A stretch of DNA of 59,935 bases from assembly GCA_013215655.1 (NCBI GenBank), contig JABSOX010000030.1, forward strand, positions 1 to 59,935, in the 5' to 3' direction. A program made the translations under genes and the position numbers. The notes below the pieces were generated by a model. It saw only the letters and a program-made list of their open reading frames with translations. It ran no database searches and had not been told where the DNA came from. Of this stretch, positions 1 to 59,935 are shown piece by piece. Origin of the DNA: Colwellia sp. (lineage in GTDB: Bacteria; Pseudomonadota; Gammaproteobacteria; Enterobacterales; Alteromonadaceae). Position 1 is the first letter of the stretch; each line of letters starts with the position of its first letter.

Positions 1-587
1 TTCTTTCATGGACTGAAAAAGATAAAGCTTTGTTAACTCGCTGGCGTTGGTTAAATCAATATCAAAAGCAGACTCAATTCCCTGATGTAAGTGAGCAGTC
101 ATTATTATCAAATATTGTTAAATGGTTTGCTCCTTATGTTGGTCATATTAGAACTAAGGCACAATTAAATAAGTGCGACTTTTCTACGATGCTGTTGTCA
201 CTATTAGATTATCAACAGCAGAAATTATTAGATAAGCTTGCGCCTACTTATTTTTTAGGGCCAACGGGGCGAAAATGTCCTATTCGCTATAGCCAAGATA
301 TAGCGCCGATAGTGTCATTACCAATGCAAGAATTGTATGGTGTAAACGTAACGCCGAGTATCGGCGATAGTAACAATAACGAAAGTATTGCACTTATTAT
401 TGAGATATTATCACCAGCGAAACGCCCAATTCAGGTGACTCAAGATTTAGTGGCTTTTTGGCAGGGGAGTTATAAGGCCGTGCAAAAGGACATGAAATCA
501 CAATATCCGAGACATTATTGGCCAGATGACCCTGCCAACGCACAAGCAACAAATAAAGTAAAAAGACACCTTAAAGACGTTAAGTAA
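1..587 (+). CDS. hrpB: ATP-dependent RNA helicase HrpB, C-terminal part (cut by window edge)
   Basis: The reading frame is open from the first bases of the window, so this is the 3' end of a gene that starts outside it. About 195 residues are visible. They contain the HrpB C-terminal signature: LSPAKRPIQVTQDLVAFW, then a GSYK stretch, then RHYWPDDP. HrpB is a DExH-box helicase of the DEAH/RHA group. Its cellular role is poorly defined in most bacteria. The motor domains lie upstream and cannot be checked here. The next gene is mrcB, 24 bases downstream. HrpB-MrcB adjacency is common in gammaproteobacteria and supports the call. A TTG at position 30 could be mistaken for the start, but the protein clearly continues upstream of it. 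Confidence 0.9.
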   Translation, partial: LSWTEKDKALLTRWRWLNQYQKQTQFPDVSEQSLLSNIVKWFAPYVGHIRTKAQLNKCDFSTMLLSLLDYQQQKLLDKLAPTYFLGPTGRKCPIRYSQDIAPIVSLPMQELYGVNVTPSIGDSNNNESIALIIEILSPAKRPIQVTQDLVAFWQGSYKAVQKDMKSQYPRHYWPDDPANAQATNKVKRHLKDVK

Positions 588-611
588 TTTTAAAGAGAAA
601 TATAGCCGTTT

Positions 612-2933
612 ATGTCAAAAAAGATTAAGTCAGAAAACGATGATCAACCCGTAAAAAAAACTCTAGTTAAGCGCATATTGCATTGGTTGTTAATGACCTG
701 TATTAAGCTTGGTTTTATTGGTGTTATTACTTTAGGGATTTATGCCATTTATCTTGATGGCAAAGTACGCCAAACCTTTGAAGGACAACGCTGGCAGGTA
801 CCAGTGCAAGTTTATGGCAAAGCGGAAGAGCTTAACTTAGGAAATAAACTAAGCATAACTCACTTGGTTTCTTCATTACGTTTTTCTGGCTATAAAAAGG
901 TGCGTAAAGTTCGCAATGCTGGGGAATATGCATTTTCAAAAAATAGACTGATTATTTTCCGTCGCATCTTTAGTTTTTCTGCTGCAATGGTTACCGCACA
1001 AAAAATAACAATTAACGTGAAAAATGGCAAAATTAACCAACTCTATTATGGCAATGCTCAAGTTAAGCAAGTTCACTTAGAGCCGGTGTTGATTGATCGA
1101 CTTGTCCCTGATAGCAAAGAAGACCGAGTATTGGTTGGTCTTGAGAATGTACCAGAAACATTACTTGATACTTTATTATTAGTTGAAGATAGAAACTTTT
1201 ATTTTCATTCGGGCATATCACCATTAGGAATTCTGCGCGCTTTGTATACTAATTTACGTGCAGGACGTACCGTGCAGGGTGGTAGTACCTTGACCCAACA
1301 GCTTGTTAAAAATATGTTTTTAACGCGACAAAAAACGCTGTGGCGAAAAGTAAACGAAGCCATCATGGCGTTAATTTTAGAATATCGATATAGCAAAGAT
1401 CAGTTGCTTGAGGCTTATATTAACGAAGTATATCTTGGGCAAAACTATGCTAATGGTATTTATGGCTTTGGTTTGGCAGCTGAATTTTATTTTGGTCGTA
1501 CGCTTGAACAATTAAACTATGAACAAATGGCGATGTTGGTAGGGCAAGTTAAAGGACCTAGCTATTATGATCCTTGGCGACACCCTGAAAATGCGTTAAC
1601 CAGACGTGATCTCGTTTTAAAGTTGATGTTTCAAAATGATTTTTTATCTAAGGCACAATACCAGCAAGCAATTGAGTCTCCATTATCAATTCGACACGCA
1701 CGTCGTTTGGTTAAACAAAAGTATCCTGCATATTTACAGTTGGTGAAACGAGAGTTAACAGAGCTTTTGTCTGAATATGATCAACAGTCAGGTATTCGTG
1801 TTTTTACTGGGTTTTCTCATTATAGCCAATTGTTGTTAGAGCAAACAGTCAGCGAGCAATTACCTAAACTTGAGAACGGCAATAGCAAAAATCAGTTACA
1901 GGTCGCCATGATTGTTACCGAAATTACTTCAGGTGAAATAAAAGCAATTGTGGGTGATAAAGAAAGTGGTTATGCGGGCTTTAATCGTGCCTTAAATGCA
2001 AAGCGGCCGATAGGTTCTTTAATTAAACCCGCCATTTATTTAGCAGCATTAGAGCGTCACGAGCAGTTTAATTTAGCGACAATTTTAGAAGATAAAAAAT
2101 TAACCATATCCACGGGTGCTGGTGAGCAATGGCAGCCTAAAAATTATGATGGCAAGTACCGAGGGCAAGTTAATTTTATTGATGGTTTGGTTAAGTCACT
2201 CAACATACCTACGGTTAATTTAGGTATGACCTTAGGATTAAATAATATTGCCGAGGTGATATTTGTTTTAGGTTATCAACAAGATTTAACGATGCGCCCC
2301 TCGATATTATTAGGCGCTTTAGATATGTCGCCTCTTGACGTTAATCAATTTTATTTACCTATCGCCAATAAAGGTTATGCCCAGCAGGGGCATGCCATTA
2401 ATCAAATTATTTCTGAGCAAGGTGATACTTTGTGGAGTATTGATAATGAGAATGTTCAGCTATTTTCTTCACAAGCATCCTACCTAATAGATTATGCATT
2501 AGCAGATGTTACACAAAGAGGCACTGCTAAGTCTTTATCATGGCGTTTAAAAGGGAAGCGGCTTGCAGGAAAAACAGGAACAACCAATGAACAACGTGAT
2601 AGTTGGTTTGTTGGTTATGACAATAAATATTTAGTGACAACTTGGCTAGGACGAGATGACAACAAGCCAACAAAGCTTACTGGCAGTAGTGGTGCGTTAG
2701 TATTGTTTTCTCAATATATGAAAAAACAAGGAGTGGAAAGTTTAACGTTAACGATACCGGAAAGTATTGCTGTGGTGTTATTTGAGTCAAAAACGGGTAA
2801 TGCCATTGATGGTGAGTGTGCTGGTAGTATTAAGCTTCCTGCGATAACAACGAGTTTGAAGCTTTTAAAAGAATGTGCACAGCCGATAGAGAAAAAGAGT
2901 TCATGGTTGGAAAGGTTATTTGGCAAAAATTAA
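612..2933 (+). CDS. mrcB: Penicillin-binding protein 1B, bifunctional peptidoglycan synthase
   Basis: 773 residues, the usual length for PBP1b. A short charged cytoplasmic tail precedes one membrane segment (about residues 22-48), so the enzyme domains lie in the periplasm. A UB2H-like region (about 60-145) follows; in E. coli it binds the lipoprotein LpoB. The glycosyltransferase-51 domain shows EDRNFYFHSG with the catalytic Glu near residue 192, then GGSTLTQQLVKN. The transpeptidase domain shows the active-site motif SLIK (Ser about 469), then SLN and KTGTT. All catalytic motifs are intact. The enzyme polymerises lipid II and cross-links peptide stems. The ATG at 612 gives the expected N-terminus. 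It lies 24 bases after hrpB and probably shares its transcript. Confidence 0.96.
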   Translation: MSKKIKSENDDQPVKKTLVKRILHWLLMTCIKLGFIGVITLGIYAIYLDGKVRQTFEGQRWQVPVQVYGKAEELNLGNKLSITHLVSSLRFSGYKKVRKVRNAGEYAFSKNRLIIFRRIFSFSAAMVTAQKITINVKNGKINQLYYGNAQVKQVHLEPVLIDRLVPDSKEDRVLVGLENVPETLLDTLLLVEDRNFYFHSGISPLGILRALYTNLRAGRTVQGGSTLTQQLVKNMFLTRQKTLWRKVNEAIMALILEYRYSKDQLLEAYINEVYLGQNYANGIYGFGLAAEFYFGRTLEQLNYEQMAMLVGQVKGPSYYDPWRHPENALTRRDLVLKLMFQNDFLSKAQYQQAIESPLSIRHARRLVKQKYPAYLQLVKRELTELLSEYDQQSGIRVFTGFSHYSQLLLEQTVSEQLPKLENGNSKNQLQVAMIVTEITSGEIKAIVGDKESGYAGFNRALNAKRPIGSLIKPAIYLAALERHEQFNLATILEDKKLTISTGAGEQWQPKNYDGKYRGQVNFIDGLVKSLNIPTVNLGMTLGLNNIAEVIFVLGYQQDLTMRPSILLGALDMSPLDVNQFYLPIANKGYAQQGHAINQIISEQGDTLWSIDNENVQLFSSQASYLIDYALADVTQRGTAKSLSWRLKGKRLAGKTGTTNEQRDSWFVGYDNKYLVTTWLGRDDNKPTKLTGSSGALVLFSQYMKKQGVESLTLTIPESIAVVLFESKTGNAIDGECAGSIKLPAITTSLKLLKECAQPIEKKSSWLERLFGKN

Positions 2934-3009
2934 GAAAAGGGAATGAAAATTACAAAAACAGTACACTTTTTAAACATATTTAATTAAATCTTCTATGTTA
3001 GATTAATTT

Positions 3010-3042
3010 AAGTCTAGGAAACTTTAAAAACCTTCTAGACTT
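3010..3042. other. Inverted repeat after mrcB
   Basis: Arms AAGTCTAGGA and TTCTAGACTT can form a 10 bp stem with one G-T wobble, in the 214-base gap between mrcB and the next gene. No T-run follows, so it is not a convincing intrinsic terminator. It may be an RNA-processing or 3'-end structure. Confidence 0.35.
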
Positions 3043-3096
3043 GAGTTAGAGGTATATGGATATTTAGTGCGATTTTTCGGCAACTCTTAATATTAT

Positions 3097-3131
3097 ATTC
3101 ACGCACATCAAATGGCGCGTGTATTGTGAAT
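3097..3131. promoter_or_regulatory. Hairpin in the leader of the 131-residue gene
   Basis: ATTCACGC (3097-3104) can pair with GCGT (3117-3120) and GTGAAT (3126-3131), leaving a bulge on the right arm. The structure ends just before the strong ribosome-binding site AGGAGG at about 3139-3144. This is a possible translational control element. No promoter was recognised with confidence. Confidence 0.3.
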
Positions 3132-3147
3132 CTATACAGGAGGTTGA

Positions 3148-3543
3148 ATGAAGCATCGTACTAGTTTTGGTTTTTATAATAGGCTTTCTGAAAATGTTTT
3201 TGAAGTCATTGCTGATGAAGGTGTAGAAATAACCTTAGAAATGATTGATGAATGTCATGAGTTTGTTGATAAATATATTCAAGGGGACTTTGCGCTGCTC
3301 GTTAATCGCATCAATAACTATTCTTATACTTATGAGGCTAAATTATCTATTGCTTCATATGAGGGCTTAAAGGCCATCGCTTTTGTATATTATAATAGTG
3401 AAAGCCTTCAAGTTATTGACGACTTACAAGGTAAGCGCTTGATGGATAAATGGAATACTAAAAGCTTCTCAGGTTTGGAGTTAGGTTGGCAACAAGCTTA
3501 TGAATGGCTACAACAAGAAATGGCTGCGTTAAAAGTTAATTAA
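3148..3543 (+). CDS. Small protein of unknown function (possible STAS/SpoIIAA-like fold)
   Basis: 131 residues, soluble and acidic, without signal peptide or membrane segment. An excellent Shine-Dalgarno (AGGAGG, 4 bases before ATG) and a strong terminator right after the stop show that it is a real, probably well-translated single gene. I do not recognise it as a named family. Its order is a short strand region, a 'VIADEGVEITLEMIDECHEFVDKYI'-type helix, then an 'AKLSIASYEGLKAIAFVYY' strand-helix-strand. That alternation recalls small STAS or SpoIIAA-like domains, but this is only an impression from secondary-structure pattern. It stands alone between mrcB and the convergent hemL, so the neighbours give no functional hint. 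Confidence 0.7.
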   Translation: MKHRTSFGFYNRLSENVFEVIADEGVEITLEMIDECHEFVDKYIQGDFALLVNRINNYSYTYEAKLSIASYEGLKAIAFVYYNSESLQVIDDLQGKRLMDKWNTKSFSGLELGWQQAYEWLQQEMAALKVN

Positions 3544-3578
3544 AGCGTTAAATACAAAAGTAATGATTTAAAAAAGAG

Positions 3579-3610
3579 GGTAGATGAGCAATTAACTTAT
3601 CTACCTTTTT
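3579..3610 (+). terminator. Intrinsic terminator of the 131-residue gene
   Basis: GGTAGATGAG (3579-3588) pairs with CTTATCTACC (3596-3605), with one G-T wobble and a 7-base loop, followed directly by five T residues. It lies 36 bases after the stop codon. Confidence 0.85.
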
Positions 3611-3611
3611 A

Positions 3612-3673
3612 TGTTCAGGATGAACGGTATGTCACGGTCACATGGATGTGAATGAGTGACGATGTTCAGGATG
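3612..3673. repeat. Companion palindromic repeat (unit T), first copy
   Basis: The block starts TTCAGGATGAACGGTATGTC and ends GATGTTCAGGATG. It contains a nested palindrome: outer arms GTCAC (3631-3635) and GTGAC (3656-3660), inner arms TCACAT (3638-3643) and ATGTGA (3646-3651) around GG. Related blocks occur near 15130, 53283 and 59713, each time directly before a GTAG hairpin repeat. A degraded relative also follows at about 3757-3818. The 277-base gap between the small gene and hemL holds only the terminator and these repeats. Confidence 0.8.
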
Positions 3674-3752
3674 TGTAGGTCGAGGTTTACCTCGACAAAG
3701 TATTTAACTTTTAAACCTTTGTCGAACCTCACTCCGTTCGTGTCGACCTACA
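3674..3752. repeat. 79 bp REP-pair (BIME-like) element
   Basis: The ends are a perfect inverted repeat, TGTAGGTCGA and TCGACCTACA. Each end reads GTAG followed by a hairpin, the layout of bacterial REP sequences. On the plus strand, GTAG (3675-3678) precedes GTCGAGG-TTTA-CCTCGAC (3679-3696), a perfect 7 bp stem. On the minus strand, GTAG (3751-3748) precedes a looser hairpin with GTCGA/TCGAC ends (3747-3721). An alternative pairing CGACAAAG with CTTTGTCG joins the halves. The same 79 bp layout recurs at 27138-27216. Mobilisation by a REP-associated transposase would be expected from known REP families; no such gene lies in the window. Confidence 0.85.
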
Positions 3753-3820
3753 AAATTACTAATACCGTCAAGATATTAGTGCATCCCTGCATATCAATGT
3801 GAATGAATGAAGATGTTCAG

Positions 3821-5125
3821 TTACAACTTCGCAAAACACCGATCTGCTGCTTCTAACGTTAACTCAATCTCTTTGTCAGTATGTGCAGTCGATAAAAAAC
3901 CAGTTTCAAAAGCTGATGGTGCTAAATATATACCTTCTTCGAGCATCAGATGAAAAAATCGTTTGAACCGTTCAGCATCACAGGCCGTAGCTTGTTCATA
4001 GGTGGTAATGTTTTCTTCATCAGTGAAAAAGAAGCCAAACATTGCACCGACATAATTAATACTCAATGAAATTCCATTTCTTTGCGCCGCAGCCTGTAAA
4101 CCCATGGCTAGTTTTTCTGTTGCCTTGCTAAGTTGTTGGTGTTTGTCAGCTTGGCCATCTTCATGGTGAGATAACTCATTTAAAGCAGCTAATCCTGCGG
4201 CCATAGCAATTGGATTACCTGATAATGTGCCCGCTTGATAAACAGGGCCAACAGGGGCAATAAAGTCCATGATTTCTTTTTTGCCGCCAAATGCACCAAC
4301 GGGCATACCGCCGCCAATCACTTTACCTAACGTAGTAAGGTCTGGGACAATATTGTAATAAGCTTGCGCACCGCCTAATGCCACTCTAAAACCTGTCATT
4401 ACTTCATCAAAAATTAATACACTTTGATGTTCGTCACAAACTTCACGTAATCCTTCAAGAAAACCTTCAACAGGTGGGATACAGTTCATATTACCAGCAA
4501 CGGGTTCAACAATAATACAAGCTATTTGATCTTTATATTCAGTAAATATTTGTTTAACTTCTTCAATATTATTGAAGCTAACCGTTAAGGTATGTTTGGC
4601 AAAATCGGCAGGAATTCCTGGTGAATTAGGCACACCCATAGTAAGAGCACCAGAGCCAGCTTTAACTAATAGTGAGTCAGCATGACCATGATAACAACCT
4701 TCAAATTTTAGTATTTTGTCACGTCCGGTATAACCTCGTGCGAGGCGAATAGCACTCATGGTTGCTTCAGTACCAGAACTCACCATGCGTAGCATTTCCA
4801 TGGAAGGAACAAGTTCACGTACTTTTTCGGCCATGGTTATTTCAAGTTCTGTTGGTGCACCGAAACTTAAACCATTTTTTGCTGTTGCTATTACTGCTTC
4901 AAGAATTTTTGGGTGATTATGGCCTAATATCATCGGTCCCCATGAACCAACATAGTCGATATAGGCTTTATCATCCGCGTCATAAATATAGGCTCCTTCG
5001 GCGCGTTTAATGAAGCAAGGAGTGCCACCAACGCCATTAAATGCTCTTACAGGTGAATTAACGCCACCGGGGATCACTTGTTGTGCACTTTCAAATAATT
5101 GTTCAGAGGTATGCATATTTGTCAT
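3821..5125 (-). CDS. hemL: Glutamate-1-semialdehyde 2,1-aminomutase
   Basis: 434 residues, close to the family's usual length of about 427-430. This PLP enzyme converts glutamate-1-semialdehyde to 5-aminolevulinate, the last step of the C5 route to tetrapyrroles. Visible motifs are NSPVRAF near the N-terminus, [33 protein letters not shown] with the PLP-ring Asp, and [19 protein letters not shown] with the PLP-binding Lys at about residue 268. It starts 11 bases after pyrB ends on the same strand, so the two are probably co-transcribed. In E. coli hemL also lies between the mrcB and erpA regions, as it does here. A second in-frame ATG three codons later is an alternative start. Confidence 0.96.
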
Positions 5126-5136
5126 TTGTTATTGCT

Positions 5137-6147
5137 CTAATTTTTATTGGTATACCAAGTTACGGGTTTTTCATATTGGTTTAGTTGATTTTCAACACCT
5201 AAAGTAAGGGCAAATAATGCCATTCTTACCAATACACCATTTTGCGCTTGTCTAAATATAGCCAAGTTATCTAAATCATTTAAATCTGTATCTAATTCGT
5301 TTGCTTCCGGGCGAGAGTCTCGTGGTAAAGGATGCATGATCACCGTATTGTTTTGACAATATTGTTGATAAACCTCTTTATTTAAACTGAAATGACCACG
5401 ATAAAGTTCAGCTTCATCTTTACTGGCAAAACGTTCTTGCTGAATACGCGTTTGATAAATGACATCGCAGGCGAGGTTACCTTCAATTTTATCGGTGATC
5501 ACGATCTCATGACCAGCATTAACAAGGGCTGATACAATGCTGTCTGGCATTTGCAGAGCTTTTGGAGCAATCATTGTTATTTTTATGTTGTTATATAAAC
5601 TTAATAACTTTGATAATGAATGCACGGTACGACCATGTTTTAAGTCGCCCATCAAGGTAATATTTAAATTATCTAAGCCTTTGTTAAAAGGTGTCATTTC
5701 AGACTGAATAGTAAATAAATCGAGCAATGCTTGTGTCGGGTGTTCGTTAGCGCCATCACCACCATTTATTACCGGAACGCTGCTACCTTGAGCAAACTCT
5801 GCAACAGAGTGCATTTTAGGATGACGCATGGCAATAACATCGGAATAACCACTGATCACTTTAGCTGTGTCAAATAATGACTCACCTTTACTTAATGATG
5901 AATTTTCTTGGCCAACCGTTTCACGAACAAAGCCCCCTAATAAATTAAATGCGGTGCCAAAACTTACGCGGGTACGGGTACTTGGTTCAAAAAATAAATT
6001 ATTTAATATTGCGCCATCTAATACAGTACAGCGTTTTTTACGCATTGCATAAGGCGCCATTTGAGAGGATATTTCTAAAATACGAGAAATGGCTTCTCGG
6101 TCAAACTGTGATACCGAAAGAATGTGGCTTCCTTCAAATTTCATCAT
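5137..6147 (-). CDS. pyrB: Aspartate carbamoyltransferase catalytic chain (long form)
   Basis: 336 residues, longer than the roughly 310 of E. coli PyrB. The enzyme makes N-carbamoyl-aspartate from carbamoyl phosphate and aspartate, the committed step of pyrimidine synthesis. The carbamoyl-phosphate loop FFEPSTRTR is at about residues 52-60, a second-loop SLSKGES with Lys at about 88, the HPTQALLD motif at about 136-143, and MHPLPR near the C-terminus. All catalytic motifs are present. No pyrI regulatory-chain gene is next to it; hemL follows instead. The long form without an adjacent pyrI appears to be common in Alteromonadales (from memory). ATG at 6145-6147 follows a purine-rich stretch. 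Confidence 0.93.
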   Translation of the reverse strand: MMKFEGSHILSVSQFDREAISRILEISSQMAPYAMRKKRCTVLDGAILNNLFFEPSTRTRVSFGTAFNLLGGFVRETVGQENSSLSKGESLFDTAKVISGYSDVIAMRHPKMHSVAEFAQGSSVPVINGGDGANEHPTQALLDLFTIQSEMTPFNKGLDNLNITLMGDLKHGRTVHSLSKLLSLYNNIKITMIAPKALQMPDSIVSALVNAGHEIVITDKIEGNLACDVIYQTRIQQERFASKDEAELYRGHFSLNKEVYQQYCQNNTVIMHPLPRDSRPEANELDTDLNDLDNLAIFRQAQNGVLVRMALFALTLGVENQLNQYEKPVTWYTNKN

Positions 6148-6310
6148 AGTTAATCACCTAATTAAGCAAGTGGTATTTTGGGCAGGAATATAGCATGAAT
6201 CAGAAAGTTAGAGAATAACTTCTCGACGTTAATATCGGTAAGTTGATACAAGCCATTTGTTATCGCAGTTGATTAGTCATATATTGTCTATAATTATTTA
6301 GTTATGTCAT

Positions 6311-6318
6311 GGGGGGGG
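6311..6318 (+). other. Run of eight G residues at the gene start
   Basis: Eight consecutive G lie between the ATG at 6304 and the TTG at 6322. If translation begins at the ATG the tract is inside the coding frame and slippage would break the gene. If it begins at TTG the tract acts as a crude ribosome-binding site and slippage is harmless. Confidence 0.8.
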
Positions 6319-6321
6319 CAT

Positions 6322-7179
6322 TTGAAAAAAATCTTCATTTTCATTATTTTGTTCTTTATCGCTAATACATGTATTGCTATGGATGTGGTGCGTTATGTCT
6401 ACTCTAAAAATTATCCCGACCCTAAGGAAAAGTATTTTCTGGATTTGTTAGAGTTAGTCTTACAAAACACCCAAAAAGAGTTTGGAGGTTATACAATACA
6501 GCCCATTGCAATGGAAATGGCACAAGAACGCACCTCTATAATGTTAGAACGTGAAGAATATGTTGATTTAATGTGGCGAATGACAACTGCAGATTTGGAA
6601 CAACGTTTACAGGCTATATATGTTCCTTTACTTAAAGGTTTAATGGGTTATCGAATTTTTATTATACGCCCAGAAAACCAAAAGTATTTTACTAAGGATA
6701 TGACGTTAGAAAATCTAAAATTAGTTCCATTAGGGCAGGGATACGATTGGCCTGACAGTGAAATTCTGAAAGCAAATAATTTCAAAGTAACTTTGGGTCA
6801 TAGTAATAATTTACTAAAAATGTTACAAAAAAAGCGCTTTGATTATTTTCCTCGCGCTCTGCACGAACCTTGGATAGAAATAGCGCATATTAAAAATTTA
6901 GTGGTCGAGAAAAATATTGCTTTAAAATACTTTGCTCCTATTTATTTTTTCGTAAATAAGAAAAATATACGTCTAACCAATAGACTTAGGAAAGGGCTAA
7001 CTAATCTAGTTAATTCTGGTGAATTTGAACAGTTTTTTCACCATCACAAACTTATTTCTGGCGTTATTGACAGAGCAAAATTACATGACCGAAAGGTATT
7101 TGATCTAACTAATCCATTAATTTCTGACTATACACAAAAACTACTTAATGATAAACGTCTTTGGATGACTGAGTTTTAA
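6322..7179 (+). CDS. Orphan periplasmic solute-binding-like protein (copy 1)
   Basis: 285 residues from a TTG at 6322, or 291 from an ATG at 6304. I prefer the TTG: it gives a clean signal peptide (MKKIFIFIILFFIANTCIA) with a G-run just upstream. The ATG version adds MSWGGH ahead of it. The mature protein looks like a type-2 periplasmic binding fold (SBP_bac_3-like). It shares the signatures WPDSEIL and DYFPR with the protein at 23443-24315, so the two are paralogues. No permease or ATPase is nearby, so it is either an orphan binding protein or a ligand-sensing partner of some receptor. The ligand is unknown. It ends tail-to-tail with hemJ, 17 bases apart. Confidence 0.8.
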   Translation: MKKIFIFIILFFIANTCIAMDVVRYVYSKNYPDPKEKYFLDLLELVLQNTQKEFGGYTIQPIAMEMAQERTSIMLEREEYVDLMWRMTTADLEQRLQAIYVPLLKGLMGYRIFIIRPENQKYFTKDMTLENLKLVPLGQGYDWPDSEILKANNFKVTLGHSNNLLKMLQKKRFDYFPRALHEPWIEIAHIKNLVVEKNIALKYFAPIYFFVNKKNIRLTNRLRKGLTNLVNSGEFEQFFHHHKLISGVIDRAKLHDRKVFDLTNPLISDYTQKLLNDKRLWMTEF

Positions 7180-7195
7180 GTTGATACTCCAACTT
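7178..7195. terminator. Possible bidirectional terminator between the binding protein and hemJ
   Basis: AAGTTG (7178-7183) and CAACTT (7190-7195) form a 6 bp stem with a 6-base loop. T-rich sequence follows on the plus strand and TTTT-complementary A-rich sequence lies on the other side. It sits exactly in the 17-base gap between two convergent genes. Confidence 0.45.
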
Positions 7196-7196
7196 T

Positions 7197-7628
7197 TTAA
7201 AAAGGTTTTACATAAACCAAAATGATAATACCCAGTAATAGAAAAACCGTAATTTCATTAAATAAACGGTAAAATTTACCACTATGAGTATTTTTATCTT
7301 GTTGAAAATCTTTAACCACTTTAAAACAATAACCGTGATAAGCCAGTAAAAATATGACTAGGGTGATTTTTAAGTGTAGCCATTTAGCGGCTACGAACCA
7401 TGAATAACCGTATTGATAAATAATCGCAATGCCTAAAATAACAGTGAAAAGTGCAAAAGGAGTGACAAAAAGTAATAAACGCCTTTCCATTCCTTTTAAA
7501 TGCTCTGCAACTTCTAAAGAATTTGTTTCTGCGTGATTAACAAATAATCGAGGTAAATAAAAAATACCAGCAAACCATGCCACCATAAAAAAAACGTGAA
7601 AGGCTTTTAGCCATAAAATTGTAGTCAT
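7197..7628 (-). CDS. hemJ: Protoporphyrinogen IX oxidase HemJ
   Basis: 143 residues with four predicted membrane helices, the size and shape of the HemJ (UPF0093) family. HemJ oxidises protoporphyrinogen IX to protoporphyrin IX, the penultimate step of heme synthesis, in the inner membrane. The start MTTILWLKAFHVFFMVAWFA carries the conserved His (about residue 11), and AAKWLHLKITL carries the conserved Lys (about 87); both are important in studied HemJ proteins. The start codon overlaps the clc stop (TAATG), so the two genes are translationally coupled. With hemL 2 kb away, this is a second tetrapyrrole gene in the same neighbourhood. Confidence 0.9.
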   Translation of the reverse strand: MTTILWLKAFHVFFMVAWFAGIFYLPRLFVNHAETNSLEVAEHLKGMERRLLLFVTPFALFTVILGIAIIYQYGYSWFVAAKWLHLKITLVIFLLAYHGYCFKVVKDFQQDKNTHSGKFYRLFNEITVFLLLGIIILVYVKPF

Positions 7629-9334
7629 TAGCTAGATTTACCTTCTACTAAATAGGTGCGAATTTGTTCAAAAGTAATGATCCCCAGTATCTCTTTTGGG
7701 TTCGAATCATAAATATAAACGCCACCATCTCTTTCATCGACCAGCATATTATATGCTTCTGATAAAGTTGCTTGGCTCGATAATGGAGACAATTGATGCT
7801 TAATTAATGGTTGCTTATTTAAAGAATCATTGTCGTTGTTAGATGTTGTTGCTAATGATACCAGCTGATAATAACTGTTGCTCTGATGATTTTTAATGAT
7901 GAGACTGCGCTCTTGATTTAGCACTCTTAATTTAGCGAGTAATTCTTCATCATTAGACATTTGTTTATTGTCTATTAAAGTGATTTTTTCATTTAAAAAG
8001 CTAGCAACACCCACTTTTTGTAACGATTTTTCAATAGGCGTTTGCCGATAAGTTAGACCCATAATATTGGCTTGCATCACAAAAACGGACTTGTTTTTAA
8101 AAAACTGCCCTGATGTTACACAGGCAACCGCAATGACTATCATCGCGGGTACAATTATTTCAATTTGGTTCGATAACTCAACGATTGCCAGTAATGCCGC
8201 CAGAGGAGCGTTAAGCGTTGCTGCCATAAAGCCAGCCATACCCATTAAGATAAAATCACTGCTTAAGTTTGCTTCAGGTACAAATAGTATAACGATAGCG
8301 GCAATACAAGCGCCAGCGATAGAGCCAATGCCTAAAATAGGGCCAATAATACCACCGGGTATACCTAAACCTAATGCAAATACCGTCATGGCAAGCTTGG
8401 CGACGAGTAAAGCAAATAACAATTGAAACTCATAAGGATGATTAATTGAAAAATCAACAGCACTTAGGCCAGTTCCCATGGCAAAAGGAATAAAATAGCC
8501 TATACCGCCAGTAATAAATGCCGCGACCATTAATCGAGGGAAAATATGATATTTTTCAGAAAATTTGATAATTAATACTAGGTAACGATTAAATAAAAAT
8601 GCGATAAAACCCAAAAAGATTCCGGCAACAATAAGCCAAGGATAATGTTGATAAGTCATGGTGATTTGACTGAAATATTCAAATTCATGTACCGGCCCAA
8701 AAACACTGCTGGTCATTATCGAACCGATCATCGCTGATAGCATGATCGGAATAAACATATGAATTTTATATTCACGTAATATCACTTCCATCACAAATAG
8801 CACAGCAGCAATAGGGGTATTAAAGCTTGCTGCTATTGCTGCAGCAACTCCACAACCACATAGGGTGCGCATACTGTTATGAGGTAATTTTAAAATGTTA
8901 CCAATATAACTACTGCTCGCTGCGCCTAAATGTACAGCAGGCCCTTCTCGGCCAACAGAAAACCCTGTAGCTAAAGCGATAGCACTGCCCCAAAACTGAT
9001 TAAGAGTGTTTTTTAATGGCATAACACCATTGGCAACTTTTAAGCGATGTAGGACTAATGGAATCCCCGTACGTAGATATTTATAACCGGTTAACCATGC
9101 AAACAATAAAATAATTAAAGCGCCAATTATTGGCAAATCAAAACGACTTAACGAATCTAAGCTGTTATAGTTATCTTTTTTTACTAGGTAGAGTTGCTGA
9201 ATAGCGTCAATACTGAGTGTAAATAATATAATCAATGATGCGGATGCAAAGCCGCCAATAATGCCAAGCAAACATAATTGCCATGACGTTATCGGTTTTG
9301 CTAATTGTTTTCTAAATGAGTTTAATGAGAACAT
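7628..9334 (-). CDS. CLC-family chloride channel or transporter with C-terminal CBS domains
   Basis: 568 residues: a CLC membrane domain (about 20-420) and a cytoplasmic tail (about 440-560) that looks like a CBS pair. The anion-pore motif GREGPAVH is intact, with the gating Glu at about residue 130. The first selectivity motif is RTGIP rather than GSGIP (Thr at about 89 for the pore Ser). The sequence LFVMEVILREY has Val at about residue 184, where E. coli ClcA has the internal proton glutamate (E203). That pattern is typical of CLC channels rather than H+/Cl- antiporters, so I infer a channel-like protein. It overlaps hemJ by one base. It occupies the slot of clcA between hemL and erpA in E. 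coli, but is a CBS-bearing relative rather than ClcA itself. Confidence 0.88.
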   Translation of the reverse strand: MFSLNSFRKQLAKPITSWQLCLLGIIGGFASASLIILFTLSIDAIQQLYLVKKDNYNSLDSLSRFDLPIIGALIILLFAWLTGYKYLRTGIPLVLHRLKVANGVMPLKNTLNQFWGSAIALATGFSVGREGPAVHLGAASSSYIGNILKLPHNSMRTLCGCGVAAAIAASFNTPIAAVLFVMEVILREYKIHMFIPIMLSAMIGSIMTSSVFGPVHEFEYFSQITMTYQHYPWLIVAGIFLGFIAFLFNRYLVLIIKFSEKYHIFPRLMVAAFITGGIGYFIPFAMGTGLSAVDFSINHPYEFQLLFALLVAKLAMTVFALGLGIPGGIIGPILGIGSIAGACIAAIVILFVPEANLSSDFILMGMAGFMAATLNAPLAALLAIVELSNQIEIIVPAMIVIAVACVTSGQFFKNKSVFVMQANIMGLTYRQTPIEKSLQKVGVASFLNEKITLIDNKQMSNDEELLAKLRVLNQERSLIIKNHQSNSYYQLVSLATTSNNDNDSLNKQPLIKHQLSPLSSQATLSEAYNMLVDERDGGVYIYDSNPKEILGIITFEQIRTYLVEGKSS

Positions 9335-9375
9335 TTTCTTATAAGTACATAATAAGCATTAATAATTTAAACGTT

Positions 9376-9394
9376 GATATTGATTATCATGTTT
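9376..9394. promoter_or_regulatory. Candidate Fur box in the divergent clc / DUF6776 promoter region
   Basis: GATATTGATTATCATGTTT matches 14 of 19 positions of the Fur consensus of three GATAAT-type hexamers. It contains the core palindrome TGAT-T-ATCA. It sits in the 98-base gap between clc-hemJ (minus) and DUF6776-erpA (plus). Both operons end in an iron-related gene, so iron control would make sense. No experimental support is available from sequence alone. Confidence 0.35.
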
Positions 9395-9432
9395 AACATC
9401 AATTTTCTTCAGGATACCATAATACTTTTCAA

Positions 9433-10188
9433 ATGAATTGGTTAGCTAAAATAAATCTAAATGTTGTGGTGCACCGTCTTGGTGTCTTTCGTTCAACCTT
9501 ATTATTGGTTATCTTAATCATAACCTGTGTGTTTTGTGGTTATCGTATCGGTAATTTTTTTCATGGTTATCAAATTCAGGCAATTACTGAATATAAATAT
9601 AGGTTAGAACTTTTATATCAGCAGCAAGTTGAGCAAGTAAAAAGGCTTAATACTTTAGAAGTTGAATTAGAAGTGGAACGTTTGGCTAATCAGCGTTCAC
9701 ACAACCTATTAAGAGATATGGAAACAGAGCATTATCAAGTAAAGAAGGAACTCGCCTTTTATGAAAAAATAATGGCGCCTGAAAAGCAAGCTGACGGTGT
9801 AGTTATTGATAATGTTTCGATAGTACCAACCTCAAGTCCAAGTCATTATCGATTTCAAGTGTCGCTTGTTCAACAATTACTTAAAAAACGCTATGTTAAA
9901 GGTTATATCGAATTATCTTTAATAGGGAGCTTAAAAAGTAAACCCAGCATTATTAAATTATCTAATATTTCATCACTAACGAAGAAAGATTTATCTTTTA
10001 GTTTTCAATACTTTCAGATTATTGAAGGTGAATTTACGTTACCGAACGGTTTCATTCCTGAACAAATTTCAGTCGCAACTATACTGCCAAAAAATAAATG
10101 GCAAAAGTATCACCGCCTTCAAGAAAGTTATTCTTGGGCTAAAATAGTCCAGATTCAGTCACAGTCCATTGCACTAATACTTGACTAA
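9433..10188 (+). CDS. DUF6776-family membrane-anchored coiled-coil protein
   Basis: 251 residues. One membrane segment (about 18-40) is followed by a coiled coil (about 50-115, rich in Glu, Leu and Gln) and a C-terminal beta-rich domain (about 120-250), probably periplasmic. This architecture and the position directly before erpA match a conserved, uncharacterised gammaproteobacterial family annotated DUF6776. No catalytic motif is visible. The function is unknown; a scaffold role in the envelope is only a guess from the coiled coil. The stop codon lies inside a 9 bp inverted repeat. Confidence 0.7.
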   Translation: MNWLAKINLNVVVHRLGVFRSTLLLVILIITCVFCGYRIGNFFHGYQIQAITEYKYRLELLYQQQVEQVKRLNTLEVELEVERLANQRSHNLLRDMETEHYQVKKELAFYEKIMAPEKQADGVVIDNVSIVPTSSPSHYRFQVSLVQQLLKKRYVKGYIELSLIGSLKSKPSIIKLSNISSLTKKDLSFSFQYFQIIEGEFTLPNGFIPEQISVATILPKNKWQKYHRLQESYSWAKIVQIQSQSIALILD

Positions 10189-10199
10189 ATTAGTCAAGT
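10179..10199. other. Perfect 9 bp inverted repeat over the DUF6776 stop codon
   Basis: ACTTGACTA (10179-10187) and TAGTCAAGT (10191-10199) are perfect complements with a 3-base loop. Only TT and then TAAG follow, so termination would be weak. It may attenuate or separate expression of erpA, which starts 45 bases later. Confidence 0.5.
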
Positions 10200-10244
10200 T
10201 TAAGATAATCTGCACCAGTTTTATTCCGTACCAAGTAGAAAAAC

Positions 10245-10586
10245 ATGTCTAACCCTGAATTACCTATTAAATTTTCCGATGCTGCCGCTAAAAAAGTACT
10301 GGCATTGATCACCGAAGAAGAAAATCCGGCATTAAAGTTGCGCGTTTATGTTACGGGTGGCGGTTGTTCTGGGTTTCAATACGGTTTCACTTTTGATGAA
10401 AAAGTAAATGAAGGTGATTTGACCATAGAAAAACAAGGTGTAACTATGGTGGTTGATCCGATGAGTATTCAATATTTAGTTGATGGTGAAGTTGATTATG
10501 TTGAAGGCTTAGAAGGTAGTCGCTTTTTAGTTAATAACCCTAATGCAACAACAACCTGTGGTTGTGGTTCATCGTTTTCTATCTAG
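10245..10586 (+). CDS. erpA: Iron-sulfur cluster insertion protein ErpA
   Basis: 113 residues, an A-type carrier that delivers Fe-S clusters to target enzymes; in E. coli one essential client class is the isoprenoid enzymes IspG and IspH. The three cluster-ligand cysteines are present: Cys41 in [11 protein letters not shown], and Cys105 and Cys107 in [11 protein letters not shown]. Length and the C-terminal CGCGSSFSI match ErpA rather than IscA or SufA. It follows hemL and the CLC gene in the order known from E. coli. A hairpin ending the transcript follows 22 bases after the stop. Confidence 0.95.
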
Positions 10587-10607
10587 AAACGTTATAATAT
10601 AATGATG

Positions 10608-10645
10608 CTATTGGTAATATCCTCTATTGCCAATAGTTTAATAAA
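10608..10645 (+). terminator. Terminator-like hairpin after erpA
   Basis: CTATTGGTAATA (10608-10619) pairs with TATTGCCAATAG (10625-10636), 12 bp with one wobble and a 5-base loop, then TTTAATAAAAT. The T-run is short, so efficiency is uncertain. Confidence 0.6.
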
Positions 10646-10716
10646 ATCATTTCTGTCATTTACTTCTTACACTTTTCATACAAATTTTCACAAAATGTTG
10701 CAATAAACGCTTAGAC

Positions 10717-10735
10717 ACTGGCTTGTCCAACCAGT
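10717..10735. promoter_or_regulatory. Imperfect palindrome upstream of the RND efflux operon
   Basis: ACTGGCTTGTCCAACCAGT has perfect ACTGG/CCAGT arms and matches its own reverse complement at 14 of 19 positions. It lies about 85 bases before the adaptor gene. RND pumps are often controlled by TetR-type repressors binding such sites, but no regulator gene is adjacent, so this is a candidate only. Confidence 0.3.
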
Positions 10736-10820
10736 AACATAGTGACTTATTTTTATCCATTCCAATCAAAATGATTAATATTCTTTAAAAAAAGTATTAA
10801 TAGCCATAAAAGGACATTCA

Positions 10821-11912
10821 ATGAGTAATATTAAACAAGGGCGCCAGATGTTAGCTGAGCGGCCTTACATTATCGCTATTATAATTACCGTTATTTTGGT
10901 GCTTTGGATGGCTTCTGGAGTAACGCAAGAGCCAGAAGCTCCTGCGCAAAAAAATAAAAACAATGTTGTGATCCCTAAGGTAAAAGTTGAAACCCGTTAT
11001 GCCGATACAGTTAATGACAGTGTTGAATTATATGGTCGTACTGAGCCAGATCGCATTACCACATTAAAAGCTGAAATTTCAGGGAAAATCGAACAAGTTT
11101 TAGCTAAAAGAGGCTCATTCGTTAAAAAAGGTCAAATCATTGCAAAGATTGCCATTAACGATCTTGAATCACAACTACAACGCAGTCGTGCATTATTAGC
11201 ACAAAGAAAAATTGAATATGCTGGAGCTAAAACGCTAAATGCCGATGGTTATCAGGGTAAAGTGCAAGTTGCTAGTGCTAAGGCAAATTTAGAAGCGGTT
11301 AAAGCAGACATTAAGCGTTTAGAACTTAATATTGAACATACCGTTATTGTCGCGCCGTTTGATGGGGTTTTAAATACTCGCTATGTTGAAGAAGGTGATT
11401 ATGTGCAAAGTGGTGACAATATTGCCATGATTGCTGATCTTGACCCGCTTATCGTCCGTGCTTATGTTACTGAAAATCAGGTAAGCCAAATATCAGTTAA
11501 TCAATCAGCAAGTATTCGTTTACTTAACCATGAAAGTATCGATGGTGTTGTACGTTATATCGCTAGTGTTGCCGATGATGCAACCAATACTTTTAAAGTC
11601 GAAATAGCGATTGAAAATTCAGATTACAGATTTTTAGCTGGATTAAGTGGTGAGGTCGATATTGCCCTACAACAAGTCCCTGCGATTAAAATATCACCAG
11701 CTTTACTTGCGCTTGATGAGTTAGGAAATATTGGCGTGAAAACCGTTGAGAATAACATCGTAAAATTTACCGCAATTGATATTGTCAAAAGTGAAAACGA
11801 TGGCATTTGGTTAACGGGCCTAGGTCAACAAGCCGACATTATTACTTTAGGACAAGGTTTTGTACGTGCAGGTGATGAAGTTAATCCTGTGATGAGTATT
11901 GCGGAAAAATAA
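10821..11912 (+). CDS. RND efflux pump periplasmic adaptor subunit
   Basis: 363 residues of the HlyD/MexA membrane-fusion type. An N-terminal membrane anchor (about 17-32) is followed by a lipoyl/barrel-sandwich half (about 60-95), an alpha-helical hairpin (about 95-160), and the second half with the typical IVAPFDGVLNTRYVEEGDYV motif (about 172-192). A beta-barrel domain and a membrane-proximal domain complete it. It bridges the inner-membrane pump to an outer-membrane channel; no TolC-like gene is in the window. It ends 10 bases before the pump gene, with AGGAGA in between, so the pair is an operon. The substrate cannot be read from sequence. Confidence 0.9.
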   Translation: MSNIKQGRQMLAERPYIIAIIITVILVLWMASGVTQEPEAPAQKNKNNVVIPKVKVETRYADTVNDSVELYGRTEPDRITTLKAEISGKIEQVLAKRGSFVKKGQIIAKIAINDLESQLQRSRALLAQRKIEYAGAKTLNADGYQGKVQVASAKANLEAVKADIKRLELNIEHTVIVAPFDGVLNTRYVEEGDYVQSGDNIAMIADLDPLIVRAYVTENQVSQISVNQSASIRLLNHESIDGVVRYIASVADDATNTFKVEIAIENSDYRFLAGLSGEVDIALQQVPAIKISPALLALDELGNIGVKTVENNIVKFTAIDIVKSENDGIWLTGLGQQADIITLGQGFVRAGDEVNPVMSIAEK

Positions 11913-11922
11913 GGAGACAAAA

Positions 11923-14900
11923 ATGTTATCAATGATTGAAGCTGCACTTGACCGCACACGTTCGGTATTAATGATTTTTGTGTTGTTATTAATATCTGGC
12001 GCTATTACTTATGTGAATATTGCTAAAGAAGCCAATCCAGACATCACCATGCCAATGATTTATGTTTCCATGGTGCATGATGGTATTTCGCCTGAAGATG
12101 CTGAGCGGATGTTGGTTCGTCCAATGGAAAAAGAACTTAAATCTATCGCTGGTATTAAGGAAATGAGTGCTAATGCCAGCGAAGGGCATGCTTCCATAAC
12201 CATAGAATTTATCGCCGGCTTAGACCCTAAAGAAGCTTTGGCTGATGTGCGTGATAAAGTAACCTTAGCTAAAGCAAAACTACCTGCTGAATCAGAAGAG
12301 CCTGAAGTCCATGAAGTGACGATGGCTAATCAAGTACCAGCCATTACGGTGATTTTATCGGGGCCAGTAACTGAGCGTGGTTTAATAACTTTAGCACGTG
12401 ATCTACAAGATAAAATTGAAGGCATGCAAGAAGTGCTGGAAGTAGATATTGGTGGTGACCGTGAGGATATGGTTGAAATTATTGTCGACCCATTATTGAT
12501 GGAAAGTTACGGTCTTGATCAAGGTGATATCTATAACCTTGTAGAACGCAATAATCGTCTAGTGCCTGCTGGCACAATGGATACCGGTAAAGGACGTTTT
12601 GCCATTAAAGTCCCTTCTGTTTTTGAAACGGTACAAGATTTATTAGAGCTACCGATAAAAGCTGATGGCGATAAAGTCATTACCTTTGAAGATGTTTCTA
12701 CCATTAGACGTTCATATAAAGATCCTACTTCTTTTGCTCGCTTAAATGGTGAGCGTTCTGTCTCATTGGAAATTAAAAAACGCTCTGGTGAAAACGTTAT
12801 TATTACTGTGAATAAAGTCAAAGCACTGATTGAAGAAGAACGTAAAAAATGGCCTAACCAAGTAGTGGTTGATTATATTGGTGATCAATCTTTAGAAATT
12901 AAAGATACTTTAACTGATTTACAAAATAACGTATTTTCAGCGGTGCTACTGGTTGTTATCGTGATTATTGCAGCACTAGGTACTCGTACGGCGATGTTAG
13001 TGGGTTTAGCTATTCCAGGTGCATTCTTAACGGGTATATTGGTTTTAGCGATAGCGGGTTATACCGTAAATATTGTGGTACTTTTTGGTTTGATCATGGC
13101 CGTTGGTATGTTGGTTGATGGCGCTATTGTGGTTACTGAGTTTGCGGATCGGCAAATGAATGAAGGTAAATCGAAAAAAGTCGCTTATGGTTTGGCAGCA
13201 CGTAGAATGGCATGGCCTATTATTGCATCAACGGCTACTACTTTAGCGGCATTTGCGCCATTAATGTTTTGGCCGGGTATGATGGGTGAATTTATGAAAT
13301 ATTTACCCATCACCTTGATTGCGGTACTCACCGCTTCTTTAGCGATGGCGTTAATTTTTGTACCAACCTTAGGGACTATATTTGGTAAAACTCGGACCTT
13401 AAGTGATGAAGATCAGCAGCAGGCTAAAATAGCTGAAAGTGGCGATTTGACTAAACTTACTGGCTTTACGGGTAAGTACATTCGTTTATTAACCAAAGCC
13501 ATTCATCATCCTTGGAAAATACTATCAGGCACTATTGCTATGTCATTTTTTGTGATTTGGTTATATGGCGCATCTGGGCTGGGTGTTATTTTCTTTCCTG
13601 AAATTGAGCCCAATAGCGCAACGATGGTGGTGCGTTCGTACGGTGATTTATCGGTACGAGAAAAAGATGCAATTATGGTTGATATTGAAAGTCGCATTCT
13701 TGATTTGGATGAAATAGCAACACTATATACGCGCACTGGTGGTAATGACCAAATTGGTACTTTTCAAGTTAATTTTATTAACTGGCAATTCAGACGCCCT
13801 GCCGATGAGATTATTGCTGAAATTCATCGCCGCACTGATGATTTAGCCGGTGTCGAAATAGAAGTGAGAAAAAATGAAGATGGTCCGCAAAATGGCAAAG
13901 ATCTTCGTCTTGAATTAAGTTCTCGTTTTCCTGAGAAATTACAAGAGTCGGTACTTATTATTCGTAAAGCGTTAGTTGCGGATGGGCAGTTTACTGATAT
14001 TGAAGATTCGGGCTCTAAACCAGGTATTGAATGGCAGTTAAAGATTAATCGAAGCTTGGCCGCAACCTATGGCGCCGATGCTGCTTTGGTTGGTACTACC
14101 GTACAAATGGTCACCAATGGTTTGAAATTGGGAGAATATCGACCGGATGATGTTGACGATGAATTAGATATTCGTGTACGTTTCCCTGAAAATAAACGTA
14201 ATATTGGTCGCCTTGATACCTTAAGAGTTAAAACTGCAAATGGCTTAGTACCAGTAAGTAGCTTTGTTGAGCGTAAAGCTGCACCAAAAATTGATACTAT
14301 TCGTCGTATCGATAGCAAACGGGTAGTAACCATTGAAGCGAATTTAATTCCAGGGGCACAATTATTAAAAGTATTACCTAAATTAAAAGAGCAGTTCCCT
14401 GAATTGGGTATTCATCCTAGTGTTGAAATTAACGTGAAAGGCCAAAGTGAAGATCAACAAGAGTCAGAAGACTTCTTAGTAAAAGCATTTGGTATTGCGC
14501 TGTTTGTGATGGCAATTATATTGGTAACTCAATTTAATAGTTTCTATCAGGCACTATTAATATTAAGCGCCGTGATTTTCTCGACCGTAGGTGTATTTCT
14601 CGCATTATTCTTATTACAAAAGCCCTTCGGTATCGTGATGGGGGGTATTGGTGTTATTTCATTAGCAGGTATTGTTGTTAACAACAATATTGTCTTAATT
14701 GATACTTATAATGTCTTGCGTAAAGAAGGCCATGCGGTTATCGATGCAATTTTAAGAACAGGGGCACAACGTTTACGTCCGGTAATGTTAACTACTATTA
14801 CGACTATTCTTGGTTTATTACCTATGGTCTTGCAGCTCAACTTAGATTTCTTTGAACGTACCGCCGTTTTTGGTGCCCCATCAACACAATGGTGGACACA

Positions 14901-15063
14901 GCTGGCAACAGCTATTGCTGGTGGACTAACCTTCGCAACGGTATTAACCTTAGTCTTAACACCTTGTATGTTAGCGTTACGTGATAATAAAAAAGAAAGG
15001 AAACTTGCTAAAGCTCAATTGAAAAATGAAGCTGAAGTTACATCGATAACCAATGCGGCTTAG
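11923..15063 (+). CDS. RND efflux pump inner-membrane permease
   Basis: 1046 residues, with two related halves, each with a large periplasmic loop, as in the AcrB/RND superfamily. I chose ATG at 11923 because AAGGAGA lies 6 bases upstream; an in-frame codon 24 bases earlier would overlap the adaptor gene. In the fourth membrane helix the motif MLVDGAIVVTEFADRQ has one Asp (about 399) and a Glu seven residues later, where AcrB has two adjacent Asp. In helix 10, NNNIVLIDTYN lacks the AcrB Lys. The proton-relay pattern therefore resembles VDG-type RND proteins more than classical AcrB. Drug, dye or lipid export is likely; the substrate is unknown. A strong terminator follows. Confidence 0.9.
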   Translation: MLSMIEAALDRTRSVLMIFVLLLISGAITYVNIAKEANPDITMPMIYVSMVHDGISPEDAERMLVRPMEKELKSIAGIKEMSANASEGHASITIEFIAGLDPKEALADVRDKVTLAKAKLPAESEEPEVHEVTMANQVPAITVILSGPVTERGLITLARDLQDKIEGMQEVLEVDIGGDREDMVEIIVDPLLMESYGLDQGDIYNLVERNNRLVPAGTMDTGKGRFAIKVPSVFETVQDLLELPIKADGDKVITFEDVSTIRRSYKDPTSFARLNGERSVSLEIKKRSGENVIITVNKVKALIEEERKKWPNQVVVDYIGDQSLEIKDTLTDLQNNVFSAVLLVVIVIIAALGTRTAMLVGLAIPGAFLTGILVLAIAGYTVNIVVLFGLIMAVGMLVDGAIVVTEFADRQMNEGKSKKVAYGLAARRMAWPIIASTATTLAAFAPLMFWPGMMGEFMKYLPITLIAVLTASLAMALIFVPTLGTIFGKTRTLSDEDQQQAKIAESGDLTKLTGFTGKYIRLLTKAIHHPWKILSGTIAMSFFVIWLYGASGLGVIFFPEIEPNSATMVVRSYGDLSVREKDAIMVDIESRILDLDEIATLYTRTGGNDQIGTFQVNFINWQFRRPADEIIAEIHRRTDDLAGVEIEVRKNEDGPQNGKDLRLELSSRFPEKLQESVLIIRKALVADGQFTDIEDSGSKPGIEWQLKINRSLAATYGADAALVGTTVQMVTNGLKLGEYRPDDVDDELDIRVRFPENKRNIGRLDTLRVKTANGLVPVSSFVERKAAPKIDTIRRIDSKRVVTIEANLIPGAQLLKVLPKLKEQFPELGIHPSVEINVKGQSEDQQESEDFLVKAFGIALFVMAIILVTQFNSFYQALLILSAVIFSTVGVFLALFLLQKPFGIVMGGIGVISLAGIVVNNNIVLIDTYNVLRKEGHAVIDAILRTGAQRLRPVMLTTITTILGLLPMVLQLNLDFFERTAVFGAPSTQWWTQLATAIAGGLTFATVLTLVLTPCMLALRDNKKERKLAKAQLKNEAEVTSITNAA

Positions 15064-15091
15064 TTGCTAACTAGCATAATTTTAGTAATAT

Positions 15092-15128
15092 ATGCCAGAT
15101 TCTACAATGAGTAGGCTCTGGCATTTTT
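15092..15128 (+). terminator. Intrinsic terminator of the RND operon
   Basis: ATGCCAGA (15092-15099) and TCTGGCAT (15117-15124) form a perfect 8 bp stem, followed by TTTTT. It lies 28 bases after the permease stop. Confidence 0.85.
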
Positions 15129-15129
15129 A

Positions 15130-15268
15130 TGTTCAGGATGAACAGTATGTCGCGGTGCCATGGCCGCTCTTAGGCATCCATGCCTTTGCGGCATTAGTAC
15201 TTCCATGTACGTCGATGGCAATGAGTGATGATGTTCAGGATGAACGGTAGGTCGAGGTTCACCTCGAC
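15130..15268. repeat. Composite repeat: expanded unit T followed by a half REP
   Basis: The block opens with TTCAGGATGAACAGTATGTC and closes with GATGTTCAGGATGAACG. The middle is enlarged and contains nested arms: GCCGC/GCGGC around GGCAT-CC-ATGCC, inside TGCCAT/ATGGCA. It is followed at once by GTAG (15247-15250) and the hairpin GTCGAGG-TTCA-CCTCGAC (15251-15268). No right-hand REP half is present. The rest of the 277-base gap before the peptidase gene is AT-rich and without other visible features. Confidence 0.75.
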
Positions 15269-15340
15269 TAAAAATGTGGAATAATAATGTTTTTGATGAG
15301 CAGTAACGAACTGAGAACTATTTAATTTTAAGGAATATTG

Positions 15341-16750
15341 ATGACGGTAAAACACTTTTTTAAAACGGTTAAATACTTAATAGTATTTGGCTCTATCTTA
15401 ACTTTTAATGCCTCTGCTGATGTTTTAAATGCAGAACAAAAAAAACAAATGGCGTTGTTAGAAACAACAGCTTTGAACTCAGAACTTTCTTATCAAATTG
15501 TTGAATCATTAACAACAGAAGTAGGTCATCGCTTAATGGGTTCTGAAGGTGACAAAAAAGCGATAAAGTGGGCTGTCGCCAAAATGAATGAGTTGGGGTT
15601 TGATAAAGTATGGACAGAAGAAGTCAAAGGAACTTTTTGGCAACGAGGTGATGTCCAAGCAAAAATAATTAGCCCTTATCCACAACCAATATCCGCTATT
15701 GCCCTAGGTGGCAGTATATCGACTAAAAAAGCAGGGCTTACTGCTAATATCGCACACTTTAAAACATTTGCTGATTTAAAGGCTGCTCCAGATAACAGCT
15801 TAAACGGAAAGATAGCCTTTATTTCTTATCGTATGGAGCGTCATATTGATGGTAAAGGTTACGGACCTGCAGTAGGAGCTCGTGTTGGTGGAGCATCCGT
15901 CGCTGCTAAAAAAGGAGCGTCTGCAATAATTATTCGCTCTGTGGGCACAGATAATAATCGTACGGCTCATACGGGGATTATGCGTTATGAGGATGGTATT
16001 AAACAAATTCCTGCGGCGAGTATTTCTAACCCTGATGCGGATATGTTAATCAATCAACTTAACCGAGGTGGCGATGTCAGCTTTTTCTTAAAGCTAATTG
16101 CTCATTCAGATCCTGAAGTTGAGGTTATATCAGCCAATGTTATTGGCGAAATTACCGGTAGTGAATTTCCAAATGAAATTATTTCTATTGGTGCTCACTT
16201 AGATAGCTGGGATGTCGGAACGGGCGCGTTGGATGATGGTTTAGGTATTGGCATCATGTTAGCTGCTGCACATCATATAACTCAATTACCACAAAAACCA
16301 AAACGAACCATTCGTGTTATTTTATTTGCTGCTGAAGAAGTTGGCCTGTTAGGGGCGAAAGAATATATGAATCTTCATAAAGATAATATGAACAATCATA
16401 TTATTGGCGCAGAGTGGGATTATGGTACAGGTAAAATATATAAAATGACCTCTGGCGTTGGTGAAGAAGCTCTACCAGCAATTAAAGAATTGAGTAAATA
16501 TCTACATCCTCTTGGCGTAGAATTATCGTTAGACAACGATGCAAAAGCACAATCAGACATGAGTTTACTCAGTAATGCGGGTATGCCAAGTATGAATTTT
16601 TCGCCGGATGCACTAGCGTATTTTGATTATCACCATACGGAAAATGATACTTTAGACAAAATTAACAGGGATGATATTAAGCAAAATACCGCAATTTATA
16701 CTTTATTTGCTTATTTTGCAGCTCAATCTGGAATTGATTTTAGGAAGTAG
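15341..16750 (+). CDS. Secreted M28-family metallopeptidase (carboxypeptidase Q-like)
   Basis: 469 residues. I chose ATG at 15341 (AAGGA 7 bases upstream) over the adjacent TTG at 15338. A signal peptide (about 1-25, ending NASA) directs export. A protease-associated (PA) insert lies at about 125-265. The M28 zinc-aminopeptidase core follows: AHLDSWDVGTGALDDG with His at about 286 and the bridging Asp at about 298, FAAEEVGLLG with the catalytic Glu pair, and FDYHHTENDT with a C-terminal His ligand. The two-zinc site appears complete. Relatives hydrolyse dipeptides or trim N-terminal residues, consistent with peptide scavenging by a marine heterotroph. It is a single gene convergent with the HD-GYP gene. 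Confidence 0.9.
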   Translation: MTVKHFFKTVKYLIVFGSILTFNASADVLNAEQKKQMALLETTALNSELSYQIVESLTTEVGHRLMGSEGDKKAIKWAVAKMNELGFDKVWTEEVKGTFWQRGDVQAKIISPYPQPISAIALGGSISTKKAGLTANIAHFKTFADLKAAPDNSLNGKIAFISYRMERHIDGKGYGPAVGARVGGASVAAKKGASAIIIRSVGTDNNRTAHTGIMRYEDGIKQIPAASISNPDADMLINQLNRGGDVSFFLKLIAHSDPEVEVISANVIGEITGSEFPNEIISIGAHLDSWDVGTGALDDGLGIGIMLAAAHHITQLPQKPKRTIRVILFAAEEVGLLGAKEYMNLHKDNMNNHIIGAEWDYGTGKIYKMTSGVGEEALPAIKELSKYLHPLGVELSLDNDAKAQSDMSLLSNAGMPSMNFSPDALAYFDYHHTENDTLDKINRDDIKQNTAIYTLFAYFAAQSGIDFRK

Positions 16751-16784
16751 AATTGCTCTGCTTATGATGAGTGCTCTATCTCCA

Positions 16785-17969
16785 TTATCCCTCCATTAGT
16801 AAGAATTCGATGATTTTGTTCATATCTAAATCAAAATCATCGGCTCTGACCCCTTTTACAATGAAATCATCATCGTCAGATAAGTCGATATCTTTAGCCA
16901 TTTCATAATGATTTTTTTCTGCGTCGTAAAATGTTCTTACCCTAGGTTTTGTGGGGTTTCCTTGATTCTTGCGTTCAACAATTGCTAGTTTATTTGAACT
17001 AAGCTCAACTAAAGAGCCCACTGGGTATACCCCCATACATTTAATAAATTGATCAACTAAAGAAATGTCGAGATGGTTTTGTTGGGCAAGCCTTCTTAAA
17101 ATGCTAAACGACTTAACATGACTGTAACCGTCTTTGTAGCAGCGGTTGGCTGTTAGTGCGTCAAAAATATCGCAAATGGCAATCATGCGACCATATTGGG
17201 TAATATTTTCCCCTTTAATTTTTAGAGGGTAGCCCGTGCCATCTAATTTTTCATGATGAAGAGCTGCCACTTCTAGACTAAGTTCCGCAACATCAGGTGT
17301 ACGTTTAATAATATCTATTGAGTGAGCTGCATGTGATTTCATCACCTCAAATTCGCTTTTAGTTAGCTTGCCGGGTTTATTTAATATTTTATCGGGGACC
17401 ATTATTTTACCGACATCATGTAAAAAAGCGCCGACAGAGAGTAATTGAATAATTTGTTTGTCAATTTTTAAAAATCGGGCGAAAATTGTCATTAACACAG
17501 AAACAGAAACAGAATGTTCTAATAGATATTCATTTTTTTTACGAATATTAATGACACAAGCTAAGGCATCTGGATTTTTGAAAATGGTTTCTATGGTTTT
17601 ATTGGTAACATCAATAACAGGGGTTAAATTTAACTCTTTACCTAGTAATGCATCTTCGAAAATTTTTCTTTGAATATTTTTTGCTTCATTGAAGAGTTTC
17701 TTTGCTTTAGTAACGGATAAAATAACTGGGCGATTAGTATCATCGGAAAGTACTTTTTTAGGTGGTTCTTCTATTATGTCAGCATTGTTGGTTAACGTTT
17801 TACTGGTATCAATAAGTAATGTCTCAACACCTTTGTTGAGCAGATTTTTTATTATCTTTTCATTTTTTATATGACTAGCGTTGGTTAAATTGAAATTGCC
17901 TTGTTGTTTAACAATATCAACAACAAAATGACCGACTATTAATTCGTTAATGTTAATTTCTATGATCAT
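16785..17969 (-). CDS. HD-GYP c-di-GMP phosphodiesterase with N-terminal DUF3391
   Basis: 394 residues. The N-terminal region (about 1-130) resembles DUF3391, common in front of HD-GYP domains. The HD-GYP domain (about 140-330) has a full set of metal-ligand motifs: H152, HDVGK with H184-D185, KSH with H213, HHE at 238-240, and GTGYP at 244-248. It should therefore hydrolyse c-di-GMP, probably to GMP. A C-terminal extension (about 330-394) is acidic. It lies 116 bases downstream of a diguanylate cyclase gene on the same strand, so the two opposing enzymes may share a transcript. Confidence 0.92.
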   Translation of the reverse strand: MIIEININELIVGHFVVDIVKQQGNFNLTNASHIKNEKIIKNLLNKGVETLLIDTSKTLTNNADIIEEPPKKVLSDDTNRPVILSVTKAKKLFNEAKNIQRKIFEDALLGKELNLTPVIDVTNKTIETIFKNPDALACVINIRKKNEYLLEHSVSVSVLMTIFARFLKIDKQIIQLLSVGAFLHDVGKIMVPDKILNKPGKLTKSEFEVMKSHAAHSIDIIKRTPDVAELSLEVAALHHEKLDGTGYPLKIKGENITQYGRMIAICDIFDALTANRCYKDGYSHVKSFSILRRLAQQNHLDISLVDQFIKCMGVYPVGSLVELSSNKLAIVERKNQGNPTKPRVRTFYDAEKNHYEMAKDIDLSDDDDFIVKGVRADDFDLDMNKIIEFLLMEG

Positions 17970-18085
17970 TAAAAGATTGACTCATTATTTGTTAATGCAT
18001 ATTTTTCTGTAATACTATCTAGCTTAAGTGTAATACAAAAACTACATTCTTCATTATTAGAGGAAGCATTAGTCGTTTATCTTTT

Positions 18086-19099
18086 TTACGCTTTTATTGA
18101 TAATTCATCTTTCTGTTTATAGAGGTGCTGATCAGCCCTTTTAAGCAATTCATCCATATTAATATTACCTTCACATTGTGCAGCTCCGCAGCTGATCGTG
18201 ATTGGTATAAGTTTACCTTGATATGGCATTTGGTTATTAATAAAGAATTGGCACAAACGTTTTGAAGCGGCTAATGCTTCCTCATAGGTTTGACTTGCTA
18301 AGGTGATAACAAATTCATCGCCTGCATATCTAAAGCATCGGTCGTTTTCACGTATCAATTCTTGTAATTGGCTGGCAACATAACTTAATACTTTGTCTCC
18401 ACAATCATGGCCATAAGTATCATTAATATACTTAAACTTATTACAATCAATAAATAATAATGAAAAAGGTACACCGTATCGTCGATGACGAATCAGCTCT
18501 TCATTAATAGTTGTTTCCATTAATCGTCGATTAGCAACGCCAGTTAGACGATCATAATTTGCCATGTATTCTAATTGCTCTCTGATCAATACATTGGAAA
18601 GACATAAACTGATCTTTATTGCTAACTGTTCTAAATGGTATGTGCCTAACTGCGGATGAAAACGTTTTTTATCGTTATCAGTAAATAACAAACTGCCAAA
18701 CAGTTTATTTTCTAAGGTCAGTGGTGTTAATGCTGCCGACTGTGTTTTGGCTAACAGGCTCTTAGGAATAATTGTCGCAAGTTGCTTAAGGTCGTTGGTA
18801 AGAAAAGGTTTATTGTCGGTATGATAAATACTTAGTTGTTGCTGAGAAATTCGTCGAGTATTTTGTTTATGCCAATTGGATTGTAAATTACCATTTAATA
18901 AGTAACTCAGTGGGGTTGGCTCGACCAGTAATAAATGGATACCCGTTAAATTAAATTTATCTTTAATTGATTCAAGTAAGTGTTTTAGTAGCTCATGGCT
19001 GGACTGACAGGACAAAACCTCAGTTTCTATTGCAAACAATTTTTTTGCAATCGACTCATTAATTCTTGAGTTTTCAATTAACTGGTTTAAATCTGACAT
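18086..19099 (-). CDS. GAF-GGDEF diguanylate cyclase (AGDEF variant)
   Basis: 337 residues. A GAF-like sensory domain (about 20-172) precedes a GGDEF domain (about 175-335). The active-site motif is AGDEF (259-263) instead of GGDEF. An inhibitory I-site, R250-E-N-D253, lies at the standard position five residues upstream. YDRLTGVANRR and DCNKFKYINDTYGHDCGD are typical of active cyclases. An AGDEF enzyme of Vibrio cholerae (VCA0965) has been reported active, so activity is likely. No membrane segment is visible, so it is cytosolic and probably tuned by a small ligand or redox state through GAF. It is followed by the HD-GYP gene. Confidence 0.92.
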   Translation of the reverse strand: MSDLNQLIENSRINESIAKKLFAIETEVLSCQSSHELLKHLLESIKDKFNLTGIHLLLVEPTPLSYLLNGNLQSNWHKQNTRRISQQQLSIYHTDNKPFLTNDLKQLATIIPKSLLAKTQSAALTPLTLENKLFGSLLFTDNDKKRFHPQLGTYHLEQLAIKISLCLSNVLIREQLEYMANYDRLTGVANRRLMETTINEELIRHRRYGVPFSLLFIDCNKFKYINDTYGHDCGDKVLSYVASQLQELIRENDRCFRYAGDEFVITLASQTYEEALAASKRLCQFFINNQMPYQGKLIPITISCGAAQCEGNINMDELLKRADQHLYKQKDELSIKA

Positions 19100-19264
19100 G
19101 TACTACCTTCGCGTTAAAAGCTAACTCATTGTTATATTTTCTGTCCGGTAGTGCAAGTATTTAACAACAGTCTCTCTGGTATTAAAATTGCTTAATTATT
19201 AATAATGTAAACATTGTTGTGTTATTGACATTAAGTGAGCAAATTGTTAATTCATTTTATCTGA

Positions 19265-19291
19265 TTAATTTTTTTCAATTGATGCCGATAA
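19265..19291 (+). promoter_or_regulatory. Sigma-28 (FliA) promoter of motX
   Basis: TTAATTTT (19265-19272), 11 bases, then GCCGATAA (19284-19291). The -10 box is a perfect match to the flagellar sigma-28 consensus and the -35 matches 6 of 8, with exactly the standard 11-base spacing. It lies 45 bases before the motX start codon. Late flagellar genes are the usual targets of this sigma factor. Confidence 0.8.
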
Positions 19292-19336
19292 CTAAGTCGT
19301 ACCTTTTTAAACTTTAATTTATAGTCAGGTTGTTTT

Positions 19337-19954
19337 ATGCGTTTGATAATTACCTTATGTTCAATTGTTTTATTTTTTATTCCTGTTGCTAATGGTCAGA
19401 CATTACAAGCTGTTCAAATTTATACAGACAATCAGCTGTTGGATTTAATTAAGGAAAACAAACATTTAAGCCAGGTTGTTCTTGACCAGTGTCAGTTGGT
19501 TCAAGATATTGAAGCGCGCGCAAGTAAATCAAAAATGCCCTCCTACCAGTTTTTATGGGGAGATATGTTGGCCTATGGTGTTTGTGTAAAAACAGATTTA
19601 TTGCTTGGTTTGTATTATATGGAGCAAGCGGCAGATCAAGGTTTGTCTGAAGCGATTGAACAATTAGGTCGTTATCACCATATTGGCAAGTTTATGCAAC
19701 CAGATATTAGTAAGGCAATTATTTACCTCAAAGAAGCGGCAAGTTTAAAAAACTTGAAAGCGCAAATACGTTTAGCGCAAATGTATAATCAAGGCCATGG
19801 TAGTCCACTTGATTATCCTGAGCTATATTCTCAATTACATCATTCGGTAACCAATGATAAAAAAAAGCATAAACAAATCTCAAAATTGTTAAGTCAATTA
19901 GCGGAAAAAATGCCTGAACGTATCGTCTTAGCAGCAAAGAAAACAGCTTATTAA
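19337..19954 (+). CDS. motX: Sodium-driven flagellar stator accessory protein MotX
   Basis: 205 residues with a signal peptide (about 1-20, ending VANG) and Sel1-like helical repeats (about 70-170). Motifs close to Vibrio MotX as I recall it include DNQLLDLIKENKHL, CQLVQDIEARA, FLWGDMLAYGVCV, GLYYMEQAADQGL and the GSPLDY stretch. MotX is periplasmic, part of the T-ring that anchors PomA/PomB-type Na+ stators to polar flagellar motors. The two conserved cysteines near residues 53 and 82 may pair. A sigma-28 promoter lies directly upstream, and rnr-rlmB follow as in Vibrio. The motY and pomAB partners are not in the window. Confidence 0.93.
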   Translation: MRLIITLCSIVLFFIPVANGQTLQAVQIYTDNQLLDLIKENKHLSQVVLDQCQLVQDIEARASKSKMPSYQFLWGDMLAYGVCVKTDLLLGLYYMEQAADQGLSEAIEQLGRYHHIGKFMQPDISKAIIYLKEAASLKNLKAQIRLAQMYNQGHGSPLDYPELYSQLHHSVTNDKKKHKQISKLLSQLAEKMPERIVLAAKKTAY

Positions 19955-20039
19955 TTTATACTTTTGAGACGTAAGTGTTTTTTGAAACATGAATCTTGAA
20001 GTTGCTTGGGTATAGGTACCAGCTTTGTAACGCTATGAA

Positions 20040-20068
20040 TTCGCTTCTTGGTGCCAATAACGTATAAT
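20040..20068 (+). promoter_or_regulatory. Promoter candidate for rnr
   Basis: A perfect -10 hexamer TATAAT (20063-20068) lies 28 bases before a GTG start. A weak -35 (TTCGCT, about 20040) sits 17 bases upstream. Transcription would start near 20075. That is downstream of the TTG at 20048, which argues that the longer reading from that TTG is not the real protein. Confidence 0.5.
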
Positions 20069-20095
20069 ATAAAAAAATCCCACAGACCCTTACTT

Positions 20096-22543
20096 GTGAC
20101 ATTTAAAGACCCCCATTCAAAGCGTGAAGCTAAAAAGTACGAAAAACCTATTGCTAGTCGTGAGTTATTGCTCTCAATCATTGAAAAAGAATCACCTCCA
20201 CCTAGTTTTAGTGCACTGAGTAAATTACTCAAATACACCGATGAAAATGCCTTAATAGGTTTGAAACGTCGACTCCGTGCCATGGAAAACAGCGGACAGC
20301 TCATTTTTAATAAATTTAAGCAATATGCAATTCCTCCTAAAAATAGCACGTTAACGGGTCGTGTCATTGGTCACCGTGATGGTTTTGGCTTTTTAACGCC
20401 TGATTGCGCTCCTGGAGAAAAACCGGGAAAAGACTTCTTTATATCATCGTATGAAATGAAACGTGTATTTCATGGAGACATTGTTGAAGTTATTCTTGTT
20501 GATCGTACCGACAGAAAAGGTCGTAAAGAAGTAAAAATACTTGATGTCATTGAACCTCGAAAAGCACCCGTTGTTGGTCGGTTTTATGTTGATCATCATA
20601 TTGCTTGTGTGGTGCCTGATGATGCCAGAATTAAGCAAGATATTTTAATTAAACCAGATGAAATGAAAGGTGCTCGCCACGGTCAAATGGTTGTTGTTGA
20701 AGTGCTACATCGTCCTTCTAAACGTACTAATGCTGTTGGTAGAGTCATTGAAGTATTAGGTGAACATTTAGCGCCGGGTATGGAAATTGAAATAGCATTA
20801 CGGGCACACGATTTACCACATCAATTTTCTGCTGAATTAATGGAAGAAGTAAGTTCTTTAGCGGATGAAGTTGAAGAAAGCTCTTTAAAAGACCGAATCG
20901 ATTTACGGCAATTACCGTTAGTGACTATAGATGGTGAAGACGCACGAGATTTTGATGATGCTGTTTACTGTGAACCTAAAAAGGGTGGCGGTTGGCGGTT
21001 ATGGGTGGCTATTGCTGATGTCAGTTATTATGTTCGAACGGATACCGCATTAGATGAAGAAGCTATTTCTCGTGGCAATTCTGTATACTTCCCAAGTCAA
21101 GTCATTCCAATGTTACCTGAAAAGTTATCAAATGGATTATGTTCGCTAAACCCTGATGTTGACCGTTTATGTATGGTTTGTGAAATGACCATCAGTGCTG
21201 CTGGTAAATTGTCTGGTAGCAAGTTTTATTCAGCAGTAATGCGTTCTAAAGCACGCTTTACTTACACTAAAGTCGCCAAAATATTATCCGCAGAAGACTC
21301 TGTTGAAAAAGCAGCGTTACGTGAACAATACCAACCATTGGTGGGTGATCTTGAAAACCTTTATCAAATGTATTTAGCTTTGATGACGGCTCGAACAAAT
21401 CGTGGTGCAATTGCCTTTGAAACCGAAGAGCCATGTTTCATTTTTAATAGTGACAAAAAAATAGAAACCATTGAACCGCTTATTCGTAATGATGCTCATA
21501 AAATCATTGAAGAATGTATGATCTCAGCGAATGTTGCTACGGCTAAATTTATTGAAAAACATAAAAAACCGGGGCTTTTTCGTGTACACGATAAACCCAA
21601 TGAAGATAAGTATAAAAACTTTGTTACTTATTTAAGTGAGCTTGGTATTGAACTCCCTACTCGTGAACAGCCAGAGCCTGCAGATTATGGTTATATTTTA
21701 ACGCAAGTCGCTGGGCGTCCTGATCGAGAGCTTATTCAAACCATGTTATTACGTTCGATGAGGCAAGCCGTTTATCAAAGCGATAATATGGGTCACTTTG
21801 GTTTAGCGCTAGAATCTTATAGTCATTTTACTTCACCTATTCGTCGTTACCCTGATCTTATTGTTCATCGTGTGATCAAGGCTATTTTAAACGAACAGGC
21901 GATTAAACAGAAAACTCAAAGCGCAGCGAATGATGGCTATTTTGAATACTCTCCTGAAGCAGTCATTGAGCTTGGTGAACATTGCTCGATGACTGAGCGT
22001 CGCGCTGATGAAGCCACCCGTGACGTAGCTGACTGGCTTAAATGTGAATTTATGCAAGACCATGTTGGTGATACTTTCTCAGGAGTCATTTCAACGGTGA
22101 CAAACTTTGGCATGTTTGTACGTTTAGCTAATTTACATATCGAAGGACTTATCCATATCACTTCGTTGGGCCGAGATTTTTATCACTTTGATGATATTCG
22201 AATGAGTCTAACAGGTGAAAATACAGGGACAAAATTTCATGTTGGTGATGTTGTTGAAGTTAAAGTTGCCGCAGTTAATTTAGACGATAAAAAAATAGAT
22301 TTGGTTTTATCTAGCGATAATGCTGTTCTTAGCGGAGCTAAACCTTTGAAAGGTAAAGCGCGTACTAAAACGACTCGTAAAAGTACCAAACAAGCATTAG
22401 AACAAGAGAGAATTGCTAATAAAGGTAGTAAAAATCAAAATAAAAAGAAAAGTAAAACTAAGAAAGATGAAAAATCAAAAGTAAAAAAACGTAGCGCAAG
22501 AAAAAAACGCCCCGGCAAAAATGCGCGTAAAACGGCAACGTAA
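20096..22543 (+). CDS. rnr: Ribonuclease R
   Basis: 815 residues from GTG at 20096, giving MTFKDPHSKREAKKYEKP, which fits the E. coli RNase R N-terminus. The frame is open back to a TTG at 20048, but the probable promoter lies between the two. Domains in order are a winged-helix region (about 20-70), cold-shock domains (LTGRVIGHRDGFGFL at about 82), the RNB catalytic domain with DARDFDDA at about 282-289 carrying the Mg-binding Asp cluster, an S1 domain (about 660-745), and a very Lys/Arg-rich tail (about 750-815). RNase R degrades structured RNA from the 3' end, and in E. coli is induced by cold and stress. A half REP separates it from rlmB. Confidence 0.95.
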   Translation: MTFKDPHSKREAKKYEKPIASRELLLSIIEKESPPPSFSALSKLLKYTDENALIGLKRRLRAMENSGQLIFNKFKQYAIPPKNSTLTGRVIGHRDGFGFLTPDCAPGEKPGKDFFISSYEMKRVFHGDIVEVILVDRTDRKGRKEVKILDVIEPRKAPVVGRFYVDHHIACVVPDDARIKQDILIKPDEMKGARHGQMVVVEVLHRPSKRTNAVGRVIEVLGEHLAPGMEIEIALRAHDLPHQFSAELMEEVSSLADEVEESSLKDRIDLRQLPLVTIDGEDARDFDDAVYCEPKKGGGWRLWVAIADVSYYVRTDTALDEEAISRGNSVYFPSQVIPMLPEKLSNGLCSLNPDVDRLCMVCEMTISAAGKLSGSKFYSAVMRSKARFTYTKVAKILSAEDSVEKAALREQYQPLVGDLENLYQMYLALMTARTNRGAIAFETEEPCFIFNSDKKIETIEPLIRNDAHKIIEECMISANVATAKFIEKHKKPGLFRVHDKPNEDKYKNFVTYLSELGIELPTREQPEPADYGYILTQVAGRPDRELIQTMLLRSMRQAVYQSDNMGHFGLALESYSHFTSPIRRYPDLIVHRVIKAILNEQAIKQKTQSAANDGYFEYSPEAVIELGEHCSMTERRADEATRDVADWLKCEFMQDHVGDTFSGVISTVTNFGMFVRLANLHIEGLIHITSLGRDFYHFDDIRMSLTGENTGTKFHVGDVVEVKVAAVNLDDKKIDLVLSSDNAVLSGAKPLKGKARTKTTRKSTKQALEQERIANKGSKNQNKKKSKTKKDEKSKVKKRSARKKRPGKNARKTAT

Positions 22544-22562
22544 TATAGTTAAAAAATATCTA

Positions 22563-22598
22563 TGTAGGTCGACATGAACGAAGTGAAGCTCGGCAAAA
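22563..22598 (-). repeat. Half REP element between rnr and rlmB
   Basis: GTAG (22564-22567) is followed by GTCGA and closes with TCGGC (22590-22594), a 5 bp stem with one wobble. Between them the sequence reads like the reverse complement of the right half of the 79 bp elements. It is a lone right-type REP in the orientation opposite to the element at 3674. Confidence 0.7.
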
Positions 22599-22631
22599 CA
22601 AATAAAATAAAGAAATTGAAAAGAGATAATA

Positions 22632-23387
22632 ATGGCAAAACATGACGAATTAGTCTTTGGAATTCATGCAATAAATGAATTATTAAAACGAGCGCCTGAG
22701 CGTTTTATCGAGCTTTTTTTATTGAAAGGTCGTGATGATGAACGGATGAAGTCAATTATTAATTTATCGAGAAAATATGGGATTTCTACACAACTGGTTA
22801 ATCGTAAAGTGCTTGATGAAAAAAGCGACGACGAGCAACACCAAGGTGTTGTTGCTCGTATTACTCAAGGAAAGACTTATACCGAAAATGATATCGACGA
22901 TATTCTTGACCAAGCTAAGCAGCATGAAAACCCTCCCTTTTTATTAATACTAGACGGTGTTACCGACCCTCATAATTTAGGTGCCTGTTTACGTAATGCT
23001 GATGCTGCAGGCGTTCAGGCGATTATTGTACCAAAAGATAATGCTGCACGCTTAACCGCTACGGTACGTAAAGTAGCTGTAGGTGCTGCGGAAACTGTAC
23101 CTTTAGTGCAAGTAACAAACTTAGTGCGCACAATGAAGCAATTGCAAGAACGTGGTGTGTGGATTGTTGGTACGGCAGGAGAAACAGATACTTGCCTTTA
23201 TGATGTTAAGTTGTCGGGACCTATGGCCTTGGTGATGGGGGCAGAAGGTAAAGGTATGCGTCGGCTAACGCGCGAAAACTGTGATGAACTAGTAAAATTA
23301 CCTATGCTTGGTGGTGTTTCTAGTTTAAATGTATCTGTCGCAACGGGTATCTGTTTATTTGAGATTGTCAGGCAGCGTTTAGTTTAA
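22632..23387 (+). CDS. rlmB: 23S rRNA (guanosine-2'-O-)-methyltransferase RlmB
   Basis: 251 residues, a SPOUT/TrmH-family methyltransferase that methylates the 2'-OH of G2251 in the 23S peptidyl-transferase loop. An N-terminal substrate-binding domain (about 1-75) is followed by the SPOUT core. Motif 1 is [19 protein letters not shown], motif 2 is [13 protein letters not shown], and motif 3 is [18 protein letters not shown], which forms the trefoil-knot SAM site. All are intact. AAGAGA lies 8 bases before the ATG. The rnr-rlmB order is conserved from E. coli. It converges on the binding-protein gene 55 bases away. Confidence 0.95.
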
Positions 23388-23442
23388 TAAATCTGCTTCA
23401 TGGCGTTATTACCGGATTAATTCCCGCTTATCTCTGGGGCGT

Positions 23443-24315
23443 TTATTGATAGAGTTGAATCCATAAATTACTGTCATTAATTGGCGTCAACTCGGGTAGG
23501 TCATTATTAAATAAGTGGATGTATTGCTTATCTTTCCATTGGCTTAATGGAAAGAGTTGCTTGGTTACTATATGGCGGGCCATTAATGCTTGTAAACTAC
23601 CATCAGCATTTGCTTGCCTGAAACCATATTCAATTTGTTTAGCAAGTTCTGGGTTATCTCTATTTACAAAGTAATACATTGGGAAGTCATATTGTAATAT
23701 AACATCGTCAAACATCATTAAATCGGGATAAAGTTGCTGAGCTGATAGCAGTTCAGCGTAACCTTCAAAAATCGATCTTGGAAAATAATCACACCGACCT
23801 TGGTTTAACATCTTAAACATTGAATCAAATCGTACGACACGAGCAACTTGAAAATCATTATCCTCTAATATCTCAGAGTCTGGCCAATGCTCTCCCTGAC
23901 AAGCAATAAGAGCCTGTAACTCTTTTTTATTAATACCCACAAATTTTTCATAATTTGACTTGTGAATTAAAAAAACTCGGTAGCCAAGTAAACCTTTAAA
24001 TAAAGGAATACGAATAGGTAATAAATCTTCTTCTCTTTGAGTATTGGTACCAGACCAAAATACATCGATAACATTGTCGCTCAGTAATCTTAACGTTCTC
24101 CCATGAGTTATTTCCCCTTCACCTAATACTTGTACCGCTTTGGCGGGATACTTTTGTGTACTTTTGATAAGGGTTAGAGTCAGTAACTCAATAAAATAAC
24201 CGTGACTTACATCTTCAATGGATTGAGCGGCGAGTACCTTGATGGTATTAGACATAGCGGGGCAAGTTAGTATTAAACTAATTAATAAGGTGATAGTGGT
24301 AAGTCTACGTTCCAT
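23443..24315 (-). CDS. Orphan periplasmic solute-binding-like protein (copy 2)
   Basis: 290 residues with a signal peptide (about 1-22). It is a paralogue of the protein at 6322-7179: both have GLLGYR or GLMGYR followed by F(L)I, WPDSEIL, a K-M-L-x(3)-R segment and DYFPR, in the same order and spacing. The fold is probably type-2 periplasmic binding (SBP_bac_3-like). No transporter genes accompany it. It is divergent from another orphan binding protein (24482-25573). The ligand is unknown. Proteins of this kind are common in Shewanella and Colwellia relatives (from memory), usually with no assigned role. Confidence 0.8.
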   Translation of the reverse strand: MERRLTTITLLISLILTCPAMSNTIKVLAAQSIEDVSHGYFIELLTLTLIKSTQKYPAKAVQVLGEGEITHGRTLRLLSDNVIDVFWSGTNTQREEDLLPIRIPLFKGLLGYRVFLIHKSNYEKFVGINKKELQALIACQGEHWPDSEILEDNDFQVARVVRFDSMFKMLNQGRCDYFPRSIFEGYAELLSAQQLYPDLMMFDDVILQYDFPMYYFVNRDNPELAKQIEYGFRQANADGSLQALMARHIVTKQLFPLSQWKDKQYIHLFNNDLPELTPINDSNLWIQLYQ

Positions 24316-24481
24316 AAATAGCTTTAATGATTACCTTAACTTAAAAATAGCAGTGTCATTTTATTGTGCAAGTTACACGATTTTTTGTTGTAACATTTTT
24401 TCTTTCGCGATTAGCGTCTATGCTGATAAATAAGAAGTTTTTATAATACTAAGAATATATTTATTTTAAGTCGAATTACTG

Positions 24482-25573
24482 ATGCGCATTTTCATATTCA
24501 TTTTTACTTTCACATTTTGTCAAATGGTGTCTGCTAGCTCAGAGCAAGCAGATATCGTTTTGGTGAGTTCAAGTGCACTATCGGGCCCTGCTGCACAACT
24601 AGGCCTTAAGTTAAATCAAGGTGCTAATATATACTTTGATCACATTAATAAATTGGGTGGGATTGAAAATCAAAAAATTAAGTTTATTAGTCTTGATGAT
24701 GGTTATGAGCCTTATAAAGCCTTACAAAATACGCAAAAGCTACTAAATAGAGGTGATGTTTTTGCCTTTTTTAATTATGTTGGCACACCAACAACTCATG
24801 TTGTTTTACCGATAATTAAACAAAGTGAATTACCTTTCTTAACACCCTTTACTGGTGCTGAATTTTTAAGAAAGCCTGTTACTGATACTGTTTATAATCT
24901 TCGTGCTTCTTATTATCAGGAGGCTAAAGCGCAAATTGATTATTTAGTTAATGTTGTTAAAACTAAAAAGATTGGTTTGCTCATACAAGCCGATGAATTT
25001 GGTGCTACGGTTGAACAGGGATACTTAATTGCGATGACGCAGTATGGTATAGAGCCTATTGTTACTACCCGCTTTCGTCGTAATACCCAAGATATTTCAT
25101 TGGCATTAAGTATCTTAAAAAGTAAGGAAGTAGAAGCGGTGAGTTTTGTAGGTACCTATGAACCTTTTGCTGAATTAATAAACTCTGCCTACCAACAGAG
25201 TTTTACACCATTTTTTACTACTGTTTCTTTTATTTCGAGTCGTGAATTATTTCTTCGTATTAAACAACCAAGTAGAGTCTTAGTCACTGAAGTGCTACCA
25301 CAATTAAAAAACTGTACTTTGAGTATTTGTCTGCAATTTAAAGTAGATATGGAAAGGGCTGGTATTTCTGAAGTTGACCAAGTGCAGTTTGAAGGTTATT
25401 TAAATGCTCATTTATTTGTTGAAGTGATGAAGCGTTGCACTACTAAATTAACCCATCAATGTTTCTTTGATAACATTAAAATGTTGCAAGCTGACTTTGG
25501 CGGCCTTGATGTACGTTTTTCATCTGATACCCACCAAGGTCTTAATCAAGTTTATCTAAATTTGTATCAATAG
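24482..25573 (+). CDS. Periplasmic binding protein of the LivJ/Leu-Ile-Val type (orphan)
   Basis: 363 residues. A signal peptide (about 1-19, ending VSAS) is followed by a type-1 periplasmic binding fold (Peripla_BP_6). The opening is typical: SSALSGPAAQLGLKLNQGANIYFDHIN, then GGIENQKIKFISLDDGYEP. This family binds amino acids or similar compounds for ABC importers, or serves as a receptor ligand domain. No LivHMGF-type permease or ATPase genes lie here, so transport cannot be assumed. It is divergently transcribed from copy 2 of the other binding-protein family, with 166 bases between their starts. The substrate is not predictable. Confidence 0.85.
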   Translation: MRIFIFIFTFTFCQMVSASSEQADIVLVSSSALSGPAAQLGLKLNQGANIYFDHINKLGGIENQKIKFISLDDGYEPYKALQNTQKLLNRGDVFAFFNYVGTPTTHVVLPIIKQSELPFLTPFTGAEFLRKPVTDTVYNLRASYYQEAKAQIDYLVNVVKTKKIGLLIQADEFGATVEQGYLIAMTQYGIEPIVTTRFRRNTQDISLALSILKSKEVEAVSFVGTYEPFAELINSAYQQSFTPFFTTVSFISSRELFLRIKQPSRVLVTEVLPQLKNCTLSICLQFKVDMERAGISEVDQVQFEGYLNAHLFVEVMKRCTTKLTHQCFFDNIKMLQADFGGLDVRFSSDTHQGLNQVYLNLYQ

Positions 25574-25660
25574 TTTTCTCTGATAATTTATCTTGCATTA
25601 ATTAATTATTTTCTCTACAATATGCGACCTTAATTCAGCCTGAACATTTTTTTGTTCCTT

Positions 25661-25731
25661 GCCTCATACTGGTGTTTGGCTGAGCCAGCAAAGAGGCTAC
25701 AACCGTAGGGAGCTCGTAATGCGTCATTACG
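25661..25731 (+). promoter_or_regulatory. Structured leader and start-codon hairpin of rpsF
   Basis: The leader can fold. GCCTC (25661-25665) pairs with GAGGC (25693-25697) around an inner TGGC-TGA-GCCA hairpin. CTAC-AACC-GTAG follows (25697-25708). Then CGTAATG-CGT-CATTACG (25715-25731) is a perfect 7 bp stem that contains the ATG at 25719. Many bacteria autoregulate this operon through S6:S18 binding to a leader with a conserved CCG; a CCG is present at 25703-25705. Identity with that motif is not proven. Confidence 0.4.
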
Positions 25732-26165
25732 AAATCATATTTATGGTTCACCCTGATCAGAGTGAACAAGTACCTGGAATGATCCAGCGTTATACTGACT
25801 TGATCAATGCTGCTGAAGGCAAAGTCCACCGTCTAGAAGACTGGGGACGTCGTCAATTAGCATACCCAATCAATAAACTGCATAAAGCACATTATGTTCT
25901 TATGAACATTGAAGCGCCACAAGCAGTTCTTGATGAATTAGAAACTTCTTTCCGTTATAACGATGTTGTTATTCGTAACATGATCATGCGCACTAAAAGC
26001 GCGGTAACTGAAGCATCAACAATGGCTGCTGCTAAAGAAGACCGTCGCGATGACCGCCGCGAAGTTAAGAAAGATGTTGCTCCAGCTCCAGCTCCGGCTG
26101 CACCTGTTGTTACTGAAGCTCCAGCTGCTACTGAAGAGAAATCTGCAGAAGCTGCCAGCGAATAG
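25719..26165 (+). CDS. rpsF: 30S ribosomal protein S6
   Basis: 148 residues from ATG at 25719, giving the conserved start [21 protein letters not shown]. The frame is open 60 bases further upstream, but that extension does not belong to S6. The S6 core occupies about residues 1-100. The C-terminal tail (about 105-148) is rich in Ala, Pro, Glu and Lys, a variable low-complexity tail. In E. coli RimK adds glutamates to the S6 C-terminus; whether that happens here is unknown. S6 binds S18 in the small-subunit platform, and its gene partner rpsR follows. Confidence 0.96.
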
Positions 26166-26228
26166 TATCGATAATTGGCATGAGCATCGCTCAATGCTAA
26201 ATATCACAACAAATAACTCGTGATTTGA

Positions 26229-26253
26229 CTGTTAAATGAATGTTATTTAACAG
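26229..26253. other. Perfect inverted repeat between rpsF and rpsR
   Basis: CTGTTAAAT (26229-26237) and ATTTAACAG (26245-26253) are perfect complements around 7 bases. They lie in the 170-base gap that in E. coli and Vibrio holds priB. No T-run follows, so processing or partial attenuation is more likely than termination. No protein-coding frame of PriB size fits in the gap. Confidence 0.55.
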
Positions 26254-26335
26254 ATTGAAATGATTAACTAAGGTATTTTATGTATGAGTCTAAGTCTTTT
26301 AGAATTATTCATTAATACCATATTAGGAGAAATCC

Positions 26336-26563
26336 ATGTCTCGTTTTTTTAGACGTCGTAAGTTCTGCCGCTTCACAGCGGAAGGTGCTACCTCTATCGA
26401 TTATAAAGATATTGCTACACTGAAAAACTACATCACTGAAAGTGGTAAAATTGTTCCTAGCCGTATTACTGGTACTGCTGCTAAATATCAACGTCAACTT
26501 GGTCGTGCGATCAAGCGTGCTCGTTATTTAGCATTGTTACCATATACTGATTTACATAAGTAA
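26336..26563 (+). CDS. rpsR: 30S ribosomal protein S18
   Basis: 75 residues with the full S18 sequence: [13 protein letters not shown] at the start, then [12 protein letters not shown], and the RNA-binding [31 protein letters not shown] lies directly before the ATG. It binds 16S rRNA with S6 in the platform. rplI follows after 20 bases, as usual. Confidence 0.97.
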
Positions 26564-26583
26564 CCTAATAAGGGGTTTTGAAA

Positions 26584-27036
26584 ATGGAAGTAATTCTTCT
26601 TGATAAAATCGCCAAATTAGGCGGCCTTGGTGACAAGGTTTCTGTTAAATCTGGCTATGCTCGTAACTACTTATTACCACAAGGTAAAGCAGTATTTGCA
26701 TCAAAAGCTAACGTTGAGCAGTTTGAAGCTCGTCGTGCTGATTTAGAAAAGAAATTAGCTGGCGTATTAAGCACTGCTGAAGCTCAAGCGACTAAAATCG
26801 TTGAGTTAGCTGAAATAACTATCGCATCATCTGCTGGTGAAGAAGGTAAGTTATTTGGTTCTATCGGTACTCGTGATATCGCTAATGCGATCACTGAAGC
26901 GGGTGTTGAAGTAACTAAAGCTCAAGTACGTATGCCTTTAGGTACTATCCGTGAAACAGGTGAATTTGATATTGCTATTCACTTACATAACGATGTTGAT
27001 ACTAGTATCAAAGTTATTGTTATCGCTGAAGCGTAA
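26584..27036 (+). CDS. rplI: 50S ribosomal protein L9
   Basis: 150 residues from ATG at 26584, giving [19 protein letters not shown], the standard start; a TTG six bases upstream is ignored. AAGGGG lies upstream at a normal distance. The N-terminal rRNA-binding domain (about 1-50), a connecting helix and the C-terminal domain are all present. L9 binds domain V of 23S rRNA near the L1 stalk. It is the last gene of the operon and is followed by a strong terminator. Confidence 0.97.
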
Positions 27037-27087
27037 GCTAAATTTAGCTTTTTGATGTCAATTATTGGCATTAAGATAAAAATATAA

Positions 27088-27123
27088 ACACCGCAATTTC
27101 TTTTGAAACTGCGGTGTTTTTTT
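27088..27123 (+). terminator. Intrinsic terminator of the rpsF-rpsR-rplI operon
   Basis: ACACCGCAATTTC (27088-27100) pairs with GAAACTGCGGTGT (27105-27117), 13 bp with one mismatch and a TTTT loop, running into a tract of nine T. This is the strongest terminator in the window. Confidence 0.93.
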
Positions 27124-27137
27124 ATGTGTAGATTATT

Positions 27138-27216
27138 TGTAGGTCGAAGTTTACTTCGACAAAGGAATTTATTATCAGAAGATTGTCGAACCTCACTACG
27201 TTCGTGTCGACCTACA
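27138..27216. repeat. 79 bp REP-pair (BIME-like) element, second full copy
   Basis: It has the same length and ends as the element at 3674. GTAG (27139-27142) precedes GTCGAAG-TTTA-CTTCGAC (27143-27160); the right half ends TCGACCTACA. Compared with the first copy the left stem is GAAG/CTTC instead of GAGG/CCTC, changed on both sides so that pairing is kept. It begins 14 bases after the rplI terminator. The 387-base gap between rplI and mshH holds this element, the terminator, the next element, and about 110 bases without a recognised feature. Confidence 0.87.
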
Positions 27217-27240
27217 GGAGCATCTATTCTGTGCATTATT

Positions 27241-27311
27241 TGTAGGTCGAGGTTTACCTTCGACTAAGGAATTTATTATCAGCAGAATGTCGAAGTAAAC
27301 TTCGACGTACA
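27241..27311. repeat. 71 bp REP pair with two left-type halves
   Basis: TGTAGGTCGA at the left is followed by GTCGAGG-TTTA-CCTTCGAC with one bulged T. The right half is GTCGAAG-TAAA-CTTCGAC (27289-27306) followed by GTAC. Read on the minus strand, the right half is a left-type hairpin with head GTAC in place of GTAG. It is a rearranged pair in tandem with the 79 bp copy, 103 bases start to start. Confidence 0.82.
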
Positions 27312-27423
27312 GGAGATAAAAATAGAATCCTTCTGGTTACACTGCTATTGTTGTAAAAAAGCATCATGATAAGGTGCGTTATGTCATCGATACTCAATAG
27401 ATGATATTAGTAGGTTAATATTT

Positions 27424-29082
27424 ATGGTTTTTACCGTTAGACGTTCTATCAAAAGATCTTTTGATATATTTGCAATTTTATTATTGGTTTTATCTATAGT
27501 TTTTGTTTATTTTATTACTGATAAGGTTTTAGTCAGTAACAAAAATACAATTTCGTTAGTTTTTAGTTCACTTCCATTCTGGCTATTCTTCATTTGCTAC
27601 GTCATTAGTGTTTTAGGTATTCGTTATTTTATTTCTAGAAAAACTTCCCATTATTTAAAACCTTTCCAACAGCTTGAGCAATGGGCGAATTTGTCTACAA
27701 GTAAAGATGAAGCGTTTATATTAGCGACACCATTACAAAACAATAAAGATAATATTTCACAAGCTATTTTGATTTTGCTAGAACAATTACAGAAAAATCA
27801 AAATAATGATAATCAATATACTCAAAAAATTCGTGAAAATGTCCTATTAGATAACGATACAGGGATTGGAAATCGTCAGTTTTTTAGTAATCGTTTAGAA
27901 GCTTTATTGCAAAATGATGCAGTGCAAGGCGCGGTATTTATTATTCAATTTAACGAATTCTTCAGCGAGCATGCAAATCAAGAGTATTCATCACACTGTA
28001 GTTATGTTGAGCTGCTAATCGCAGCAATAAAACATCGGTTAAAAAATAAAAATCAATATTTTATAGCGCGGCAAAGTGAATTTGAATTAGCATTATTATT
28101 ACCGGGACTTTATTTTTCTGAAACTGAAAAGTTAGCGAATAGATTATTGAGTAATCTCATGGCTGTTCCTTTACCTGCGGGTACTAATAATGAAGAATTT
28201 ATCCATATCGGTATTAGTTATTTTACAGGGGATCACAAACCATACCAAATAATGGCTGAGGCTGACATGGCGCTACGAAGTGCTCAATTACAAGGTCCTT
28301 CACAGTGGTTTATGTATGAACAAGGTGAAATTGAAAATCAAAAAATTAGAGGTTCACTAAGTTGGCGAACTTTTTTAACTAAGGTCATTAAACAAAAATC
28401 ATTGATGACTTTTTTACAGCCTGTTATGGCAAGTAATGGGAAAGAAATTCTCCATTATGAAACACTATCAAAAGTAAAAGATGATGATGACTCAATCATT
28501 AGTGCCCGTATTTTTATTCCTATGGCGCGCAAGTGTGGATTGATACAAGCAATAGATATACTCGCTTGTGAAAAATTATTCTACGTTATGAACAGTGAAA
28601 CTCAATCCCATTACCATAGTATTAATTTATCAATAGAGTCTTTATTGTCGACTAGTTTTATTGATAATTTGTTTGATAAAGTTACTAACAATCCTGATCT
28701 CGCCGAGAATTTGATCATAGAAATAAGTGAATATCATCTTGTTAATCATTTAGAGGAAATATCCCCAATATTAGAAAAATTATCAACTGTCGGCATAAAA
28801 TTGCTTGCGGATAAAGTAGGGCAGTATGTTGTTAATGCCAATTATCTAAAGACCTGTCCTATTTCTTTTATCAAATTACATCGCAGTATTGTCTTAAATA
28901 TTCATGAAAAACTTGAGAATCAAGTGTTTATTCAGAGCTTAAATGCACTGTGTAGCTCTTATCAGGTAGAGATTTATGCACTAGGAATTGAATGTGCTCA
29001 GGAGTGGCAAACCCTATTACGTTTAGGGGTAACAGGTGGACAGGGACATTATTTTTCAAAAGCCATTGCTCAACCTATTTAA
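27424..29082 (+). CDS. mshH: MshH, CsrD-like protein with degenerate GGDEF and EAL domains
   Basis: 552 residues. Two N-terminal membrane segments (about 12-33 and 42-65) are followed by a linker and a degenerate GGDEF domain; the signature position reads RQSEFEL. The EAL domain is also degenerate, with HYETLSKV where an active enzyme has EAL. It should therefore not make or break c-di-GMP. It resembles CsrD, the RNase E specificity factor for CsrB/C small RNAs in E. coli, and MshH, the first gene of the Vibrio MSHA locus. The 131-base gap before mshI may hold a separate promoter. Confidence 0.85.
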   Translation: MVFTVRRSIKRSFDIFAILLLVLSIVFVYFITDKVLVSNKNTISLVFSSLPFWLFFICYVISVLGIRYFISRKTSHYLKPFQQLEQWANLSTSKDEAFILATPLQNNKDNISQAILILLEQLQKNQNNDNQYTQKIRENVLLDNDTGIGNRQFFSNRLEALLQNDAVQGAVFIIQFNEFFSEHANQEYSSHCSYVELLIAAIKHRLKNKNQYFIARQSEFELALLLPGLYFSETEKLANRLLSNLMAVPLPAGTNNEEFIHIGISYFTGDHKPYQIMAEADMALRSAQLQGPSQWFMYEQGEIENQKIRGSLSWRTFLTKVIKQKSLMTFLQPVMASNGKEILHYETLSKVKDDDDSIISARIFIPMARKCGLIQAIDILACEKLFYVMNSETQSHYHSINLSIESLLSTSFIDNLFDKVTNNPDLAENLIIEISEYHLVNHLEEISPILEKLSTVGIKLLADKVGQYVVNANYLKTCPISFIKLHRSIVLNIHEKLENQVFIQSLNALCSSYQVEIYALGIECAQEWQTLLRLGVTGGQGHYFSKAIAQPI

Positions 29083-29213
29083 ATATCAGGTTTTTTACCC
29101 TATTATTAAATAAATATAAGGTTATTAAAAACTTGCGCCGAGCAGTGAATAAGGGATAATAACTTTTAGAGTTTTCGTTTTATTACATAATAATTACCTA
29201 ATAAATTAGATAA

Positions 29214-30116
29214 ATGGCACTCAATACACAACTAAAAAAGTTTTTTTCAAAAACACAATCAACGCATAATATCGGCGTTAGTTTACGTCAGCAATCGCTG
29301 GCTTTTTGCTATATCCCAGATAACGGTGAAAATAAATGCCAAAAAATTGCGAGTGAAAATGTTGTTCATGGCTTATCTACGTTGAAAAGCGAATATCAGC
29401 TTGAAGGCGTTTGTCAGGTTGTCTTATCTTCTGGGCAGTATCAAATTATTCAAGTTGATAAACCTAATGTACCTGAGTCTGAAATTCTCGGGGCATTAAA
29501 GTGGCAGATCAAAGATCTGGTGCCATATAGTCCTGAAAATATGATGCTCGATTATTTCGATGGTCCCACACTCGTCGGCGCGGCTGAAAAAATCAATGTT
29601 GTTTGTGCTGAATTTTCGGTTTTAAAAGAAATTGTTGATCGGCTTGATAAAGAAGATTTAACCGTAAACATGATCACCACTGCTGAGTTTGCTTTCGCCA
29701 AGCTTCTACCCATACAAAGCAGCCCATGTTTGTTAGTTTGTCAGCGCGAAGATGAAGATGTTTTATTACTTATTGTTCAAGAAGGTCGTGTTTACTTCCA
29801 TCGCCGACTACGGGGTTATGCGCAAATCTCTATAAAAAGTGAAGATGAACTTGCGATGACGGTTATTGACCCGTTAAGTTTAGAAATTCAACGTTCAATA
29901 GATTATTTTGAACGTCAATTAAAGCAAGCGCCGATCAAAAGTATTAAAGTTATTATTCCTATTGTTAACGAAGGCTTTCTGGCTAGGAAGCTTGCTGAAA
30001 ATACCCATATTCCCGTTGAGTTATTATCAATGCCGACAGGATTTGAACAGCAACGTGAGTTTGCTGCAGCTATTGGCGCAACGATGTTAAATAGCGAGGA
30101 GGCCAACAATGACTAA
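29214..30116 (+). CDS. mshI: MSHA biogenesis protein MshI (PilM-like)
   Basis: 300 residues, soluble, with an actin-like ATPase fold pattern as in PilM. PilM-type proteins form the cytoplasmic ring of type IV pilus machines and bind the N-terminal tail of PilN. Visible stretches are LKWQIKDLVPYSPENMMLDYFD and a C-terminal IGATMLN. It overlaps the next gene by 8 bases, so the two are translationally coupled. The gene order I, I2, J, K, L, M, N, E, G, F fixes the identity. Confidence 0.9.
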   Translation: MALNTQLKKFFSKTQSTHNIGVSLRQQSLAFCYIPDNGENKCQKIASENVVHGLSTLKSEYQLEGVCQVVLSSGQYQIIQVDKPNVPESEILGALKWQIKDLVPYSPENMMLDYFDGPTLVGAAEKINVVCAEFSVLKEIVDRLDKEDLTVNMITTAEFAFAKLLPIQSSPCLLVCQREDEDVLLLIVQEGRVYFHRRLRGYAQISIKSEDELAMTVIDPLSLEIQRSIDYFERQLKQAPIKSIKVIIPIVNEGFLARKLAENTHIPVELLSMPTGFEQQREFAAAIGATMLNSEEANND

Positions 30117-30723
30117 AGGCCAAGGCAAACATGTCATTAATCTATTTCAAGCTGAATTACAGCCCAAAAAACCGTTGTGGTCATTAAAACGTGTTGTTGC
30201 TGTGTGGGCGGCAACCTTTGCTTTTATGTTTGTTTGGATGTTGTTTGGCCAATACCAAGTATCAAGTCTTAATAGTGAACACGCAGTATTAACGAGTGAA
30301 AATACGGTGCTAAAAGCTAAACTAACTGAATTGGAAGTAAAGCTTAGCCAACATAAACCAAGTCAAGCACTTACCGACAAGCTAGCATTGTTAAAATTGG
30401 TGTTGGCAAATAAAAAAGTACTATACAGGCAACTAACTGACAGAACTCGTACAAATGTCACAGGTTTTGCTTCAGCAATGACCGAACTGTCGGCAATGCA
30501 TCATCCTGATATCAGTTTAACTACGGTTAGTATTAATAATAATGATATGACTTTTACCGGCGTTGCCAGAGCACCAGAATCAGTGCCTGCATGGTTGGCA
30601 GGATTTGAAAACTCCATATTACTTTCGGGTAAAGCATTTGTTAATTTTACGCTAACTGAAAATGAACAAAAATTGACTGAATTTACGGTGAGCTCTAAAA
30701 TTGAAGCGGAGCAATTAAATTAA
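30109..30723 (+). CDS. MSHA biogenesis protein MshI2 (PilN-like)
   Basis: 204 residues. A short cytoplasmic N-terminus contains HVINLFQAELQPKK, the PilN-type motif that docks onto PilM/MshI. A membrane helix (about 28-48), a coiled coil (about 50-90) and a small periplasmic ferredoxin-like domain follow. It forms the inner-membrane alignment complex with MshJ. The start overlaps the end of mshI by 8 bases. The stop overlaps the mshJ start as TAATG. Confidence 0.87.
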   Translation: MTKGQGKHVINLFQAELQPKKPLWSLKRVVAVWAATFAFMFVWMLFGQYQVSSLNSEHAVLTSENTVLKAKLTELEVKLSQHKPSQALTDKLALLKLVLANKKVLYRQLTDRTRTNVTGFASAMTELSAMHHPDISLTTVSINNNDMTFTGVARAPESVPAWLAGFENSILLSGKAFVNFTLTENEQKLTEFTVSSKIEAEQLN

Positions 30724-31418
30724 TGGAACAATGGCAAGCCTACGCAGATAAATTTTTAAAGATCACGCCGCGAGAACAATATCTTATTTTGCTCTCGGGT
30801 TTAGTGATTATTGGTTTCGCTTTTTTTAATTTAGCAATTGAAAGCAATATTCTTAAATCTCGGCAACTTGACAAAAACATAGCACAACTTAGTGCGGATA
30901 ATAAATCAAAGAGCTCTAACATCAGCATATTTGAGCAAGCGTTACGTTCAGATCCTAATGCAGCAATACGTCAGCAAGTACTCACCTACGAAAATAAACT
31001 CACTAAGGTTGATACCGAACTTCTTACCTTAACCTCTGAATTAATTGATCCTATTCAAATGCGACATGCATTACTTGAGTTGCTTAAAGTGAAAAAAGGC
31101 GTTTCTCTTTTATCATTTCAATTGGTTGGGGCAGAATCTGTAGTAACGTCTACCGTTAATCAAGATGCCGACCGTACAAAAAGCAACGAGGCTGATTTAA
31201 CAGATAACGCTCCTTCATTAAGTTTATACCGCCATGGCATTAAGCTTAAACTTAAGGGGAATTACTTTCAGCTACGAGATTATTTAACCCAGTTAGAAGA
31301 AATGTCGTGGACATTTTTTTGGCAAAAATTCGATTATAAATTACAAGAATATCCTATAAGTGAACTAGAAATTGAAATGTATAGTTTAAGTACAAAAAAG
31401 GAGTTTATTGGTGTCTAA
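30723..31418 (+). CDS. mshJ: MSHA biogenesis protein MshJ (PilO-like)
   Basis: 231 residues: a short cytoplasmic N-terminus, one membrane helix (about 21-40), a coiled coil, and a C-terminal periplasmic domain. The profile and position match PilO/MshJ, the partner of PilN. The ATG overlaps the stop of the previous gene by one base, so it is translationally coupled. It overlaps mshK by 8 bases. Confidence 0.87.
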   Translation: MEQWQAYADKFLKITPREQYLILLSGLVIIGFAFFNLAIESNILKSRQLDKNIAQLSADNKSKSSNISIFEQALRSDPNAAIRQQVLTYENKLTKVDTELLTLTSELIDPIQMRHALLELLKVKKGVSLLSFQLVGAESVVTSTVNQDADRTKSNEADLTDNAPSLSLYRHGIKLKLKGNYFQLRDYLTQLEEMSWTFFWQKFDYKLQEYPISELEIEMYSLSTKKEFIGV

Positions 31419-31743
31419 ATTGTTGGATTATTCACTTCTTTTGCTTTTGGTCTTATTTCTAGTGAGCGTGCCGACATTTGCACAAAATGTCGACCCAACT
31501 AAACCACTGTCATCTTATGGGTTTGCCAATACCAATAACATTAAAAAGGATAATCCGTTGGTCTTAGAAACCATTGTTTATGGTGATCAAGTTCGTACCG
31601 CGATAATTAATGGTAAAGTATTGAAAGTTGGCGATACTATTGGTGAACACAAAGTACTTATTGTTAATGATAAGAATGTCGTTTTAGGGCGAGATGACGA
31701 ACGTCTTAAACTCACACTATTTTCTGCTGTTGTGGTGAAATGA
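31411..31743 (+). CDS. mshK: MSHA biogenesis protein MshK (PilP-like)
   Basis: 110 residues from GTG at 31411, chosen because AAGGAG lies 7 bases upstream; a TTG one codon earlier is less well placed. A signal peptide (about 1-24, ending TFAQ) precedes NVDPTKPLSSYG, a typical PilP/MshK start. The C-terminal beta domain (about 45-110) probably contacts the secretin. The start lies within the end of mshJ, and the stop overlaps the mshL start as ATGA. Confidence 0.85.
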   Translation: MSKLLDYSLLLLLVLFLVSVPTFAQNVDPTKPLSSYGFANTNNIKKDNPLVLETIVYGDQVRTAIINGKVLKVGDTIGEHKVLIVNDKNVVLGRDDERLKLTLFSAVVVK

Positions 31744-33497
31744 CCATGAAACAAATAAATAATAAAAGAAAATTTACTATGAAATTCTTCAGGTTACATT
31801 TTTTCACTTTTGCTAGCACGTTGTTATTATTTTCTTGCCAATCAACGCCCAATGCGCCCACTGTTGTTACTAATGCCTTGGATGAAGCTATTGCAGAATC
31901 AGAAACGGTGGTTAAACGTAAACCTTTAACGCAAGTACCAAACTTTGTTCAGCAAGAATTAATGCAACAAACCATGCAGCAGGCTAAACAAGGATTACTC
32001 GCTGAAAAACGCTTAGAAATTGCGGCAAATCAAGTAGCTGCAAAAGACTTTTTTGCCGCAATTGTTGATGACTCACCCTATAGTATCGCAGTACATCCAG
32101 ATGTTAGTGGTACCATTACCTTAAACCTTAAAGATGTGACTTTAGATGAAGCATTAGATGTAGTCGAAGATCTTTACGGTTATGACATTCAACGTAATGG
32201 TAAAATTATTCAAGTACACGCCGCAGGAATGCGTACTGAAACAATCCCATTAAATTATTTATTTGTTACCCGCAGCGGCTCATCAAATACCAGTGTTAAC
32301 TCTGGCGGTGTATCGGAAAACGATTCCAGCTCTGGAGGTTCAAATGGCAATCGCTCGGGTGGTAGTAATAATCGCAGTTCAAATAATTCAAATAACTCAT
32401 CCAATGGCAGCAACGGTCAAAATAATCAAAATTCAAGTAGTGGCACCAATATTTATACAAGTAATGAGTCCAATTATTGGCAAGAATTAAAAGAAAACTT
32501 AACGGAATTATTGGGTGTTAATGCCGATGGTAGTGGTGGACGTTCAGTGATCGTTTCTCCACAAGCAGGTTTGATTACTGTTCGTGCTTTACCCCATGAA
32601 ATAGCGGCGATTAAGAAGTTTATTAATCAATCACAAAAACATCTTCGTCGCCAAGTGATCATCGAAGCAAAAATAATGGAAGTTACCCTTAATGATGATT
32701 ATCAACAGGGCATTAAGTGGGACAGAGTATTAGGTCATGTGGGTAATACCGATTTTAATTTCAATACCACAGGAAATATTGTTGCTAATACTATTTCAGG
32801 GACTATTGGCGGTGTCACGAGCCTTGCCTTTCAAAATGCCGATTTTTCAGGGGTGATTCAACTACTATCAACCCAAGGTAATGTTCAAGTCTTGTCTAGC
32901 CCTCGTATTACCGTAACGAATAATCAAAAAGCAGTGATAAAAGTCGGTGAAGATGAATATTTTGTGACTGAGGTATCAAACACCACAACGACGGGAACGG
33001 CAACCACCACAACACCGGAAGTGACTTTAACACCATTTTTCTCCGGTATTGCTTTAGATGTTACCCCACAGATTGATGAAAATGGTGAAGTGATTTTACA
33101 TGTCCATCCGACGGTGAGCATTACTGCTGAGCAGACTAAAACAATACAATTAGGCGGTGATGTAATTTCATTACCTTTGGCACAAAGTAGTGTGCGTGAA
33201 TCTGATACAATTATTCGTGCTAAATCTGGAGAAATCGTGGTTATTGGTGGATTGATTGAAACACGTAAAGTTGATATTGAATCAAAAACACCGTTGTTAG
33301 GAGATATCCCTTTTCTTGGCGAGTTATTTAAAAGTAAAAGCCAGAAGACGCAGAAGAAAGAGCTAATTATTATGCTCAAACCTACTGTTGTTGGACAAAA
33401 TACGTGGACCAATCAATTAAAAGATGCGCGAGCGTTATTAAAACAATGGTTTCCTGAGGATAAACAAACTCAAGATTTTGACAATAAAAGCCAGTAA
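31740..33497 (+). CDS. mshL: MSHA outer-membrane secretin MshL
   Basis: 585 residues. It probably starts at ATG 31740, overlapping the mshK stop; an internal ATG at 31779 would leave a tighter lipoprotein signal. The lipobox LFSC puts the lipidated Cys at about residue 33. An STN/N0 domain (about 95-165) is followed by a Ser/Asn/Gly-rich linker (about 182-240), then N-domain and secretin core (about 245-560) with the VPLLGDIPFLGELF-like TPLLGDIPFLGELFKS motif. The secretin is the outer-membrane pore for the MSHA pilus. The low-complexity linker is prone to length change between strains. Confidence 0.93.
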   Translation: MTMKQINNKRKFTMKFFRLHFFTFASTLLLFSCQSTPNAPTVVTNALDEAIAESETVVKRKPLTQVPNFVQQELMQQTMQQAKQGLLAEKRLEIAANQVAAKDFFAAIVDDSPYSIAVHPDVSGTITLNLKDVTLDEALDVVEDLYGYDIQRNGKIIQVHAAGMRTETIPLNYLFVTRSGSSNTSVNSGGVSENDSSSGGSNGNRSGGSNNRSSNNSNNSSNGSNGQNNQNSSSGTNIYTSNESNYWQELKENLTELLGVNADGSGGRSVIVSPQAGLITVRALPHEIAAIKKFINQSQKHLRRQVIIEAKIMEVTLNDDYQQGIKWDRVLGHVGNTDFNFNTTGNIVANTISGTIGGVTSLAFQNADFSGVIQLLSTQGNVQVLSSPRITVTNNQKAVIKVGEDEYFVTEVSNTTTTGTATTTTPEVTLTPFFSGIALDVTPQIDENGEVILHVHPTVSITAEQTKTIQLGGDVISLPLAQSSVRESDTIIRAKSGEIVVIGGLIETRKVDIESKTPLLGDIPFLGELFKSKSQKTQKKELIIMLKPTVVGQNTWTNQLKDARALLKQWFPEDKQTQDFDNKSQ

Positions 33498-33500
33498 ACT

Positions 33501-34403
33501 ATGTACTTGTATCATTTTGGACTACGCGAGTTACCTTTTACCTTAACCCCTAATACCAGCTTTTTCTTAGGCTTAGAGCCACATCATGAAGCGTTAGCTG
33601 TGTTAACAACGGCGTTAAGAACGGGTGAAGGTTTTATAAAGGTTATTGGGGAAGTTGGCACCGGAAAAACCTTACTTTGTCGTAAACTGCTTAATGAAAT
33701 TCCAGAACACTTTATTACGGCTTATATCCCTAATCCTTTTTTAAGTCCTGATGAACTACGTCGAGCGGTAGCTTCTGAATTGGGTGTTAAACAAGCACAA
33801 CGGATGTCGGTATCATTGTTAACCCAACGTATTCAGTCGCGCTTGATGGAATTACATGCACAAGGACACTCAGTGGTTTTAATATTAGATGAAGCACAAG
33901 CTCTGCCGTCTGAAAGTTTAGAAGCGTTGCGTTTGTTTACTAATTTAGAAACCGAAACACGTAAATTATTGCAAGTAGTGATGTTTGCTCAACCAGAGCT
34001 TGATCAACGCTTAAATGAAAATAACTTTCGACAATTACGTCAGCGTATTACTTTTTCGTATCAACTACGAGCGATGAATGTCACCGAAGTACAGCGTTAT
34101 ATACATCATCGTTTGCAAATTGCGGGTTACAAAGGTGCGTCACTATTTAATGATAAACTCTGTCAGAAAATTGCCAAAGCGACAGGGGGCGTACCACGTT
34201 TGGTGAATATATTGTGCCATAAAATGTTAATGCTTGCTTATGGACAGGGGCAATTTCAAATTGACACATGGCACCTTAAAACAGCGGTTAATGATACCGA
34301 TGATACGCAATTACTAAATATTAATTATCGTATGATCGCAGCAAGTACTGGTTTGGTCGTATTGGCCTTATCTGCTTATTATTTGTGGGGAATATCAGCT
34401 TGA
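33501..34403 (+). CDS. mshM: MSHA biogenesis AAA ATPase MshM (ExeA-like)
   Basis: 300 residues. The Walker A motif GEVGTGKT is at about 50-57, and Walker B VVLILDEAQAL is near residue 128. The domain order matches ExeA/GspA AAA ATPases, which help secretins assemble through the peptidoglycan. A C-terminal hydrophobic helix (about 280-298) suggests a membrane anchor, but no peptidoglycan-binding domain follows; mshN may supply the periplasmic part. The stop codon overlaps the mshN start (TTGA). Confidence 0.9.
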   Translation: MYLYHFGLRELPFTLTPNTSFFLGLEPHHEALAVLTTALRTGEGFIKVIGEVGTGKTLLCRKLLNEIPEHFITAYIPNPFLSPDELRRAVASELGVKQAQRMSVSLLTQRIQSRLMELHAQGHSVVLILDEAQALPSESLEALRLFTNLETETRKLLQVVMFAQPELDQRLNENNFRQLRQRITFSYQLRAMNVTEVQRYIHHRLQIAGYKGASLFNDKLCQKIAKATGGVPRLVNILCHKMLMLAYGQGQFQIDTWHLKTAVNDTDDTQLLNINYRMIAASTGLVVLALSAYYLWGISA

Positions 34404-35527
34404 GTGTCATCAATCAAATGCTAAAAGACCTTGATCAACGCCAAGCGGAGCAAGTCTCTGCACAGCCTAGTCATGCGGTACCTGTGGTTGCTAATAATTC
34501 ATCTAAAAAAGTGATAGTTATTGCTTTAGTTATTATTGTATTACTAAATGTTATCGGCCTCTTTTCCTGGCAACTTTATAGTGAAAATCAATCATTAAAA
34601 GCGGTTCAAAAGGTTAACGCTCAATCAGAAAATACCATTAGCTCACAAAAAGACAGTCCACAAATGAATGTAGCGACAGCAGCTATTCAATCAATAAAAA
34701 CAGAACATCTAGAAGTTAAACCTATAGAAGCTAAACCTATAGAAGCTAAGCCTGTAAAAACAAGCATTAATGAAACTGAGCTTATTTCACCTAAACCACA
34801 AGTTATTGCCGCTGAGCTAATTAAAAATGCTCATCAAGCAATTGTTAATACCAATAAAACTAATGATATAAGTGCTAATAGCGCAAAAGCTAATGAGTTA
34901 GCTAATCAAGCACAGCCGGATTTACAACCGAGTTTAACCATTTCTCGTCGAAAAATGTCGCCACAAGAGCTAGCCAAGCAAAAGTTTACTCAAGCTGAAC
35001 AAGCCGTATTAAGCGACAACATCAATCAGGCTGAACAACTACTTGAAGAAATATTGCTATTAGAACCCAATCATAAAGCTGCACGTAAACAATTGGCAGC
35101 GTTATGGTTTGGTCGTCAATCTTATCAAGCCGCTTTAAATTTGCTGTCACAAGGTATTGCACTTTCACCACAAGACAGTGAGTACCATTTGATGCAGGCC
35201 CGTATATACTTAAGTCAAGGGCAGGGTGATAACGCCTTACAAACTTTAAAGGTTTTAGCTGATTCATCTAATGTTGAATATCAAGCGTTATTGGCAAATA
35301 CCGCGCAACAGCAAGGACAGTTCAATAGTGCTATTACGGCTTATCGGCATTTGGTTAATTTACAGGAAAATAAAGGACGGTGGTGGTTAGGCTTGGCAAT
35401 AGCTTTTGATAGTGATAGCCAATTCATTAAAGCCGAACAAGCCTATCAAATGGCAATAGACCAGCAAAATTTATCGGCAAGTGCCGCAGGGTTTGCGCGA
35501 AAACGCATTACCGAACTAGGAGAATAA
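34400..35527 (+). CDS. mshN: MSHA biogenesis protein MshN with TPR domain
   Basis: 375 residues from TTG at 34400, giving MSVINQMLKDLDQRQ, the conserved MshN start. GGGGA lies 8 bases upstream, and an earlier TTG in frame would add five odd residues. One membrane helix (about 35-57) is followed by a Lys/Glu/Pro-rich stalk with a small in-frame repeat (IEAKP) at about 108-122, and a TPR domain (about 195-370). TPR proteins of this position support secretin assembly. Confidence 0.9.
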   Translation: MSVINQMLKDLDQRQAEQVSAQPSHAVPVVANNSSKKVIVIALVIIVLLNVIGLFSWQLYSENQSLKAVQKVNAQSENTISSQKDSPQMNVATAAIQSIKTEHLEVKPIEAKPIEAKPVKTSINETELISPKPQVIAAELIKNAHQAIVNTNKTNDISANSAKANELANQAQPDLQPSLTISRRKMSPQELAKQKFTQAEQAVLSDNINQAEQLLEEILLLEPNHKAARKQLAALWFGRQSYQAALNLLSQGIALSPQDSEYHLMQARIYLSQGQGDNALQTLKVLADSSNVEYQALLANTAQQQGQFNSAITAYRHLVNLQENKGRWWLGLAIAFDSDSQFIKAEQAYQMAIDQQNLSASAAGFARKRITELGE

Positions 35528-35528
35528 A

Positions 35529-37244
35529 ATGGTAGCACCAAAATTAAAAATGCGACTTGGTGATCTGCTAGTTCACGAGCATATCATTACTAATGAACAA
35601 TTGATGGAGGCGTTAAATAGCCAAAAATCAACGGGGCGAAAACTCGGTGATTCATTAATTGAATTAGGCCATATCGGTGAGCGTCAATTACTTGAATTTT
35701 TAGCGCAACAACTCGACGTGCCTTTTTTAGATATTAGTCAACGACGTATCCCTGCTGAAGTTGCCTTATTATTGCCAGAGGTTCATGCACGACGCCTTCG
35801 TGCGTTGATTATTGAAGACCAAGGTGATGCGGTTTTATTAGGTATGAGTGATCCCGCTGATCTTGGCGGCCTTGACCAGTTAGAACAAATGCTGGCACCA
35901 AAAACCTTAAAGCTTGCGGTGGTGATGGAGTCGCAACTTTATGAAGCGTTTGACGGTTTATATCGCCGCACCGCTGATATCGAATCTTTTGCTAGTCAAC
36001 TTGAAGAAGAATACGACCAAACGACTGATTTTGATTTATCAACTTCGTTTACTGATGAAGGGGGTGATGCGACCGTTGGTAAATTATTACAGTCTGTTTT
36101 TGAAGATGCGGTGCAAATGCGCGCCTCAGATATTCATATTGAACCTGATGAAAATCAATTACGTATTCGTCAACGTATTGATGGCCTATTACAAGAAAAT
36201 GTACTCAAAGAAAATAAAATTGCCTCAGCTATGGTATTGCGTTTAAAGCTGATGGCGGGTTTAGATATATCAGAAAAACGCTTACCGCAAGATGGTCGTT
36301 TTCATTTGAATATCAGTGGTCACAGTATCGATGTACGGATGTCGACGATGCCTGTGCAGTTTGGAGAATCTGTAGTGATGCGTTTACTTGACCAAACCGC
36401 AGGTTTACTATCATTTGATCAAACCGGCATGCCCGATGATTTAATCAAAAGGGTTCGTCATCAATTATCTCGTCCTCATGGCATGGTTTTGGTTACAGGA
36501 CCTACCGGTAGTGGTAAAACGACCACTTTATATGCCGGCTTAAGTGAACTTAATCAAGCCAGTAAAAAGATCATCACTGTTGAAGACCCGGTAGAATATC
36601 GTTTACCAAGGGTGAATCAAGTACAAATAAACAATAAAATTGGCTTAACGTTTTCAGCAGTTTTACGTACTGCTTTACGTCAAGATCCCGACATTATTAT
36701 GGTTGGCGAAATGCGCGACCAAGAAACTGTTGAAATGGGGTTGCGAGGCGCATTAACCGGTCATTTAGTTTTATCTACTTTGCATACTAATGATGCAATT
36801 ACCAGCGCATTACGTCTTATTGATATGGGTGCCGCGGGCTTTTTAGTGGGTAGTTCACTTCGTGCGGTTATTGCACAACGATTAGTACGTAGAGTGTGTG
36901 AACAGTGCATTGAACCACATCAACCCGATAGCCAAGAGCTCTTATGGTTAACCCATTTAGCGGGCGATGTCGCTAAAACTGCACAATTTAAACAGGGTAA
37001 AGGTTGTCAATCATGTCAATACTCTGGTTATAGAGGCCGGATCGGTGTATTTGAGTTACTTGAAATGAACGAGCCGATGATGGCGGCACTTAAACGTGAT
37101 GACGCTGAAGGTTTTACACAGTTAGCCAAAGCTAATCCAACATTTACGCCGTTAGCCATGGTGGCATTTGATTATGCAACCCAAGGTGTTACCAGTGTTG
37201 AAGAAGTATTACGCTTGGTTGAAACTGTTGATGTTACTGGGTAA
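35529..37244 (+). CDS. mshE: MSHA pilus extension ATPase MshE
   Basis: 571 residues of the GspE/PilB family. The N-terminal MshEN domain shows two tandem motifs: MRLGDLLVHEHIITNEQLM, then KLGDSLIELG. Arg9 and Gln32 fall where Vibrio MshE contacts c-di-GMP. The ATPase core has Walker A GPTGSGKT (about 324-331), an Asp box, and a His box with LSTLHTND. Four Cys (CEQC and CQSC) form the zinc site. It powers pilus extension and is probably switched on by c-di-GMP. AGGAG lies before the ATG. Confidence 0.95.
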   Translation: MVAPKLKMRLGDLLVHEHIITNEQLMEALNSQKSTGRKLGDSLIELGHIGERQLLEFLAQQLDVPFLDISQRRIPAEVALLLPEVHARRLRALIIEDQGDAVLLGMSDPADLGGLDQLEQMLAPKTLKLAVVMESQLYEAFDGLYRRTADIESFASQLEEEYDQTTDFDLSTSFTDEGGDATVGKLLQSVFEDAVQMRASDIHIEPDENQLRIRQRIDGLLQENVLKENKIASAMVLRLKLMAGLDISEKRLPQDGRFHLNISGHSIDVRMSTMPVQFGESVVMRLLDQTAGLLSFDQTGMPDDLIKRVRHQLSRPHGMVLVTGPTGSGKTTTLYAGLSELNQASKKIITVEDPVEYRLPRVNQVQINNKIGLTFSAVLRTALRQDPDIIMVGEMRDQETVEMGLRGALTGHLVLSTLHTNDAITSALRLIDMGAAGFLVGSSLRAVIAQRLVRRVCEQCIEPHQPDSQELLWLTHLAGDVAKTAQFKQGKGCQSCQYSGYRGRIGVFELLEMNEPMMAALKRDDAEGFTQLAKANPTFTPLAMVAFDYATQGVTSVEEVLRLVETVDVTG

Positions 37245-37252
37245 ACAATAAT

Positions 37253-38494
37253 ATGCCTGCTTTTAATTACATCGGACGAGATAGCAGTGGCTCGCAAGTG
37301 AAAGGCAACATTGAAGCGGCTAACTCCGCCGCAGTTGCCGAACAGTTATCGCGCAAAAGCATTATTCCCATTTCAATTAAAGCATCTACAGCAAAAGCGA
37401 AAAGTGGTGAAAGCATTGCCACTATGGATATTGGTGACTTATTAGGTTTTGCTGTTGTTTCCCTAGACGATTTGATCATTTTTTGTCGACAAATGTATGC
37501 CTTGATGCGCTCGGGCGTGCCGATATTACGTGCAATTAATGGTATGGCAGAATCAAGCACTTCGTTAAAACTTAAAAATGCCTTACTTGACATTGCCAGC
37601 CAACTTGAAGGCGGTTATGCCTTATCGACGGCCTTACATAAACATTCGAAAATATTTCCGCCATTGTTTGTTTCTTTAATACATGTTGGCGAAAATACCG
37701 GTCAGCTTGACAGCGCATTTTCAAAACTCGCCACTTATTTTGAACGTGAACAAGAAACTCGTAAACGTATTAAAGCGGCATTACGGTATCCCTCTTTTGT
37801 TTTAGGTGCCTTGGTTATTGCCATGGTGATTTTAAACATCTTTGTTATTCCCACATTTGCCAATATGTTTACTAAATTAGGTGCCGATTTACCTTGGGCA
37901 ACCAAAGCGCTTATTGCTAGTTCCAATTTTTTCTTAGACTATTGGCCACATATGTTAGTGGCGAGCATCGCTGGTTTTTATGGTATACGAGAATATGTAA
38001 AAACAGAGCAGGGTTGTTATTGGTGGGATAAGAAGAAAATTAAAATGCCAATTATCGGCAGTATTATCGAACGTTCCATTTTATCGCGCTTCTCCCATAG
38101 TTTTGCCATTGTCTTAAAAGCGGGTGTACCTATGACCACGGGCTTAAACTTAGTTGCCGATGCGGTTGATAATGCTTTTATGCGTGAAAAAATCCTTAAA
38201 ATAAGAACCTCCATTGAAAGTGGTGAAAGTTTATTACGCTCAGCGGTTGCCAGTACTTTATTTACCTCTTTAGTTTTACAAATGATTGCCGTGGGTGAAG
38301 AAACCGGGCGTGTTGATGAACTACTTGATGAAGTAGGTGATTATTATGAGCGTGAAGTGGATTATGACTTAGGTAACTTAACCGCTAAAATTGAACCGAT
38401 CATGATCGCCATTGTAGCGGGCATGGTAATGATCCTCGCCTTGGGTATATTTACACCGATGTGGGATATGATGTCGGCCTTTAAGGGCAAATAA
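37253..38494 (+). CDS. mshG: MSHA inner-membrane platform protein MshG
   Basis: 413 residues of the GspF/PilC family, with two GspF domains (about 75-200 and 275-400) and three membrane segments. The opening MPAFNYIGRDSSGSQVKGNIEA is typical. It transmits the work of MshE to the pilin pool. It starts 9 bases after mshE and clearly belongs to the same operon. Confidence 0.95.
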   Translation: MPAFNYIGRDSSGSQVKGNIEAANSAAVAEQLSRKSIIPISIKASTAKAKSGESIATMDIGDLLGFAVVSLDDLIIFCRQMYALMRSGVPILRAINGMAESSTSLKLKNALLDIASQLEGGYALSTALHKHSKIFPPLFVSLIHVGENTGQLDSAFSKLATYFEREQETRKRIKAALRYPSFVLGALVIAMVILNIFVIPTFANMFTKLGADLPWATKALIASSNFFLDYWPHMLVASIAGFYGIREYVKTEQGCYWWDKKKIKMPIIGSIIERSILSRFSHSFAIVLKAGVPMTTGLNLVADAVDNAFMREKILKIRTSIESGESLLRSAVASTLFTSLVLQMIAVGEETGRVDELLDEVGDYYEREVDYDLGNLTAKIEPIMIAIVAGMVMILALGIFTPMWDMMSAFKGK

Positions 38495-38544
38495 AGAGCA
38501 AGGTAAGTATGAGAGTAGGGCAAGTAGATTTTTAAGGGAAATAA

Positions 38545-39048
38545 ATGGCTCGACAACTTATTGCTGATAAAAGAGAAAGGTCATTAGGTGAACTCACTAT
38601 TATTGTATTGTTAGTTGCTTCATTAATGGCGACTTTTATCCATTATTTTTTTAAACAGGAACAACAGTTATCTCATGCGGGTTTTACTGCGTTAGCTAAT
38701 ACATTTTCTGCTAAAGCAACATTAATTCACGCACAGTGGTATATGGACAATCAGCCGACTATCGTTATGGTGAATACTGGTGGAAGTCAATCGCAACAAG
38801 TGCCAGTGAATAACAAAGGTTGGATAGACTCTGTAAGTGGTCAACTGGTTTGTCAAAGTATTTGGCAAATTATGTTAGAAGCACCCTTAATTTTTATGAG
38901 AGCACCAGTATCAGTGGTTGAAGTCAAACGGGAAATAAATCAACAAGGGCATATTTGCCAATATGGACTGCCATCTGGGGCTTATTTTGAATATAACTCG
39001 GCTAATGGCAAGGTCAGTGAGGTAATGATAAGAACGAGTACCAATTGA
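38545..39048 (+). CDS. mshF: MSHA biogenesis protein MshF
   Basis: 167 residues. A membrane helix (about 18-36) is followed by a small periplasmic domain. Position between mshG and mshB and the general look match MshF, whose precise role is not known. AGGGA lies before the ATG. It ends the secretion-machinery half of the locus; the next gene starts 266 bases later behind a possible promoter. Confidence 0.8.
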   Translation: MARQLIADKRERSLGELTIIVLLVASLMATFIHYFFKQEQQLSHAGFTALANTFSAKATLIHAQWYMDNQPTIVMVNTGGSQSQQVPVNNKGWIDSVSGQLVCQSIWQIMLEAPLIFMRAPVSVVEVKREINQQGHICQYGLPSGAYFEYNSANGKVSEVMIRTSTN

Positions 39049-39095
39049 TGAATATCACTATATCAACATGGTATTTAAGAAGAAGACTTTGTTTT

Positions 39096-39104
39096 TGCTA
39101 CAAT
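39096..39104 (+). promoter_or_regulatory. Candidate promoter of the pilin operon
   Basis: TG-C-TACAAT is an extended -10 element (TACAAT at 39099-39104). No strong -35 is visible. It lies in the 265-base gap between mshF and mshB, where Vibrio separates the secretory and structural msh operons. Confidence 0.35.
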
Positions 39105-39122
39105 AATTACAAATAAATGGCA

Positions 39123-39144
39123 GTAGGTTGTAGTTTACTGCAAC
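39123..39144. repeat. Diverged half REP upstream of mshB
   Basis: GTAG (39123-39126) precedes GTTGTAG-TTTA-CTGCAAC (39127-39144). The GTAG head, stem length and TTTA loop match the standard REP, but the stem has been rewritten by paired changes: C-G became T-A, and A-T became a T-G wobble. It lies about 18 bases downstream of the possible pilin promoter, so it may be in the mRNA leader. Confidence 0.65.
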
Positions 39145-39313
39145 AATGGTACTTAATTATTATAAAGAAAGGTTAGACAGGTGACATTTTTGGTAAATCA
39201 TTGTTACACTTAATTTAATAAAGTTGTTGTACACATTTATATCGACCACTGTGTGGTGTGTTTATATTTGAGGATACTTGCCGCAACGGCGGAAAAATCT
39301 TAGAGAGGCTAAT

Positions 39314-39913
39314 ATGAAAAAGCAGTCTGGTTTTACACTCATTGAATTAGTGATTGTCGTGGTTATTTTGGGTTTATTAGCGGTTACCGCAATACCTAAA
39401 TTTATTGATTTAACCGACCAAGCAAAACAAGCCAATATTGAAGGCATGGCGGGTGGTTTTGCTACCGGTATTTCCTTAGGGCGTGCACAATGGGAAGCCG
39501 AAGGGCGACCCAAAAACTCTGACAATGAGAATTTGGTCACATACGATGGAACAGTTTTATATTTAACGGTTGAAATCTTGAATTCTGTGCGCCCAGGTTA
39601 TGTGATAGGAACAGTTAAAACCGGAGATGTTGATGATGTAAACTGTATTAATGTGTGGAACAGTATCTTACAACAACCCCCAACTATTACAGGTACATTG
39701 TCGGTTATTAATGGCATTAATAGTAGTGACTTTAATTACTATGCAACGCTTGATACCTCAACCGATAATGATCCTGTATGCCATTACTACCTAAAAAACA
39801 CACTAAACAAAACGGGTAATAATTTTGATGATCCTAACAACAGTACAGGTAATGGTAATAGCTTTACTTATCAACCAGCCAGTAGCACGGTAATTATTTA
39901 TATAAACAATTAA
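39314..39913 (+). CDS. mshB: MshB-type minor pilin
   Basis: 199 residues from ATG 39314, with AGAGAGG upstream; the frame is open earlier but starts with non-pilin residues. The prepilin signature [20 protein letters not shown] is clear, with cleavage expected between G and F and N-methylation of Phe. The C-terminal part has Cys in VNCINV and PVCHYY, which may pair. It resembles MshB minor pilins in position (before mshA) and length. Confidence 0.85.
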
Positions 39914-39948
39914 TAATAAAAATTTTGGATTTTAAAGAGGTAAATAAA

Positions 39949-40446
39949 ATGAAGGTTCTAAATAAAGGCAGCAAAGGTAATATTGGTCAACAGCAAGGTT
40001 TCACCTTAATAGAGTTAGTGGTAGTGATCGTTATTTTAGGTATTTTGGCGGCAACGGCAGCACCTAAGTTTATTGATATTTCTAGTGATGCGCGAAAAGC
40101 GGCTCGTTCAGGTCTTGAAGGCGCTGTAAAGAGTGCTATAACATTAGGACGGAGTAAAGCATTGGTGTCAAATATACTTAATGATGGTGTATCAATTAGT
40201 GGTAGTTTCGTCAATATGGTAAATGGTTACCCCTCGGTTATTGCTGATGCATCTGCGGATGGTACTACTGCAGCTAAAGCTTATAATATGTCTTTTCTAC
40301 TTGATTCTGACGAAGTGACATCGGCGGATTGGATATTAACAGGAACAACGTTAACAATATCACTTGCTGCTGATTGCACTATTACTATTCAAAATGCGAC
40401 AGCGACTGTTCCTCCTATAGTGGATGGAGTAGAAACTTGTGCATAA
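39949..40446 (+). CDS. mshA: MSHA major pilin MshA
   Basis: 165 residues from ATG 39949, with AGAGG upstream. A long leader (about 26 residues) ends QQG before [24 protein letters not shown], the conserved type IVa pilin helix. Two Cys near the C-terminus (ADCTITI and VETCA) probably form the D-region disulfide. Its place in the locus suggests that this is the major subunit, although the following gene is nearly as good a candidate. Confidence 0.85.
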
Positions 40447-40491
40447 ATAATAGTTAGTTAATAAAAAGGGATTACACCTCCTTTGACTCTT

Positions 40492-40956
40492 ATGAACAAA
40501 CAAAGCGGTTTTACTTTAATTGAATTAGTGGTTGTCATTATCATTCTTGGCATTTTGGCAGCTACGGCGGCACCTAAATTTATGAATTTAAGTGCCGATG
40601 CTTATACCTCAACTTTACAAGGGGTTAAGATATCAATGCAAGGTGCTTCTGCCTTGGTCAACAGTAAAGCAATTGTTAAAGGCAATCAAAATATTGGCTT
40701 TGGTTTAACTAACACCGTCAATTTAGATAATAATGAAGTACTCATTCAATATGGTTACCCTATTGCCACAGCTATGGCGGGGTTAATTGAATTGGATGTA
40801 GACGACTATGCCACCGTGACGATTGGCAATTCATTGGTTGTTTATCCCAAAGCCCTTGCTACTCCAACGTCAATTACTGCTGATTGCATCGTTTATTATG
40901 TAGTTCCTAGCGGCGAAAATATAAAGCCAACTATTGAAGTAACCCCCTGTATTTAA
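40492..40956 (+). CDS. Second MshA-like pilin
   Basis: 154 residues from ATG 40492. A short leader MNKQSG precedes [20 protein letters not shown], nearly identical to that of the upstream gene, but the globular part differs completely. Two C-terminal Cys (ADCIVYY and VTPCI) again suggest a disulfide. The ribosome-binding site is weak. Tandem MshA-type genes occur in some Alteromonadales (from memory). It could be an alternative major pilin or a minor subunit. Confidence 0.82.
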   Translation: MNKQSGFTLIELVVVIIILGILAATAAPKFMNLSADAYTSTLQGVKISMQGASALVNSKAIVKGNQNIGFGLTNTVNLDNNEVLIQYGYPIATAMAGLIELDVDDYATVTIGNSLVVYPKALATPTSITADCIVYYVVPSGENIKPTIEVTPCI

Positions 40957-41086
40957 TACTTCTGTTTAAACCCAATCATTACGTTTCTATCTAATTCTTA
41001 TTCTTTTTTTAAATGAGTTTTGCTCATCGTATCGACAATGTTAAGCTGTTATATTAACAGTAGATATCATTCAAAGGGAGATTACA

Positions 41087-41620
41087 TTGAGTAAATTAAA
41101 ACTAAAAAAATCATCTCCTCTTATCAATAAAAACATACCAGCAGCCAATCATGGTTTTACCTTAATAGAACTGGTTTTAGTGATCATTCTGCTCGGCATT
41201 TTGGCCGCAACGGTAGCGCCTAAAATGTTAGGCTCAAATGGTTTTGAAGAATACGGTTATCGTAGTGAAGTTGTTACCAAATTACGTGCTATTCAATTAC
41301 GCGCAATGCAACAAACCAATAATGACAGTTGCCATATGGTTACGATCAGCAAATTACGTTTAGGCATAGATCAAAATAATGGCTGCGTAATTATCACTAC
41401 GAATGTGGGTAATAATATTATTGTAGATGCAACTACAGTAATTATTAACAGTAATAATGGTATTGAGTTTGAAGTGCCTCCAACAGGCAGTTATTCATTT
41501 ACGTTTAATTCTTTAGGCATTCCCAGTTCTGGGGAAACAAATATCAACATTAAAGGTGAAGGTGCAACTTCGCTCGTTGTACGAATAGAAGCTCAAGGTT
41601 ATATTCATGCGCTCCTTTAA
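41087..41620 (+). CDS. mshC: MSHA minor pilin MshC
   Basis: 177 residues from TTG 41087, with GGGAG upstream at a good distance. The prepilin signature ends NHG before FTLIELVLVIILLGILAATVAPKM, after an unusually long leader (about 24 residues). Position and GspH/MshC-like length support the name. It overlaps mshD by 14 bases. Confidence 0.85.
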   Translation: MSKLKLKKSSPLINKNIPAANHGFTLIELVLVIILLGILAATVAPKMLGSNGFEEYGYRSEVVTKLRAIQLRAMQQTNNDSCHMVTISKLRLGIDQNNGCVIITTNVGNNIIVDATTVIINSNNGIEFEVPPTGSYSFTFNSLGIPSSGETNINIKGEGATSLVVRIEAQGYIHALL

Positions 41621-42167
41621 AAAAAATAGCGGTTTTACCTTAGTTGAAACTATTATTGGTATTGTGGTATTGGCAATATCCTTCTCTATTTTATCATCAT
41701 TGTTATTTCCTGCCGCCAAACAAAGCGCTGAACAAGTACATCAAATTAAAGCGGCCGAATTAGGGCAATCGATGCTTAATGAAATTTTGGCGCGTGCCTT
41801 TGATGAAAACTCTGATATGGCTGGCGGACGCGTTCGTTGTGGGGAATCAGGTTTAGTTTGTACTCTAGATAATGGCTTTGGAGCAGATGCTGGAGAAAAT
41901 AGTAGAGCGTTATATGATGATGTTGATGATTATGAGAACTTAGATGATAGTGGTACTGACCTTGTAAATTCATTGGGTACATCCATTGCGAGCTTGTACT
42001 TGGGTTATAGAGTTCGAGTTATGGTTTGCCATGACAGTAACTATAATGGGGTTTGTGACAAAGATGAGAGCATTACGAATACGGTTGTCGCCAAATTAAT
42101 TACCGTAACGATTACCACACCTCAAGGTTTTGACATTGTTTTTTCTAGCTATAAGGCCAATTTTTAA
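41607..42167 (+). CDS. mshD: MSHA minor pilin MshD
   Basis: 186 residues. Prepilin signature MRSFKKNSGFTLVETIIGIV; the Glu at position 5 of the mature protein is kept. It is GspI/PilV-like. The mature part is acidic, with four Cys that could form disulfides. The start lies within mshC, and the stop overlaps the mshO start as TAATG. Confidence 0.87.
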   Translation: MRSFKKNSGFTLVETIIGIVVLAISFSILSSLLFPAAKQSAEQVHQIKAAELGQSMLNEILARAFDENSDMAGGRVRCGESGLVCTLDNGFGADAGENSRALYDDVDDYENLDDSGTDLVNSLGTSIASLYLGYRVRVMVCHDSNYNGVCDKDESITNTVVAKLITVTITTPQGFDIVFSSYKANF

Positions 42168-42991
42168 TGAAAGCCTTATGTTCTCTTAAAAAAAACAAAG
42201 GTTTTACTCTTGTTGAGTTGGTGACGGTCATTATTGTCGTCGGTATTTTATCGGCTGGCGTGACTAAATTTATACAATTTGGTACACAAATTTTTGTTGA
42301 TACCAGTAGTCGGGATGAATTGCTGTCTAGCGCCCGTTTTCTTATAGAAAGGTTAAACAGAGAATTACGCACCGCATTACCCAATAGTGCTCGTACCAAA
42401 GAAGGTGGAGGATTTCAATGTTTGGAATATACACCAATAACCGTAAGTACTATCTATATTGATATTCCCGTTGCCCCTGAAAATGCATCTGATGAGCTTG
42501 AAGTGATTAAATTTGATAATAACGCAAGCCGTTATAATACCGGATTAAGGGTTGCTGTTTATACATTAACTTCAAATGATGTATATGTTGCTACCAATAA
42601 AGTTTACGACTTAGATGATGATGCAACCAAAGATACAAGGGTTGGCGATGTTTGGACAGTAACCTTAGATAGCGCAATAACGTTTGCTGCCGACTCGCCT
42701 AGTAAACGTTTATATTTTATTGAATCGGCGATAAGTTACTGTATTGAGGGAACTCAAATGTTCCGTTATCAAAATTATGCTGGTTATGTAGGCGACTTGC
42801 CCAATATGGCGTCCCCTGCGAAAAAAATGTTAATGGCGGATAATATTTACAAGGTTGATGGCGAATTTCCATTTAGCGTCGCTGCTGCAACACAATATCG
42901 AAATTCAACAGTTTTAGCTAAACTTAAGTTTTCATTAAATAATGAAGATATTTATTTCAATAATGAAATACAGGTGCCCAATGTCCCCTAA
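42167..42991 (+). CDS. mshO: MSHA minor pilin-like protein MshO
   Basis: 274 residues. Prepilin signature KNKGFTLVELVTVIIVVGIL with the mature Glu5 present. It is larger than normal pilins, as for GspJ/PilW-type tip pilins. It is probably part of the pilus tip complex with MshD, MshP and MshQ. The start codon overlaps the mshD stop by one base. Confidence 0.88.
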   Translation: MKALCSLKKNKGFTLVELVTVIIVVGILSAGVTKFIQFGTQIFVDTSSRDELLSSARFLIERLNRELRTALPNSARTKEGGGFQCLEYTPITVSTIYIDIPVAPENASDELEVIKFDNNASRYNTGLRVAVYTLTSNDVYVATNKVYDLDDDATKDTRVGDVWTVTLDSAITFAADSPSKRLYFIESAISYCIEGTQMFRYQNYAGYVGDLPNMASPAKKMLMADNIYKVDGEFPFSVAAATQYRNSTVLAKLKFSLNNEDIYFNNEIQVPNVP

Positions 42992-43403
42992 GCTTTTATT
43001 TCAACAAAAAAGACAATACGGTAGTGCCTTAGTGCTGGCAATTTTTATTATTGTGGTCATGTCGGTATTGGGGGCGGCTTTAATACGTATGACCAGTTCA
43101 AGCGCTACCAGTGTTGCTTATGAAGTGATTGGAACGCGTGCTTTTTTGGCTGCGCAAGTGGGTATTCAGCGACAATTACAACAAATGTTTCCTCTAAATG
43201 GCGCTGCGGTGGATTGTCAGGCTTTACCACCAATATCTTTCTCGTCGGTAGCAGGTCTTGAGAATTGTGATGTATCAAATGTATGTGCTATTCCTTTTGA
43301 GCATGACACCATTAAGTATAATACGATTACAAGTACGGGTCAGTGTGATATTAACGGTGAAAAAGTCTCACGAACCATCGAAGTAGAAGCGCGTAGTTTA
43401 TAA
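42981..43403 (+). CDS. mshP: MSHA biogenesis protein MshP (PilX/GspK-like)
   Basis: 140 residues from ATG 42981, with AGGTG upstream; earlier in-frame codons lie inside mshO and give non-pilin residues. The start KRQYGSALVLAIFIIVVMSVLG is a pilin-like helix lacking Glu5, as in GspK/PilX tip proteins. It overlaps mshO by 11 bases. Its stop is followed by 213 bases without a recognised feature before mshQ. Confidence 0.85.
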   Translation: MSPKLLFQQKRQYGSALVLAIFIIVVMSVLGAALIRMTSSSATSVAYEVIGTRAFLAAQVGIQRQLQQMFPLNGAAVDCQALPPISFSSVAGLENCDVSNVCAIPFEHDTIKYNTITSTGQCDINGEKVSRTIEVEARSL

Positions 43404-43616
43404 GTTTCTATTTAATGTGAAAAAGACAGAAAACTTGCTAAATCAAGTTCTTGCAGTTACCTTTATAGTAGGAATTCATGCGGTTCAATCATTACTATGT
43501 ACAATAAATTAACTCTACTTAAGTTCTTATCTATTACGTTTTTTTTATCTATTAAGATTCATAGTTTTTTGCTATTAAGCAGTCGCATCTTACAAGTTGA
43601 AGCGAGGATTTTATAG

Positions 43617-46600
43617 ATGTTTACTCGTGTATTGCTTGTTTTCATTGTCTCACTACTTATCTCTTTTAATGGCTATGCCACTCAATGTGCGGCTATTTTC
43701 CCTGGAATACATACCTTTGCCGCTGATTCGGTAGATACAATCGATAGTAATGTTACTTGTAACGGTACTAATTGTTTTGTTGCTGGCTTTACTCATGTCA
43801 GTCCATTTCCAAGTATTAGTTCATCAGGAAGCTTTAATTCATCAACAATCTCTGATGGTTTATCTCAGCATACCAGCTGGGGAATGGGCGAAAATGCAGT
43901 GGTTACCTTTACCGGCAGTGGAACTGCGGTGCTTTACTTTAAAAATGACGTCACGATATTAAAAAATAGTGAAATTAATAAAAATGGTGATCCTGAGAAT
44001 TTATTGATAGTGGTTAAAGGCAAGCTAAAAGTTGAAGAAGGTTCAACTATTAATGCTTTTATCTATGTAAAAGGAGATGAAACTAATTTTGAGGAAAATA
44101 CTACTTTAAACGGCTCCGTATCTACTATCGGTAAACTCATCCTTAAAAAAAATAGTACCTATAACTATGATGCGAGAGATATTTACTTGCTTGATAGTCA
44201 TGGTTTTTGTACTGAGCCTGCTTTAAACCAATGTAATGCGGTTTTTCCGGATGCCTTTCAAGATCTAGTGTCAACAACAAATCAATTGCTTAACTTTCCA
44301 GTTAACAATTCAAATGCCAATCTTGCCGCTGGAACGACACTACCCAGAGGAGATAATTTCTATTTGGACGAGTCTATTGGTACAGGAGGTGAAATATATG
44401 TTGGTGCGGTTGTCGGCAGTGAAACCACTGCACGTCTATATTTTCGTGGCGGTGTTAATCTTCATAATGCAAAAATTAATGAGACCGGAAATCCAGAAGA
44501 CTTGATCATCGTGATTGATGGTGCTCTCGCCATAACAGGTGGCGATACTATAATAAATGCCATTATTTATGTTAAAGGTGCAGCAACCATGAATGGTGCG
44601 GTAACAATTAACGGTTCAGTTACTGTTTTAGGAACATCCTCTTTGTCGGGAGACGCAGCAAACCTTAATTATGATGCTAGTGCGATAGGTAGTGCAGACT
44701 TTAATAACATGTGTGCAGCTAGCACAATTCCCTCTGTTGTTCTTGATATGCGCTTTGATGAAATAGGTTGGAGTGGCGCAAATGCCGTTATTGACTCAAG
44801 TGTAAATAATTATCACGGTACCGCTAATAATTCAACACCTACTGCTGGCTTAATTTGTAATGCCGCTAACTTAACTGCGGTCGGCAATAATGATTATATT
44901 CAAGTTAACGCAAATGTGATGAATGACTTAACTGATTTCACTATTTCGGTATGGGGGAAAACATCAAATAATGATAACCAAAGTTTGCTTTCCGCTGCAA
45001 ATAGCAGCTCTTTTAACGAAGTTGTGATGTTTTTTAATAACAATACTCAATTCGACCCCTATTTAAATAATAGTCAAACAACTGAAATATCAACGACAAG
45101 TTTGAGTGATGACATTTGGCACCATCTTGTATGGACAAGAGCTGATACCACAAACTGTTTATATATAGATGGCATGTTACAAGGTTGTATTACCCATCCT
45201 GCAGGACAACTTAGCGTCGAGAACTTAATACTAGGTCAAGAGCAAGACAGTAATGGCGGCGGTTTTGAGGCAAGTGAAGGCTGGGAAGGTTTAGTTGATG
45301 AGCTACTTATCTTTGATGGTGCTATTGAGGCAAGTACGGTAACCAGTATTTATAATAACCAGCTGATTGGTAAAAATTGGGATGGCTCTACCAGAACATC
45401 TTCATGTACAGCGGCATGGTGGCAGCTAGAAAATGACTTTACAGATTCAACTCCAAATGAACCACATAGTTTATTGACAACGGGCACACCTACTTTTAGT
45501 TTTGACAATCCCGGACCTGCATATACCAATGGCGTAGAAAGTACCTGCAGTTATGTCTCTTTTGATGGTTCAAATTATGCCAGTATTGATGATAGCGGTG
45601 ATTTTAATTTTCAAGATCTCTCTGTGTCAGCATGGATAAACCCCAGTTCATATGCGGCATCAAGTACCGGACTACGTAGTTTAGTTTCCAAAGATGAGCA
45701 TTTTGAATTTCACATTAACGGTGACGGTAAACTTTATTGGTGGTGGCGTAATCTTAATGGTTCTTCACATACTCTGACAAGTTCAACAGCCATTGGACTA
45801 GATACCTGGACACATGTTGCGGTTGTTTATGACAGCAGTGGCACACAGTCTATGTATATCAATGGTGCACTTGAGAAGTCTGCAAACTTTACCGATGGAT
45901 TAGCCAATACTCCTTGTGATTTTTACATTGGTACAGACGTTGGTACCGGTAGTTCTACTGTCTGTGGTGGCGTGCTGACTAATCGTAATTTTCAAGGGCA
46001 TATGGACGAAGTACGCTTGTACGATCGTGTATTATCATTAGCCGAAATTCAAGCAGACATGAATGTTGTTCATAGCTGTAATCTTTTAGGTGTCGATCAT
46101 TACCAAATAGACCATGATGGTTATGGCCTTACCTGTGATACTGAAAACATTACTATTACGGCTTGTGCTGATGCCAGTTGTGATAATTTATTCACTGCTG
46201 ATGTTACTCTAGATTTTCAAGCAGGTGGAAGTCTCAAAGATACCCCAACATTTACTGGTAGTACTGGCGTGAGCTTTAATCATACTATAGCCGATTCAAG
46301 CTTAACTTTATCTGTCGCTAACCCAAGTATTGATCCTGATAACCCCTTAGATTGTAATAATGGTGGCAGTTGTGATATGAATTTTGCTGACGCTGGTTTT
46401 ATATTTTCTGGTTTTAGTGCCATTGAAGTTGCAGGAAAAGCCATAGCACCCTTAACAGGAGTAACAATTCAAGCGGTCGAAAAAAACACGACCAATGGTA
46501 CATGTTCACCATTATTTTCAGGTACTAAAAATATCGACTTTGCTGTTGAAACAATTTCGCCAAATACACCTTCTGGTAATGTTACTGTCAGTAAATATAC

Positions 46601-48212
46601 TATTGGCAGTGATGCTATAAATCTAAACTCATCGGGAGCAGTAAATAACTACAAAACAGTTTCGTTGAGTTTTGGTGCAGACGACTCTACTGCTACATTA
46701 AGTGACAATACCTATTTTGATGCTGGTTCAATAAATTTACATGCAAAATATGTTATTGCTGCAACTACAGGTAACCCTGCGGTAACATTAAATGGCAGTA
46801 CTTTATTTACCGTTAGACCTGATCATTTTGTCATAATACCTAAAAACAAAGATGATACTTTATTTACAGGAAGTGCCGATAACTCTCCGGATACACAGCT
46901 TTCGGGAGAACCGTTCAGTTTATTGATAGAAGCGGTAAATGAACAAGGAAATCGCACTGTTAATTATAAATCTAAAACTATTGATCTTGCACTTAAGTTA
47001 ATAGGACCACTAAATGGTGTTAGTGGTAAACTCACTGATGAAAAAGGTCTAGATTTAACTGCCAATATAGCTCTTTCTTATTCTGACACTATTTTATTTG
47101 GTGATGGCTTCTATGAAACTAAACCTTTAATTAATACCACTAATGGCGCTAAATATAGCGAAGTAGGTTTGATTGAGTTACATGCGCAGGAAAAAGCCAC
47201 ACTTAACCCTGATAACGACGGTAATAAAGCATCAGGGTCCAGTAATATTGGCCGTTTTACTCCTGCATATTTTAAACAAACGATTGAAGATGCAGGGGCT
47301 ATCACGGCTAATCATGGCGGAGTAGGAGCGTGTTTAGCGCAAGCATGGGTTTATAGTGGTCAACAAACAGCGGGTATTGGCACAATTAAATATGCAGTTG
47401 AACCGATATTAACAATTACTGCCTACAATGACGCAGATAATGTAACTCAAAATTATATTGGTAATTATGCCAAATTGATTAATAGCAATATTGATTTATT
47501 AGCGCCAGTATCAATACATGCGAATGCTTTGCCATTAACCGCTAATATTGCATCTGACGGCTCATTAACTGAAATTGGTGCCGGTGTATTAGAATATGAA
47601 TTATCAGATCAACATCATTTTACTTATACCCGTAATGCGGCAAGTATTGTAGCGCCTTTTACAGCTAATTTTGAAATTCCAATTGATCAAATAACCGACA
47701 GCGATGGCATTCAACTACGACCATCGTCAGGAGGCACTGATTACTTTGTTAATCCGAGTTTTTCATCAGGTGTCGAAGTTAAATTTGGTCGTTGGTTTGT
47801 AGAGAACAGTTTTGGTCCTGAAACATCGAATCTTGTTCAACCTATGTATGCTCAGTATCTTGCTGGCTCTGGTCAATATATTGCCAATAGCGATGATAAT
47901 TGTTCGGTTATTTCAACAGCTAGCAATGAACTGATTTTAACTGATGGTACACTAGACAAAGATCTCTCAGGTGTAAATACCATCACAGAACTACTATCTG
48001 GCGGAATTAATCGTTCAATTGTACTTACCGCACCGAATAGCCAAGGGGATATTAATATTGAATACACTGTCCCTACGTGGTTTCAATTCGACTGGTCAAA
48101 TGCAGATGGAAATAATGACGGTCCCTATACTGAAAACCCTAGCGCAGTTGCTACCTTTGGTCTTTACCGCGGCAACGATCGTATTATCTCTTGGCGTGAA
48201 GTAGGCAATTAA
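43617..48212 (+). CDS. mshQ: Giant MshQ-type tip or adhesin protein with LamG and DUF6701 domains
   Basis: 1531 residues with a signal peptide (about 1-22). An N-terminal module occurs twice in tandem (about 23-200 and 205-372); both copies contain a GNPE(N/D)L(I/L)IV stretch, INA(F/I)IYVKG and NGSV. Two LamG/concanavalin-like domains follow (about 374-590 and 600-825), containing WHHLVWTRAD and WTHVAVVYDS. The rest (about 830-1531) is a DUF6701 region starting DHYQIDHDGYGLTC. LamG domains often bind sugars, so an attachment role at the pilus tip is a reasonable inference. GAGG lies upstream of the ATG. The 271-base gap after it leads to mreB. Confidence 0.9.
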   Translation: MFTRVLLVFIVSLLISFNGYATQCAAIFPGIHTFAADSVDTIDSNVTCNGTNCFVAGFTHVSPFPSISSSGSFNSSTISDGLSQHTSWGMGENAVVTFTGSGTAVLYFKNDVTILKNSEINKNGDPENLLIVVKGKLKVEEGSTINAFIYVKGDETNFEENTTLNGSVSTIGKLILKKNSTYNYDARDIYLLDSHGFCTEPALNQCNAVFPDAFQDLVSTTNQLLNFPVNNSNANLAAGTTLPRGDNFYLDESIGTGGEIYVGAVVGSETTARLYFRGGVNLHNAKINETGNPEDLIIVIDGALAITGGDTIINAIIYVKGAATMNGAVTINGSVTVLGTSSLSGDAANLNYDASAIGSADFNNMCAASTIPSVVLDMRFDEIGWSGANAVIDSSVNNYHGTANNSTPTAGLICNAANLTAVGNNDYIQVNANVMNDLTDFTISVWGKTSNNDNQSLLSAANSSSFNEVVMFFNNNTQFDPYLNNSQTTEISTTSLSDDIWHHLVWTRADTTNCLYIDGMLQGCITHPAGQLSVENLILGQEQDSNGGGFEASEGWEGLVDELLIFDGAIEASTVTSIYNNQLIGKNWDGSTRTSSCTAAWWQLENDFTDSTPNEPHSLLTTGTPTFSFDNPGPAYTNGVESTCSYVSFDGSNYASIDDSGDFNFQDLSVSAWINPSSYAASSTGLRSLVSKDEHFEFHINGDGKLYWWWRNLNGSSHTLTSSTAIGLDTWTHVAVVYDSSGTQSMYINGALEKSANFTDGLANTPCDFYIGTDVGTGSSTVCGGVLTNRNFQGHMDEVRLYDRVLSLAEIQADMNVVHSCNLLGVDHYQIDHDGYGLTCDTENITITACADASCDNLFTADVTLDFQAGGSLKDTPTFTGSTGVSFNHTIADSSLTLSVANPSIDPDNPLDCNNGGSCDMNFADAGFIFSGFSAIEVAGKAIAPLTGVTIQAVEKNTTNGTCSPLFSGTKNIDFAVETISPNTPSGNVTVSKYTIGSDAINLNSSGAVNNYKTVSLSFGADDSTATLSDNTYFDAGSINLHAKYVIAATTGNPAVTLNGSTLFTVRPDHFVIIPKNKDDTLFTGSADNSPDTQLSGEPFSLLIEAVNEQGNRTVNYKSKTIDLALKLIGPLNGVSGKLTDEKGLDLTANIALSYSDTILFGDGFYETKPLINTTNGAKYSEVGLIELHAQEKATLNPDNDGNKASGSSNIGRFTPAYFKQTIEDAGAITANHGGVGACLAQAWVYSGQQTAGIGTIKYAVEPILTITAYNDADNVTQNYIGNYAKLINSNIDLLAPVSIHANALPLTANIASDGSLTEIGAGVLEYELSDQHHFTYTRNAASIVAPFTANFEIPIDQITDSDGIQLRPSSGGTDYFVNPSFSSGVEVKFGRWFVENSFGPETSNLVQPMYAQYLAGSGQYIANSDDNCSVISTASNELILTDGTLDKDLSGVNTITELLSGGINRSIVLTAPNSQGDINIEYTVPTWFQFDWSNADGNNDGPYTENPSAVATFGLYRGNDRIISWREVGN

Positions 48213-48450
48213 CGTAAAGCTAATACTTATTCTCATTATTTAAAATTCTCTAAATAAAACGTCTTGAAAATAGGCGTATTTATCCTGTTCGCAGCAACTT
48301 TTAACACTTTATCGCAAAAAACTACCGATTTACGTCATTTTTCACAAAACAAGCAACACATTCCCTAGATACTCGGGTATGATGAACAGATAATGAATAC
48401 TAGAATACGCAATATTTGTTGCTGAAATTTAATAATAAGAAAAATATTAA

Positions 48451-49527
<1,077 letters not shown>

Positions 49528-49552
49528 GTTAACTATTTGTCTTGTCGCTGTA

Positions 49553-49623
49553 TGAGTAAATTTAAGCGTCAAAAGTACTCGTGACTAACGTCAACTTCGT
49601 GCTTTTTTCTTTAAATTTATTCA
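49553..49623 (+). promoter_or_regulatory. Nested hairpin between mreB and mreC
   Basis: Outer arms TGAGTAAATTTAA (49553-49565) and TTAAATTTATTCA (49611-49623) pair over 13 bp with one wobble. Inside, AAAGTAC..G pairs with CGTGCTTTTTT, which looks like a weak terminator with a T-run at 49603-49608. It may reduce mreC and mreD expression relative to mreB. Confidence 0.5.
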
Positions 49624-49671
49624 TACCACTTAAAGCTTAACAGTTACCTGAATGATTGTTTTTAGGTTTTT

Positions 49672-50571
49672 ATGAATCCAATTTTTAAACATGGTCCTTC
49701 CCCCCAGTCCCGACTTATTTTGGTGCTTTTTTGTTCTGCATTATTAATATTTTTTGATCATAAAATGGGCAGTTTTGAAACCGCCCGTGGTTTTTTGCAG
49801 TCACTGGTTAGTCCACTACAATATTTAGCGACTACACCCAAACAATTAATGAATTGGACCTCAGAAAATATAGTCACACACAATAATCTTATCGAACAAA
49901 ATCAGAAATATAAAATCAACGAACTACGCTTTAGTGAAAAATTGATGCAGCTAGACAATATCAAACAAGAAAATGAACGTTTACGTTTGTTATTGGCTTC
50001 ACCATTAAAGGTTGATATTAAAAACATGATGGCTGAAGTTATCTCAGTGGATAGTGATCCCTATACTCATCAAGTTGTGATAAATCGTGGTGCCAACGAT
50101 GGTGTATATGAAGGTCAACCTGTTTTAGATGATCAAGGTATTGTTGGGCAAATTCAAAATGTCGGTACGATCAGTAGCCGGGTGTTATTAATTACTGATG
50201 TGACTCATGCAGTACCTGTGCGTATTAGTCGCAATGGCATTCGTTTAATTGCAACGGGCACTGGGCACATTGATCGCTTAACCCATAATTTTGTGCCGCA
50301 TAGTTATGATATTCAAGTAAATGATATGTTGGTAACCTCAGGGTTAGGTGGTAAATATCCAGAGGGTTATCCTGTTGCTAAAGTTGTTGTGGTTAATCAA
50401 GACGAGTCACGTACTTTTGCACAAGTTTATAGTGAGCCTGTGGCGCAAATTGATCGCTTGCGATATCTACTGTTATTGTGGCCTGAAAAACCAGCCGCCA
50501 TTTTTGCGCCGAAACCTAAAGTAAAAAATAATACAAAACCAGCGAATAAGGATGTTAAAAATGTTGGCTGA
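49672..50571 (+). CDS. mreC: Rod-shape-determining protein MreC
   Basis: 299 residues. A cytoplasmic start, one membrane helix (about 15-35), a coiled coil (about 65-105) and a beta-barrel domain (about 110-275) match MreC. It is a periplasmic scaffold that activates PBP2-RodA. A Lys/Pro/Asn-rich tail ends the protein. AGG lies 5 bases upstream of the ATG. Confidence 0.95.
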   Translation: MNPIFKHGPSPQSRLILVLFCSALLIFFDHKMGSFETARGFLQSLVSPLQYLATTPKQLMNWTSENIVTHNNLIEQNQKYKINELRFSEKLMQLDNIKQENERLRLLLASPLKVDIKNMMAEVISVDSDPYTHQVVINRGANDGVYEGQPVLDDQGIVGQIQNVGTISSRVLLITDVTHAVPVRISRNGIRLIATGTGHIDRLTHNFVPHSYDIQVNDMLVTSGLGGKYPEGYPVAKVVVVNQDESRTFAQVYSEPVAQIDRLRYLLLLWPEKPAAIFAPKPKVKNNTKPANKDVKNVG

Positions 50572-50632
50572 TTGTAACTGGGTTAATAGAAATAATGCAG
50601 AAATTATTATTTTACTTAATTCAATTAATAGC

Positions 50633-50659
50633 TTTCTCATGCTGGTTCAGCTTGAGAAA
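50633..50659 (+). promoter_or_regulatory. Strong hairpin between mreC and mreD
   Basis: TTTCTCA-T-GCTG (50633-50644) pairs with CAGC-T-TGAGAAA (50648-50659): 11 base pairs with one T-T mismatch and a GTT loop. No T-run follows, so it is probably an RNA-processing or stability element in the 105-base gap, not a terminator. It ends 17 bases before mreD. Confidence 0.6.
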
Positions 50660-50676
50660 CAAGTAGACCATTCATA

Positions 50677-51156
50677 ATGCTGGCACGTAATGGGATCATT
50701 ATATTATTAACCTTATTGATGGCGCTTATTGTCACGATAATTCCTATGCCGATCGGCGCTGATATTTTTCGCCCTGATTGGGTCTTAGTTGTCTTAATAT
50801 ATTGGTGTTTGGCATTGCCTAATCGAGTGAATGTTATCACCGCTTGGGTGATGGGCTTTTTGCTTGATGTACTTTTAGGTTCCACCTTAGGCGTACATGC
50901 AACGGCAATGGCAATTTCTATTTATATTATTGCTGAGAATTTTCAAAAAATTCGTAATTTTTCAATATGGCAACAGTCTCTTATTGTGGGTGTACTTGCG
51001 GCTTTGTACCATTTATTAGTTTTTTGGATGCAGCGTTTATTAACGGATGTCGCTTTTTTACCGAGCTATTTATATCCGGTGATAACCTCTATTATTTTAT
51101 GGCCATGGGCATTTTTATTACTACGAAAAATTCGTCGTAACTTTAAAATCAAATAA
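50677..51156 (+). CDS. mreD: Rod-shape-determining membrane protein MreD
   Basis: 159 residues with about five membrane helices, the standard MreD profile (PIGADIFRPDWVLVVLIYWCLALP). It works with MreC in the elongasome. No clear Shine-Dalgarno precedes the ATG; expression may depend on the hairpin upstream. maf follows after 7 bases. Confidence 0.94.
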   Translation: MLARNGIIILLTLLMALIVTIIPMPIGADIFRPDWVLVVLIYWCLALPNRVNVITAWVMGFLLDVLLGSTLGVHATAMAISIYIIAENFQKIRNFSIWQQSLIVGVLAALYHLLVFWMQRLLTDVAFLPSYLYPVITSIILWPWAFLLLRKIRRNFKIK

Positions 51157-51163
51157 CTGCTTT

Positions 51164-51790
51164 ATGAAATTACCATTCCAACTTATTTTAGCTTCTAAAT
51201 CGCCACGTCGAAAAGAACTTTTAGCCCAGCTAGGTTATCAATTTACCTGTCTTTCAGCAGATATTGATGAAAGTGTTAAATATAATGAACCGGCTGAGCA
51301 ATATGTGGTCAGATTAGCTATTGAAAAGGCTACTTTTATTGCAAAAAAACAAGCAGAAACTACACTGATATTAGGCTCTGATACTAGCGTGGTTTTTGAA
51401 AATCATATATTAGGCAAACCCACTGACCTTGATGAATGTATAATGCAGCTTTCAATGTTGTCAGACCAACAACATCAAGTGATCACCGCTATTGCCGTGG
51501 TTAAAGGTCAGCAGGTTAATAGTATGGCAGTAACAACCGATGTTACTTTTAAGCCATTAAGCGAAGAAGAAATTATACGTTATTGGCATACGGGTGAGCC
51601 GCAAGATAAAGCAGGCTCATATGGTATACAAGGTATTGGCGGACAATTTGTGAAACATATTTGTGGTAGTTACTCAGCAGTGGTTGGGTTACCTTTATAT
51701 GAAACCACGCAACTACTAGCAAATTTTGGTATGCCAACACCTGTACAGGCATCGAATATACGGGCATCGAATATACAGGCATCGAATTAG
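51164..51790 (+). CDS. maf: Maf-family nucleotide pyrophosphatase (YhdE type)
   Basis: 208 residues, about ten more than usual. The core motif LILASKSPRRKELLAQLG is present; the typical ASGSPRR has Lys for Gly here. GSDTSV and the AGSYGIQG motif follow. YhdE-type enzymes hydrolyse dTTP, UTP and modified pyrimidine nucleotides. The C-terminus is extended by a three-fold 15-base repeat, giving repeated ASNI residues. It starts 7 bases after mreD, and rng follows. Confidence 0.93.
   Translation: MKLPFQLILASKSPRRKELLAQLGYQFTCLSADIDESVKYNEPAEQYVVRLAIEKATFIAKKQAETTLILGSDTSVVFENHILGKPTDLDECIMQLSMLSDQQHQVITAIAVVKGQQVNSMAVTTDVTFKPLSEEEIIRYWHTGEPQDKAGSYGIQGIGGQFVKHICGSYSAVVGLPLYETTQLLANFGMPTPVQASNIRASNIQASN
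51746..51790 (+). repeat. 15-base tandem repeat at the end of maf
   Basis: Three units of 15 bases (51746, 51761, 51776) differ at only a few positions; the unit is CAGGCATCGAATATA. It stays in frame and ends in the stop codon, so copy-number change only alters tail length (QASNI, RASNI, QASN). Confidence 0.9.
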
Positions 51791-51798
51791 GAATAACT

Positions 51799-53265
51799 AT
51801 GAGTGGTGAATTACTCATCAATGTAACCCCTAGCGAAACACGGGTAGCATTGATAGAAAATGGTGTTTTACAGGAAGTACATGTTGAGCGTGAAGCGAAG
51901 CGTGGCATTGTTGGTAATATTTATTTAGGGAAAATTATCCGTGTATTACCGGGGATGCAAGCAGCCTTTGTCGATATTAATTTAGATAAAGCGGCGTTTT
52001 TACATGCCTCAGATATTAACTCTAAATTGATGCTTAACCAAGAAGAAAGCTCTTCTGAACAAACTCCAGATATAAGAACTTTAGTACGTGAAGGTCAGCA
52101 CATTGTAGTACAAGTTGTTAAAGACCCATTAGGCACTAAAGGTGCTCGATTAACGACTGATATTACCGTTGCTGCTCGTTATTTAGTTTTAATGCCTAAT
52201 GCGGCGCGTGCAGGTATTTCGCAGCGTATTGAAGATCAAACCGAGCGTGCCCGATTAAAAGATATTGTTACCCCATATTGTGATGACAATCATGGCTTTA
52301 TTGTTCGAACAGCAGCCGAAGGCGCTAAAGAGCAAGAGTTAAAACATGATGCAGAATTTTTACGTCGAGTATGGCGTAAAGTAATGGAACGCAAAGAGCG
52401 TAAACATACCAGCAGTGCGATATATAAAGACTTATCGTTAGCATTTAGAGTACTTAGAGATTTTGTGGGTACGGATTTGGAACGTATACGTATTGATTCT
52501 AAATTAACTTATGAACAAACCGTTGAATTTACCACTGAGTTTGCTCCTAATTTAACCGATGCATTGGAATATTACCCCGGTGAACGACCCATTTTTGATT
52601 TGTTTGATGTTGAAGATGAAATTCAGCGAGCACTGCATCGAAGAATAGACCTTAAGTCGGGTGGCTATTTGATTATTGATCAAACTGAAGCGATGACTAC
52701 CGTCGATATTAATACCGGAGCTTTTGTTGGACATCGTAATTTAGAAGAAACAATATTTAATACCAATATTGAAGCAACGCAAGTTATTGCCCGTCAGCTT
52801 AGACTAAGAAATTTGGGTGGTATTATTATCATTGATTTTATTGATATGCATAGTAAAGACCATCAACGTCGAGTCTTACATAGTATAGAGCAGGCGATGG
52901 CTAAAGATAATGTTAAGTTCAGCATCAGCGGATTTTCAGCGTTGGGTCTAGTTGAAATGACGCGTAAACGGACACGTGAAAGCTTAGAGCATATTCTTTG
53001 TGGAGAATGTCCTGTTTGTTCTGGGCGTGGCAATCTTAAAACGGTAGAAACCATTTGTTTTGCTATTTTGCGAGAAATTGTACGAGTAAATAGGGCACAT
53101 GATGCCGATAAATTTATCGTCTATGCATCAACGCTGGTGAGTGAGGCGTTAATAAACGACGAATATCATAACCTTGCTGAACTCGAAGTGTTTATTGGTA
53201 AACATATTAAAGTGCAAACGGAACCCATGTATAATCAAGAGCAATTTGATGTGGTGATGGTTTAA
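51799..53265 (+). CDS. rng: Ribonuclease G
   Basis: 488 residues starting MSGELLINVTPSETRVAL. An S1 domain (about 35-125), an RNase H-like fold and the DNase I-like catalytic domain follow. The catalytic Asp motifs MTTVDINTGAF and IIIDFIDMHS are present, and the zinc-link CPVC (CGECPVCSGRG) is intact. RNase G matures the 16S rRNA 5' end and degrades some mRNAs. The length identifies RNase G rather than RNase E. AGGA lies before the ATG. A repeat cluster follows. Confidence 0.96.
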   Translation: MSGELLINVTPSETRVALIENGVLQEVHVEREAKRGIVGNIYLGKIIRVLPGMQAAFVDINLDKAAFLHASDINSKLMLNQEESSSEQTPDIRTLVREGQHIVVQVVKDPLGTKGARLTTDITVAARYLVLMPNAARAGISQRIEDQTERARLKDIVTPYCDDNHGFIVRTAAEGAKEQELKHDAEFLRRVWRKVMERKERKHTSSAIYKDLSLAFRVLRDFVGTDLERIRIDSKLTYEQTVEFTTEFAPNLTDALEYYPGERPIFDLFDVEDEIQRALHRRIDLKSGGYLIIDQTEAMTTVDINTGAFVGHRNLEETIFNTNIEATQVIARQLRLRNLGGIIIIDFIDMHSKDHQRRVLHSIEQAMAKDNVKFSISGFSALGLVEMTRKRTRESLEHILCGECPVCSGRGNLKTVETICFAILREIVRVNRAHDADKFIVYASTLVSEALINDEYHNLAELEVFIGKHIKVQTEPMYNQEQFDVVMV

Positions 53266-53282
53266 TAAAGCTGCTGAACATC

Positions 53283-53354
53283 TTTATACTAGTCACTACG
53301 TAATCAGGATGTCACTAACACTGGATGTGAAAGAGTGACGATGTATAGTCATTT
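53283..53354. repeat. Diverged unit T repeat after rng
   Basis: The block includes ATCAGGATGTCAC, then GGATGTGAAAGAGTGACGATG. The outer arms GTCAC/GTGAC are kept while the inner stem has decayed. It lies directly upstream of a GTAG element, in the same order as the other copies. Confidence 0.6.
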
Positions 53355-53426
53355 TGTAGGTCGTGGTTTGCTTACATGTATGTAAGCACTTAGTTTATTT
53401 AGGGAGATTATAAACTGTACCTCGAC
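53355..53426. repeat. Long-loop GTAG element after rng
   Basis: GTAG (53356-53359) and GTCGTGG (53360-53366) open the element; CCTCGAC (53420-53426) closes it with one mismatch. Between them, in place of a 4-base loop, are two extra hairpins: TGCTTACAT-GT-ATGTAAGCA (53369-53388), a perfect 9 bp palindrome, and AGTTTAT/ATAAACT (53392-53398 and 53410-53416). Confidence 0.75.
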
Positions 53427-53460
53427 AAAAAACTTTCTTAAAAGGTAGTAGTAAAGATTA

Positions 53461-56400
53461 ATGAGTATTTCTACGGTATCTAATCGCTGGTTAAACAGGC
53501 TGTATAAAAGCATGGCAATTTTGCTAGTGCTTTTTGCTGTGTTGATCAGCGCATTACGTCTATTTTTACCTTACGCTCATAATTATCGCCAAGACGTACA
53601 AAACTATATAAATACTCGTTATAACAGCGACATACTTATCGGCTCATTGAATATGGGCTGGAGCAAACAAGGGCCTTCGTTAGTGACCGAAAATGTCAGT
53701 TTGCTCAATACGGATGCAGCCGAAGTATTTATTGAAAAAATAGATGTCAGTTTCGATTTTTGGCAAAGTCTATCTGAGCGACGCTTGATCACTAAAGACT
53801 TTACCCTGAGCGGTGCGAAAGTCCTGCTTAACTCACTTGATAATACCCCTGATTCCGACGAATTTGCTATAGATCAAATCACAGAGTTATTTTTTGAGCG
53901 TATTGGTCAGTTTTCCTTACAAAATAGTCAATTAATTATTCGCACAGATAAAACAGAAAAAACCTTTTTAATTAGTCAGTTAGATTGGCTAAACGAAGGG
54001 GATCGTCATCGCGCAAAAGGTGATGTTATTGTTGATGGTTTAACCTCTAATTATTTAAAAGTATTGCTTGATGTTCAAGGTAATGATTTTTCTGAGATCA
54101 GTGGCCAGTTATATCTTAAAGCGAATCAGTTAAACATTACGCCTTGGTTAGATAAAGTCTTTGTTATTGAAGATGATAAAACGCATTCAGAAATTAATTT
54201 TAATGCTTGGCTTAAAATTGAGAAAGGCAATGCTCAACAACTAGAAATTGTTTTAGGTGAAAATGAAATTAGCTGGCAAGATCAAAATGAAAAACAAGCT
54301 ATTACGCTCAATTCTGGTGGCCTTGTTGTTTCTAATTTAGCAAAGCTTACTCAATTTAGCCTACATTCAACGCCGTTAGAATTCATCATTAACGGTAAAC
54401 CTTGGCAACCCATTAATGTACAACTAAGAAAAAATGAAAATGCCTTTTTTGCGTATGTTTCATCTCTTGAATTAAATGATTTATCAGATCTTTTTCCTTT
54501 GTTTTCTGATAACAGCGAGACTAGACAATTACTTGAAAACCTAGACGTAACGGGTAAGTTAAGTGATTTATATTTTCAAAAGAGTCATGAAGATGTTGCC
54601 GTTGCTGCTGTTATTTCAGATGTTTCGACAAAATTTAGTGGTGGTATTCCAGGTATCAAACATATTAATGGTGACCTGTATTTAGCGAATAACCAAATAC
54701 AGATCAACCTGGTGGCTGAGCAAGGTGCTTTAGATTTTGATAAACATTTTATTTTACCGATCCCCTATAGCAGTCTCAAAACATCCCTTGAAATAGAATT
54801 TAGTGAGCATAGTTGGCAGTTACAAGCTAACAATATTGAATTGATTTCGGATGAATTAACTTTAGCTGCTGACGTATCAGTTTATAGTCCCAAGAATGGT
54901 TTAGCAGAAATGTCATTGCTTGCCAATGTAACTGATGTTGATGCGAAATTAGTTCAACATTATTACCCTCATTTATTGATGGGTGATAACTTAGTAGGTT
55001 ATTTAAATAACGCGATAGTTGATGGCGAAATTACCCAAGTAAACGTTTTATTTAATGGCCCTTTGACCAACTTTCCGTTTGAAGATAATAGCGGCATTTT
55101 GATTGTTGATGCTGAGCTTACTAATAGTAAGTTTAAGTTTGATGGTAACTGGTCTGCAATCCATGATTTTAATGCTAATTTGAATTTTACTAACAACAGC
55201 ATGTTAATTACTGGACGTAGTGGCACCTTGGATGGTCTTGATGTTACGGGTGTTGAAGCTGAAATAGTTGATTTGTCTGGTGAGAAAATATTAACGGTCA
55301 ACGCTGAAATAAAAAATACGGCACCTGCATTGGTTACGCAATTGATGAATAACAGCCCACTGGCTGATAGTGTTGGTAAGGTGCTTCAGCAGGTCGTTAT
55401 TTCAAAACCAATAAGTGGCGCATTTTCTCTTAACTTACCTCTTAAAAACCTCGATAATGCTGTTGCACAGGGTCATGTAACTTTTGTTGATAATGAACTG
55501 AGTTTAAAAACGCCAGCGATGGATTTTAGCGGGGTTAATGGAGAGCTGAAATACGTTAATGATGTTTTAACCGTACAAGGTTTGTCGGCAAAGTGGTTAA
55601 ATTTACCATTAACCCTTGATATTAACGCCAAAGATAACCAATATTTTTACGGTACCAATATTGATATTTCAGCCGATTGGCAAGATGATGTATGGCTAAT
55701 ACAAGTTCCCGATTTGTTAAAAAAATATGGGCAAGGTTTATTACAATGGCAGGGCACTTTAGCACTCAATATGAGCCATCAAGGTGACTTTTCATATGAT
55801 CTTTTAATAAATTCGCAATTAGAAAATACCGTGTTGAATTTACCCTCACCTTATGCAAAACCCCTTAAGCAAAAACAAGCGTTAAATGTACATGTTACTG
55901 GGCAGCGAGAAAGCTCGATAATTAATGCAACATTGGGTGAACAACTGAGCTTTTATGGTGATTTAAACCATGACAAGGTTAACTTTACTCGTTCTCATCT
56001 TATTTTGGGTAATGAAAGAATGTTATTACCCATGAAAGGTTTTCATATAACCACTCAGTTAGCACAAGCAGACTTCGCGCAGTGGCAGCCGTTTATTTTA
56101 GATATTATTGATACCGTCAATACCAAAGACGAGCAAGTAATGTATAGCAGCTTAGCCTCTGGGTTAAGCCCCGATAATTTAGTTAACGTTGACTCTGCAC
56201 AACCTTTGTTAAAAGCACCTGAACGTATTCAAGGCACAGTGGCTAACTTTGACATTTTTGGACAGAGTCTCAGTAATGTTTCATTTAATTTAAAAGATGA
56301 ACAATCTTGGTGGCTATTACAGCTTAATGCTAAAGAAGTCCGTAGCGATATTAAATTTTATCCTGATTGGTATAAACAAGGTATTGATATTAATGCCGAC

Positions 56401-57423
56401 TTTTTACACTTAACCAATAAGTCTGTGGATGAAGGTGAAGATGATATTAATCGGCTGTTAAATAATGACGTTGTTTTCGCTAATGTGCCACCGATGCGAG
56501 TGCAATGTGGACATTGTAGTATCGACTTGTATGACTTTGGTGAAGTAAGGTTTAACCTTGACCGTAGTGAACAAGATATCATTAAATTACAAGGTTTTAG
56601 TGCCAAACGGAAAAAGGCTGAACTAACTTTTGATGCCCAGTGGCAGCATAATGGAAATGTTTCACTAACGACGATTAGCGGTAAATTATCAGCTAAAGAT
56701 GTCGAACAAGAAATTGAAAAACTAGGTTATGAATCAACTATAAAAGACAGTGGTATAAAAACATCTTTTAATGCAAATTGGCAAGGTGGACCACAAGATT
56801 TTGCCTTGGCGAAACTTAATGGTGATATTAAAGCTAAATTTGATGATGGCTACCTAGATGACGTAAAAGATAAAGCGCGTATTTTCTCTATTTTAAGCCT
56901 GCAGTCGCTGGTGCGTAAATTGACATTTGATTTTCGTGATATTTTTAGCAAGGGCATGTTTTATGATGAAATTAAAGGTGATTTTCAAGTAAAAGATGGT
57001 GTGATGTATACCAAAAATACTAAGATGAAAGGAGCTACGGGTAAGGTGACGATTAAAGGAAATATCGATTTAGCTGAGCAGTTGCTTGATTACCGAATTT
57101 CTTTTAAACCTAATTTAACCTCAAGTTTGCCGGTATTGGCGTGGATTGCTACCTTAAACCCCGTCACTTTCTTAGCAGGTGTTGCCATTGATCAGGTGAT
57201 CACCTCTAAAGTGGTTTCCGAATTTACTTTTGAAGTAACTGGCAGTGTTGAAGAACCTATTCTTAAAGAAGTAAATCGTAAGACCAAAAATATCAGTGTT
57301 GGTCGTTCTACACCGCCACAAATTGTTGATAATACCCCGTTGTCCGACGAGCAATCGATTGTAAATCCACTAAAAGAAAGAGCCAATAAAGAGCAGTTCA
57401 ACCCGAGTGGTGTTGATGGTTAA
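53461..57423 (+). CDS. yhdP: YhdP, giant AsmA-like inner-membrane lipid-transport protein
   Basis: 1320 residues. One N-terminal membrane helix (about 15-35) is followed by a long periplasmic beta-rich region ending in an AsmA-like C-terminal domain (about 1000-1250). YhdP is one of the bridge-like proteins (with TamB and YdbH) that carry phospholipid to the outer membrane in E. coli. The mreBCD-maf-rng-yhdP-nitrilase-tldD neighbourhood is conserved and supports the call. Its stop overlaps the start of the next gene. Confidence 0.93.
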   Translation: MSISTVSNRWLNRLYKSMAILLVLFAVLISALRLFLPYAHNYRQDVQNYINTRYNSDILIGSLNMGWSKQGPSLVTENVSLLNTDAAEVFIEKIDVSFDFWQSLSERRLITKDFTLSGAKVLLNSLDNTPDSDEFAIDQITELFFERIGQFSLQNSQLIIRTDKTEKTFLISQLDWLNEGDRHRAKGDVIVDGLTSNYLKVLLDVQGNDFSEISGQLYLKANQLNITPWLDKVFVIEDDKTHSEINFNAWLKIEKGNAQQLEIVLGENEISWQDQNEKQAITLNSGGLVVSNLAKLTQFSLHSTPLEFIINGKPWQPINVQLRKNENAFFAYVSSLELNDLSDLFPLFSDNSETRQLLENLDVTGKLSDLYFQKSHEDVAVAAVISDVSTKFSGGIPGIKHINGDLYLANNQIQINLVAEQGALDFDKHFILPIPYSSLKTSLEIEFSEHSWQLQANNIELISDELTLAADVSVYSPKNGLAEMSLLANVTDVDAKLVQHYYPHLLMGDNLVGYLNNAIVDGEITQVNVLFNGPLTNFPFEDNSGILIVDAELTNSKFKFDGNWSAIHDFNANLNFTNNSMLITGRSGTLDGLDVTGVEAEIVDLSGEKILTVNAEIKNTAPALVTQLMNNSPLADSVGKVLQQVVISKPISGAFSLNLPLKNLDNAVAQGHVTFVDNELSLKTPAMDFSGVNGELKYVNDVLTVQGLSAKWLNLPLTLDINAKDNQYFYGTNIDISADWQDDVWLIQVPDLLKKYGQGLLQWQGTLALNMSHQGDFSYDLLINSQLENTVLNLPSPYAKPLKQKQALNVHVTGQRESSIINATLGEQLSFYGDLNHDKVNFTRSHLILGNERMLLPMKGFHITTQLAQADFAQWQPFILDIIDTVNTKDEQVMYSSLASGLSPDNLVNVDSAQPLLKAPERIQGTVANFDIFGQSLSNVSFNLKDEQSWWLLQLNAKEVRSDIKFYPDWYKQGIDINADFLHLTNKSVDEGEDDINRLLNNDVVFANVPPMRVQCGHCSIDLYDFGEVRFNLDRSEQDIIKLQGFSAKRKKAELTFDAQWQHNGNVSLTTISGKLSAKDVEQEIEKLGYESTIKDSGIKTSFNANWQGGPQDFALAKLNGDIKAKFDDGYLDDVKDKARIFSILSLQSLVRKLTFDFRDIFSKGMFYDEIKGDFQVKDGVMYTKNTKMKGATGKVTIKGNIDLAEQLLDYRISFKPNLTSSLPVLAWIATLNPVTFLAGVAIDQVITSKVVSEFTFEVTGSVEEPILKEVNRKTKNISVGRSTPPQIVDNTPLSDEQSIVNPLKERANKEQFNPSGVDG

Positions 57424-58255
57424 TCTTGTTGCCATACAGTTATGCTCAGTGCCGGATGTTGAGGCTAATTTATCAACGATTGAGCAGCAACTTAAGATGT
57501 TATGTCGTGAAGAACAATACTTAGTGGTATTGCCTGAGTGTTGTCTATTTTTTGGCGGTAAAGATGCTGAGCAATTATTGTTAGCAGAAAAAACGCATCA
57601 TCAAGCGGAATTGATTTCAACTTTAGCGGCAAGTTTATCTAATCTAGCGATTAAGTATAATGTTTATTTAGTCGCGGGTAGCATTCCGCTACTTAGTGAA
57701 GATAAAAATCAGTTTACTAATAGCTGTTGTGTATTTTCACCCACGGGAGAGCAACTCGCTCGTTATGATAAAATACATTTATTTGATGTTAATGTTGATG
57801 ACAGCGAAAAAAACTATCGAGAGTCTCGTTATACACAAGCAGGTAAGCAAACCATATTAGCTAAAACCTCTTTTGCCGATATTGGTTTATCTATTTGTTA
57901 TGATTTACGTTTCCCTGAACTTTATCGCTCTTTAAGAGTTCAAGGTGCAGATATAATTACCGTGCCGAGTGCATTTACACAAGTGACAGGCGCTGCCCAT
58001 TGGCAGGCTTTATTGCAGGCAAGAGCGATTGAAAATCAGGTTTATATCATTGCCGCGGCTCAACAAGGTATTCATGTTAATGGTCGAGAAACGTGGGGAC
58101 ATAGTATGATCATCAGTCCGTGGGGAGAAGTACTTACTTCTTTAGAAATAGGCGTAGGGCTTATTAGTACTAAATATTTACCAGAGAAACTGGCACAAGT
58201 TCGACGTTCTATGCCAGTATTTGAACATAACCAATTTACAGTAAACTTAAAATAA
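57416..58255 (+). CDS. Nitrilase-family amidohydrolase
   Basis: 279 residues from ATG 57416, which overlaps the end of yhdP; GTG codons just upstream are alternatives. The catalytic triad motifs are present: LPECC (Glu), RYDKIHLFDV (Lys), and SICYDLRFPELYR (Cys). It is of the Nit1/YbeM-like branch; deaminated glutathione amidase activity is the best guess, but other omega-amidases look similar. tldD follows after 12 bases. Confidence 0.88.
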   Translation: MVNLVAIQLCSVPDVEANLSTIEQQLKMLCREEQYLVVLPECCLFFGGKDAEQLLLAEKTHHQAELISTLAASLSNLAIKYNVYLVAGSIPLLSEDKNQFTNSCCVFSPTGEQLARYDKIHLFDVNVDDSEKNYRESRYTQAGKQTILAKTSFADIGLSICYDLRFPELYRSLRVQGADIITVPSAFTQVTGAAHWQALLQARAIENQVYIIAAAQQGIHVNGRETWGHSMIISPWGEVLTSLEIGVGLISTKYLPEKLAQVRRSMPVFEHNQFTVNLK

Positions 58256-58267
58256 AGTTGATAACCT

Positions 58268-59707
58268 ATGAATAATGTTGAGCATGAGCTCTTGGCTGAT
58301 AGCCAATTAGACGAAGCATTTTTAAATCAGACCTTAGATAGCATAGTGCAAAGAGAAGTTGATTTTGCTGATTTGTATTTTCAATCGAGTAGTCACGAGT
58401 CTTGGATGCTTGAAGATGGCATTGTTAAAGAAGGTTCGTATAATATTGAACGTGGTGTTGGTGTACGTGCTATTTCAGGTGAAAAAACAGGGTTTGCATA
58501 TTCTGATGATATTTCCCCTTTGGCATTACAAAAAGCAGCGGATGCGGCCAAAGGTATTACCAATGCAAAACAAAGTGGCAGCGTTAAAGCGTTTAGTCGA
58601 CAGAGTCAGCCAGTAATTTATCAAGGGCTTGATCCCTTAGCTAGTTTACCGCAAGAACAAAAAATTAGTCTATTACATGAAGTTGAAGCTCATGCACGCG
58701 CTTATGATAAACGAGTGCAACAGGTTATTGTTAGTTTGTCTGGTGTATACGAGAAAATTCTTGTTGCGGCGAGTGATGGTACTTTTGCGACTGATGTTCG
58801 CCCATTGGTTCGCCTTAACTGTTCAGTATTGGTTGAAGAAAATGGAAAACGTGAGCGTGGTAGTTCTGGTGGCGGTGCACGAACTGACTATAGTCATTTT
58901 TTTGAAGTCGAAGGTAAACAAGCGCGTTACTTAAATTATGCCGAAGAGTCTGTGCGTCAAGCATTGGTTAACCTTGTTGCTATTGACGCTCCTGCAGGCA
59001 CCTTGCCTGTGGTCTTGGGTCCGGGCTGGCCTGGTGTATTGTTACATGAAGCTGTTGGTCATGGCCTTGAAGGAGACTTTAACCGTAAAGGTTCATCTGC
59101 TTTTTCAGGAAAGATTGGTCAACAAGTTGCGTCAACCCTTTGTACTATTGTTGATGATGGTACCATGAATAATCGTCGTGGTTCGGTGAATATTGATGAT
59201 GAAGGTACACCGGGTCAATACAATGTATTGATTGAAAAAGGAATTTTGAAAGGTTATATGCAAGACAAACATAACGCCTCATTGATGGGTGTAAAGCCTA
59301 CGGGTAATGGTCGTCGAGAGTCCTATGCACATTTGCCGATGCCAAGAATGACAAATACTTATATGTTAGCGGGTGAGCATAGCCCTGAAGATATTATTAA
59401 GTCTGTTGAAAAGGGGATTTATGCGCCACAGTTTGCGGGTGGGCAAGTTGATATTACCTCAGGAAAATTTGTATTCACTACCTCAGAAGCTTACCTAATT
59501 GAAAACGGTGAAATAACCTCCCCGGTTAAAGGTGCTACCTTAATTGGCAGTGGTCCAGAAGCCATGAAAAAAGTGAGCATGGTAGGTAACGACTTAGCGA
59601 TAGATGCTGGTATTGGTGTTTGTGGAAAAGATGGACAAAGTATCCCTGTAGGCGTTGGTCAACCAACGTTGAAGATTGATGAGTTAACTATTGGCGGCAC
59701 CCAATAA
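58268..59707 (+). CDS. tldD: Metalloprotease TldD
   Basis: 479 residues, the standard length. The metal-binding motif HEAVGH (260-265) is followed by [14 protein letters not shown]. TldD forms a complex with TldE (PmbA); in E. coli the pair processes microcin B17 and degrades the antitoxin CcdA. The tldE/pmbA gene is not visible here. The repeat cluster begins right after its stop. Confidence 0.96.
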
Positions 59708-59712
59708 GTTAT

Positions 59713-59852
59713 ATTCAGGAGGAATGGTATGACAGGATCACATGGATGTGAATGAGTGTCGATATTCAGGAAGAATGGTATGACAGGATCACACGGATGT
59801 GAATGAGTGTCGAAATTCAGGAAGAATGGTATGACACGATGCCATTATTGTG
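59713..59852. repeat. Tandem 51 bp unit T repeats after tldD
   Basis: Two full 51-base units (59713-59763 and 59764-59814) and one partial unit (59815 to about 59851) begin ATTCAGGA(G/A)GAATGG. Each full unit has outer arms GACA/TGTC around TCACAT-GG-ATGTGA; the second has one mismatch. They match the unit T block at 3612. The outer arms differ from that copy (GTCAC/GTGAC) but still pair. Confidence 0.85.
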
Positions 59853-59921
59853 TAGGTCGAGGTTTGCCTATAGGAGGTAGGTACTTAGGTTATGTCGGGA
59901 ACATATAACCTGTACCTCGAC
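59852..59921. repeat. Long-loop GTAG element at the right edge
   Basis: GTAG (59852-59855) and GTCGAGG (59856-59862) open it; CCTCGAC (59915-59921) closes it, a perfect 7 bp stem. The long loop contains AGGTTAT/ATAACCT (59887-59893 and 59905-59911), at the same place as AGTTTAT/ATAAACT in the copy at 53355. The sequence ends 14 bases later. Confidence 0.78.
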
Positions 59922-59935
59922 GAGAATGTAACATT

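Follow-up and report, generated by a model that had tools for sequence, protein, structure and literature searches.

The window, by which we mean the whole stretch of 59,935 nt that was analysed, is contig C90 of the draft genome of Colwellia sp. (GCA_013215655.1; 5.56 Mb in 161 contigs; G000 in our comparison set). It carries the following repeat elements, whose arms are of three types designated S, L and J:

3674–3752, plus strand: complete REPIN of 79 bp, with an S arm (GTAGGTCGAGGTTTACCTCGAC) on the plus strand and an L arm on the minus strand
15247–15268, plus strand: lone S arm, immediately after a copy of the genus-wide CATGGATG/CAGGATG repeat
22563–22597, plus strand: lone degenerate L arm, between a 2.5-kb gene (20048–22543) and a SpoU-family rRNA methylase gene
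27138–27216, plus strand: complete REPIN of 79 bp, S arm on the plus and L arm on the minus strand, downstream of the ribosomal protein L9 gene
27241–27311, plus strand: second REPIN-like element consisting of two S arms, with an additional T in the stem of the first
39123–39144, plus strand: possible highly diverged S arm (GTAGGTTGTAGTTTACTGCAAC), the most altered copy, assigned by resemblance only
53355–53425, plus strand: diverged three-way-junction arm (J), outside the 16 J pattern matches reported below
59851–59922, plus strand: three-way-junction arm (J), with a REP head and closing stem and two hairpins filling the loop

The two 79-bp elements of the earlier note are both where it placed them, have TGTAGGTCGA/TCGACCTACA ends and are 83% identical in an 82-nt register. 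Of the partial or altered copies it had added, those at 15247, 22564, 27241, 53356 and 59852 stand, and the one at 39123 is retained by resemblance only. Folded as single-stranded DNA, the elements at 3674–3752 (z −5.6, with 0 of 200 shuffles as good) and 27138–27216 (z −3.0, 1 of 200) both do better than shuffled sequences, as do the J forms at 59852 (z −4.0) and 53356 (z −4.3). The L arm at 22564 folds poorly on its own (z +1.0, with 172 of 200 shuffles as good).

In the S arm, GTAG is followed by a stem of 7 perfectly paired bp around a 4-nt loop (GTCGAGG-TTTA-CCTCGAC), and the inner stem pairs of S variants covary, for example in GTCGAAG-TTTA-CTTCGAC. In the L arm, the hairpin after GTAG is longer and imperfect (GTCGA-CACGAACGTAGTGAGGC-TCGAC), and the J arm has the head and closing stem of S with two further hairpins in the loop. 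An S arm on one strand often lies opposite an L arm on the other, both heads pointing outward. At up to three mismatches we count 22 such inverted pairings, which involve 19 distinct L partners, span 73–220 nt and occur in 18 of 74 clusters of matches. Under a looser rule (≤10 of 32 mismatches), an L-like arm is found on the other strand within 160 nt of 29 of the 60 S arms with enough sequence, leaving about half of the S arms single; the controls gave 1 of 60 when the same strand was examined and 1 of 59 when the search was moved 600 nt away. The REP pair is asymmetric, the small hairpin being perfect and the longer one opposite it imperfect; many copies are single arms, and a third arm type is present. 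A T precedes the head at 109 of the 116 S and L sites (S, 58 of 62; L, 51 of 54). The repeats show the GTAG head with its hairpin and the many extragenic copies that characterize GTAG-type REPs, and the recurring unit of two inverted REPs with a short spacer is that of a REPIN. Near one contig end, three L arms lie in tandem in the same orientation (G000:C123:32361–32535).

Elsewhere in the window, positions 39278–48212 hold a run of small genes with a shared repeat at their starts (GGTTTTACCTTAATAGAA), which we take to be prepilin-like; next comes a protein of 1531 aa that has DUF6701 and laminin-G-like domains. A second, genus-wide repeat (CATGGATG.../TTCAGGATGAACGG), partly in the form of a 51-bp tandem, occupies 3609–3673, 15124–15249 and 59709–59850, and this family is often found immediately upstream of S arms.

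Across the genome, patterns for the arms gave 62 matches for S, 54 for L and 16 for J at up to three mismatches, counts that overlap in that the S pattern also picks up the left half of J arms and in which two palindromes (C90:27285/27289 and C71:145577/145581) are counted on both strands; reversed-pattern controls gave 0. This difference excludes a chance origin of the repeat family, and the dozens of copies bear out the inference of the earlier note that the genome has its own REP family. The 132 matches group into 74 clusters, of which 9 lie at contig or piece ends. At two mismatches, the S pattern still finds 41 matches in this genome.

The draft genome contains one Y1_Tnp match, an intact reading frame at 12641–13096 of contig C128, in agreement with the earlier observation that no RAYT gene lies in the window. 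Arms of all three types (S, L and J) are found on both sides of the gene, an arrangement of flanking cognate REPs that defines a REPtron and that the earlier note had named as a check, in the form of a Y1_Tnp-domain RAYT flanked by the same hairpin. Its neighbors, named from reading their translations, are presumably an rpoD-like gene and a response-regulator gene. The 151-aa product has the motifs DHFH, WQ and YIVANP, scores 136.4 bits on the NCBIfam RAYT model NF047646 (cut-off 80) and also matches PF01797 (61.7 bits, cut-off 23); its best match among solved structures is 4er8, a TnpA(REP) (E 4e-4). In an alignment of 27 proteins, this RAYT included, H66, H68, Q106 and Y126 are invariant and W105 and R115 are conserved in at least 90%. 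Length, the motifs DH[LF]H, WQ and YI[VI]ANP and the short REPs correspond to group 3, or subclass 2.5, in a comparison with the published motif table.

Could the repeats instead be MITEs of an ordinary IS200/IS605 element? The protein does score on the IS200 model, although below threshold (42.8 bits, cut-off 55), but the draft genome has no second Y1_Tnp match, the RAYT model is well passed and the protein has YIVANP in place of the IS200-type Y motif given in PMC6006769. We rejected this reading on the single Y1_Tnp match and the failed IS200 model, and consider its probability negligible.

No close RAYT homologue turned up in any of the five genus mates; two have distant Y1 proteins of 21–27% identity. 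At three mismatches the S pattern gives 0–2 hits in each of the five, 3 in total, and the reversed control also totals 3, so that S counts in these genomes are at background level. Repeats and RAYT are thus jointly absent from the genus mates, and the system is present in one of the six genus members examined. For window positions 14900–29100, no clean empty site was found in the alignment to genus mates, of which five matched (the reverse-oriented L135 and L137 dropped out); identity was 65–90% where matched, and the intergenic sequence was too diverged. No transposition event between close strains was seen.

The J arms are hybrids of the REP and the second repeat. Their loop is homologous to second-repeat units such as GCCTGCATGGACGCAGGTACTTAACTTTTGTCTGGAACTAAAAAGTTG, a unit of two hairpins, and in the limited sequence pieces searched, 9 of the 17 places with this unit have no REP stem according to our reading of the rows. 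Other parts of the second family (window 15124–15249) match many places in the genus, two of them, among the matches listed, in G002. The occurrence of the unit outside REP stems and the genus-wide matches together indicate that the second repeat family is wider than the REPs. We consider it possible, although doubtful, that the RAYT tolerates REPs with the loop swapped for the two-hairpin unit of this unrelated genus-wide repeat, amplifying hybrid elements as a result. A locus with a 66% identical RAYT (L049) shows, by eye, an apparently similar hybrid with a different second hairpin, beside a CATGGATG core; if true, hybrids of this sort would form repeatedly. Hybrid arms raise the question of how much of the hairpin a RAYT really needs.

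At C128:23885–24075, an S/L pair (a REPIN) is nested inside a J arm, and when the pair is removed the flanking J halves align with intact J arms except for a short replaced junction stretch. Before an S arm at three other places, the left half of a J arm is all that was recognized; at one of these the contig ends soon after. In the window, BLAST matches of the CATGGATG/CAGGATG repeat stop at about 15244–15253, around the start of the S arm at 15247. Genome-wide, the CAGGA motif of the second repeat lies within 60 nt upstream of the head in 13 of 62 S and 1 of 54 L arms; the same holds for 543 of 17,842 (3.0%) random intergenic points. REPINs may prefer the second repeat as a landing place.

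Placement relative to genes is strongly restricted. Genome-wide, 131 of the 132 sites lie outside called genes, as the earlier note had claimed for the copies it saw, even though 84% of the 308.6 kb examined around the sites was called coding by our home-made gene caller. The sole exception is a 15-nt overlap with the 5′ end of a reading frame that we take to be dnaG-like and whose start we judge to have been called too long. None of the outcomes set against the proposal at the outset (few copies, random or intragenic positions, no matching RAYT) occurred. Genes flank 65 of the clusters on either side; the neighbors are convergent for 28, co-directional for 36 and divergent for 1, compared with 43, 162 and 26 for all adjacent pairs of called genes; between co-directional genes, S arms run along the gene strand in 22 cases and against it in 8. 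This placement behind genes and strand preference, together with several copies that by eye directly follow terminator-like stems, are what would be expected if the repeats were host-selected regulatory hairpins (terminators or stabilizers of mRNA 3′ ends) that are no longer mobile, with the RAYT as a relic. However, the head and the sequence are conserved beyond mere pairing, the family does not rise above background in genus mates, one REPIN is nested in a J arm and the RAYT gene has an intact frame that retains the motifs. We therefore regard the regulatory explanation as unlikely.

Copies are crowded around the RAYT gene. The RAYT contig, C128, holds 31 of the 132 sites in 0.5% of the genome. 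When nearby copies are merged into clusters and those within 3 kb of the RAYT (two in this genome) are omitted, 6 of the 72 other clusters are on C128, where 0.33 would be expected from rounded genome lengths. The same treatment of other genomes gave 7 of 43 other clusters within 50 kb of the RAYT in G116 (expected 0.92), 7 of 10 near the RAYT in G280 (expected 0.20), 2 of 7 in G208 (expected 0.13) and 3 of 19 in G089 (expected 0.42), and no crowding in G094 (0 of 12). In G101 all 9 sites, and in G111 both sites, are within about 1 kb of the RAYT; G028 has 1 of 5 matches beside it, and in G139, which has two RAYTs, 0 of 4 matches are on RAYT contigs and the hairpins next to one of them escape the pattern through their last base. 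Crowding is thus observed in the Colwellia genome and in four of nine other genomes examined. Local duplication with gene conversion, rather than copies made by the RAYT, could produce such a pattern, and some arrays are indeed tandem (the three L arms in a row on C123) or regularly spaced (in G116 and G280). The crowding nevertheless persists after merging of clusters and omission of those less than 3 kb from the RAYT, and we consider local duplication a distinctly improbable account of it.

We do not put forward RAYT-proximal crowding as a discovery, as it is already published (PMC2817692). REP accumulation near a RAYT, in regions of up to two hundred kb, was described there for three marine gammaproteobacteria and Thauera, and REPs are also concentrated near the RAYT in Marinomonas sp. 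MWYL1 (PMC8266576); both papers interpret this as multiplication near the RAYT gene after its arrival. The present data differ from these reports in concerning other genomes, with cluster counts and expectations, and in including an exception, G094.

Among 395 genomes of the family, a RAYT is found at E ≤ 1e-20 in 62 and the S pattern (two mismatches) in 28. By a hand tally, only 5 of the 10 genomes with at least four S matches have a RAYT at this threshold, and the link between RAYT and repeat is therefore not strict across the family. Three genomes (G053, G352 and G386) have 72, 25 and 29 S-pattern matches, respectively, without a RAYT at E ≤ 1e-20; these are orphaned populations, have a more distant RAYT or reflect assembly gaps. 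A perfect lone S arm, followed by a possible diverged partner, occurs in a genome of complete length from another genus of the family (locus L131, G082:C1:3394783).

RAYT relatives were collected with an alignment-based search. Record titles among the best 80 of 441 name Colwellia, Shewanella, Marinomonas, Psychromonas, Pseudoalteromonas, Catenovulum and Pseudomonas. Within 500 bp of the RAYT, a perfect GTAG hairpin is present at 47 of these 80 loci, compared with 7 of 80 at 2–2.5 kb, a control that included loci cut by contig ends, and 4 of 80 in shuffled sequence; for the 62 loci with full flanks, the counts are 35 near the RAYT and 5 at 2–2.5 kb. The remaining 33 of the best 80 have no perfect GTAG hairpin within 500 bp, in a scan that required perfect stems of at least 6 bp and so missed imperfect REPs. 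Of the 27 aligned loci, 16 have a perfect hairpin, and over these RAYT and hairpin distances are correlated (Mantel r 0.55, a value reached in 2 of 10,000 permutations), the hairpins having been picked from sequence by rule. As read from these sequences, the RAYT relatives have their own GTAG hairpins, and hairpin and protein appear to have diverged in step. In the two closest relatives, L049 and L050 (RAYTs 66% and 63% identical), the arms follow the same plan when read by eye, and the L arm of L050 carries a compensating change from GTCGA..TCGAC to GTCGT..ACGAC that keeps the pairing. Between L130 (G052:C127) and L096 (G000:C73), 4,345 nt are 100% identical, REPs included, in genomes of different genera; G052 is an 85% complete assembly, and the identity may accordingly come from mixed bins or recent transfer.

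Taken together, we are confident, at a probability of roughly 0.93, that the elements are GTAG-type REPs, occurring singly and as REPINs, and that the single RAYT identified in this genome spreads them; most simply, a group 3 RAYT maintains the REPIN population. By analogy with published TnpA(REP) work, the RAYT would bind single-stranded DNA at the GTAG head and hairpin, its tyrosine would cut next to the head and the strand would be rejoined elsewhere by the same protein. Arms and arm pairs would thereby be copied into intergenic gaps downstream of genes, with greater frequency in the vicinity of the RAYT gene. The same published work suggests that this RAYT is still working, and the background counts in genus mates, the nesting and the crowding are indirect signs that it moves or copies REPs. 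The data describe a well-delimited REPIN/RAYT system in a marine lineage, and with more genomes in which copies crowd around the RAYT, local multiplication of REPINs from the RAYT locus becomes readily testable by strain comparison.

The elements resemble the GTAG REPs and REPINs described in PMC3116915 and PMC3733652 in having a GTAG head and a hairpin, in being extragenic, arranged as inverted pairs and linked to a RAYT, and in being restricted to some species. They differ from them in (i) their sequences, which are new, (ii) the two dissimilar arms within a pair and (iii) the three-way-junction arm, whose loop belongs to another repeat family. The main text of PMC3733652 makes no mention of Colwellia, Pseudoalteromonas or Alteromonas. 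That paper does describe GTAG units linked with other palindromes or placed within them, and the J arms are similar to those composites in combining REPs with unrelated stem-loops; here, however, the other repeat occupies the REP loop, while the head and closing stem remain those of the REP. In the parts of the REP literature drawn on here, no replacement of a REP loop by another family was found. The RAYT is like those of group 3, or TnpA(Y1) subclass 2.5 (PMC6006769), in its 151 aa, the motifs DH[LF]H, WQ and YI[VI]ANP and its short REPs. Subclass 2.5 is placed there mostly in Xanthomonads and Pseudomonads, whereas the present example is from the Alteromonadaceae, with relatives in other marine gammaproteobacteria. 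The kind of system, a REP/REPIN population with its RAYT, is already known, and it is the sequences that are new.
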